A program made the position numbers and the translations under genes. Source: a virus. From it: a stretch of 37,393 nucleotides of DNA. Shown here one piece after another: positions 1 to 37,393 of the stretch. The stretch's first letter is position 1; each line of letters begins with the position of its first letter. The stretch is from the IMG/VR virus record IMGVR_UViG_3300017746_000046, positions 1-37,393 of that record; one strand, written 5' to 3'. Below the pieces are notes generated by a model, which worked only from the letters and a program-made list of their open reading frames with translations, ran no database searches and was not told where the DNA came from.

Positions 1-1
1 A

Positions 2-1420
2 CAAGAAGTAGATTTAGATCCTGGATTTGATCAACATGGTATTCAAGATACTCCAGATTCTGGATTTGATGAAAATGGTATTCAAGATGTTTTAGATCCT
101 GGATTTGATATGTTTATTCCAAAAGACTATGATGGTCCTTTAGACCCTAAATTTGATAAAGGCCTTCCTAATTTTACAGACTTTCAAGAAATGTTTGCTA
201 TGTATGGGGCAGAGCTTCCTATTAAACAGTTTGCAGGTTCAGCTGGAGGTCCGGTAGCAAATGATAAGCTTACCTTTAAGGAATGGGTGGTGCAAGACCC
301 TGTTACAAGAGGTGGTGCCAATGCTCAACAGCTGTATGCAGAATATGTAGAACAGTTTGATAATCCTTTTAATCCAAATCCAACAGAAGATCAAACAAAT
401 AGTCAACCTGCTCAAAGAACAGCAGCAGATTTATTTGGAGATATAAATCTTCCTACAGCCAAAAAAGATAAAAGTCCTAATGCTTTACTTAGTAATTTTA
501 ATAATAGCTTACTAAGATTTCCAAATACAATAGGTGGTAGATTATTTGGTGATTTATCTAATGCCGCAGTTCAAACAGCTGATATTTTTAATGATATTTA
601 CCAGCAAAAAGAATGGAATAATGCTTATGCAGATATGCGTGGTGATGTAGTTGCAGATAATTTATATGGAACTACTACTGATGCATTTAATAAGAGGGGG
701 ACTTTTGATGTAAACACCGGACTAATGGGTAGTGAGGGTGATAGAACAACAGGATTATATATGAGTAAAGAAGGTGGTGGTGTAAACAATCCTGGCTTTA
801 AAGCATTGCCTCCAGAAGCACAGCATAACATACTTAGTAATATGGCATATGGTGGAGCTAAAGGAGAAGAAGCATATCTTGCAAATAGAGATAGAGTTAT
901 TAAAAGAGAGTTAGCTAAAGCTCAAGAAGCTGGAGAAACAAGAAAAGAAAGAAAAAATAGAATTAAAAACTATGATCATAATTACCTACAAGAGTATATA
1001 GAGCTATTTAGAAGTAAAAACAAAAATGATGAAACTGCTATAAAAGATATTATGTCTCAAATGGGAGTTACTGAAAATGATACACTGTTTATAGGTAATA
1101 GCAATAACTTAAGTGGTGCTAGAATGTTTCCTGAGTTTAAATTACAACAATACTTAGCATCACAAATTGATCCTGAAGCATATAATGCAGGTCAACCTGT
1201 TAATGTAAATTATAAAAATAAAGCTCCTTATTATACTTCAGATCCAAGTGAAGATGGTAGATCATATGATTTTAAGACCGCTGATTATTATGATGATGAC
1301 AATGGTTACATTCATTTGATTAAATCAAAAAAACAAAATGGAGGAGAGCAGACTGTAGAAGTTGATTCAAGAATGTTGGCAAAACTAATTGCAGCTGGAG
1401 CTGACATAGAAAAATTATAA
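2..1420 (+). CDS. Structural-type phage protein of unknown function, 5' end cut by the window edge
   Basis: The reading frame is open to the left edge: codons from position 2 run without a stop into the first ATG at 110, and that ATG lies inside a repeat, so the true start is outside the window. The visible N-terminus consists of 13-residue acidic repeats of the form D-P/S-G-F-D-x-x-G-I-Q-D-x-x (codons at 17-55, 56-94 and a partial unit at 95-109), then a degenerate copy (LDPKFDKGLPNF). The rest is hydrophilic, rich in Asn, Asp and Lys, with no signal peptide or membrane segment, and ends in an acidic stretch (YYDDDNGY) and a short helix. I recognise no enzymatic motif. Its stop is 2 nt before the next gene, in a same-strand run of large crAss-like genes, so a virion or packaged-cargo role is likely but inferred. 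Confidence 0.8.
   Translation, partial: QEVDLDPGFDQHGIQDTPDSGFDENGIQDVLDPGFDMFIPKDYDGPLDPKFDKGLPNFTDFQEMFAMYGAELPIKQFAGSAGGPVANDKLTFKEWVVQDPVTRGGANAQQLYAEYVEQFDNPFNPNPTEDQTNSQPAQRTAADLFGDINLPTAKKDKSPNALLSNFNNSLLRFPNTIGGRLFGDLSNAAVQTADIFNDIYQQKEWNNAYADMRGDVVADNLYGTTTDAFNKRGTFDVNTGLMGSEGDRTTGLYMSKEGGGVNNPGFKALPPEAQHNILSNMAYGGAKGEEAYLANRDRVIKRELAKAQEAGETRKERKNRIKNYDHNYLQEYIELFRSKNKNDETAIKDIMSQMGVTENDTLFIGNSNNLSGARMFPEFKLQQYLASQIDPEAYNAGQPVNVNYKNKAPYYTSDPSEDGRSYDFKTADYYDDDNGYIHLIKSKKQNGGEQTVEVDSRMLAKLIAAGADIEKL
17..109 (+). repeat. In-frame 39-bp tandem repeat, about 2.4 copies, continuing toward the left edge
   Basis: Units at 17-55 and 56-94 plus 15 nt of a third copy at 95-109 each begin with codons for Asp-(Pro/Ser)-Gly-Phe-Asp and contain Gly-Ile-Gln-Asp. 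The unit is 13 codons, so copy-number change keeps the frame. The codons before position 17 (QEVDL) match the end of a unit, so more copies probably lie to the left. Confidence 0.85.
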
Positions 1421-1422
1421 TT

Positions 1423-4386
1423 ATGGCAAAAATTAAAATAAACAAATTACCGCAAGGTTTCAGCATCCGTAATGGGAAAGTTGTTGAAGATACAAAGTCT
1501 ATGAGAGATGGTGGTATGACAACAGGTGATCAAGCTGATTATGGTTTGGTTACAACTCCACAAGCATATTATGGTAGCACTAACTTTAATAATTCACAAG
1601 ATGAATCTGTTAGATATAGTTTATCTAGTGTACCTAGAGAAGATGCTAACTTAGAAGCAGAAGGTGGAGAAACAGTATTAACTGATTTAAATGATGATGG
1701 AACATTTGGTTTATATGATATAACAGGACCAAGACATAGTAGTGGTGGTGTACCAATGTTTTTGCCAGAACAATCTTTTATTTTTTCTGATACAAGAAAA
1801 CTTAAACTTTCAAAAGATGAAATGAGTGAGTTTGGATTAGGAGGAAGTAGAAAAACCCCAGCTAAAATTTCTAAAAAGTTTGGGTTGCAAGATTATTATG
1901 CAGAATTAGATTCACAATATGCAGATAATATTTCTGCTACAAGTGCAGAGCTTATGCTTAAAAAAAATATGAATGATTTATCTAAACTTGCCTTTATACA
2001 AGAAGCTAAAAAAGATTTTTCAGATGGGGTGCCTTTAGCATCTCATCCATACTTGGTTTCTATTGGCGAAGACCCAATTGAGTTTACTGCTAAAGTAGAA
2101 GAGATATCAAGAAAAGAAGCAGAAGCCAAAGCATTTGCATCATTACCATTAGAGCAACAGCAACAAATAATGATGTTGCAAGAAATGATGGCTCAACAAA
2201 TGCAACAACAAGATATTCAACAACAAATGCCACAACAAGGAATGCCTGCACCAATGGATGCATTTATGCCACCTGCAGGTGAACCAGGATTAGCTATGGA
2301 AAATAATGCTATGATTGGCAATATGGCTCAATTTGGTACTGAGCTGGGTGACTTTTTAATTAAAGCAGGAGAAGGTAAAGAACTAGAAAGCTATCAAAAG
2401 AAAGGTGAAACTGCTAGACAGTATTATAAAAGAAAAAATCTTGGTTATCCTAAGAACATGAAAGATGCTACTTGGGATGGTAAAGCTTGGTATTTAGAAG
2501 ATGGCTCTGATCCTATTCCTAAATCAGAATTGAGAAGACAAGCTATTGCTGCAATTCAAAATGGTCAAGTACCTGAAGAATACAGAATTACAGAAGATGT
2601 AACTGAGACAGTAACAGAAACTGAGGCAGAAGCTGTAACAACTGATAAGCAAGTAGAAGCTACTGATAAACAAGTAGAAACTGTTGTAGAGTCTGATGGT
2701 AATAAAAATCCATATGCAGCAGGAAGTGAAAAGGCTAAACAATATGATCAATATATAGCAGATGGATATGTTCCTACTGTAGTAAAGAAAGATGGTAAAA
2801 ACAGAATATCTTTTGTAAGAGAAGCTGTTGATGGTAGAACCATGAAAGAAGGCACTCAAGTACAAGTATTTGATCAAGATAAAATATCAGGTTCAGGAGA
2901 TCTTGCAGATACATATACACCAGATATAAGAAGTCAGCAAGAATTAAATGAGGATCCTAATGTAGGTGATATAGCAACTTTTATAAGTGGTAAGTATTCT
3001 GGTAATCAATTACCTGATGTTCAAGCTGTAAATACAGATGGTTTTGGCTATGGTTCAAATGTTTTTTCTAGTGAGGATTCTGAACAAGATTTTTATTACA
3101 GAAATCAAGCAGTCATTGATGCAATGAAAGAGGAAGAAGGGGTTGACTTTAAGTTTAATATGAAAATGTCAGATCCGGGTTATGATAAAAACTGGAGAAC
3201 ATTTCAAAATAAATATGAAGAAAAAAGAAAAGAATACTTTGATAAAAAAGGTGTTCAATATATTCCTTACTTCTTTACAGATGAAGTATTAGCAGAAAGA
3301 CTTAAAAATGATCCTGCTACATATGATAAGGATGGAGATGGTAAGCTAGATAAAGAATGGAAAAAAAGAAGATTTGATGGTAAGAGAGGTGGTTATACTG
3401 TAAATGCTCCTGGTTTTGATATGAACTATCAACCAAGAGATGAGAAGTTTATGGATTTACCAGATGATCCAGAAAAGATTACAAAGAAACCAGAAGTACA
3501 GCCTAAACCAGAAGTAGATCCACAATGGTGGCAACAAGATATAAATAATCTTATTGCTCAAAATAATATAAAAGATAATCTATATCTTCCATTTGCTCCA
3601 GTATTAGAGGATCAAAAAATTGATTATGTATTAGATGACTATACTGGTAGAGTAAATGCTAATCTTGCTGCTCAAAATACAATGGCGCAGGCACTAGGTG
3701 CTTATGGTCCACAGGCAATTGCACGTAGTAACATTCAAGGTAAAACTTTAGATGCTAATGCTAAAGCTATTAATCAAGTTAATCAGAACAATGTCAGAAC
3801 TATGAATCAAGTTGCAACTATGCAGCCTCAGTTAGACATGAAAGTTGATCAGTTAAATAATGCAACAACCAAAAAACTATATGATGATACAGTTACTGCA
3901 TTGCAAAATGCCGATAACTTTAAGAATTGGCAAACTGCAAAAACAAATGAGTTATATAATGCAGGACTTACCAATATGGCTAATACATATAATATGAATC
4001 AACTGTATGATTATTATAATGTTAATCCATCTAGAGCAGGTATAGTAGAATTTGGTCCAAATGGCAAAAAATTAATGAAAGATAATCAAGGAGATCAAGT
4101 TCAATCAAATATAGAAAAGTGGCAAAGACTGCAAGAACTTGTTGGTAAAGATGAAAAGGGTAATCAAAGGGAAGTTACAGAAAGCATGTGGGAAAGAATA
4201 TATGGTCCTGTAAGTTCTTCTACTAATACTCAAAGAACATATGGTCAAAATGAACTTAACACTCAAGGAGCACCAGTAGGATATGATGCAGCTAGGAATA
4301 CAATAACTAGATCACAAAAAGGAAAAGAAATAAAAAAGTTATCAAAGTGGGCAGTACCATTTTACAGTGGTAAGATGGGAATGTAA
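1423..4386 (+). CDS. crAss-like virion/cargo-type protein, 987 aa
   Basis: The N-terminal 160 residues contain segments I associate with a conserved crAss-like phage protein: an MRDGGM-type glycine motif near residue 27, an acidic EGGETVL segment, the block RHSSGGVP, and LPEQSFIFSDT. A Met/Gln-rich low-complexity stretch follows (about residues 241-290), then a Thr/Glu linker with a duplicated heptapeptide (TDKQVEA/TDKQVET, residues 407-420). The C-terminal third is rich in Asn, Gln and Ala (residues about 740-860) and probably helical. No signal peptide, membrane segment or catalytic motif is visible. The gene begins 2 nt after the preceding stop and precedes the 1120-aa gene by 59 nt. The family likeness is from memory, not a search. 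A packaged or structural role is inferred from position upstream of the polymerase gene. Confidence 0.75.
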   Translation: MAKIKINKLPQGFSIRNGKVVEDTKSMRDGGMTTGDQADYGLVTTPQAYYGSTNFNNSQDESVRYSLSSVPREDANLEAEGGETVLTDLNDDGTFGLYDITGPRHSSGGVPMFLPEQSFIFSDTRKLKLSKDEMSEFGLGGSRKTPAKISKKFGLQDYYAELDSQYADNISATSAELMLKKNMNDLSKLAFIQEAKKDFSDGVPLASHPYLVSIGEDPIEFTAKVEEISRKEAEAKAFASLPLEQQQQIMMLQEMMAQQMQQQDIQQQMPQQGMPAPMDAFMPPAGEPGLAMENNAMIGNMAQFGTELGDFLIKAGEGKELESYQKKGETARQYYKRKNLGYPKNMKDATWDGKAWYLEDGSDPIPKSELRRQAIAAIQNGQVPEEYRITEDVTETVTETEAEAVTTDKQVEATDKQVETVVESDGNKNPYAAGSEKAKQYDQYIADGYVPTVVKKDGKNRISFVREAVDGRTMKEGTQVQVFDQDKISGSGDLADTYTPDIRSQQELNEDPNVGDIATFISGKYSGNQLPDVQAVNTDGFGYGSNVFSSEDSEQDFYYRNQAVIDAMKEEEGVDFKFNMKMSDPGYDKNWRTFQNKYEEKRKEYFDKKGVQYIPYFFTDEVLAERLKNDPATYDKDGDGKLDKEWKKRRFDGKRGGYTVNAPGFDMNYQPRDEKFMDLPDDPEKITKKPEVQPKPEVDPQWWQQDINNLIAQNNIKDNLYLPFAPVLEDQKIDYVLDDYTGRVNANLAAQNTMAQALGAYGPQAIARSNIQGKTLDANAKAINQVNQNNVRTMNQVATMQPQLDMKVDQLNNATTKKLYDDTVTALQNADNFKNWQTAKTNELYNAGLTNMANTYNMNQLYDYYNVNPSRAGIVEFGPNGKKLMKDNQGDQVQSNIEKWQRLQELVGKDEKGNQREVTESMWERIYGPVSSSTNTQRTYGQNELNTQGAPVGYDAARNTITRSQKGKEIKKLSKWAVPFYSGKMGM
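2641..2682 (+). repeat. 21-bp direct duplication encoding TDKQVEA/TDKQVET
   Basis: Positions 2641-2661 and 2662-2682 differ at two bases and encode consecutive heptapeptides in the Thr/Glu-rich linker of the 987-aa protein. The frame is preserved. It looks like a recent slippage duplication within a flexible spacer. Confidence 0.8.
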
Positions 4387-4395
4387 ACCTAAAGG

Positions 4396-4419
4396 GTTTA
4401 TACAAAACACTTTGTAAAC
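4396..4419. other. Small hairpin in the 59-nt gap before the 1120-aa gene
   Basis: GTTTA(TA)CAAA pairs with TTTGTAAAC around a 4-nt ACAC loop, giving a 9-bp stem with a 2-nt bulge. It lies just after the preceding stop and is followed by AT-rich DNA but no uninterrupted T tract. It could be a weak attenuator or an RNA-processing site. Its function is unknown. Confidence 0.35.
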
Positions 4420-4445
4420 TTATATAATTATATTAATTTTACATT

Positions 4446-7400
4446 ATGGCAACATACGTTAAAGGAGCAGATACTTATTTACCAGACATTAAACCGTTTA
4501 CACCGGATTATAAATTCTTGTCTGCTGTTCTACAAACTAGAACTGATAAGTATGATGCTAATTACAAAGCTACAAATGACTTATATAATAAAGTTGTTTA
4601 TGCAGACTTATCAAGAGAAGATACTAAAGAGAGGAGAGATCAATATGCTGAGCAAATTGCTCCTCAAATAGAACAAATATCAGGATTAGATTTATCATTA
4701 GCTTCTAATGTAGATGCGGCTAAAAGTGTTTTTGCACCATTCTATGAAGATGATATTACTGTAAAGGATATGGTCTATACCTCAAGGTTTAGAGATCAAT
4801 CACAAAGAGCACAGAACTTATTAAATTCTCCTGATCAAACGGTACAAGAAAAATACTGGGATGTTGGAATGAGAGGCATGCAATATAAAATGGATGAGTT
4901 TATTAATTCTGATCCAGAAGATGCATTAAGAATGTCTTTGCCTGATTATGTGCCTAAAGCTAACTTATTTAAAATGAGTCAGCAAATGTTGGCTAACATG
5001 GATCCACCATTGAAAATGAAAATGGATAGGTTTGCTAAAGTACCAAACCCAAACTTTGATCCTAATAAACCTGTATCACGTGAAAATAGAAAAGAAATAG
5101 CCAACACTGATTGGATTATTACTGAACAAAATGGTTCTTTGGTTACTGGTGCAGCACTACAACAGATTAGAAATAACCTATTAGATAATCCTTCTGTACA
5201 AAAAGCTTATCAAATGGAAGCTTATGTTGCAGGGATGGACTTTGCAACTGATGCTGTTAATAATGGTGCAGCTGCATCTCTTAGTAACGGTCAAGAAATG
5301 TGGGCCAATGAAACTATTAGAAGAATAGAAGCTAGAAATTCTGCTGAGTTAAATAATGATGTAGAAGCATTACGTAAAGCAGAAAATTCTGCTGTTACAT
5401 GGTCTAACTATAAAGCTAAAAATGGTATTGTACCGGGTAGTGGTCTTGATAAATTAGACAGAGAGCAACTATCTGATATAGAAAAGTATAAATTAGATAT
5501 AGAAGCTAAAAAACAAATAGCACAAGAAGTCAATAGACCTACTCCTACAAATCAGAATGTTATAAATAAAGCATATAACTTGTATATGCAAAGTAACATT
5601 ATAGATGATATGAAAGAATCTGCTCAAGCATGGAGTGCTAGAGACTATATCTTTGAAATGAAACCTAATGAATTTGCTGTTAAGGAAAAGGAGTTTAAAT
5701 ATAACATGGCAGAAATTCAAGCACGTGCTACTAATGAATTTAACCTTGCAGCATATAAAGCAAATAGAAAAGATGATAATACTTTATTAGAGAAAGGGTA
5801 TAAGTATGACAAGAAAGGAAACCTTGTTGCATTACCTTGGGCTGAAGGATCTGCTGCTGCAGGTGGTGGTTTTTTTGGTGATTTAGCATCTATGTTAAAT
5901 GAACCTGTGTTTAGTCTTTCAGATGCAAATACTATAACTGGTGCAGTAGATGAAGATGGTAATTTTACGGCTAATTCAGATATTGTAGGAACTACACAAA
6001 AAGCTTATGCGGAACATTTACAGTCTACTGCTGTAGATTATGTTGGAGCAATATTGGGTACAGATAACCAAAGCGGAATGCTGCAGCTAATGTACCCTAA
6101 AGGAAATACAAATGCTGAAGATCAAACCTATAGTATAAATATTAAAGGCAGAGGAGAAGTAAATGGAAGTATTAGTGATTTAAGAAGAATATTAAGTACT
6201 CCTGCTAATTCAGATGGAACTGGAGGGTTAAAATATATAGATGCTATCAAAGAATTATATAATACAAATAAAGCTGCATTTATAGATACTAGACAGGTAA
6301 CTAAAGATAATATACCTACTACTCAAGATCAGTCAACACAATATGATGCTTTGTATAATAGAATGGTTGGGGTTAATGGTATAGATACAAAAGCAAAAGC
6401 AGGTGATATAATTATTCAAGAAGCATATAGAACATATAAAGAGGCTTATGATAACAATGATGTTTTAAATACTGTGACATCTGGGTCTACTGTAGCTAAA
6501 AATATAAAGGGCATGTTAGATGCTGGTATGCCAGGTTTGTTTGATGAGAATGGTGCACCTTATGGTACTAGAGAAGAACATTTTCAAGAAGCTTTAAGAA
6601 GAGTTCAGAATAATGAATTAACTAATACAGATCAATCATGGGTAGTAGACGGTTCAGCTGATGAAAGATATATGATTGATGAAGTAACATATACTCCATA
6701 TACAACTAGAGATGGTGAAGGTGGAACGGTAACAAAATATAGAGAGACTAAAACAGGTAATAAAGTTGTTGATGAAGCTGAACTTAGACGTGAAGCAGGA
6801 AAAGTTTTTGATGCTTTAGCATTAGAATTAAATGCTGCTTTAACAGATCAAAGAGATGCTAACACTGCGTCAGCTTCATTTGAATCTATTAAGAATGGTG
6901 TCCAAGGTGGCTATGCAGATATAGTAAATAATCCTACATATACATATGAATTTAATCCGTTATCACCAAGCCCCAATGCATTTGGAGAAATGCAAAACAT
7001 GCTTGGTCAATTAAAGTACTTAAAAGAAAACGGTATTCCATTTGGTATAGGTACTGGTACATTGAAAAATGAAGATCAACTTCTACAGAGAGATGGTCTT
7101 GGTACTAAGGTTTTGGATCTATTAATAAAAGATACACAAACTTGGCTTAATAATCCTAAAAGATCTAATACAGCAGCAATTGCTCCTATATTTAGACTTT
7201 CATACAAATCTGTTTTTGATATAGCATCTAAGGCAGACAAAACGCATGCTGGTTTTGAAATAGATAATATGTCTGAATGGTTAGCTTCAAAAGTAAAAGG
7301 ACCAACATCAGACGTTACAAAACAATTTGGTGCATTAACTACTGATGACATTGCTTTATTAAAAGGAGCCGGTGAGGATGATCAAGGAACGGGTATATTT

Positions 7401-7808
7401 CTTGTCTTTGATCAAAAGTATGATCTAAACCCTAAAGCTAGAAAAAATGATTATTTTTCTTCTACTGAAATGGATATATTAGGAGGAGATAATAGTACTT
7501 ATCATGATTATGTTGTTCCTAATGATGATGGAATTACAAATACAGGTACTTTTAGAATTACTAAAAATGGAACCGGTGACTATGATATGATATATGAAAT
7601 TAATAGATATAATCCTAAGCCAACAGATCCAGCTGAACAAGCTAATTGGACTGAATATACAACTTCAACTGGCTCAGAGAAAATGGATTTTAGCCAAGGT
7701 TTAATGGGTATTGATCAGCAAACAATGAAGATGCAGGAACTCTTAGAAAATATTAGAACTAATAATAGAGCTTTGCAGAAAAAAGATAAAGCTATACACG
7801 GTAAATAA
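4446..7808 (+). CDS. crAss-like virion/cargo-type protein, 1120 aa
   Basis: The first 200 residues have a pattern I recall from crAss-like phages: a YVKGADTYLP start, a TPDYKFLSAVLQ segment, RxDKYDANY, then a charged helical stretch ending in DLSLASNVDAAKSVFAPFYEDD. The remainder is long, hydrophilic and mixed helix/beta in composition, with one glycine-rich turn (AAAGGGFFGD) near residue 475. No signal peptide, convincing membrane segment or catalytic motif was found. The protein ends in a basic tail (KKDKAIHGK). The start follows an A/T-rich leader without a Shine-Dalgarno sequence, normal for Bacteroidota phages. The next gene starts 14 nt later, so they are probably co-transcribed. A role as a large internal or tail-associated virion protein delivered with the polymerase is inferred from gene order, not shown. 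Confidence 0.75.
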   Translation: MATYVKGADTYLPDIKPFTPDYKFLSAVLQTRTDKYDANYKATNDLYNKVVYADLSREDTKERRDQYAEQIAPQIEQISGLDLSLASNVDAAKSVFAPFYEDDITVKDMVYTSRFRDQSQRAQNLLNSPDQTVQEKYWDVGMRGMQYKMDEFINSDPEDALRMSLPDYVPKANLFKMSQQMLANMDPPLKMKMDRFAKVPNPNFDPNKPVSRENRKEIANTDWIITEQNGSLVTGAALQQIRNNLLDNPSVQKAYQMEAYVAGMDFATDAVNNGAAASLSNGQEMWANETIRRIEARNSAELNNDVEALRKAENSAVTWSNYKAKNGIVPGSGLDKLDREQLSDIEKYKLDIEAKKQIAQEVNRPTPTNQNVINKAYNLYMQSNIIDDMKESAQAWSARDYIFEMKPNEFAVKEKEFKYNMAEIQARATNEFNLAAYKANRKDDNTLLEKGYKYDKKGNLVALPWAEGSAAAGGGFFGDLASMLNEPVFSLSDANTITGAVDEDGNFTANSDIVGTTQKAYAEHLQSTAVDYVGAILGTDNQSGMLQLMYPKGNTNAEDQTYSINIKGRGEVNGSISDLRRILSTPANSDGTGGLKYIDAIKELYNTNKAAFIDTRQVTKDNIPTTQDQSTQYDALYNRMVGVNGIDTKAKAGDIIIQEAYRTYKEAYDNNDVLNTVTSGSTVAKNIKGMLDAGMPGLFDENGAPYGTREEHFQEALRRVQNNELTNTDQSWVVDGSADERYMIDEVTYTPYTTRDGEGGTVTKYRETKTGNKVVDEAELRREAGKVFDALALELNAALTDQRDANTASASFESIKNGVQGGYADIVNNPTYTYEFNPLSPSPNAFGEMQNMLGQLKYLKENGIPFGIGTGTLKNEDQLLQRDGLGTKVLDLLIKDTQTWLNNPKRSNTAAIAPIFRLSYKSVFDIASKADKTHAGFEIDNMSEWLASKVKGPTSDVTKQFGALTTDDIALLKGAGEDDQGTGIFLVFDQKYDLNPKARKNDYFSSTEMDILGGDNSTYHDYVVPNDDGITNTGTFRITKNGTGDYDMIYEINRYNPKPTDPAEQANWTEYTTSTGSEKMDFSQGLMGIDQQTMKMQELLENIRTNNRALQKKDKAIHGK

Positions 7809-7822
7809 TAAATCAAAATTAG

Positions 7823-10800
7823 ATGGAAAACGAATCTAACAAGCCATTACAGCAAGAGATTAGAAATCAAGAAAGACCTGCCCCAAGCATTATACCTGAA
7901 GGGCAGTTCCGCTTTGAGCCTATGGCAGAAATGTTTGAAACTCCTGAAGAAAACTTTAATGACTATTTGCTAAGTAGTAGTTTAGCAGCAGATGATATTT
8001 CCGGTGTTAATGAATATAAAGCAGATATAGATAAGTATGGTATAGGTGCTATGGCTTCATTAGGAGTTGGTGTACCTAGTTTTGCAACTGATACATATAA
8101 TCCAATAACTCAAGATATACCTAAAGAAAATGACTATACAAAAGTTAAGAACGTATTAACTTTAGATTCAAAACCATTTGTTGATAGCAAAATAACTCCT
8201 GTTTTTTCTGGTATGAGGCAGGGTCAATTTTTGAGATATTATAATCATCCTGAATTTGATAAGTTAGGTTATACACCATATTCTAATATGGAAAACTTTT
8301 ATAATGCAAACTCTACTATCTGGGATGACATGACTAGAATGAGAGGTCAATGGATGTCTCTTGCTGGCACTGGTTTAAACTCTGTATATGAGTTTGCTAC
8401 AGGAGGAGATTACTTAGCTCCTGATTTTGAAACTGCAACTGAGTTTGAAGATACCATGGGAATTGCTTCATCAACCAGAGGAGGTGCTGGTGCTTTCTTT
8501 AATAATTTAGCAGCTAACTCTGCATATACATTTGGTATATTAGGTTCTATTGCTATTGAAGAAATTATCCTAGCTGGTGTTTCTGGTTTATCTGGAGGTA
8601 CCCTTGCTCCAGCTGCTGGTGCAAAAACTGTTGCAAATGTTGCTAAAGCAGGAAAAGCTATATACAGTTTTAGTAAGCTGTTTGATAGAACAAGAAAGAT
8701 ACTTCAAAAAGCAAAACAGCTTGAAACAGCAAGAGATTTTTATAATGCTTCTGTTACAGGTGGAAAAATGGTGCTTAATACATTAGGAAAAGGGTTTACA
8801 CCAAACACAGTAAAAGCATTCCAAAACATGAAGACAGCACAAAATGCTGGGCAAAACATGACTAATCTTGCTAAAATGAGTTCTGGCTTTGGTGGTTTCT
8901 ATAGAGATCTTAGAGCTGTAAATTTAGCAATGGCTGAAAGTAAATTGGAATCAGGTATGGTTTACAACAAGGTTCTTAAGCAAGGTCTTACAGATGCTAA
9001 TAACTTTAGTGGCGGACAAGGTATTACTGATGGTAGAGATGTATCTAATGCTGCTAATCAAGCTGCATTTAAAACATTATTGGGTAATGCACCTCTTATA
9101 TATGCTAGTAACTGGTTTGTTATTGGTAATGCTATGGGTGGTTTTCAAAGAGGAATACAAAGGACTTTGGGTTCTACATTTCAGAAAGGCATAAATAAAA
9201 ATATTGTTAACACCGCAGGTAAAAAAGTTATCAATGGTGCAGGTGAAGTAATTAAAAGCCCATTTAAATATGTAAGTGGTGGATTCAAAAACACTTTAGC
9301 AAAAGTTAAAGCAGGAGGTTTTAAAGGTATTGTTGGTTCGGGTGGTATAGCTATGCTTGATTATTTTGCAGCCAATGTTGCTGAAGGTATACAAGAAATT
9401 GGACAGGAAGCTATTTCTGCAGCAACAGTAGGTTACTATACAGAAGTACTTAACAATCCAGCTCAAGGTGGTGAAGCACTTAAAAATCAAATGATACTAT
9501 CAGCAATGGGTGATCAGTTTTCATCTGAGGGAGCAGGTGTGTTTTTATCTGGTTTTTTAATGGGTGGTTTAGTGCAAGGTCCTCAAAAGTTATTCTTTCA
9601 AGGTATACCTTCTATATATAACTATGGTCTTCAGGAAGCTGGTATAGGTTTGGCAACTAAGTCTCAGAAAGAGGCATATGCTGAATACAAGACTAATAGA
9701 GAGAACATGATTAATAAGGTTGTTGAATCTTATAACAAATCTTGGGATGCTCAAGCAATAGATCCTTCTAGTTTATTTGATGTAAACAGATTAAACTTTA
9801 TGATTCAGAAAGAAGCAGCTGAAAACATAAAGGGTGCTCTTGATATATTTAATTTTGTTGATAGTGCTGATAGAGCTAAATTCCAACAATACTATACAAT
9901 GTTTGCTGGTAATGGGTCACAACATTTTAAAGATCAATTAAAAGGGTTTTTAGAATTAACAGATGAAGAGTTAGCTCAAGCATTTCCAGGCGTATCTAAT
10001 AAAGATAAAAAAGATGGTAAGCTAAGAGGACGTATTAATGATATGCTTGTGGGTATTGATAAGATGGAGGAGTCTTATAATTTAAACAAGGATAAATACA
10101 AAAACCCTTTTAACAAAAATAAATTTAATCCTAAGACTCAACAAAGAGAATACATTAGAGAAATGTTAAATGAAGAAGCATATGAACATGTGCGTTATTT
10201 ATATATGTTTACTAATGATGGATTTACAAGAGCATTAGAAAGAGCAGATAGTATCTACACTAAATTACAATCTGATCCGCTATTTGATAAAATGTCAGCA
10301 AATGATATAACAAACTTGCTTGATGAAAAATCAATTCAGAATGAAATAGATATGCTTAACCTTGAGATTATTGCAACTGAAGGTTCAGATAAAGGTATTG
10401 GAGAATCTAATAAAACAAAAAAAGAAAAAATAAAAAGACTAAAAGCCATTCAAAAAATCATTACTGATCCAAAGAATAGATTTAAGAATGGAACCTTTAA
10501 AAGAAACAAACTTTTAAAAGGAAAGCTTAGAACTGAATTTAGAAACTATGTAAGATTCATGGCATCTGCTGCTGGTACATTTGCTGATGAATCAAAAATA
10601 GATGCAGCTCTTGAGCAAATTGTTGACTACGGTGCTTTAAAAGGAAGAGCACGTGTATATGATAAAGCTATTCAATACATGCAAAATCCAGAAAAGTTTT
10701 CTGAGATTCAACAAAGACAATACGAAGTAAACAAAGAGATTTATAATCAGCGTTCTAAGATAACTGAAGCAATGTTAAAGCAGTATGTAAGTATTGTTGA

Positions 10801-13800
10801 GGCAAATGAATTAATAAATCAGTTAGGTAAAATGGGTGTATACCCGGCTATTTCACAAACAAAAATGTTTTTGGAAACAGGTAATGTAACATTTTTACAG
10901 GACTTCTATGATGATAATGGTAAGGTTGTACCAGAAGTACATTCAGTATTATTTAAACAAATTCAAAGTCACCTAAACGTTTATAAAGAAACTAGAGCAG
11001 AAAGCACTCAACCTGAAGAAGTAAAAACAGAAGAAGAAATATCTATTGAAGAAAGTGAAGAAACTAGATCTGCACTAGATATGCTTTTAGATAAAGCGGG
11101 AATAGATATTAAAATTGATGTAAGTGTTAATAGCCCTTTATTAGTCAATGCTTTAAAAAGAAGTTATAATAAATATAGAGCAAAACAAGCAAGATTAGGA
11201 CAGCCTATTTTAGATAGCACTGAATGGATGAATACTGCAGAAGCAGTGAATATTAGAAATGTTGTTAATGCTATAAAAAAGGTTTGGGCATCAGGAAAAC
11301 CTGAAGTAAATGTTGAGGGTATATTAGAGTTTATCAATCCGCTTGAAAAAGATGTAATAAAAAATGATACGGGATTTGAAGAGTTTCTACAAGACCCTGA
11401 AGTTTTAATTAACAACCCTGTTATAACATCAATACTAAATCAATCAGGTGTTGAAATGTCTGATATTGTTGAAAGTAAAGATGTTAGTTTAGAAGAAGGG
11501 CAAGCGTTAGAAGATACACCTCAAAGAGTTTTCTATAAAGAAGGTGTTACTGCAGATATATATAAGATATCAGTAGTAGATAACCAAACAGGAGAAATTG
11601 TTGAAATGTATAAACTCCTGGATAAAAAAGGCAATGAGTTATCAGATGATATCTTAGACTTTATAGATACAAATTTTAAATCAGTACAAGGAGTATTTTT
11701 ATCTGGACAAGGTAAAACAGCTAAACAAGCATTAGAATCTTTGAATGCAAATCTAGTAGACTCCACAACTCCATTTAGTTTTGACGGTGTTGATGGATTA
11801 ACATATGGACAAATAGTATACAAAGATGGTGTAAAATATATAGTTGTTCAAGATCCAAGGTTTTCTAAAAAGTATGGAGAAAATCAAAAACTTAAAGTAA
11901 TTAAAGAATCTGATAATACAGGTCCTATTTCAGAAAGAAAGTTTTTGTTTATTCCACAAGGTGAGTTTAATGGCAAGTTTACTTTAGAAGAAACTACATT
12001 TAACTTGATTCCGGATACAGTAACTAAGATTCAATTAAAAGATTTAACTTCATTCTATCCTCATGTAAACTATACTGAAGGTGGTGTGGGTACTGATAAT
12101 GCTAAAGCAATAGAAAGATATAATGCTATTCTTAGTTTGCTTTCTCCTGAAGAAATAGCAGGATTGCAATTGGTTGTTATGAGAACTTCTGATGGCGGTA
12201 ACAATACAGGTGCTTATGTTGCTAAAAATAGAGATGGTGAAATATATAAAGAAGCAAATCCATTAATAGATAGATTAGTAAGTAAATACGTCATTGGTAT
12301 AAGAGCAGCTACATCTGATTTACGTGATAGTATTAACATAAAACTAGTTGAGATGGGCATTGAACCATCCAATAGTGAGGAAGGAATTTTTGCTTATATA
12401 AACAATGAATCTTTTTTAATTAGAGATCAACGTACAAACAGTCCTATAGATCCTAGATCTATGACTAGAGAACAAGCAAGCAATGTTATACTAGCAGAAA
12501 AAGGATTAAACAAAGAACAAAAAGCTGAAGCACTAGAGAAAGTGCACAGAGCGTTTGCAATAAATGCATTAATTGTACAAACATTTGATAATTTAAATAT
12601 AGGTAGTGAGCCTTCATATTTTATGGCAGACTCTAAGGAGCTTCCTTTTAATATAAACTTAGTAGCCGGGGGTGGTCAAGTTGCATATGCTAAATCTAGA
12701 GAAACGGTTTATCCTATATCAATGGATGCATTGCAGTACAATACAGCAGATCAAGAAGGTAACTTATTTGTATTTGATTTAAAATATGATAAAGAGACAG
12801 GTAAAAGAATTTATGACTTTACTACTAATTTAAAAGGTAAAGAAAGAGAGGCTTTAGAAGAAGCAATAGAGCAACAACTTAGAATGCAGAATCAGTGGGA
12901 TAACTTACTGGATGCAGGAAAGGGTACTGACAGATATCTAGCTATGGTTAGGTTGCCAAATGGTACATACGCAAAAGTAAATTTAAAACCGGTTGAATAT
13001 ACTAATACTGAATTACAAGAATTATATGTAGATGTAGTTGAGGCAGCTAAAAGAATAGGTGCTATAAAAGATTCAGAAAAAAGTATGGAAGAAGCTGCAA
13101 AGTATAATGCAGAATTAAATGAAAGATTGTTTTTAAGTAGTTATTCGGGTAACTTAATAGAGTTAAATGTAGGACCTGACGGATCTATTTTTATTTCTTT
13201 AGATAATACAAGCACTAAAACAAGTTTAAATGTTGGTCTAAAACCAGAACAAGTTGAAGCAAAAGAGTCTGCTAAAGATGTATTTGAAGACTTACTTGCA
13301 AAGTATAATCAAGATAAAACAGTAGATGATTTAAATGCAGGATTAAAAAATAAAAACTTTAGAAAATCTTTTGCAACAGGTGTATCTCCTGATGTAATAT
13401 ATGAAAATAGTACTACTGAAGTTTTACCACAAGTAGTAAAAAATCAAACAGCAGAAGTTTCTGCTTCATCAGATGCTATACAATTATCACGTGATATTGC
13501 ATATATTCCTAATACAGATAAAAGCAATGAGTTAGAAATGGAATCAGCAGTAGGTAGAGATAGACCTACATCTGCAGAAGCAGAGGATTCCGTATCTGAT
13601 ATGGAAGAAGCTGAGTTTGATAAAATGGTAGATGATGTATCTAATAATAACTTTGGAGAATATCAAGAAAATATTGATCACATTTCTAATGCAATACTCA
13701 GAGGGATTGAATTAACTGAAAGAGAAAAAGAGTTAATGAAAGACTCAAACTTTAAACAGTTAGTTAACCTTATGGTGATTAAAGGTGGAGGAGCCGGTGC

Positions 13801-16800
13801 ACTAGCTGTAGAAAAATCAGAAAAAGAAACTACTCTTGATACTGTAAAAAATGAGCTTAGTGCTTTAAAGCAGAAGCTAGAAGAAGGCCTAACTACCAAG
13901 AAGGATAAAATAAAAGCTATTAAAGAAAGCAAGGAGTACCAAGATTTATTAGCTAAAAGAAAAAAACTAGAAAGAGGAGCTAATAAGCTAGTACAAGCAA
14001 CATCAGAAGTAGAGCGTATAGAAGACTACAATGAGTTTTTAGATTGGGCTAATGATAATTTACCAGATATAATTGGTGTAGAAGATCTTTTGGTTCTTGC
14101 TGACAATGGTATTTCTAAAGGATATGAAAGAGTAGGTTCTTTTGTATTAAATTTAGATAGGGTAGCTAATGGAGTAGATGTAAACGGTATTATATATACA
14201 AGCCCATTAAGCCCTTATAAATACCATGAGGCATTCCATAGTATATTTAGAACAGTTCTTACTCAAGGGCAGATTGATAGATATAGAAGTATTGCTAAAA
14301 AAGAATTAAAAGCCAAGTATGGATCTAAGTATAAAATAGAATTAGAAAAGTTTAAGAATTCAGCTGAGCAATATAAAGAAATGTCTCAACTTGAGTTAGA
14401 AAATGAGTTTGCTGAAGAATATATGGCGGATGAATTTGATGCATTCAAAATGAATCCAAGAAGCTCAAAAATAGATACAGAAATAAAATCATTTTTTACT
14501 AAGTTAATAGAGTGGATTAAAGCTGTATTTTCTAAGTACTCTTCTACAGAGTTACTAACGTTATATGAAAATATAGATTCAGGTAAATTTAAAAATGCCC
14601 CTGTACAACTTAATGAATTTACACAACTTGATGACTCTTTAAGCGGTGCGTTTAGTATTGCCAATGCATTAGTTAGATATGACACAGCATCTAAAGCTGT
14701 AGAAAATGGTGAGCCTGCAGGAGAGCTATATGTTGACTCAGATGTAATAGATCCTTTAATTAGATCTATGGCTGGTATGTTTATAAATAGAGTAAATGAA
14801 TTATCATTAACTGAGAAGTCATATAACCCTACAAAAGTATATAATGATCTTGAAACAGATTTCATGATTATGCTTGATCCAGAGGGAGAAGCCAACAAAG
14901 GTTTTTCTGGAACAAAGAAAGCATATCTTGAACAAATTGATATGGCATTTATAAATTATCCTGAAGACATTAAAAAAGAAGTGTTTGCTTTGATTAATGT
15001 TATTTCTGATATGGATCAGGCTAATCAATTAAAAATAGAAAATGTTGAAGAGACTTCAGGTATAAGAAGTACAAGTGACTTTAATAAAGATGCAGCAGAG
15101 ATAGGTGGTTTTAACTCTTTATCATATAAAGTAAGATCATATATAGCTACTACAACAATGGTTGATACTGACTTCTTTGGTAAGACAGAATTAACTGAGG
15201 GTGAAGCATTGATTGTTCCTGTTAAATTTCAAGAAGCATATACTAGCTTATTAAAATCAGTTTCAAATGAAAGTGATCCTGTAGTTATGCTTAAAAGAAT
15301 GTATGCATATTCTAGATTAAATCCACAAGGTAAGGCGGTTGTAGATAAATTATTTAATGATACGGGATTAACAATAGAAGGTCTAACATCAGAGCAACCA
15401 TTTAAAGATGTTAAAGATGGTTCATTATTGATATCAATATTAAAAGGATTTGAAAACTACAAGGTTGATTATCTATTTAATGAAAGAGATGGTAATGGTA
15501 ACTTATTAGTATATACCGCATCTGAAAGAGATGATATTAATGCTCAGTTAGATGAATGGGCTCAAGCATACATAACAAAAAGAAAACTTGCTGCAGCTAA
15601 CCCTAAGAGATTAAAGCAATTCTTAAGCCTTACTAAAGATATGAAAGAGGCAATGACTTCATATCCAGAGTCAACATCTTTAGCATATCAAATGTCTAGA
15701 GAGTTTTCTCAACGCATGTTTGATCTAATAGGTATTAGATTAAGCCCTAACTACATTGCATATAGTATTGCTAAATCTAAAACAGAAGCTGACTTAAAAA
15801 ACAGTCCTGAATTAAAAGCATTGTCAGATGGATATACAGAGGAACCAATAACAAATGATTTATTAGATCAATTATATTCTGGGTTTAGTACAAATGCAAA
15901 TATATATTCCACTAAACAGGATGGTATGGCATCAAGACTTACTAAGCTTAGTATTTCTAATGCTGCATTTGATGAAACAATTGGATCATCAACATTTATA
16001 AATCCTAATGGTGATATTGTATATGCTCATCAATTACCTACATATCATTTAAAAAGCATTGGGTCATTAAATAACAGATCTAAAATTGAACAATTAAAAA
16101 GTGAAGACTTTTTATCAAATAATTATTTGCTTAATAGTGAAGCATTTTTAAACTTATCTGATCAGAATAGACTAAAAGTAATAAGAGTTGCTGGTAGTAA
16201 AATTAAAGAGCAAATTACAAACGCTGAAAATGATCAAGCTGTTGAAGATATATTAAATGAATCTATATCAAAAAATAAATCAACACAAAGTTTTGGAGAG
16301 TTTACGCCACAAGAGTTTGCTATAGCTATTATAAACAACTATGTTTCTAATTTTAACAGAAGAACGGGTAGAGTTGAAACTGTAGAAGGAAAAGGCGGCC
16401 AACAAGTTGCAATGGCTCCTGTATTTTTAAGAGTAATGGAAGCAGCTAACACTGGAGACCTAACAAGTTTGCCTGTTATTAAAGCAGTTACTGAAGTTAA
16501 CGGTAATGTTGTTCTTACACCAGAAGCTATTAATGTATTTATAAATAGCATAGAGGCTGAGTTTAATAGAATTAGCAAAGAAACATTAGCATTTGAAAAT
16601 GCACCTGGTGATATTCAAGGATTTAATAATGAAAAAAGTGATAGGTCTGATAAAGGCAGAGCATTCAAATTTACTAATAATGGATTATTGCTTTCTGAAT
16701 CAACCAAAAAAGCATTAATACAAGTTGCTATTGATAAAGCTAAACAAGGAGAGACGGTTTCTTTTAAACAAGCTGTGTCACTAGCTGTAGGTGTAACAAA

Positions 16801-19800
16801 TGCATCTATTAGATCAGAAGTTAATAAAAGCTTAGAGCAAAGCTTTAAAGAATTTGATGATGTGATTACATCATTAAAAGCAAAAGATAATCTTTCTACG
16901 CAAGTATTAAACGGATTAACTATTGCATCTGGTGTTTCTAGAGGTGCTGTTGAATTATCACAACTTAAGTTAAATCTTACAAATGATTCAGCATATAACT
17001 TAAAACAAATATTTTTTAACAACTATATCAATTCTAAGTCAATGAATGATTTACTGCTTGGTGATCAAGCTGTATCTTTAAAAGACATGGTTGATAAAGT
17101 TAAAAGAGCAAAACTACAGAATGCTGCATACTATAGTGCCTATAGTGAAATTACGGATCTTAATAAAGGTATTACTCATTCTAGTACTAATTTTGATTTA
17201 TATCCTTTCCAAGATCCAACAGCTAAGTCTGATTTTACAGGTAATGATATTGAATTAGCAGATGCTCAAGTTTATATTACTACAAAAGGTATAAGATATT
17301 CTACTTTTGCATTTGGTAGATTAAGTCCTGCAATGGCAAGTATGCTAGATAGCATTGATAAGGGTGAGTCTATAAATGCTGATAGAGCATGGGGTTCTGC
17401 TGAAAACTCTATTAATTTAGCAAAGCAACAGGACTTTATAAACTCTAAGAAGTTTGTATATATGGATGGTAAAACTGCTTTAAAAATGTCAGTTACCGTT
17501 TTAACAAAAGAGTATACATCCAACTATAATCAAAAAACAGGTACGTGGGAGGCTAAACCTAACATGCAACAGCTTCATTATTTACGTGAACAAATGGAAG
17601 CTAATGAAGAAGCAAATAAAAACTTTGCAATGGCGGCTCCAGTTTCAGCAATAAAAATGCTAAAACAGGGGATTAATTTACTTGAGTCAAATGTATTTGA
17701 TACAACACAAGATTTGCAATCTATTAATTTAGACACATCTTACTTGGGTCTTCAAGTTGTAAACCCTTCTAACAAGATTATAGTAACTGATATGAACCAA
17801 ATCAAGGAGCTTATAACTTCTGAACAAAGTGATGATGTAGAAATTACTATAGAAGGAAGCCCTGAGTTAAATACTGTAGGAAAAGTAAGAGACGCATACA
17901 ACAAAGCAGTAGGAGAAAGAGTAACTTTAAAATACAAAAACAAAAGAAATTTAGTATTTAGTTTTGACACGGCACTTGATGAGTTAGAATTATCAAAAGA
18001 AAAAGGAGCCATTACCCCAAATCTTGCTGCATTTTTATTAGAAGCACAAAAAGGTCTTATGGCTTCAGGAGCTGCATCAAACTTACTTGAGTTCTTTGGA
18101 GTTGAAGATGGTGTTCAAAAGTATAATTTAAACAGTCCGGTAACAGCTAAAAAGTTTGAACAACTTTTCTTGACTTATTTTAGCAAAGGCACACTAAGAG
18201 AAAAAGTACCTGGTACTTCAGTTGCATTACTATCTTCATTTGGTCATAAGGTTTATAGACGTGTATATGAAATGAAAAACGGTATGCCTATTAGATCTGA
18301 GATTGTAAGAGAAAGTTCTTATAATGGAGAGAGCCTAGAAAACATAAATGATCTTGTTGATGGTAAACATGATGGCATTCTTGTTCTTGATGTTCTTAGA
18401 ACAGGGGTTATGGAATACCAAAATGATGATGTTGTAAATGGGGAGCCTACAGGAGTAAGATATAGTGAAACTATTATGCCTCCTATGGATAGAAATGTAA
18501 TGGAGTTAATTCAAGAAAATTCAAATGCTTCAATACCAGATGCAGTAGCCAAGTTGTTTGGAGTACGTATACCAACACAAGATAAACATTCAGCTGTAAA
18601 CATAAGAGTTGTTGATTTTATGCCTGTATATTATGGTTCAACAGCTATATTTCCAAAAGAACTTGTAGAAATATCAGGAGCGGATTTTGATATTGATAAA
18701 GTATATGCATTGGCAAAAGAGTACTATTTAGATAGCAATAAAGAATTTAAAGCTTACGGTTCTGGTAATTCTTATTTTGAGTATATAAAGTACATGAATC
18801 AAAAAGCTTCTGAACCTAATAATATTTATAGTACATCATCTTCTTTATACAAGGAGGAAACCTTGGCTATTAGAAGAGAAAACTCTTTGAGTGATTCTGA
18901 ACAAAATAGAGTTACAGACAAACAAGGTGTAAACAGTATATCAGAAGAAGCTCTTAGAGCAATGTTAATATTGGGTCTTCCTGTTACTAAAAAACAATTT
19001 GAAGAATATTCTAAAAAGTTTGGATCACCTAACGAGGCGGTTTTAAACAATAACATTTTAGATTATAGATATGTATTAGCAGGTAATGTTGGTGTAACAG
19101 GTGAAACACTAAAGACTATTGATCAAGATGCTGGTGAAGGTAAATCTGATTTGCCTATTGCTTATCAAGCAGCTGACTTAAAAATATTAGAAGATTTATT
19201 TGATGAGCTTTCTAATGTTGAGGGTATAGAATTATTTGCAAGCAGAAAGGATTCTGATGTAGATATTGATACACTTCATGGAATGATAAAAGCCTTTGAA
19301 GCAAACAAAGGAGCTGCAATTGGTGCTATTGTTAAACCTAATTTAGCTTTAAGTTTATTGCGTGAGTACAATATTAAATTAGTTAGTCCTATAAAATTTA
19401 ATAATAATACATATGATGGGTTTACTAAAGACAAAATAAATGGTGAAAGAATACAAGATATTATTTCTACTCTAGTAACAATGGAAACCGATAATGCTAA
19501 AGAACGTTTAATAGCAAAGTTTGGTCTTAATATTCATGCTGTTGGTTTAGTTGGTAATATGGTTTCATTGGGAATCCCATTAAGAACTTCAATTTTATTA
19601 GTAAATTCTGCTGAAATAAGAGACTTGTATGATCAAGCTTTAAATAAAGAGGACAAATTTGATGCAGGTTTAGATACTCTTTTAACAAAGCGTATTGCGT
19701 CTTTAGCATCATTAGTTGCTAAGGAAAAAGAAGGTGGTAATAAACCGCCATTTGTAAAACTATCAGATGAGTTTTTAGAGACAGCTGTAGACAGCACTGA

Positions 19801-21646
19801 AGATTTAACTAATAATGAAAGACTTCAAATACTATTTTTATTTGATAGACTTAATAACATTAAAAACTTTACAGGTAAAATAAATAAAGTAACAAGTCTT
19901 ACTCAAGGTCTACCTAGTTCAATACCAGAAATGAAAGATGCTATTGAAACAATTACTAGTTTGTTTGATAAGGAAGCACCTATGAATATCAGACCTATTT
20001 ATGGTAAGAATAGCAAAACTTGGCAGAGTACTTATTTAGAAATATTTGGTCAAATACATAATGATCTTTTACCTAACACTATTTTAACTATGAGTCAGGA
20101 CTTTAATGATATACTAGAGCCTACTTATAATCAAATGAATGTTGACTCAAGAGGTTTTGATAATGTAGCAAAAAATGGTATTGAACAAGATCTATTATCT
20201 TATTTAACAATTAAGTCATACCAACATCTTCTTAATAATAGCTCTGGTAATTCTTCTGTAGAAAACACATTGCTTTATCCTGGTCCTGTAGGTACAACTA
20301 ACTTATCATTGATTAAAAAAATTGAAGACTTACAATTGCTAAGAGCTGAACAAGGTGCAGAGCCTAATTACTTCTTAGATAATTTTGTAGGTACTCAATA
20401 TGCCGGAACTCAGGGTAATAACACAGGAATGAATTTAGTAAAAGCGGATACATGGAGAAGACTTAATGCATCTAATAAACTTGATTTACAAACATCCTTT
20501 GCAAAACTATATGGTTCACTTGAGACAAGAGAAATAGCTGAAGACATTCTGCATTACATGATGGTTAAAGATGGATTGCAGCTTAAGTATGGAAGTCTTA
20601 TGAGTGCAATGAGTCCTTTTATTATGAATAAATATCTTAAGAATGTTGGTTCTGTAGAAGCTGCACTTAAAGGACAAGTAGAATTTGAAAGTGTTTTTGG
20701 TATCTCTAAACAAGAAGTGATGAAAGATTTTAAATATGGATACTTACAATCTAATGTTGTAGGACCATTGCTTGTCACTTATGATGCTTCTAGTCTTGAT
20801 GAAGGCTTTACTTTTGACCCAGTTTCTAGACCTAATAAGTTTACTATTACTTCTGAGAGTTTTGAACATGTAAATGCAAAAGAGTTTGTAAGGGTTAAAG
20901 TTGAAAGACAAGGTAGAGATTTCTATGTTTTGTTTAGATTGCTTGCTAAAGATAATCCTAATGCAAAGGTAACTGAATACTTAGAAGTTCCTTCTATGGG
21001 TTCTAATCAACAATTTGGTGGTGGTTTTGTAGGAGGACCTAGACTTACATATGATCAAGCAAGAAATGTAGGCAAAGGAACTACACAAAATAGTTTACCT
21101 CAAGATAGAGCTGCACAACTAGAACAACCAGCACAACAAACTAGTGAGGTTGAGTATCCTGTTGATACTAATCTTGGAGCTATACTAGAAGTTAATGAAG
21201 TATTAAACTCTGACTCAGCAATAGTTAATCAAACTACAGATTCTGTAACAGTTAAAGCAGATATAGATGCAGCAGAAACAAATATATCTGATATGGCAAA
21301 AATAATGGCTGAGTTGTCTGCTAACACAGATAGTGCTATATTTGATGAGACAGGAAATGCTATTATAGAAGATACTGATATGAGCATTCCAGAAGCTACA
21401 GAACTTGAACAACAAGAGCAAGAACAACTAGAACTTGATCTTTTTGCTTCAGAAGAAATTTCAGAAGCCTCAAGTTTAGTAGAATGGTGGGATGCAAATG
21501 TAGAAGGTAATAGTGCTGCTTTAGAAAAGCTTTCTGGAGAAAATATAAAAACACTTGATGATGCAATAGCTTTATACGGTGATTTATTTTCACAAACAGA
21601 AGAGGGAGAACAAGAAATAATTGAGAGACTTAAATGTCTTATATAA
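7823..21646 (+). CDS. Giant multidomain protein: membrane-prone N-terminus, HExxH metallopeptidase, crAss-like RNA polymerase (4607 aa)
   Basis: The polymerase is identified by D3621-F-D-I-D3625-K, the Mg-binding DxDxD signature of double-psi beta-barrel polymerases. It is preceded at R3582 by R-I-P-T, then F-x-P-V-x-x-G and F-P, the same order as around the NADFDGD loop of cellular beta-prime subunits. In crAss-like phages this enzyme is known to be a virion RNA polymerase that transcribes early genes. The region from about 2240 to 4400 roughly matches the size of the phi14:2 enzyme, with the motif at a similar relative position. Upstream are a predicted coiled coil (about 1997-2070) and a zinc-peptidase motif H2135-E-A-F-H2139 with a candidate third ligand in E2195-F-A-E-E. 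The N-terminal 600 residues carry hydrophobic, Gly/Ala-rich stretches near 234-255, 504-525 and 572-590, suited to membrane insertion. The C-terminus is Gln/Glu-rich. Polymerase confidence is high; processing into separate chains is inferred. Confidence 0.9.
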   Translation: MENESNKPLQQEIRNQERPAPSIIPEGQFRFEPMAEMFETPEENFNDYLLSSSLAADDISGVNEYKADIDKYGIGAMASLGVGVPSFATDTYNPITQDIPKENDYTKVKNVLTLDSKPFVDSKITPVFSGMRQGQFLRYYNHPEFDKLGYTPYSNMENFYNANSTIWDDMTRMRGQWMSLAGTGLNSVYEFATGGDYLAPDFETATEFEDTMGIASSTRGGAGAFFNNLAANSAYTFGILGSIAIEEIILAGVSGLSGGTLAPAAGAKTVANVAKAGKAIYSFSKLFDRTRKILQKAKQLETARDFYNASVTGGKMVLNTLGKGFTPNTVKAFQNMKTAQNAGQNMTNLAKMSSGFGGFYRDLRAVNLAMAESKLESGMVYNKVLKQGLTDANNFSGGQGITDGRDVSNAANQAAFKTLLGNAPLIYASNWFVIGNAMGGFQRGIQRTLGSTFQKGINKNIVNTAGKKVINGAGEVIKSPFKYVSGGFKNTLAKVKAGGFKGIVGSGGIAMLDYFAANVAEGIQEIGQEAISAATVGYYTEVLNNPAQGGEALKNQMILSAMGDQFSSEGAGVFLSGFLMGGLVQGPQKLFFQGIPSIYNYGLQEAGIGLATKSQKEAYAEYKTNRENMINKVVESYNKSWDAQAIDPSSLFDVNRLNFMIQKEAAENIKGALDIFNFVDSADRAKFQQYYTMFAGNGSQHFKDQLKGFLELTDEELAQAFPGVSNKDKKDGKLRGRINDMLVGIDKMEESYNLNKDKYKNPFNKNKFNPKTQQREYIREMLNEEAYEHVRYLYMFTNDGFTRALERADSIYTKLQSDPLFDKMSANDITNLLDEKSIQNEIDMLNLEIIATEGSDKGIGESNKTKKEKIKRLKAIQKIITDPKNRFKNGTFKRNKLLKGKLRTEFRNYVRFMASAAGTFADESKIDAALEQIVDYGALKGRARVYDKAIQYMQNPEKFSEIQQRQYEVNKEIYNQRSKITEAMLKQYVSIVEANELINQLGKMGVYPAISQTKMFLETGNVTFLQDFYDDNGKVVPEVHSVLFKQIQSHLNVYKETRAESTQPEEVKTEEEISIEESEETRSALDMLLDKAGIDIKIDVSVNSPLLVNALKRSYNKYRAKQARLGQPILDSTEWMNTAEAVNIRNVVNAIKKVWASGKPEVNVEGILEFINPLEKDVIKNDTGFEEFLQDPEVLINNPVITSILNQSGVEMSDIVESKDVSLEEGQALEDTPQRVFYKEGVTADIYKISVVDNQTGEIVEMYKLLDKKGNELSDDILDFIDTNFKSVQGVFLSGQGKTAKQALESLNANLVDSTTPFSFDGVDGLTYGQIVYKDGVKYIVVQDPRFSKKYGENQKLKVIKESDNTGPISERKFLFIPQGEFNGKFTLEETTFNLIPDTVTKIQLKDLTSFYPHVNYTEGGVGTDNAKAIERYNAILSLLSPEEIAGLQLVVMRTSDGGNNTGAYVAKNRDGEIYKEANPLIDRLVSKYVIGIRAATSDLRDSINIKLVEMGIEPSNSEEGIFAYINNESFLIRDQRTNSPIDPRSMTREQASNVILAEKGLNKEQKAEALEKVHRAFAINALIVQTFDNLNIGSEPSYFMADSKELPFNINLVAGGGQVAYAKSRETVYPISMDALQYNTADQEGNLFVFDLKYDKETGKRIYDFTTNLKGKEREALEEAIEQQLRMQNQWDNLLDAGKGTDRYLAMVRLPNGTYAKVNLKPVEYTNTELQELYVDVVEAAKRIGAIKDSEKSMEEAAKYNAELNERLFLSSYSGNLIELNVGPDGSIFISLDNTSTKTSLNVGLKPEQVEAKESAKDVFEDLLAKYNQDKTVDDLNAGLKNKNFRKSFATGVSPDVIYENSTTEVLPQVVKNQTAEVSASSDAIQLSRDIAYIPNTDKSNELEMESAVGRDRPTSAEAEDSVSDMEEAEFDKMVDDVSNNNFGEYQENIDHISNAILRGIELTEREKELMKDSNFKQLVNLMVIKGGGAGALAVEKSEKETTLDTVKNELSALKQKLEEGLTTKKDKIKAIKESKEYQDLLAKRKKLERGANKLVQATSEVERIEDYNEFLDWANDNLPDIIGVEDLLVLADNGISKGYERVGSFVLNLDRVANGVDVNGIIYTSPLSPYKYHEAFHSIFRTVLTQGQIDRYRSIAKKELKAKYGSKYKIELEKFKNSAEQYKEMSQLELENEFAEEYMADEFDAFKMNPRSSKIDTEIKSFFTKLIEWIKAVFSKYSSTELLTLYENIDSGKFKNAPVQLNEFTQLDDSLSGAFSIANALVRYDTASKAVENGEPAGELYVDSDVIDPLIRSMAGMFINRVNELSLTEKSYNPTKVYNDLETDFMIMLDPEGEANKGFSGTKKAYLEQIDMAFINYPEDIKKEVFALINVISDMDQANQLKIENVEETSGIRSTSDFNKDAAEIGGFNSLSYKVRSYIATTTMVDTDFFGKTELTEGEALIVPVKFQEAYTSLLKSVSNESDPVVMLKRMYAYSRLNPQGKAVVDKLFNDTGLTIEGLTSEQPFKDVKDGSLLISILKGFENYKVDYLFNERDGNGNLLVYTASERDDINAQLDEWAQAYITKRKLAAANPKRLKQFLSLTKDMKEAMTSYPESTSLAYQMSREFSQRMFDLIGIRLSPNYIAYSIAKSKTEADLKNSPELKALSDGYTEEPITNDLLDQLYSGFSTNANIYSTKQDGMASRLTKLSISNAAFDETIGSSTFINPNGDIVYAHQLPTYHLKSIGSLNNRSKIEQLKSEDFLSNNYLLNSEAFLNLSDQNRLKVIRVAGSKIKEQITNAENDQAVEDILNESISKNKSTQSFGEFTPQEFAIAIINNYVSNFNRRTGRVETVEGKGGQQVAMAPVFLRVMEAANTGDLTSLPVIKAVTEVNGNVVLTPEAINVFINSIEAEFNRISKETLAFENAPGDIQGFNNEKSDRSDKGRAFKFTNNGLLLSESTKKALIQVAIDKAKQGETVSFKQAVSLAVGVTNASIRSEVNKSLEQSFKEFDDVITSLKAKDNLSTQVLNGLTIASGVSRGAVELSQLKLNLTNDSAYNLKQIFFNNYINSKSMNDLLLGDQAVSLKDMVDKVKRAKLQNAAYYSAYSEITDLNKGITHSSTNFDLYPFQDPTAKSDFTGNDIELADAQVYITTKGIRYSTFAFGRLSPAMASMLDSIDKGESINADRAWGSAENSINLAKQQDFINSKKFVYMDGKTALKMSVTVLTKEYTSNYNQKTGTWEAKPNMQQLHYLREQMEANEEANKNFAMAAPVSAIKMLKQGINLLESNVFDTTQDLQSINLDTSYLGLQVVNPSNKIIVTDMNQIKELITSEQSDDVEITIEGSPELNTVGKVRDAYNKAVGERVTLKYKNKRNLVFSFDTALDELELSKEKGAITPNLAAFLLEAQKGLMASGAASNLLEFFGVEDGVQKYNLNSPVTAKKFEQLFLTYFSKGTLREKVPGTSVALLSSFGHKVYRRVYEMKNGMPIRSEIVRESSYNGESLENINDLVDGKHDGILVLDVLRTGVMEYQNDDVVNGEPTGVRYSETIMPPMDRNVMELIQENSNASIPDAVAKLFGVRIPTQDKHSAVNIRVVDFMPVYYGSTAIFPKELVEISGADFDIDKVYALAKEYYLDSNKEFKAYGSGNSYFEYIKYMNQKASEPNNIYSTSSSLYKEETLAIRRENSLSDSEQNRVTDKQGVNSISEEALRAMLILGLPVTKKQFEEYSKKFGSPNEAVLNNNILDYRYVLAGNVGVTGETLKTIDQDAGEGKSDLPIAYQAADLKILEDLFDELSNVEGIELFASRKDSDVDIDTLHGMIKAFEANKGAAIGAIVKPNLALSLLREYNIKLVSPIKFNNNTYDGFTKDKINGERIQDIISTLVTMETDNAKERLIAKFGLNIHAVGLVGNMVSLGIPLRTSILLVNSAEIRDLYDQALNKEDKFDAGLDTLLTKRIASLASLVAKEKEGGNKPPFVKLSDEFLETAVDSTEDLTNNERLQILFLFDRLNNIKNFTGKINKVTSLTQGLPSSIPEMKDAIETITSLFDKEAPMNIRPIYGKNSKTWQSTYLEIFGQIHNDLLPNTILTMSQDFNDILEPTYNQMNVDSRGFDNVAKNGIEQDLLSYLTIKSYQHLLNNSSGNSSVENTLLYPGPVGTTNLSLIKKIEDLQLLRAEQGAEPNYFLDNFVGTQYAGTQGNNTGMNLVKADTWRRLNASNKLDLQTSFAKLYGSLETREIAEDILHYMMVKDGLQLKYGSLMSAMSPFIMNKYLKNVGSVEAALKGQVEFESVFGISKQEVMKDFKYGYLQSNVVGPLLVTYDASSLDEGFTFDPVSRPNKFTITSESFEHVNAKEFVRVKVERQGRDFYVLFRLLAKDNPNAKVTEYLEVPSMGSNQQFGGGFVGGPRLTYDQARNVGKGTTQNSLPQDRAAQLEQPAQQTSEVEYPVDTNLGAILEVNEVLNSDSAIVNQTTDSVTVKADIDAAETNISDMAKIMAELSANTDSAIFDETGNAIIEDTDMSIPEATELEQQEQEQLELDLFASEEISEASSLVEWWDANVEGNSAALEKLSGENIKTLDDAIALYGDLFSQTEEGEQEIIERLKCLI

Positions 21647-21661
21647 TTAAACAATAATCAA

Positions 21662-24600
21662 ATGGCTAAATGTTATAATAGAAATGATCCGGGATACCAA
21701 GCATTAAAGGATGAATATGGTACTGATATCAAAACATCTAAGGTTATTAGTGACTGGCAACGTGTTAATGATTCTGATGCGTTTCCTAGTGTTGTCCAAG
21801 CTCTGACTATGGTTAAAGACCAAGATGTTGCATTCTCATTAAAAAGAAAAGCATTTGGAGAAAGCGTGCTCAATAATTTAAGAAGAGAAAGAATAGGTAG
21901 CAATTTAGCAGGGCAGTTTTTAATTAATAATTCAAATCCTCAGACATTATCATATGATGAAGCTTTTTTACAAAGTAATCTAAAAAGGTTTTACAGATAC
22001 TTAGAAATTAATAACATACCAAAAGATTCATTTACAGTAACAAGAACGCCAAAAAGCTATAAGATTGAACCTATTAATGATATGTTCTCTGCTAGAGATA
22101 TACTTGAAAGTTCAAGATCATGGGACACCAATAGATCAAGAGCGGTTGTTATGCATCTTAAGAGAATGTTTCCGCAGATACAAGTTAAAATGTTATCTGT
22201 TGCACAAGCAAGAGTAATGTATGAATCATTACCAAAAACTAAAACCAATAATGTTCCTTTTAATGAGATAAATTCTTTTTATATGGATGGTGTAGCTTAC
22301 TTAATAAAAGGTAGGGTTACAGATGAAATAGCAATTGAAGAAATGCTGCATCCTTTTATAGATGCAGTAAAGATGGAGAATGAAGAATTATTTAACTCAC
22401 TTCTTGATGAAGCAGTAAATAATTTTCCAGAACTATCAGCAGAAATTGAAGATGCTTACAATAGTAGCACAAGAAACTTTACAGATACAGAAAGAGATCT
22501 TGAAATTGTAACACAAGCATTATCAAGACACTTCAAAAAAGAATATGAAACAACACCTACAAAAGGATTCTTAGCAAAAGTTAAAGAACTTCTTGAGTGG
22601 TTTAAAGGAGTAATTGAAAACCTTAATAAATATATTACTGGTAGAGAGTTACCTGTATCTGCTATTAAACCGGGTACAAGTCTAAGTGATATTGCTAAAC
22701 TACTTAATACAGAGGGTATTCAGTTTAAACTAGAAAAAAGAGTTGATGGTAAATTAAGATATAGTTTATCACCATCTAAAGAAATACAAGTCAAAGATGC
22801 ACTAGAAAGAGCTAATGATACGCAGAAGCCTATTATAATGCAGCTATTTAATGTAGCACAGAGTGAAAACTCTGGTCTTGTTGATTCTCTGTCAGCGTCA
22901 GTAAAAGATGCAGCTGCTGGAGATTCAATTGTAACACTTAATAAAGAAGATCATACATACATAAATTCTAATGATTCTGATAAAGTATATACATCAGTAA
23001 CCACAGCTATAAAAGGAAAACTTTCACCAGATAAACAAGTTGCTCATAAGATTAACTTGGATATTGGTAATGAGGTTGACACACTATTAGATGGTGTTAT
23101 TGCTAACCTTTCTTTTGAAGATGCATATGCTGCACTAGAGACAAATAACATATCTAAAGATAAAGCTAAAGATACTTTTGATACTCTTGCTAGTATTATG
23201 GATAGTTTAAAAATGAAAGGTGCAATTGTGTTATCTCAAGTTGTTTTGTTTGATGAAGCTTCTAAGATGGCGGGTACTGCAGATGTATTTATTATAGATC
23301 AACATGGTAGAATTAACATCATGGATCTTAAGACTACAAAAAATGAGTTAAGTAAAGAGGTAGCTTTAAATGATAAAAAAGGAAAGCGTGTAGGAAATCA
23401 ATATAAAGAAAGATTTTACGCCTTAGAACAAGACTCAGTGTTATATCAACAAGGATTAGCAAAAGAATTATCAACAGAGCAACAGCATAACTTACAAGTT
23501 AATGTTTATAGAAGAATGGCTGAAAATATGGGGTATGAAGTATCTTATGATGAATGGGCCACCTCTACAATACACTTTAAAGTTGGTATAGAAGGAACAG
23601 GATCTGATCAAGTGTTTGATGGATCAATTGAATTTGATAGATGGGTTCCTCATCCTGTAAGTCAAAATCTTAATTTAGTAGATGCTCTTGTACCAGAAGT
23701 AAGAAACTCCTATCAAAAAAGTAAATTAGAAAAAGATCAAGAAGGTTCATACAATAAAATATGGAATGGTAAGGACCAGAAAGAGGAAACAACTGAAGAT
23801 GATAAAAAAGCAGCAGAAAACTATGATGAATATAATGCTGCAGCTGGTTTACTAGATACATATCAGAAAGCACTTATTGAAAAAAGGGATATGATTCCTT
23901 TGTTGAAGTCTAATATATATATGGAATCAACAAAAGAAAATGAAATTGATCAAATATCTAAAACAATAGCATATATAAACTTAGCTATGGCTGGTAATGT
24001 TAAAGGCCAATCAAAAGCTTTGTCTGAAGTTTTGCTTGATGCTTTATCTCAAATAAAAGATTTTAGAGCTTATGTAGAAAATCCTAAGAATATAAATTCT
24101 CCTGAATATGTTTCTTATGTTTTAAACTTTGATAAGTATATGAAAACATTTGAAGGGCTTTTTATACTTAAAGATTTAAAAGGTTTAAATAATACTCAAA
24201 AGAATTTAATTTTATCATTACAACAACAACTTAATTTACTTAGTGGTGCTGGTACTGACACAGGAGGAATAGTAGGTGAAGCACTAAAAGACTATGTTAA
24301 AGAAATGGTGAGGCTAAAATCAAATAGAGATTTTGGTGGTGAAAATAGTTTATATACTGAAAAAGACTTAGAGCTTTTGATGGAAAAAGCTGCAGATATC
24401 AGTGACACTGAATATCAAACTAAAGATATGGCAACATCTCCAGATGTACTATTGGCTACAATGGATAAAATAAGAAAAGCCCAAAATCAAAAGCTATTAG
24501 ATCTTGTAGCTCAAAGAGAAAACCTTATAAGAAAGGCTGGACAAAAGCTTGCAAAGTTATCTCCTGAATTAAAACTTGACGAGTTATATGAATTCATGTT

Positions 24601-27439
24601 AGAGTATGATGCAGACGGTACTTTTAATGGTAGATATGTAACAAAAATAGGAGAACAATATTGGGCTATACAAAATGAACTCAGAAGTCAACTTTATGAT
24701 AATGAAGGTACACCATATCAATACAGACCTGTTTATAATTTAGAAACAGCAAGTAAAGAAGATATAGAATACAATAAAGATCTAGCTGCTAAAAAGAAAG
24801 CATATGGTGATTTTTATATGGCTGAGCAAAAAAGAGATGATGGTACATTACGTCCTTCAGGTATGTATCACAAGTACACCCAAGAGTTTATTGATATCAG
24901 AAATAAATATGAAGTGTGGAGACCTGGTGCTGAAACTAATCAAAGAGGAAGTTGGGAAAAGAAAAAAAATATTTCAGATGCAGACTATGCAGCTTATGTT
25001 GCAAAATATTATCAGCCGGTTGAATATACCAGAGCTGTAAGAATAAAGGGAGAGGCAACAGGGCAAATTATAGAAGACCGTCAAGATATGATGGTGCCTA
25101 AAGCAGAGTATAGACAAATACTAGAAACCACCCTTGATGGGCGTAATATGAGAAACGCCAAGTATGATGCCATAATGAGTGGTACTGATGCAAAATCTAT
25201 AGCCCAAAGGGAGTTTTATCAATTATACATAGATATGTATGAGAATGACTTGCTTAAGAAAATACCTATTGGGCAAAGTGCACAAATGTTGGGTAGAGTT
25301 CCTTTAGTACAGAATAGATTGATGACTGATGTAAAAGAGAAAGGGACTTTGTTTACCAAGCTATATGCTAGTATGACAGAGAGTAGGGCTTGGAATATGT
25401 TTCAACAAACCTCTACTCAAAAAAATGTTATACTAGATAATGAGGGTTATATTATTGATCAAATGCCTATTTACTATACCGGTAGACCTAAGCTTGATAC
25501 TGATATGGCTGATTTACAAAAAGAAATTGATCTTCTTAAATCAAAGTATAAAAAGAATGAAATCCAAGATCAGCAGTATAAAAAGCAAATAGCTGTATTA
25601 AATGGTAAAATGGTAAGGCTCAGAGCAACACCAAGTAGAGGACAGATTAGCACAGATATGGCATCTAGTTTACTTAAGTTTAGTGCAATGGCTCAAAACT
25701 ATGAAACAATGGGCGCTGTAGATGATACCTTAAAAGCTTTTGTTAAGGTAATTGAAAACAGAACATATACTCCTGCTCCTGGATTGAGATTAAATCTAGT
25801 AGCAAAAGTAAAAGATAAAGTTATAGATAATTTAGGTACTAAAGCTAATACAAGTACTCAAGAAAAAAATGTAGTACGTAGAGCAAAGAAGTTTATGTCT
25901 ATGATTCATTATGAAAATGAAAACATTACTAAGGGTGCTGTAGATAAAATTGCAGATGGTCTTATTCAGTTGTCTTCTTTGTCATATGTAGCGTTTAACC
26001 CATTTGGTAACTTTAATAACTACTTGATTGGTAGAATAAATAACAATATTGAATCTATTGGTGGTAGATTTTATAGTCAAAAGGCATTTAAAAGAGCAAC
26101 CTGGGAATTTAATAAGAGAGCTATTCCAGGATTAGTCAATAGAACAGCACATGGTGGAGCAGAAGATTTACTTGACGTAGTAACATTAGGTGTTATACCA
26201 GGATTAGCTAAAGCTGACTATGATAAAAAACTACCTAATAGTAAGTATGAAGCTTTTGTTGATATGTTCAGAATGATGGATAGTATGTCTGATATACGTG
26301 AACAAAGTAGAGCTACTGAAGATGGTAAAAGTTGGTTTGATAGAGCAACTGAGTGGGGTTATGTGATGCAAGATGCTGCTGAATATAATTCACAGACCAA
26401 AGTGGGTATGGCTATACTTATGGATACTATGATTAGAAATAGTAAAACAGGAGAAGAGCTGTCATTCTATGATGCATTTGAATACGATACAAAAACACAT
26501 AAGAATAAAATTAAAGATGGTTTTGATATAGTAATCAAAAGAAATGGACAAGAAGTAGCTTATAATGATGATATAAGATATGAAATTAGAAATGAGATTA
26601 GAGAAGTTAATAAACAAATCCATGGTAACTATGCCAAGGAAGATAGAATTGTTCTTCAGTCACATACACTTGGTGCATTAGCTATTCAATTTAAAAAGTG
26701 GTTGGCCCCAGCAATTAGAGCAAGGTATCAAAGAGAATACTTTGATGAAAATCTAGGATGGATGGAAGGTAGATATAGATCTGCTTTATCATTCTTAAAT
26801 TTTGCAAGAAAAGAGTTGGCTCAAGGTAATATGAACTTTAGAACAATGGGTAAAGAATACCTAAACCAACAAGTTAGAGCATATACTAGTGAAAAGTTTG
26901 GAGAAGCAAGAGATTATGGTGGAGGTGGTAACATAGATCAAAGAGCTAAGAATAGACTATTTGGTTTCTATAGAAGTATGGGTGATTTAGGTATCATGTT
27001 TAGTGTTATGTTTATTTCTTTGCTATTTGATGATTTATTATCTGGTGATGATGATGATAGTGATACTGAAAAGAGATTTAAAAATTTAACAAGATATCAA
27101 GCAGATAGAGTATATAAGGAACTTGTTTTATTCATGCCTTCTTTTGCAGGGTTTGAACAGGTAGAGCAAATGTTTAACTCACCTATTGCTGCATCAAGAT
27201 CAGTAAGTGAAATGTCTGAAGCTTTTGAAATGATTTTTGTTGGAGGTTTCAAATATACAATGGCTAAAGCAACCGGAAATGAAGAAGCATTTTATGCTAA
27301 TTCTAATTATGTATATCAAAGAGGTAAAAGAAAAGGAGAATTAAAGGTATATAAAAACATTAAAGATGTATTCCCACTACTATATTCTATTCAGAAATGG
27401 GATTCATACCTTAAAAACTCTGATTTCTATATTAAGTAA
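21662..27439 (+). CDS. Large crAss-like protein with degenerate peptidase module and PD-(D/E)XK nuclease (1925 aa)
   Basis: A RecB/Cas4-like nuclease fold is indicated by Y-T-S-V-T upstream, then GTAD541VF, strand, MD555-L-K557, and a downstream Q-V-N-V-Y (QxxxY) helix. This is the order of a PD-(D/E)XK catalytic core, whose families cleave DNA using divalent metal. Nearer the N-terminus, E226-E-M-L-H230 followed by E281IVTQAL sits where an HExxH...E zinc peptidase would be, but the first His is Glu, so peptidase activity is probably lost. The following LLEWFKGV helix resembles the segment after the peptidase in the preceding giant protein. The C-terminal 450 residues resemble a conserved crAss-like helical region, and one hydrophobic segment (GIMFSVMFISLLF, near 1775) precedes an acidic run (GDDDDSD). 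The start is 15 nt after the polymerase gene. It is likely a virion cargo protein. The DNA target is unknown. Confidence 0.82.
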   Translation: MAKCYNRNDPGYQALKDEYGTDIKTSKVISDWQRVNDSDAFPSVVQALTMVKDQDVAFSLKRKAFGESVLNNLRRERIGSNLAGQFLINNSNPQTLSYDEAFLQSNLKRFYRYLEINNIPKDSFTVTRTPKSYKIEPINDMFSARDILESSRSWDTNRSRAVVMHLKRMFPQIQVKMLSVAQARVMYESLPKTKTNNVPFNEINSFYMDGVAYLIKGRVTDEIAIEEMLHPFIDAVKMENEELFNSLLDEAVNNFPELSAEIEDAYNSSTRNFTDTERDLEIVTQALSRHFKKEYETTPTKGFLAKVKELLEWFKGVIENLNKYITGRELPVSAIKPGTSLSDIAKLLNTEGIQFKLEKRVDGKLRYSLSPSKEIQVKDALERANDTQKPIIMQLFNVAQSENSGLVDSLSASVKDAAAGDSIVTLNKEDHTYINSNDSDKVYTSVTTAIKGKLSPDKQVAHKINLDIGNEVDTLLDGVIANLSFEDAYAALETNNISKDKAKDTFDTLASIMDSLKMKGAIVLSQVVLFDEASKMAGTADVFIIDQHGRINIMDLKTTKNELSKEVALNDKKGKRVGNQYKERFYALEQDSVLYQQGLAKELSTEQQHNLQVNVYRRMAENMGYEVSYDEWATSTIHFKVGIEGTGSDQVFDGSIEFDRWVPHPVSQNLNLVDALVPEVRNSYQKSKLEKDQEGSYNKIWNGKDQKEETTEDDKKAAENYDEYNAAAGLLDTYQKALIEKRDMIPLLKSNIYMESTKENEIDQISKTIAYINLAMAGNVKGQSKALSEVLLDALSQIKDFRAYVENPKNINSPEYVSYVLNFDKYMKTFEGLFILKDLKGLNNTQKNLILSLQQQLNLLSGAGTDTGGIVGEALKDYVKEMVRLKSNRDFGGENSLYTEKDLELLMEKAADISDTEYQTKDMATSPDVLLATMDKIRKAQNQKLLDLVAQRENLIRKAGQKLAKLSPELKLDELYEFMLEYDADGTFNGRYVTKIGEQYWAIQNELRSQLYDNEGTPYQYRPVYNLETASKEDIEYNKDLAAKKKAYGDFYMAEQKRDDGTLRPSGMYHKYTQEFIDIRNKYEVWRPGAETNQRGSWEKKKNISDADYAAYVAKYYQPVEYTRAVRIKGEATGQIIEDRQDMMVPKAEYRQILETTLDGRNMRNAKYDAIMSGTDAKSIAQREFYQLYIDMYENDLLKKIPIGQSAQMLGRVPLVQNRLMTDVKEKGTLFTKLYASMTESRAWNMFQQTSTQKNVILDNEGYIIDQMPIYYTGRPKLDTDMADLQKEIDLLKSKYKKNEIQDQQYKKQIAVLNGKMVRLRATPSRGQISTDMASSLLKFSAMAQNYETMGAVDDTLKAFVKVIENRTYTPAPGLRLNLVAKVKDKVIDNLGTKANTSTQEKNVVRRAKKFMSMIHYENENITKGAVDKIADGLIQLSSLSYVAFNPFGNFNNYLIGRINNNIESIGGRFYSQKAFKRATWEFNKRAIPGLVNRTAHGGAEDLLDVVTLGVIPGLAKADYDKKLPNSKYEAFVDMFRMMDSMSDIREQSRATEDGKSWFDRATEWGYVMQDAAEYNSQTKVGMAILMDTMIRNSKTGEELSFYDAFEYDTKTHKNKIKDGFDIVIKRNGQEVAYNDDIRYEIRNEIREVNKQIHGNYAKEDRIVLQSHTLGALAIQFKKWLAPAIRARYQREYFDENLGWMEGRYRSALSFLNFARKELAQGNMNFRTMGKEYLNQQVRAYTSEKFGEARDYGGGGNIDQRAKNRLFGFYRSMGDLGIMFSVMFISLLFDDLLSGDDDDSDTEKRFKNLTRYQADRVYKELVLFMPSFAGFEQVEQMFNSPIAASRSVSEMSEAFEMIFVGGFKYTMAKATGNEEAFYANSNYVYQRGKRKGELKVYKNIKDVFPLLYSIQKWDSYLKNSDFYIK

Positions 27440-27449
27440 GACAAATTAA

Positions 27450-27504
27450 CAGGTTTAAATCTATTATATGACATATTATTTAGTTATATTATAGTATAAA
27501 CCTG
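27450..27504. promoter_or_regulatory. Inverted repeat in the holin leader
   Basis: CAGGTTTA at 27450-27457 and TAAACCTG at 27497-27504 are perfect 8-bp complements separated by 39 nt of almost pure A/T. They occupy the 92-nt gap between the 1925-aa gene and the holin-like gene, the longest gap in the left block apart from the start of the window. This could be an operator, a leader hairpin or a weak terminator. No T tract follows it. Confidence 0.35.
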
Positions 27505-27531
27505 GATAGATAAAGTAAATGAGATTTATAA

Positions 27532-27945
27532 ATGACAACTAAATTATTCATAGTGAGCATAACAGCATTTTGTACGTATTTATGTACGTACTTTTTTGAT
27601 TTATCAATGGAAAACATGGAACAATACTTAGCTGTTTGTTCAGTATTATGGTTGGATGGCATTTTTGGAGTTTGGGCAGGCTGTAAAAGAGAAGGTTTTA
27701 AAACATATAAAGCATTAAGAATAACCAGAAACACGGCAGTATGGATAGCTATACTCACGGTTGTTCTTATGGTAGAAAGAGGCTTTGCAGGAACAAGTTG
27801 GCTATCAGAAGTAGTTGTAGTTCCTTTTATGATCTTACAACTTATAAGTGCTTTAAAGAATGCTTCAATGGCAGGTTTAATAAAAACAGAAGAACTCAAT
27901 AAAATTCTAGATAGAATTGATAACCATAAAGGATTAAGAAAATAA
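27532..27945 (+). CDS. Phage holin-like membrane protein (holin_4-type), 137 aa
   Basis: The protein has three or four hydrophobic segments: residues about 3-22, 35-50, 67-84 and 91-108. The central D-G-I-F-G-V-W-A-G, followed by a charged loop (KREGFKTYKALR) and RNTAVWIAI, is the arrangement typical of the phage_holin_4 (toxin secretion/phage lysis holin) family, common in Bacteroidota and Firmicutes phages. A short soluble C-terminal tail (LNKILDRIDNHKGLRK) is also typical. Holins form pores in the inner membrane at a set time and release endolysin. No endolysin gene is adjacent: the gene stands alone, separated by 92 nt from the big structural genes and convergent, 9 nt away, with the minus-strand RNR cluster. 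The start was chosen because an upstream ATG at 27519 terminates after seven codons. Confidence 0.7.
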   Translation: MTTKLFIVSITAFCTYLCTYFFDLSMENMEQYLAVCSVLWLDGIFGVWAGCKREGFKTYKALRITRNTAVWIAILTVVLMVERGFAGTSWLSEVVVVPFMILQLISALKNASMAGLIKTEELNKILDRIDNHKGLRK

Positions 27946-27954
27946 ACTTAACTC

Positions 27955-28218
27955 TTATCCCAGCATTGTTCTAATAAGATGAACTGTCCAAGCAATTAAC
28001 CCGTTTATATTCAGAGCAACAAGATTCCATTGTTTACGTGATGATGTCTGTATAACTACACATATAAAACCTAGTATAAATAATCCCGGATGTAGTGTCC
28101 ATTGACCTGCTATCAAAAAGCCTGCACCCATATAACCTATACGGGATGCAACCTTTTGATATGATGTAAGCTTATTTTTATAAGCTAGTAATTTGAGTAT
28201 TCTTCTTTTAACCTTCAC
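27955..28218 (-). CDS. Small membrane protein of unknown function, 87 aa
   Basis: A basic N-terminus (MKVKRRILKLLAYKNK) is followed by hydrophobic stretches at residues about 27-38 and 42-57, then, after a short SSRKQWN loop, at about 65-82. This gives two or three membrane spans with the positive end likely cytoplasmic. Its first 11 nt overlap the end of nrdA, which suggests translational coupling and transcription from the nrd promoter. I do not recognise the family. A lysis accessory such as a spanin or antiholin, or a host-membrane modifier, is possible, but no lipobox or spanin-like periplasmic coiled coil is present. The gene is probably real because of its overlap, strand and composition, but its role is open. 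Confidence 0.6.
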   Translation of the reverse strand: MKVKRRILKLLAYKNKLTSYQKVASRIGYMGAGFLIAGQWTLHPGLFILGFICVVIQTSSRKQWNLVALNINGLIAWTVHLIRTMLG

Positions 28219-29833
28219 AACTTGAGCATTCTAAAATGTTACGTGCAAAATCCTGAGCTGAACTTTTGCTAAATTGATAGTATAAAGTTTTTACACCTTC
28301 TTCCCAGGCGTACATATATAGTTTGTTTATATCTTTAGCTGAGACAGATGGATCTATCATTAAGTTTAATGACTGTGATTGATCAATATACTTTTGTCTC
28401 TGTGCCGCCTGCAATACAATCTCTTTTGGAGATATCTCAACAAATGATTTAAATACTTCTTTGGTAGGAAAGTCTAAGTGTTGTACACTTCCATCTTTCT
28501 TTAGAATGGATTTCCAGGTTTTGTCTGTATTTAGACCATACTTCTCAAGTTCCTCTTCTAAGAATGGGTTCTTATAGATAGTCTTAGACTTAGCAAGATC
28601 CTTAATAAAGTAGTTAGACTTAATAGGCTCTATACCCATAGACACAGCACCGTGTATAAATGAGCTAGACTTAGTAGGAGCAATTGCCATAAGGGTTGTA
28701 TTGGCATACCCTTCTCTAAGAGATGTGTATCCATAATCATTATGTAACTCTCTTGAAGCAATCTCACTTCTATCTTTAAGGGTTCTAAAAATCTCACTGT
28801 TTAATCCTTTAGCCTGCAGTGAGTCAAACTCAAGAAGCTTAGATTGAAACAAAGAGTGATAACCTAATACACCAAGACCAATAGCTCTATGCTTTTCAGC
28901 AAAGTTAAACGCTCTCTTCATACCCGGCATAGTCTCAGACTTAATAATGAACTCATCCATTACTGCGTTTAAGAAATATACATATGTTTCAATTGCGTCA
29001 GTTTCTTTTATCTGATCCCAATGTAACAGGTTGATAGAACCAAGGCAACATACAAAAGAGTTATAACTATCTGTAGGAAGCTGGATTTCTGAGCACAAAT
29101 TAGATGCTGTAATATCCATCCCAAGTTCTTTATACGGAGAATTGTTATTAGAATTATCTTTAAACATAACATAAGGAAATCCAAACTCACTTCTATTCTG
29201 AATGATCTTAGCCCATACTTTACGTTTGTCTTTATCTCCTTCTTTCATTTCAGTCATCCATTGATCAGTAACTGTAACACCATACTGCAGATTTTGTATG
29301 GGGTTACCCTCTGTACCAATATCTAAGAACTCTAAGATGTCAGCATGCTCAACTGGCAGGTATACTGCACAAGCACCACGTCTAGCTTCAGACTGCTTAC
29401 ATACATCTACTACAGTATCATATATCTTAGCGTAGTGCACTGGACCATCAGCAAAACCACCTGTAGATATTTCAGTTCCTCTTGCTCTAATGTTGCCAAT
29501 AAAAGCACTTGTACCTCCCCCATATTTACTCATCATTCCAATCTCACGACCGGCATTTAAAATACTATCTAAGTTATCATCAACGTTAGATCCATAGCAA
29601 CTTATAGGTAAACCCTTTTGTTTACCAAAATTAATCCATACAGGAGTAGACAAAGAGTAAAACCCTCTTGCCATATAATCCTCAAACTTTTCTGCAAAGC
29701 CTTTTATATTCAAATACTTTTCTGCTTTAATAGCAATGTCTTTGATTCTTTGTTCAGGGCTTTCTGATATATACCCTCTTGATAAAAATGTGCGGCTGTC
29801 TTCATTCAGCCAGTAGTACTTATTATATTCCAT
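28208..29833 (-). CDS. nrdA: Ribonucleotide reductase class I large (alpha) subunit, compact, 541 aa
   Basis: The subunit reduces ribonucleoside diphosphates to deoxyribonucleotides with radical transfer from NrdB. All key residues are visible: the redox cysteine in PISC79, the active-site triad N245-L-C247-S-E249, the partner cysteine within VCC263LGSINL, the radical-relay tyrosines LY518-Y519, and a C-terminal C536-S-S-C539 shuttle pair. The PTKSSSFIHG...GIEP segment is the substrate-phosphate loop. At 541 residues it is much shorter than the usual 750 or so, and it begins directly with the alpha-subunit N-terminal domain, so the ATP-cone that senses dATP is absent. The protein should therefore lack overall-activity feedback, a common phage trait. 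It follows nrdB by 11 nt and shares its last 11 nt with the small membrane gene. No thioredoxin or glutaredoxin gene is nearby, so host reductants are probably used. Confidence 0.95.
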   Translation of the reverse strand: MEYNKYYWLNEDSRTFLSRGYISESPEQRIKDIAIKAEKYLNIKGFAEKFEDYMARGFYSLSTPVWINFGKQKGLPISCYGSNVDDNLDSILNAGREIGMMSKYGGGTSAFIGNIRARGTEISTGGFADGPVHYAKIYDTVVDVCKQSEARRGACAVYLPVEHADILEFLDIGTEGNPIQNLQYGVTVTDQWMTEMKEGDKDKRKVWAKIIQNRSEFGFPYVMFKDNSNNNSPYKELGMDITASNLCSEIQLPTDSYNSFVCCLGSINLLHWDQIKETDAIETYVYFLNAVMDEFIIKSETMPGMKRAFNFAEKHRAIGLGVLGYHSLFQSKLLEFDSLQAKGLNSEIFRTLKDRSEIASRELHNDYGYTSLREGYANTTLMAIAPTKSSSFIHGAVSMGIEPIKSNYFIKDLAKSKTIYKNPFLEEELEKYGLNTDKTWKSILKKDGSVQHLDFPTKEVFKSFVEISPKEIVLQAAQRQKYIDQSQSLNLMIDPSVSAKDINKLYMYAWEEGVKTLYYQFSKSSAQDFARNILECSSCEG

Positions 29834-29844
29834 TGGTTTTATTT

Positions 29845-30825
29845 TTAAAATAAATCATCTTCTGTGATGCTCTTGCTTTTCTTGTTATAGTCAACACTCT
29901 TTTTGTAAAAGAAGTCTCCTTCTTTAGTACCGGTGATCTCTATATCAAACCATTCTACTGCTTTTAATATTTCTTGATCTACCTCAAAGATTGGTTTCAT
30001 GCCTATCTTTTCTAGAGAGTTATTGAATCTGTTTTTTATAAAATGTTGTATTGTATTTTGTGGTAAGAAGCTAAGCTCCCCTTTCTCAAATATCCAATCA
30101 AGTATTCCACACTCTGCTCTATATGCTTTTCTACATGCTGAGTCAATTAGGTCTTCAAACTCTTGGTCAAACCATTCAGGGTTTTCTTTTTTGATAATAT
30201 TAATAATCTCAGCACCAAAGTTACCATGTATTTCTTCTTCTTTACTAGTAGCCTCAACAACATTAGATATACCTTTAAGTACATTCTTTTCTTTGTTAAA
30301 GCTCATCATAATTAAGAACTGACTAAATAGACTTACGTGCTCTATAAATAAAGAGAACAACAGCACAGACTTAGTATACATTTTATTGTCTCTAGAACGT
30401 GTACCATCCAAGTACTTCTTTAAGTACTTAAGTCTACCTTCTATTGCAGGTACCTCAACTACTGATTGAAATTCTTTTTCTAATCCTAGTATTCTAAGCA
30501 GCCTAGCGTAAGCATCTTTGTGTCTTACTTCTGACTCAGCAAAAGTAAAGCCTACATCACCTACTTCTGTGATAGGCATGCGTTTATAAAGATCTCCCCA
30601 AAAAGTTTTTACATTTACTTCTATTTGAGCAATTGCAAGCATTGTCTTTTTAATGACATCTTTTTCTTCTTTTGATATAGTGACTTTAAAGTCTTGTATG
30701 TCTTCTGTAAAGTTGAATTCTGTATCTATCCAGTAGGAATGCCTAATTGCGTCTTTGTATGCTAATAGTTGTGGATACTCATAAGGCAGTATGTTTACTC
30801 TGGGTTTAAAGATGTCTTTGTTCAT
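29845..30825 (-). CDS. nrdB: Ribonucleotide reductase class I small (beta) subunit, 326 aa
   Basis: This is the di-iron (or manganese) radical-generating partner of NrdA. The ligand set is readable: E36 (in WIDTEF), E99-x-x-H102 with the radical Tyr at Y106 (EVRHKDAY), E162 in FIEHVSLF, and E197-x-x-H200 (EEIHGNFG). The length matches the family. The first ligand lies at the QEV-type Glu position used in many Bacteroidota and phage enzymes rather than the E. coli Asp84 position. The C-terminus (SITEDDLF) fits the acidic/aromatic tail that docks in NrdA. It is the first gene of the minus-strand cluster, so the promoter should lie in 30826-31086. The ATG at 30825 is the natural start, as KPRVNILPYEYPQL is typical near the N-terminus. 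Confidence 0.95.
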   Translation of the reverse strand: MNKDIFKPRVNILPYEYPQLLAYKDAIRHSYWIDTEFNFTEDIQDFKVTISKEEKDVIKKTMLAIAQIEVNVKTFWGDLYKRMPITEVGDVGFTFAESEVRHKDAYARLLRILGLEKEFQSVVEVPAIEGRLKYLKKYLDGTRSRDNKMYTKSVLLFSLFIEHVSLFSQFLIMMSFNKEKNVLKGISNVVEATSKEEEIHGNFGAEIINIIKKENPEWFDQEFEDLIDSACRKAYRAECGILDWIFEKGELSFLPQNTIQHFIKNRFNNSLEKIGMKPIFEVDQEILKAVEWFDIEITGTKEGDFFYKKSVDYNKKSKSITEDDLF

Positions 30826-30906
30826 AAGGTTATTATTAAGGATTAAAAAGCCCCATGATCTACAAGAGAAAATGCGGCTACTAGATATATTTAATTTACT
30901 AAATGT

Positions 30907-30947
30907 ATATGAGATATAAAAGAGAACTATTGCTTTTTATCTCATAT
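30907..30947. promoter_or_regulatory. Strong hairpin/palindrome in the divergent promoter region
   Basis: The left arm, ATATGAGATATAAAAG at 30907-30922, pairs with CTTTTTATCTCATAT at 30933-30947, giving 15 base pairs with one bulged T (30917) and a 10-nt loop. It is not followed by a T tract on either strand, so it is unlikely to be a simple terminator. A dimeric-repressor operator or a structured leader of nrdB are both possible. Confidence 0.55.
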
Positions 30948-30972
30948 TATATGTAATTTAACTTAGTTAAAT

Positions 30973-31057
30973 TTTGTATATTGATATTAGTACACTAGAC
31001 AAAGATAATATTTATATGTGTTAATCAGTTGTTTAAGTGAGACAAAATTTGTATATT
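30973..31057 (+). promoter_or_regulatory. Duplicated decamer TTTGTATATT upstream of the right block
   Basis: TTTGTATATT occurs at 30973-30982 and 31048-31057, 75 nt apart, each preceded by an A-rich run (AAAT or AAAA). The second copy lies 29 nt before the ATG at 31087. The preceding octamers (AAATTTTG, AAAATTTG) match the Bacteroidota -7 consensus TAnnTTTG except at the first base, but no properly spaced -33 TTG is present. They may be phage-specific promoter or regulator sites. Confidence 0.35.
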
Positions 31058-31086
31058 ATTCATATAGTACTTTTAAAAAACATATT

Positions 31087-31338
31087 ATGTTTAAAAAAAT
31101 TATAAATGTTATTTGGACTTATAGCTTACAAGATTATTGGAGAGCTATTTGGTCAAGAACAACAGTAGATGAAAAAGCACATGCTACCTTGTTAGAAATT
31201 GTAAAACGTTATAAGCTTACTGCACAAGAATTATCTGATGTAGGTAAGGCAATTAAAGAGGTTGGTAATCAATTGGCTCATGTACCTAAAGCTGCTGCTG
31301 GTAAAACTAGAAAAAGAAAATCTAGTAAAAAAGCATAG
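31087..31338 (+). CDS. Small basic protein of unknown function, 83 aa
   Basis: I place the start at 31087 (MFKKIINVIWTYSLQDYW), because the upstream ATG at 31018 would add 23 residues encoded by the AT-rich promoter region. An amphipathic or weakly hydrophobic N-terminus (IINVIWTY...YWRAIW) is followed by a helical central region (KAHATLLEIVKRYKLTAQELSDVGKAIKEVGNQL) and a strongly basic tail (GKTRKRKSSKKA). The tail suggests nucleic-acid or membrane-surface contact. No family is recognised. It leads a chain of tiny genes, with the next ATG 2 nt after its TAG stop. Confidence 0.65.
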   Translation: MFKKIINVIWTYSLQDYWRAIWSRTTVDEKAHATLLEIVKRYKLTAQELSDVGKAIKEVGNQLAHVPKAAAGKTRKRKSSKKA

Positions 31339-31340
31339 TA

Positions 31341-31475
31341 ATGGCAAGAGTACAAGCAGCAGTATATGAAAAACCCTCAAAGTCAAAAAGACCTGGGGTT
31401 CATGCAAAAAGTAAAAGTTCTAGTTTAAAAACAAGCAAGAACTATAAAAAGAAATATAAAGGACAAGGAAGATGA
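31341..31475 (+). CDS. Small very basic conserved phage protein, 44 aa
   Basis: The sequence starts MARVQAAVYEKPSK and includes KRPGVHAK and a C-terminal NYKKKYKGQGR. About a third of the residues are Lys or Arg, and there are no hydrophobic segments. I recall small proteins with the KRPGVHAK...Y..GQG pattern from other Bacteroidota phages, though that is memory and not a search. The charge would suit RNA or DNA binding, or a role as a disordered structural peptide. It begins 2 nt after the preceding stop, and its TGA overlaps the next start as ATGA, which supports real, coupled translation. Confidence 0.65.
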   Translation: MARVQAAVYEKPSKSKRPGVHAKSKSSSLKTSKNYKKKYKGQGR

Positions 31476-31573
31476 GACAAATTTGTTTATTAATACAATG
31501 GGTTACAAAAGGTAAAGTTTGTTTAGGGCATTGCCGTCAAGGTCTTTGTAAAAAAACTAAAAGTAAAATATAA
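31472..31573 (+). CDS. Tiny cysteine-rich basic protein, 33 aa
   Basis: The peptide starts MRQICLLIQW and contains four cysteines, three of them in the pattern C-L-G-H-C-R-Q-G-L-C, plus one His, followed by a basic tail (KKTKSKI). The cysteine spacing could bind zinc, but this is speculative given the size. The start overlaps the upstream stop (ATGA) and the stop overlaps the next start (TAATG), an arrangement that favours translational coupling and makes the gene more credible than its length alone would. Confidence 0.5.
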   Translation: MRQICLLIQWVTKGKVCLGHCRQGLCKKTKSKI

Positions 31574-31719
31574 TGGGTGATTGGCAATTAGAAATAGCAT
31601 TTCATTGGCCGCACAATAGATTTGCATTGGGTTGGGAGTTTATACAACCAGATGCTGAGTTTAATTATGCTACAATAAAAGTATACTTGTTTTTTGTAAC
31701 GTTTACATTAGACATATAA
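31573..31719 (+). CDS. Small conserved phage protein rich in aromatic residues, 48 aa
   Basis: It starts MGDWQLEIAFHWPHNRFALG and continues WEFIQPDAEFNYATIKVYLF before ending FVTFTLDI. Four-base TAATG coupling with the upstream gene supports translation. The HWPHNRFALGW and PDxEFNY segments look like a conserved small protein I remember from other Bacteroidota phages, of unknown role. Alternating hydrophobic and polar residues suggest a small beta fold. The C-terminal YLFFVTFTLDI could instead be a short membrane-associated strand. Confidence 0.6.
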   Translation: MGDWQLEIAFHWPHNRFALGWEFIQPDAEFNYATIKVYLFFVTFTLDI

Positions 31720-31730
31720 ATTTAAATAAA

Positions 31731-31955
31731 ATGGCTAAAAAAGGAGCTTGCTTACCAAAGCAAAAAATGACAAGACAGAAAAGCAAACTACTTATGAGAA
31801 TAGGTGGTGAACTTGCTGAAGAAGATATTATGCTAGGTTCTGTAGTTGAAAAAATGAGAAAAGGCGGTAATGCAGAAAGAATTGTTCAAGATAGATCTGG
31901 TAAAGATAAAAAACAAAAATATAAAATGGGTGGTTGGACCTATGATGGCAAATAA
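31731..31955 (+). CDS. Small basic protein of unknown function, 74 aa
   Basis: The sequence opens MAKKGACLPKQKMTRQKSK, has a short hydrophobic-acidic middle (LLMRIGGELAEEDIMLGSVVEKM) and ends with a basic, glycine-containing tail (KYKMGGWTYDGK). There is no signal peptide or recognised domain. It sits 11 nt after the preceding gene and 3 nt before the fibre-like gene. Its basic, Gly-Gly-containing composition resembles the other small proteins of this block, so a minor structural or scaffold role is a reasonable guess. Confidence 0.6.
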   Translation: MAKKGACLPKQKMTRQKSKLLMRIGGELAEEDIMLGSVVEKMRKGGNAERIVQDRSGKDKKQKYKMGGWTYDGK

Positions 31956-31958
31956 AGT

Positions 31959-32948
31959 ATGAATATTTTAACTGACATATTAAGTTTAATTAGACAAGGT
32001 AAGTTTTCAAAGCTTGCTGAAAAAGATGATGTTCTTGTTTTAGGAAAATGGAATGAACAGCCTGATATGACTGGTGTAGCTTCTCCAATTCCTTATAAAG
32101 CAGTTAAGCTTATTAAAGTAAAAGACTTTAAGGTTGAAGCTGCGTCATGTGAAATAAAAAATACACCAGAAAATACAAAATCTGGAGTAGGTGTATTTCA
32201 AAAAACAACAACTGACCCTGATACAGGGGAATGCATATCTTATTTACGCTCACTTAAAAGTTTATCATCTAACTTAAACTTAACTTTATCATTAGATGAT
32301 AACTATATAGAATTAACTACTGATGGAGAACCCAATACTGCAGAAAATATAGGACGTGGCTTTGGTTTATATAAAGATAAAGTTGGTGAATCACTAAGAT
32401 TTAAATCTATAGTTGCAGGTTCTAATATAAATATAAGTGATGATGGTAGTTCACTGGTCATCAATGCAACGGGTGGTGGTGATCAAACATCTGCAATTAA
32501 TATAGGCGGAGGTCAAGAGGTTTTTGAAAGTGAAATAGGTGATCAATTAAGGTTTAGAACTCTAATTGGTGCTGGTGATATTGATGTTCAAACAAAAGGA
32601 GATACAATAAGTATTTCAAGCTTTTCACCAAAAGTATTTAGAGCATTGTTAAGTCAAGCTGGTGATGCAGATCCAATAATAACTGTATTAGAAAACACAA
32701 CAGATTTTACATTAAGTGTAAGTAGAGATCAGCCAGGAACATATCAATTTGATTTTTCTTCAGCTGTAGCTGACGTAAATAAAATTGCAATTACAGTATC
32801 ACAGACAGGAAAGTCAGGACCTCAGCTATTTAATATAAATAGTATAAGTGATGAAGACTTTTCTTTACAAACGTTTTTTGGTTCAACAAATGCATTACAA
32901 GATAGTCAATTGCTTTATACACCTTTAGAAATATTAGTATACCCTTAA
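31959..32948 (+). CDS. Short tail-fibre/appendage-like protein, 329 aa
   Basis: The N-terminus (ILSLIRQGKFSKLAEKDD, then VLGKWNEQ) resembles the start of the 870-aa fibre-like protein downstream, so both may attach to the same structure. Two related beta segments follow: GFGLYKDKVGESLRFKSI and QEVFESEIGDQLRFRTL, each leading into a (V/I)-A/G-x-G-x-I-x-(I/V) strand and a GDTISI or GSSLVI strand, typical of trimeric beta-solenoid-like fibre shafts. The C-terminal domain (LENTTDFTLSVS, then GTYQFDFS) also matches the larger protein. It is likely a fibre or host-binding appendage on the virion surface, with the receptor unknown. Paralogy within the window is visible in sequence; the function is inferred. 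Confidence 0.65.
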   Translation: MNILTDILSLIRQGKFSKLAEKDDVLVLGKWNEQPDMTGVASPIPYKAVKLIKVKDFKVEAASCEIKNTPENTKSGVGVFQKTTTDPDTGECISYLRSLKSLSSNLNLTLSLDDNYIELTTDGEPNTAENIGRGFGLYKDKVGESLRFKSIVAGSNINISDDGSSLVINATGGGDQTSAINIGGGQEVFESEIGDQLRFRTLIGAGDIDVQTKGDTISISSFSPKVFRALLSQAGDADPIITVLENTTDFTLSVSRDQPGTYQFDFSSAVADVNKIAITVSQTGKSGPQLFNINSISDEDFSLQTFFGSTNALQDSQLLYTPLEILVYP

Positions 32949-32957
32949 ATTAAAAAC

Positions 32958-33419
32958 ATGAGTGATAAAAAACCTAAAAAGAAATTTAAAGATACTAAAG
33001 TAGGAAAGTTCCTATTAGGTAATGGTTCTGCTATTGTAGATACAGTAGGAGATTTATTACCAGACTCTGGTGTTCTTGGTATAGTAAAGAATCTTATAGA
33101 TAAAGATCCTGTTATGCCACCGGAAGACAAAGAGAAAGCTTTGAAACTTTTAGAATTAGATCAGATAGAACTTCAAGAAGTTAGTAAAAGATGGGAGTCT
33201 GATATGAAATCTGATTCATGGCTTAGTAAAAATACAAGACCAATGACATTAATATATTTAACTGTCATTACATCTTTATATATTATTCTTGACTCTTTAA
33301 ATATAGCATTTGATATAGATGAAAGTTGGGTTGATTTATTAAAGACTTTATTAGTTACAATTTATGTAGCTTATTTTGGGTCACGTGGATTTGAAAAATA
33401 TACAACAATTAAAAAATAG
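32958..33419 (+). CDS. Holin-like protein (GTA_holin_3TM-like), 153 aa
   Basis: A basic N-terminal tail (KKPKKKFKDTKVGKFLLG) is followed by a Gly/Val-rich amphipathic segment (AIVDTVGDLLPDSGVLGIVKNLI), then a charged helical middle (DKEKALKLLELDQIELQEVSKRWESDMKSD). After W-L-S-K-N-T-R-P come two membrane spans: residues about 96-115 (MTLIYLTVITSLYIILDSL) and 127-143 (LLKTLLVTIYVAYFGSRGF). The WLSKNxRP followed by two spans resembles the three-span holins of gene-transfer agents and many marine and Bacteroidota phages. Confidence in membrane topology is good and in the holin call moderate. It would be the second holin candidate in the window. It sits among virion-appendage genes and no endolysin is adjacent. 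Confidence 0.62.
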   Translation: MSDKKPKKKFKDTKVGKFLLGNGSAIVDTVGDLLPDSGVLGIVKNLIDKDPVMPPEDKEKALKLLELDQIELQEVSKRWESDMKSDSWLSKNTRPMTLIYLTVITSLYIILDSLNIAFDIDESWVDLLKTLLVTIYVAYFGSRGFEKYTTIKK

Positions 33420-33424
33420 AAATT

Positions 33425-33625
33425 ATGCCAAATAATATGAAAAAAGCAGGAATGAGCTACACTTACGGTGGTGGATTTACAAAAGGCGCTGGAGATGGAG
33501 ACATTACACCTTCTAAAGCAGGAATGGAATCAATGGCTAAAGGTGGTGGACTAAAAGGTTTTATGAATGGTGGTTCAGTATTAGACTATAAACAATACGG
33601 TGGCCCTAAAAAAGTAAAAAAATAG
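33425..33625 (+). CDS. Small glycine-rich basic protein, 66 aa
   Basis: The protein is Gly- and Lys-rich with YGGGFTKGAGDGD, then KGGGLKGFMNGGS and YGGPKKVKK. The KGGGLKG(F/Y)M(N/A)GG element recurs in the next gene at both protein and DNA level, so the two are probably diverged tandem copies. There is no hydrophobic span. Such Gly-Gly/Met motifs recur in small proteins and N-termini of phage structural proteins (a related MRDGGM stretch is in the 987-aa protein). The role is unknown; a virion-associated peptide is possible. Both flanking gaps are only a few bases. Confidence 0.6.
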   Translation: MPNNMKKAGMSYTYGGGFTKGAGDGDITPSKAGMESMAKGGGLKGFMNGGSVLDYKQYGGPKKVKK

Positions 33626-33627
33626 TC

Positions 33628-33897
33628 ATGGGAAACAAGAAAGGTATTACAAACAAAATGAAAATAGATGCATACTCTAAAGGAGGTGGTCTAAAAGGTT
33701 ATATGGCTGGTGGCGATGTAACTGATGTATATGATAGCTTACCAAATAAGTCTGATGCTCAACTTGTAAAAGAATTAGAGGCTAAAGAAAGCACTTTTTT
33801 TAGACCTAAGTTCAAAACAGAACAAGACAAAAAAAATATTGCTAGCATGAGAGCTTTACAATATGGTGGTAGCAACAAGAAATCTAAAAAGAAATAA
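33628..33897 (+). CDS. Small glycine-rich basic protein, 89 aa, paralogue of its neighbour
   Basis: It contains SKGGGLKGYMAGGDV near residue 18 and ends QYGGSNKKSKKK, both shared with the preceding 66-aa protein. Between them lies an extra charged helical region (LPNKSDAQLVKELEAKESTFFRPKFKTEQDKKNIASMRAL). The gene starts 2 nt after its neighbour's stop. I do not recognise a named family. The shared motif and order suggest gene duplication followed by insertion or loss of the middle helix. Confidence 0.6.
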   Translation: MGNKKGITNKMKIDAYSKGGGLKGYMAGGDVTDVYDSLPNKSDAQLVKELEAKESTFFRPKFKTEQDKKNIASMRALQYGGSNKKSKKK

Positions 33898-33899
33898 TC

Positions 33900-34133
33900 A
33901 TGGCAAAGAAGATATCATTCCCTATGCAGGGTGAAAGCTATAAAAGAGAAACAACTAATGGGGTTTATAACCCTACGTCTATTCCACAAGCATTGCAAAA
34001 TGCTAAGAATAAGAAAAAAGTTGAAGCAAGAATAAGATTAGCAAAAAAGACTAATTTAAATCCTCCACAAAAGTCAACTAGAGCAAAAGAACCTGTTCAG
34101 TCTGAAGCTTTTAAAAGAGGATATTGTAAATAA
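33900..34133 (+). CDS. Small basic protein of unknown function, 77 aa
   Basis: The protein is hydrophilic and basic, opening MAKKISFPMQGESYKRE and containing a likely helix (IPQALQNAKNKKKVEARIRLAKK) before a Pro/Lys-rich segment and a conserved-looking end (QSEAFKRGYCK). The ESYKRE and EAFKRGY elements near the two ends are similar and might be a repeated short motif. There are no hydrophobic spans. It starts 2 nt after the previous gene and is followed 6 nt later by the beta-rich 114-aa gene. A minor virion role is inferred only from position. Confidence 0.55.
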   Translation: MAKKISFPMQGESYKRETTNGVYNPTSIPQALQNAKNKKKVEARIRLAKKTNLNPPQKSTRAKEPVQSEAFKRGYCK

Positions 34134-34139
34134 TAAAGC

Positions 34140-34484
34140 ATGGCAACATTAACTGCACAAAGAATAACACAGCAGGGGTTAAAGCCTGCAACAGTAACAC
34201 CAGCATTAGCAGGTGATAAATTAGCTAATACAGGAACACAGTTTTTTCATTTAGAAAATGATAGCAGTGTATCAGTAACTGCTACTGTAGTACCAGTGGT
34301 AACAACAGTAATAGACCCTTCATTAGGTAAATTAGTTAAAGAAAACGCTGTTATAACTTTAGCAGCTGGTGAAGAGGGTTTTTTAGGCCCTTTTGAAATT
34401 GATGCATTTAATGATGCTGACGGAAATATAACAATAACATGTACGGTACAGGCAGATATTAAACTGTCTGCTCTGTATCTATAA
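34140..34484 (+). CDS. Small beta-rich protein, possible capsid decoration/structural protein, 114 aa
   Basis: Alternating hydrophobic strands dominate: LTAQRITQQGLKPATVTPA, then a GDKLANTGTQFFHLEN segment, VSVTATVVPVVTTVI, a proline/glycine turn, NAVITLAAGEEGFLGPF, and NITITCTVQADIKLSAL. The order (GL.PA near the start, G-D-x-x-x-N-x-G-x-x-F-H-x-x-N, then a strand-rich body ending in a G-P-F and a final strand) is familiar from small phage structural or decoration proteins with an Ig-like beta sandwich. No signal peptide is present. It sits between tiny genes and the long fibre-like gene, which supports an external virion role. The specific function is not established. Confidence 0.58.
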   Translation: MATLTAQRITQQGLKPATVTPALAGDKLANTGTQFFHLENDSSVSVTATVVPVVTTVIDPSLGKLVKENAVITLAAGEEGFLGPFEIDAFNDADGNITITCTVQADIKLSALYL

Positions 34485-34495
34485 ATAAAAAAAAA

Positions 34496-37108
34496 ATGAG
34501 CGTATTTATACAAGAGGTTTTAAACCTACTGCAAAGAAACAAAGACAAAAAAACTCTTAATCTAAAAACAGACTGGTTTGAATTTGGAAGAAAGCAAAAC
34601 AGTACATTAAATACTGGGACATCTTACTCTCCAAAGATGGAGCCTTTTGTAATAAAGGGTCAAGATTTAGTATGTGAAATAACTAAAGGGTTAACTAGAA
34701 CTGTAGATGGATCAGGAAATATAGGTTATGTACCTGTTTATACTGAGACAGATGGAGTATGTAGTTTAAAAGCATTAAAGGATAGCATTATGACTCAAGA
34801 TCCTGCTAACACAATAATTTCTGTTAGTGGCAATTTTCTTGTTAAAAAAGACACAGAATTAGCAGGTAATGTTAGTTTAGGTTTTTCTGATCCAGCAAAT
34901 AAGATATGGTTGGCATCAAAAGTTTTAGACTTTAATCAATCAGAAGGAACACCTGGTCAAGTCCTTATTGCTCAACCAGATGGTACTGTAGTTTGGAAAG
35001 ACAATGCAAGCGAATGTAAATGGCTTGTAGGAGGAGAAGGTGGATTTACTGTTGATTGTGACGCTACTGTGTTCTTTATTGGTGGTGATAAAATAACAAC
35101 CTCTGGTAATAGTACAGATAGTGTAACATTTAATCATGATAAACAAGTAGTAGACATTGTTAATGAAAATGTTGATCCGAGTTATGGAGATAGTTTTGAC
35201 GCTATTTCAGTTGTTAAAGTAGATGATTGGGGTCACGTAACACAAGTAACTACAAGTAAGGTTACCTTGCCTGCAGAAACCACTTATGGTTTAAAAGGAG
35301 AAGTATCAGGTACAACAAATTATGCTATAAATTTAGTAGATTCAAATAATGTAGTTGCAGGTAAAGTATTGCTAGAAGCAGGTACTGGAATTGATTTGAT
35401 TGATGCTGGTAATGATACAGTTACAATAAAAGCATCTGGAACAAATAGTCCAGTAATGACATCTACAATTACTGGAACAGGTAAACTGTGGAGTGATGTT
35501 GTACAAGCACAACCAGCAGCTCTTGTATCAGATGCAGATCAAAGAACATACGGAATTCAATTTAATGATGCAAAACAACTTGTTGTTAATGTACCATGGG
35601 TTGAAGGATCAGGTTCTGTAGTAGTTGGTAACCCAGGTAATCCTACAGTAGATTTAACTTCTATAGAAATAGATGGTACTGTTTATGGTATTGCATCAGG
35701 TGGTGGAGGTACTGTAACCAGTGTTGGTTTAAGTACAGATATTGCAGCTTTCCAAGTTGGAAACTCTCCAATCACATCAAATGGTACAATAGAATTAAAT
35801 CTTTCAGGAGGAACTGCAGGTCAATTCTTAAGACAAGATGGTAATTGGGCAACAATCCCAGGAGGTAATGTAGGAACAGTAACTAGTATTTCAACTGAAG
35901 TAACTCCAGTTGTAGCAAATTCAATTGATTTTACTGTAACTGATCCGTCAACAACGCCTAAGTTAACTATAGACTTTAAAGGAGTAGCTGGACAGTATAT
36001 AAATGGAGAAGGTGAATTAGAAACATTCCCTACTATCCCACCGGCATCAGAAGATGTTAAGTTCAAAATTGATGCAGCAGATACTGTAGCAGGATATTGG
36101 AGTGATAAAATAACAATAGGTTCAGGTTTATCAGGTTCAGTTAATACAGATCCAAGTGGTGAAAAAACACTAACAATAAGTGCAATATCAACTAATGTTG
36201 TAAATAGCATTAAAGTAGGTAATACCACTGAGTCTGGATTGTTTGAGTTTACAGGACCAGGTGTTACTATGGATAACAATGTTAGCCCTACTGTAATTAA
36301 TTTTGCTCAATCAAGTTCAGGTATTGAGTCATTAAGTACATCATGGCCAAGCGGTGCAGATGTAGCAATGACTTTAACAGAAGTTAACTTAAATGGTCCA
36401 GATACACAACTTAATTGGAACGTTCAAGGTACTACATCACAATATATAGATGGTACTTTTAAACTACAGACATTCCCAACAATACCGGCAGAGTACAGTG
36501 GTTGGAAGCTTGGTGGTGATTTAGGAACTTCTGAAGACATTACAACAGGTAATACAGCAAAAATTGCCGGTGGTGTTGGTTTAACAACTACAGTATCTGC
36601 AACAGATACATTAACAGTTGACTTAGATAACACTGCTGTAACTGCAGGAAATTACACAAATGCTGATATTACAGTAAATGCCCAAGGTCAGATTACTGCA
36701 GCTAGCAATGGATCAGGCGGTGGCTCTTTGCCTTATACAACATATGTTGCAACATGGACTCATCCAAAAGGTGCTCCTATAACACTAACTGAGTTAGAAA
36801 ATACAACAGGTTGTGAAGTTACTTGTTCTCTATCAAAAGTTGGTCAGTATGACTTTACTATTCATGCACCAGGTGATCCTGCAACTGCTTGTGATGGTAC
36901 ACGTAATAAAAGTATATGGTGTTTAGTAGGCGGTAGATCTCCAATAGTAGAAGGGGTTGAGCCTGCAGAATTATATTTTAGACAAGTACCTTTAACTGTA
37001 GGACCACAGAAAGTTGAGATTGATTTTCTAGATGAAGGTAATACGCCAAGTACAAAAGGTCTACTTCAAGGTAATATTGAAATTAGATTTTATGTAAATA
37101 GCAAATAA
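34496..37108 (+). CDS. Large tail-fibre/receptor-binding-like protein, 870 aa
   Basis: The composition is that of a phage fibre: many GTVTSV(G/S)-type strands, Thr/Ser/Gly-rich beta repeats and almost no helix after the first 30 residues. Three copies of a module with Q(F/Y)-(L/I) followed by T-(I/F)-P are visible: AGQFLRQDGNWATIP near 441, AGQYINGEGELETFPTIP near 498, and SQYIDG...LQTFPTIP near 648. A Gly-Ser hinge (NGSGGGS, about 738) leads into a C-terminal beta domain (ITLTELENTTGCEVTCS, then GQYDFTI) shared with the 329-aa protein. The N-terminus (VLNLLQRNKDKKTLN) also parallels that protein, suggesting a shared attachment. It likely forms trimers and binds the host surface. It is the last gene of the right block, ending just before a terminator hairpin. 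Confidence 0.72.
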   Translation: MSVFIQEVLNLLQRNKDKKTLNLKTDWFEFGRKQNSTLNTGTSYSPKMEPFVIKGQDLVCEITKGLTRTVDGSGNIGYVPVYTETDGVCSLKALKDSIMTQDPANTIISVSGNFLVKKDTELAGNVSLGFSDPANKIWLASKVLDFNQSEGTPGQVLIAQPDGTVVWKDNASECKWLVGGEGGFTVDCDATVFFIGGDKITTSGNSTDSVTFNHDKQVVDIVNENVDPSYGDSFDAISVVKVDDWGHVTQVTTSKVTLPAETTYGLKGEVSGTTNYAINLVDSNNVVAGKVLLEAGTGIDLIDAGNDTVTIKASGTNSPVMTSTITGTGKLWSDVVQAQPAALVSDADQRTYGIQFNDAKQLVVNVPWVEGSGSVVVGNPGNPTVDLTSIEIDGTVYGIASGGGGTVTSVGLSTDIAAFQVGNSPITSNGTIELNLSGGTAGQFLRQDGNWATIPGGNVGTVTSISTEVTPVVANSIDFTVTDPSTTPKLTIDFKGVAGQYINGEGELETFPTIPPASEDVKFKIDAADTVAGYWSDKITIGSGLSGSVNTDPSGEKTLTISAISTNVVNSIKVGNTTESGLFEFTGPGVTMDNNVSPTVINFAQSSSGIESLSTSWPSGADVAMTLTEVNLNGPDTQLNWNVQGTTSQYIDGTFKLQTFPTIPAEYSGWKLGGDLGTSEDITTGNTAKIAGGVGLTTTVSATDTLTVDLDNTAVTAGNYTNADITVNAQGQITAASNGSGGGSLPYTTYVATWTHPKGAPITLTELENTTGCEVTCSLSKVGQYDFTIHAPGDPATACDGTRNKSIWCLVGGRSPIVEGVEPAELYFRQVPLTVGPQKVEIDFLDEGNTPSTKGLLQGNIEIRFYVNSK

Positions 37109-37126
37109 TTAGTAATATTTTAGAAT

Positions 37127-37154
37127 AAAGCCCGGTTAATTCCGGGCTTTTTTT
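37127..37154 (+). terminator. Intrinsic terminator, probably bidirectional
   Basis: AAAGCCCGG at 37127-37135 and CCGGGCTTT at 37142-37150 form a perfect 9-bp stem around the loop TTAATT, followed by four further T residues, making a run of seven. It is the only GC-rich stem in an AT-rich neighbourhood. It lies 18 nt after the fibre gene and abuts the stop of the convergent gene, so it probably ends both transcripts. Confidence 0.9.
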
Positions 37155-37393
37155 ATTCTTTAGTTTCTTCTAGTTCTTTTTGTAAACATGCAAGAGCACG
37201 CCAAGCAACCTTTGCGGTGTGACGAATCCCATCATCATCAATTGTACCTGCATCAATTAAGTGTCTAGCTAATGCATCATAATCATCATTAGACTTATTA
37301 CGATCCCAATGAAGAGGTTTATCAGGATGATGTTGTTTGTTTCCCTGTAAGGATACACGAGCTATTTCCATAATAGCATCCGGGAAGTATCTA
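37153..37393 (-). CDS. DUF5664-like (dATP/dGTP diphosphohydrolase N-terminal-type) protein, cut by the right edge
   Basis: An ATG lies at 37371, but the frame stays open to the window edge and reads R-Y-F-P-D-A-I before it, in good agreement with the conserved RYxPxA(I/L)xEVARVSxxGN segment of the family. The start is therefore outside the window and the gene is partial. Downstream motifs visible are GNKQHHPDKPLHWDR, KSNDDYDALARHLIDAG and DDDGIRHTAKVAWRALACLQKELEE. These match my recollection of DUF5664-type phage proteins, which databases name after dATP/dGTP diphosphohydrolases. Whether they hydrolyse dNTPs is not something this fragment proves. The His/Asp-rich patches could bind metal. 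It runs opposite to the fibre gene and ends at the shared terminator, so it belongs to a separate leftward transcript that probably holds early or metabolic genes. Confidence 0.72.
   Translation of the reverse strand, partial: RYFPDAIMEIARVSLQGNKQHHPDKPLHWDRNKSNDDYDALARHLIDAGTIDDDGIRHTAKVAWRALACLQKELEETKE

Follow-up and report, generated by a model that had tools for sequence, protein, structure and literature searches.

A predicted virion RNA polymerase and a putative zincin-type peptidase domain in one giant protein of a probable crAss-like phage

Two giant ORFs were found in the window, the 37,393-base virus record analysed here, and three modules, A, B and C, are distinguished in them (Table 1). 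The first ORF joins module A to module B in a single frame, and the second is module C. Translation of window positions 18566-18700 gives RIPTQDKHSAVNIRVVDFMPVYYGSTAIFPKELVEISGADFDIDK, residues 3582-3626 of the 4607-codon frame, in which RIPT begins at residue 3582, FMPVYYG comes next and DFDID follows at residues 3621-3625 (DNA 18683-18697). An initial annotation of this DNA had reported these motifs, in this order, within one uninterrupted frame of 4607 residues, and both points are borne out by translation, with no internal stop in 7823..21646. Pfam named no family in the four largest ORFs of the window (none at 0.01 in the giant ORF), PHROGs gave no name for either giant ORF, and a megablast search of 8.9 kb of window DNA against phages gave no match. 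Beside the transcription cassette, on the minus strand at 28208-30825, are genes for the small (326 aa) and then the large (541 aa) subunit of ribonucleotide reductase, and holin-like genes are located at 27532-27945 and 32958-33419.

Table 1. Positions of the modules and motifs in the window, with the basis of each assignment.
Feature	Position	Strand	Basis or remark
4607-aa ORF, module A fused to module B	7823..21646	+	Frame without internal stop
Module A, residues 1-~2260	7823..14602	+	In place of a separate upstream gene (crAss001 gp47)
Weakly hydrophobic stretch, residues 238-256 (19 residues)	8534..8590	+	Kyte-Doolittle 1.66
Zincin-like site, HEAFH (2135-2139) ... EE (2198-2199)	14225..14419	+	Alignment A3
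Predicted disordered linker, residues ~2239-2280	14537..14662	+	pLDDT <50 at 2239-2241 and 2243-2280
Module B, predicted two-barrel RNA polymerase, residues ~2285-4450	14675..21172	+	Profile and fold; C-terminal end estimated from gp66 length
Catalytic DFDID, residues 3621-3625	18683..18697	+	Translation, alignments, profile
Module C, 1925-aa ORF	21662..27439	+	Counterpart of crAss001 gp49, phi14:2 g065 and the C-terminal part of p-crAssphage gp44
EEMLH, module C residues 226-230	22337..22351	+	At the place of zincin HExxH
GTADVFII...DLKT, module C residues 538-558	23273..23335	+	Pattern match only

The giant ORF has a counterpart of identical 4607-aa length, with 23 differences, in a 114,219 bp record that is 99% like the window (IMGVR_UViG_3300033153_000868, here G001). 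The counterpart of the 1925-aa ORF in G001 is likewise of the same length, with 15 differences, and the G002 counterpart of the giant ORF has 4639 aa. A 72-base repeat is present at both ends of G001, and this genome is therefore possibly complete. In a comparison with locus L005 (86% identical around the motif), dN/dS of the giant ORF is 0.093-0.303 in all 11 of 11 blocks, block 1-600 being based on 470 aligned codons; the ratio is lowest near the catalytic site and over residues 1-600, and highest in the tail, 4151-4607. Given the same ORF in G001, these ratios and the motif conservation described below, the 4607-residue frame is real and beyond chance.

Terminase (phrog_6681, 1.3e-59), portal (phrog_6547, 5.1e-88) and head protein (phrog_11589, 1.7e-26) genes lie beyond the window's reach and are found in G001 in the order seen in p-crAssphage. 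Phage matches of the G001 terminase (best 25 of 133) and portal (best 20 of 131) are mostly crAss-like, with Flavobacterium and Cellulophaga phages also among the matches listed; the top row is Suoliviridae cr50_1 for the terminase (26%) and Leptolyngbya phage Lbo-JY46 for the portal (33%). DNA polymerase and primase matches are also present in G001, together with a 2095-aa ORF with a virion-structural match and a 2028-aa ORF with an endolysin-like match, and the giant gene is preceded by ORFs that have virion-structural and lysozyme-like matches. The p-crAssphage TerL found nothing in three related contigs; since the TerL of G001 does find crAss TerLs, this failure is attributed to sensitivity. 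Marks of the Crassvirales given in PMC7886860 are IHF, the gene 75 signature and the place in the TerL tree, and environmental outgroups exist according to the same source. From these sequence matches, the source of the window fits a crAss-like phage in the wide sense.

Residues 2241-4392 matched 107 phage records in a tblastn search (best E 2e-12 among the matches listed), the best 40 of which are crAss-like or unannotated faecal phages; the matched genes in p-crAssphage, crAss002 and R. jaberico are annotated as the RNAP catalytic subunit. In an 11-row alignment around the motif (A1), which includes p-crAssphage, crAss001 and crAss002, G, R, P, S, P, G, D, F, D, D and Y are invariant, and DFDID is invariant except at its fourth residue (I/V). 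RIP and SGADFDID are invariant across the 43 rows of a second alignment (A2), window included. Module B aligns with crAss001 gp50 plus phi14:2 gp66 with strong support (hhalign E 3.6e-15). Searched against 177,635 PDB sequences, the A2 profile finds 6vr4_A, the phi14:2 RNAP, at E 7.7e-15 in two significant collinear stretches, with the runner-up at 0.66. A single-sequence phmmer search of the PDB returned nothing, and 6VR4 was reached by alignments only. The RNAP beta family PF00562 has no match in the window record, and no Pfam RNAP family is found in the giant ORF.

An AlphaFold2 model of residues 2950-4148 (pLDDT 82.7, pTM 0.82) retrieved 6vr4_A with Foldseek at E 1e-28, the sole match at or below 1e-3 of 341, followed by P23-45 gp96 and QDE-1. 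VIA aligned model positions 1-1183 to 6vr4 750-1867 (Z 18.6, rmsd 3.7, 913 residues), the next matches being QDE-1 (Z 14.0), RDR2 (13.4) and the P74/P23-45 polymerases (8.5-10.2). Both barrels of phi14:2 gp66 lie within one chain (PMC7886860), and two double-psi barrels in one polypeptide are likewise predicted here through alignment of the whole model to 6vr4, rather than strand by strand. A second model, of residues 2000-2940 (pLDDT 72.7), includes the zincin-like site of module A, and Foldseek found no solved structure for it at E up to 1e-3. Its residues 2300-2940 align weakly with 6vr4 95-740 (VIA Z 7.3, rmsd 6.7). This mapping is collinear with that of the first model, and the polymerase therefore appears to fill about 2285-4450. 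Thus, residues ~2285-4450 are supported as a predicted virion RNA polymerase with two barrels, of the same kind as phi14:2 gp66. The initial annotation had proposed a polymerase segment of ~2100 residues, the size of the phi14:2 enzyme, and had named beforehand a double-psi fold and a profile match to crAss-like polymerases as its tests. The predicted fold and the A2 profile both lead to 6vr4_A, and its suggested boundary at residue 2240 is within about 45 residues of the one adopted here.

Only the final 130-170 residues or so of module A show convincing sequence homology. All 40 rows of alignment A3 have YHEAFH and, 63-64 residues past its first His, a Glu pair; these rows were chosen by BLAST coverage and do not include L056, a locus without the motif; a separate 57-row set was selected for YHEAFH and is hence no evidence for its conservation. 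Other crAss-like A proteins have HExxH with Glu-containing blocks downstream. Judged from sequence, module A thus carries a putative zincin metallopeptidase signature, HExxH with a downstream Glu as candidate ligand. The zincin end matches crAss001 gp47 (profile positions 2091-2220; hhalign E 3.9e-10 and 5.9e-10) and Suoliviridae A (8.8e-11), and matches Intestiviridae/Crevaviridae A at E 0.021 only. The A gene of phi14:2 (g067) has no match to module A (best E 0.28) and no HExxH. The profile of the zincin region reached Pro-Pro endopeptidase 6fpc in the PDB at E 0.39 only, and a Pfam scan of 40 junction members found no peptidase family. Four Pfam families appeared in that scan, each in a single member and none of them in the window, and were taken as chance.

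Upstream of the zincin end, the best match of module A to crAss-like A proteins has E 0.0047 and a probability of 7.5%, and tblastn of residues 1-2240 against phage records gave none at 0.1. Among the known families, the N-termini of A match one another weakly (E 3.9e-4 and 6.1e-4). With no convincing match in this part, its equivalence is based on gene order. The peptidase and fused partner expected by the initial annotation are recovered in the crAss001 gp47-type zincin-like domain with which A ends, HEAFH beginning at residue 2135. Its description of the N-terminus as membrane-prone is fair for one stretch, 238-256, where the hydrophobicity is mild. Module A is very probably a capsid cargo or ejection protein ending in a putative zincin-type metallopeptidase domain, a judgement made jointly with that on the cassette as a whole.

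The hhalign comparisons were carried out module by module; whole profiles of 4600 columns gave short B alignments and nothing for A. Module C groups with crAss001 gp49 plus phi14:2 g065 (E 7.8e-15) and with the C-terminal part of gp44-like proteins (E 4.1e-20), with four cross-module controls at E 0.015-0.23, and tblastn with this module retrieved 74 records. EE[MVI]LH occupies the place of the first zincin His in 82 of 82 aligned module C rows, duplicate contigs included. At that place cr118_1 has EEVMH (hhalign E 3.8e-17) and Lbo-JY46 has HEFMH (1.5e-13), suggesting a zincin-like domain whose motif has been altered yet is conserved. HEIMH of phi14:2 g065 was considered as the equivalent of EExxH and rejected at E 0.38, as was crAss001 gp49 as a match to this region (0.057); only Lbo-JY46 and cr118_1 match. 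Lbo-JY46 (PP438436.1; L107 and L108) is recorded from a cyanobacterium; none of its four large ORFs that were read contains D[FYLW]DxD, and it is either a crAss-like phage outside the Bacteroidota or one with a mislabelled host. Further along module C, GTADVFIIDQHGRINIMDLKT resembles by pattern what we take to be the core of PD-(D/E)XK nucleases. This stretch has no Pfam match. PDDEXK domains are present in some of the giant proteins of transcription blocks, according to PMC7886860.

The three modules are joined differently among crAss-like phages. They are separate in phi14:2 and crAss001 (Steigviridae), with A on the opposite strand in crAss001. B and C are fused, and A is separate, in the Intestiviridae p-crAssphage, R. 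jaberico, crAss002, cr11_1 and cr271_1 and in cr127_1 (Crevaviridae), six of the six genomes examined from these two families; HExxH is in A, and DFD[IV]D is at 1433-1740 of BC. A and B form a single plain frame, as in the window, in the Suoliviridae cr118_1 (4946 aa), cr50_1 (4774 aa) and cr10_1 (4460 aa), and one frame with 78 TAG read through in cr125_1 of the same family. These ORFs resemble the window's in carrying both HEA[FY]H and DFDID within a single frame, at a spacing of 1475 in cr118_1, 1489 in cr50_1, 1477 in cr10_1 and 1486 in the window, and in being followed by another large ORF. The following ORF matches module C in cr118_1 (E 4.8e-8) and weakly in cr50_1 (2.9e-4) and cr125_1 (0.0015), with no detectable homology in cr10_1 (E 0.52). 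They differ in sequence, the RNAP core of cr118_1 being 18% identical to that of the window in A1. In bajarodcaudo virus 1, cr116_1 (Steigviridae) and cr131_1 (Suoliviridae), the stretches read do not show the polymerase motif. The records MT774375.1, MT774379.1, NC_055900.1 and MT774394.1 label their giant RNAP genes 'DNA helicase' or 'nuclear pore complex-like', with 'DNA helicase' used for cr118_1 and cr50_1, and the gene of cr10_1 is annotated as hypothetical.

The A+B fusion is thus known in kind, being already present in published gut phage genomes. Titles and abstract openings of the open-licence papers retrieved contain neither the A+B join nor a crAss zincin, and Fig. 3 of PMC7886860, which draws transcription blocks, may perhaps already include the fusion. 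The unusualness that the initial annotation implied is not upheld for the fusion, given the same join in Suoliviridae, nor for the size, since RNAP genes as long as ~6000 aa are mentioned for crAss-like phages (PMC10136315). In a tree of the RNAP core (35 rows, with cr50_AB and phi142_B, which the motif filter missed, left out), the 25 rows of the window group form a single clade with full support (100/100), of unsure placement. Suoliviridae do not join the window group in this tree, where the AB label needs two changes and branches are long.

One profile scan of IMG/VR found at least 79 loci, with at least 545 of 599 candidate stretches confirmed. The sample comprises 86 loci on 81 distinct contigs (five loci being duplicate contigs), and YHEAFH and DFDID are in one frame in 78 of the 86 loci and 73 of the 81 contigs, or 73 of 77 testable contigs once L038, L052, L064 and L082, cut by a contig end before the motif place, are left out. 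The two motifs are 1460-1855 residues apart in 76 loci, 1490 in L102 and 2715 in L083. L083 has 1229 more residues than the window between the motifs (about 5107-8735), in frame, with two more HExxH strings; the addition, possibly an intein or an inserted domain, is near window 2940-2985, an insert site in other members. The B core of L056 (3713-13594) is in a 3294-aa frame; upstream of B, HEAFH is missing and BLAST finds nothing that matches residues 2000-2940 of the window, suggesting that B has either another partner here or one that has diverged strongly. A frame break separates the motifs in L044, L057 and L104. These three of the 81 distinct contigs are what might be cited for an assembly artefact that joined two genes into a long frame. 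However, the same join is seen in the 73 testable contigs, which come from differently numbered IMG/VR sources (some near-identical), and also in Suoliviridae genomes, and the G001 ORF is equal in length; an artefact is already contradicted by the evidence in hand and has a negligible probability.

The joint itself is placed at ~2260-2285 from the end of crAss001 gp47, 48 residues past a stretch aligned by eye with window 2247-2259, and from the disorder of the model at ~2239-2280. The A stop and B start of phi14:2 overlap as TAATG, and loss of one stop codon in an overlap of this type could suffice to fuse A to B. The fused protein may be a polyprotein, the zincin cutting the linker next to it (about 2239-2280) either inside the virion or following ejection; such a cut would extend the best explanation by freeing a polymerase of gp66 size, about 2200-2300 residues. 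This is tentative and on balance rather doubtful. It is consistent with the position of the peptidase site directly upstream of the predicted disordered linker, with the invariance of YHEAFH and the Glu pair in the 40 A3 rows, and with A and B being separate genes in the unfused relatives examined. Zincin-like peptidases process large multidomain injected proteins, and N4-type RNAPs are nearly always fused to one, according to PMC5512222. However, eight of nine separate A proteins also have HExxH, at 185-552 residues from their end (the ninth, that of phi14:2, is without it), so that it is not present for this cut alone, and the N4 vRNAP has an HExxH domain yet is described as a 3,500-residue enzyme (PMC12633501). 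A more specific version, in which the polymerase would be delivered as an inactive or tethered polyprotein, the zincin would cut the linker in cis after ejection only, releasing the polymerase in the host, and the EExxH domain of module C would be a non-catalytic partner, is unlikely. Module B could also be produced alone from an internal start near the A-B joint, and Met codons at residues 2316 and 2319, as well as the B start of phi14:2 overlapping the A stop, would agree with this. However, the stretch 2284-2333 is poorly conserved, and an internal start appears more improbable still.

The homology of B, C and the end of A, the module order, the conservation and the predicted fold of B are established here, and the window very probably holds the virion transcription cassette of a crAss-like phage in the order A, B, C, with A+B as its first giant ORF. 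The closest comparison is phi14:2 gp66 (PDB 6VR4), which shares DFDIDK, the RIP[NT] block, the fold and a similar module length, and the gene for which is flanked by that of an annotated structural protein of the virion on one side and that of an RNAP-associated protein on the other; it is a separate 2180-aa protein, whereas the polymerase of the window is the C-terminal half of 4607 aa. In p-crAssphage (Carjivirus communis) the three modules are in the same order in gp45, annotated as 'RNAP associated protein fused to zincin protease', and gp44, annotated as 'RNAP catalytic subunit fused to unknown RNAP subunit', although with the other joint fused (A / B+C, against A+B / C in the window). 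N4 gp50 also combines an ejection part, an RNA polymerase and an HExxH domain in one injected protein of ~3,500 aa (PMC12633501, PMC5512222). However, its polymerase is of the T7 family, with an unrelated fold, and its HExxH comes after the polymerase. Thus, this resemblance is convergence, not kinship.

The DFDID of module B would hold the catalytic Mg2+ in a single-chain polymerase with two double-psi barrels, and module C would be a polymerase-associated protein. The crAss001 counterparts of A, B and C (gp47, gp50 and gp49) are found in virions by mass spectrometry and are virion cargo expected to leave ahead of the DNA (PMC10172136), and early genes are transcribed by the phi14:2 polymerase (PMC7886860, PMC10136315). 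By analogy with these two phages, A+B and C may be packed in the capsid and ejected through the tail partly unfolded, to refold in the cytoplasm, where B would transcribe the early genes with no need of the host polymerase. Whether the zincin of module A separates A from B is a testable question that the fusion raises. With the loci found in the IMG/VR scan, at least 79 in that one scan, the crAss-like virion polymerases gain a sizeable group, and giant genes that carry the label 'DNA helicase' or 'nuclear pore complex-like', including those of Suoliviridae, become readable. The genomes examined follow a simple pattern, in which A, B and C keep a fixed order and are fused at either joint or at neither.
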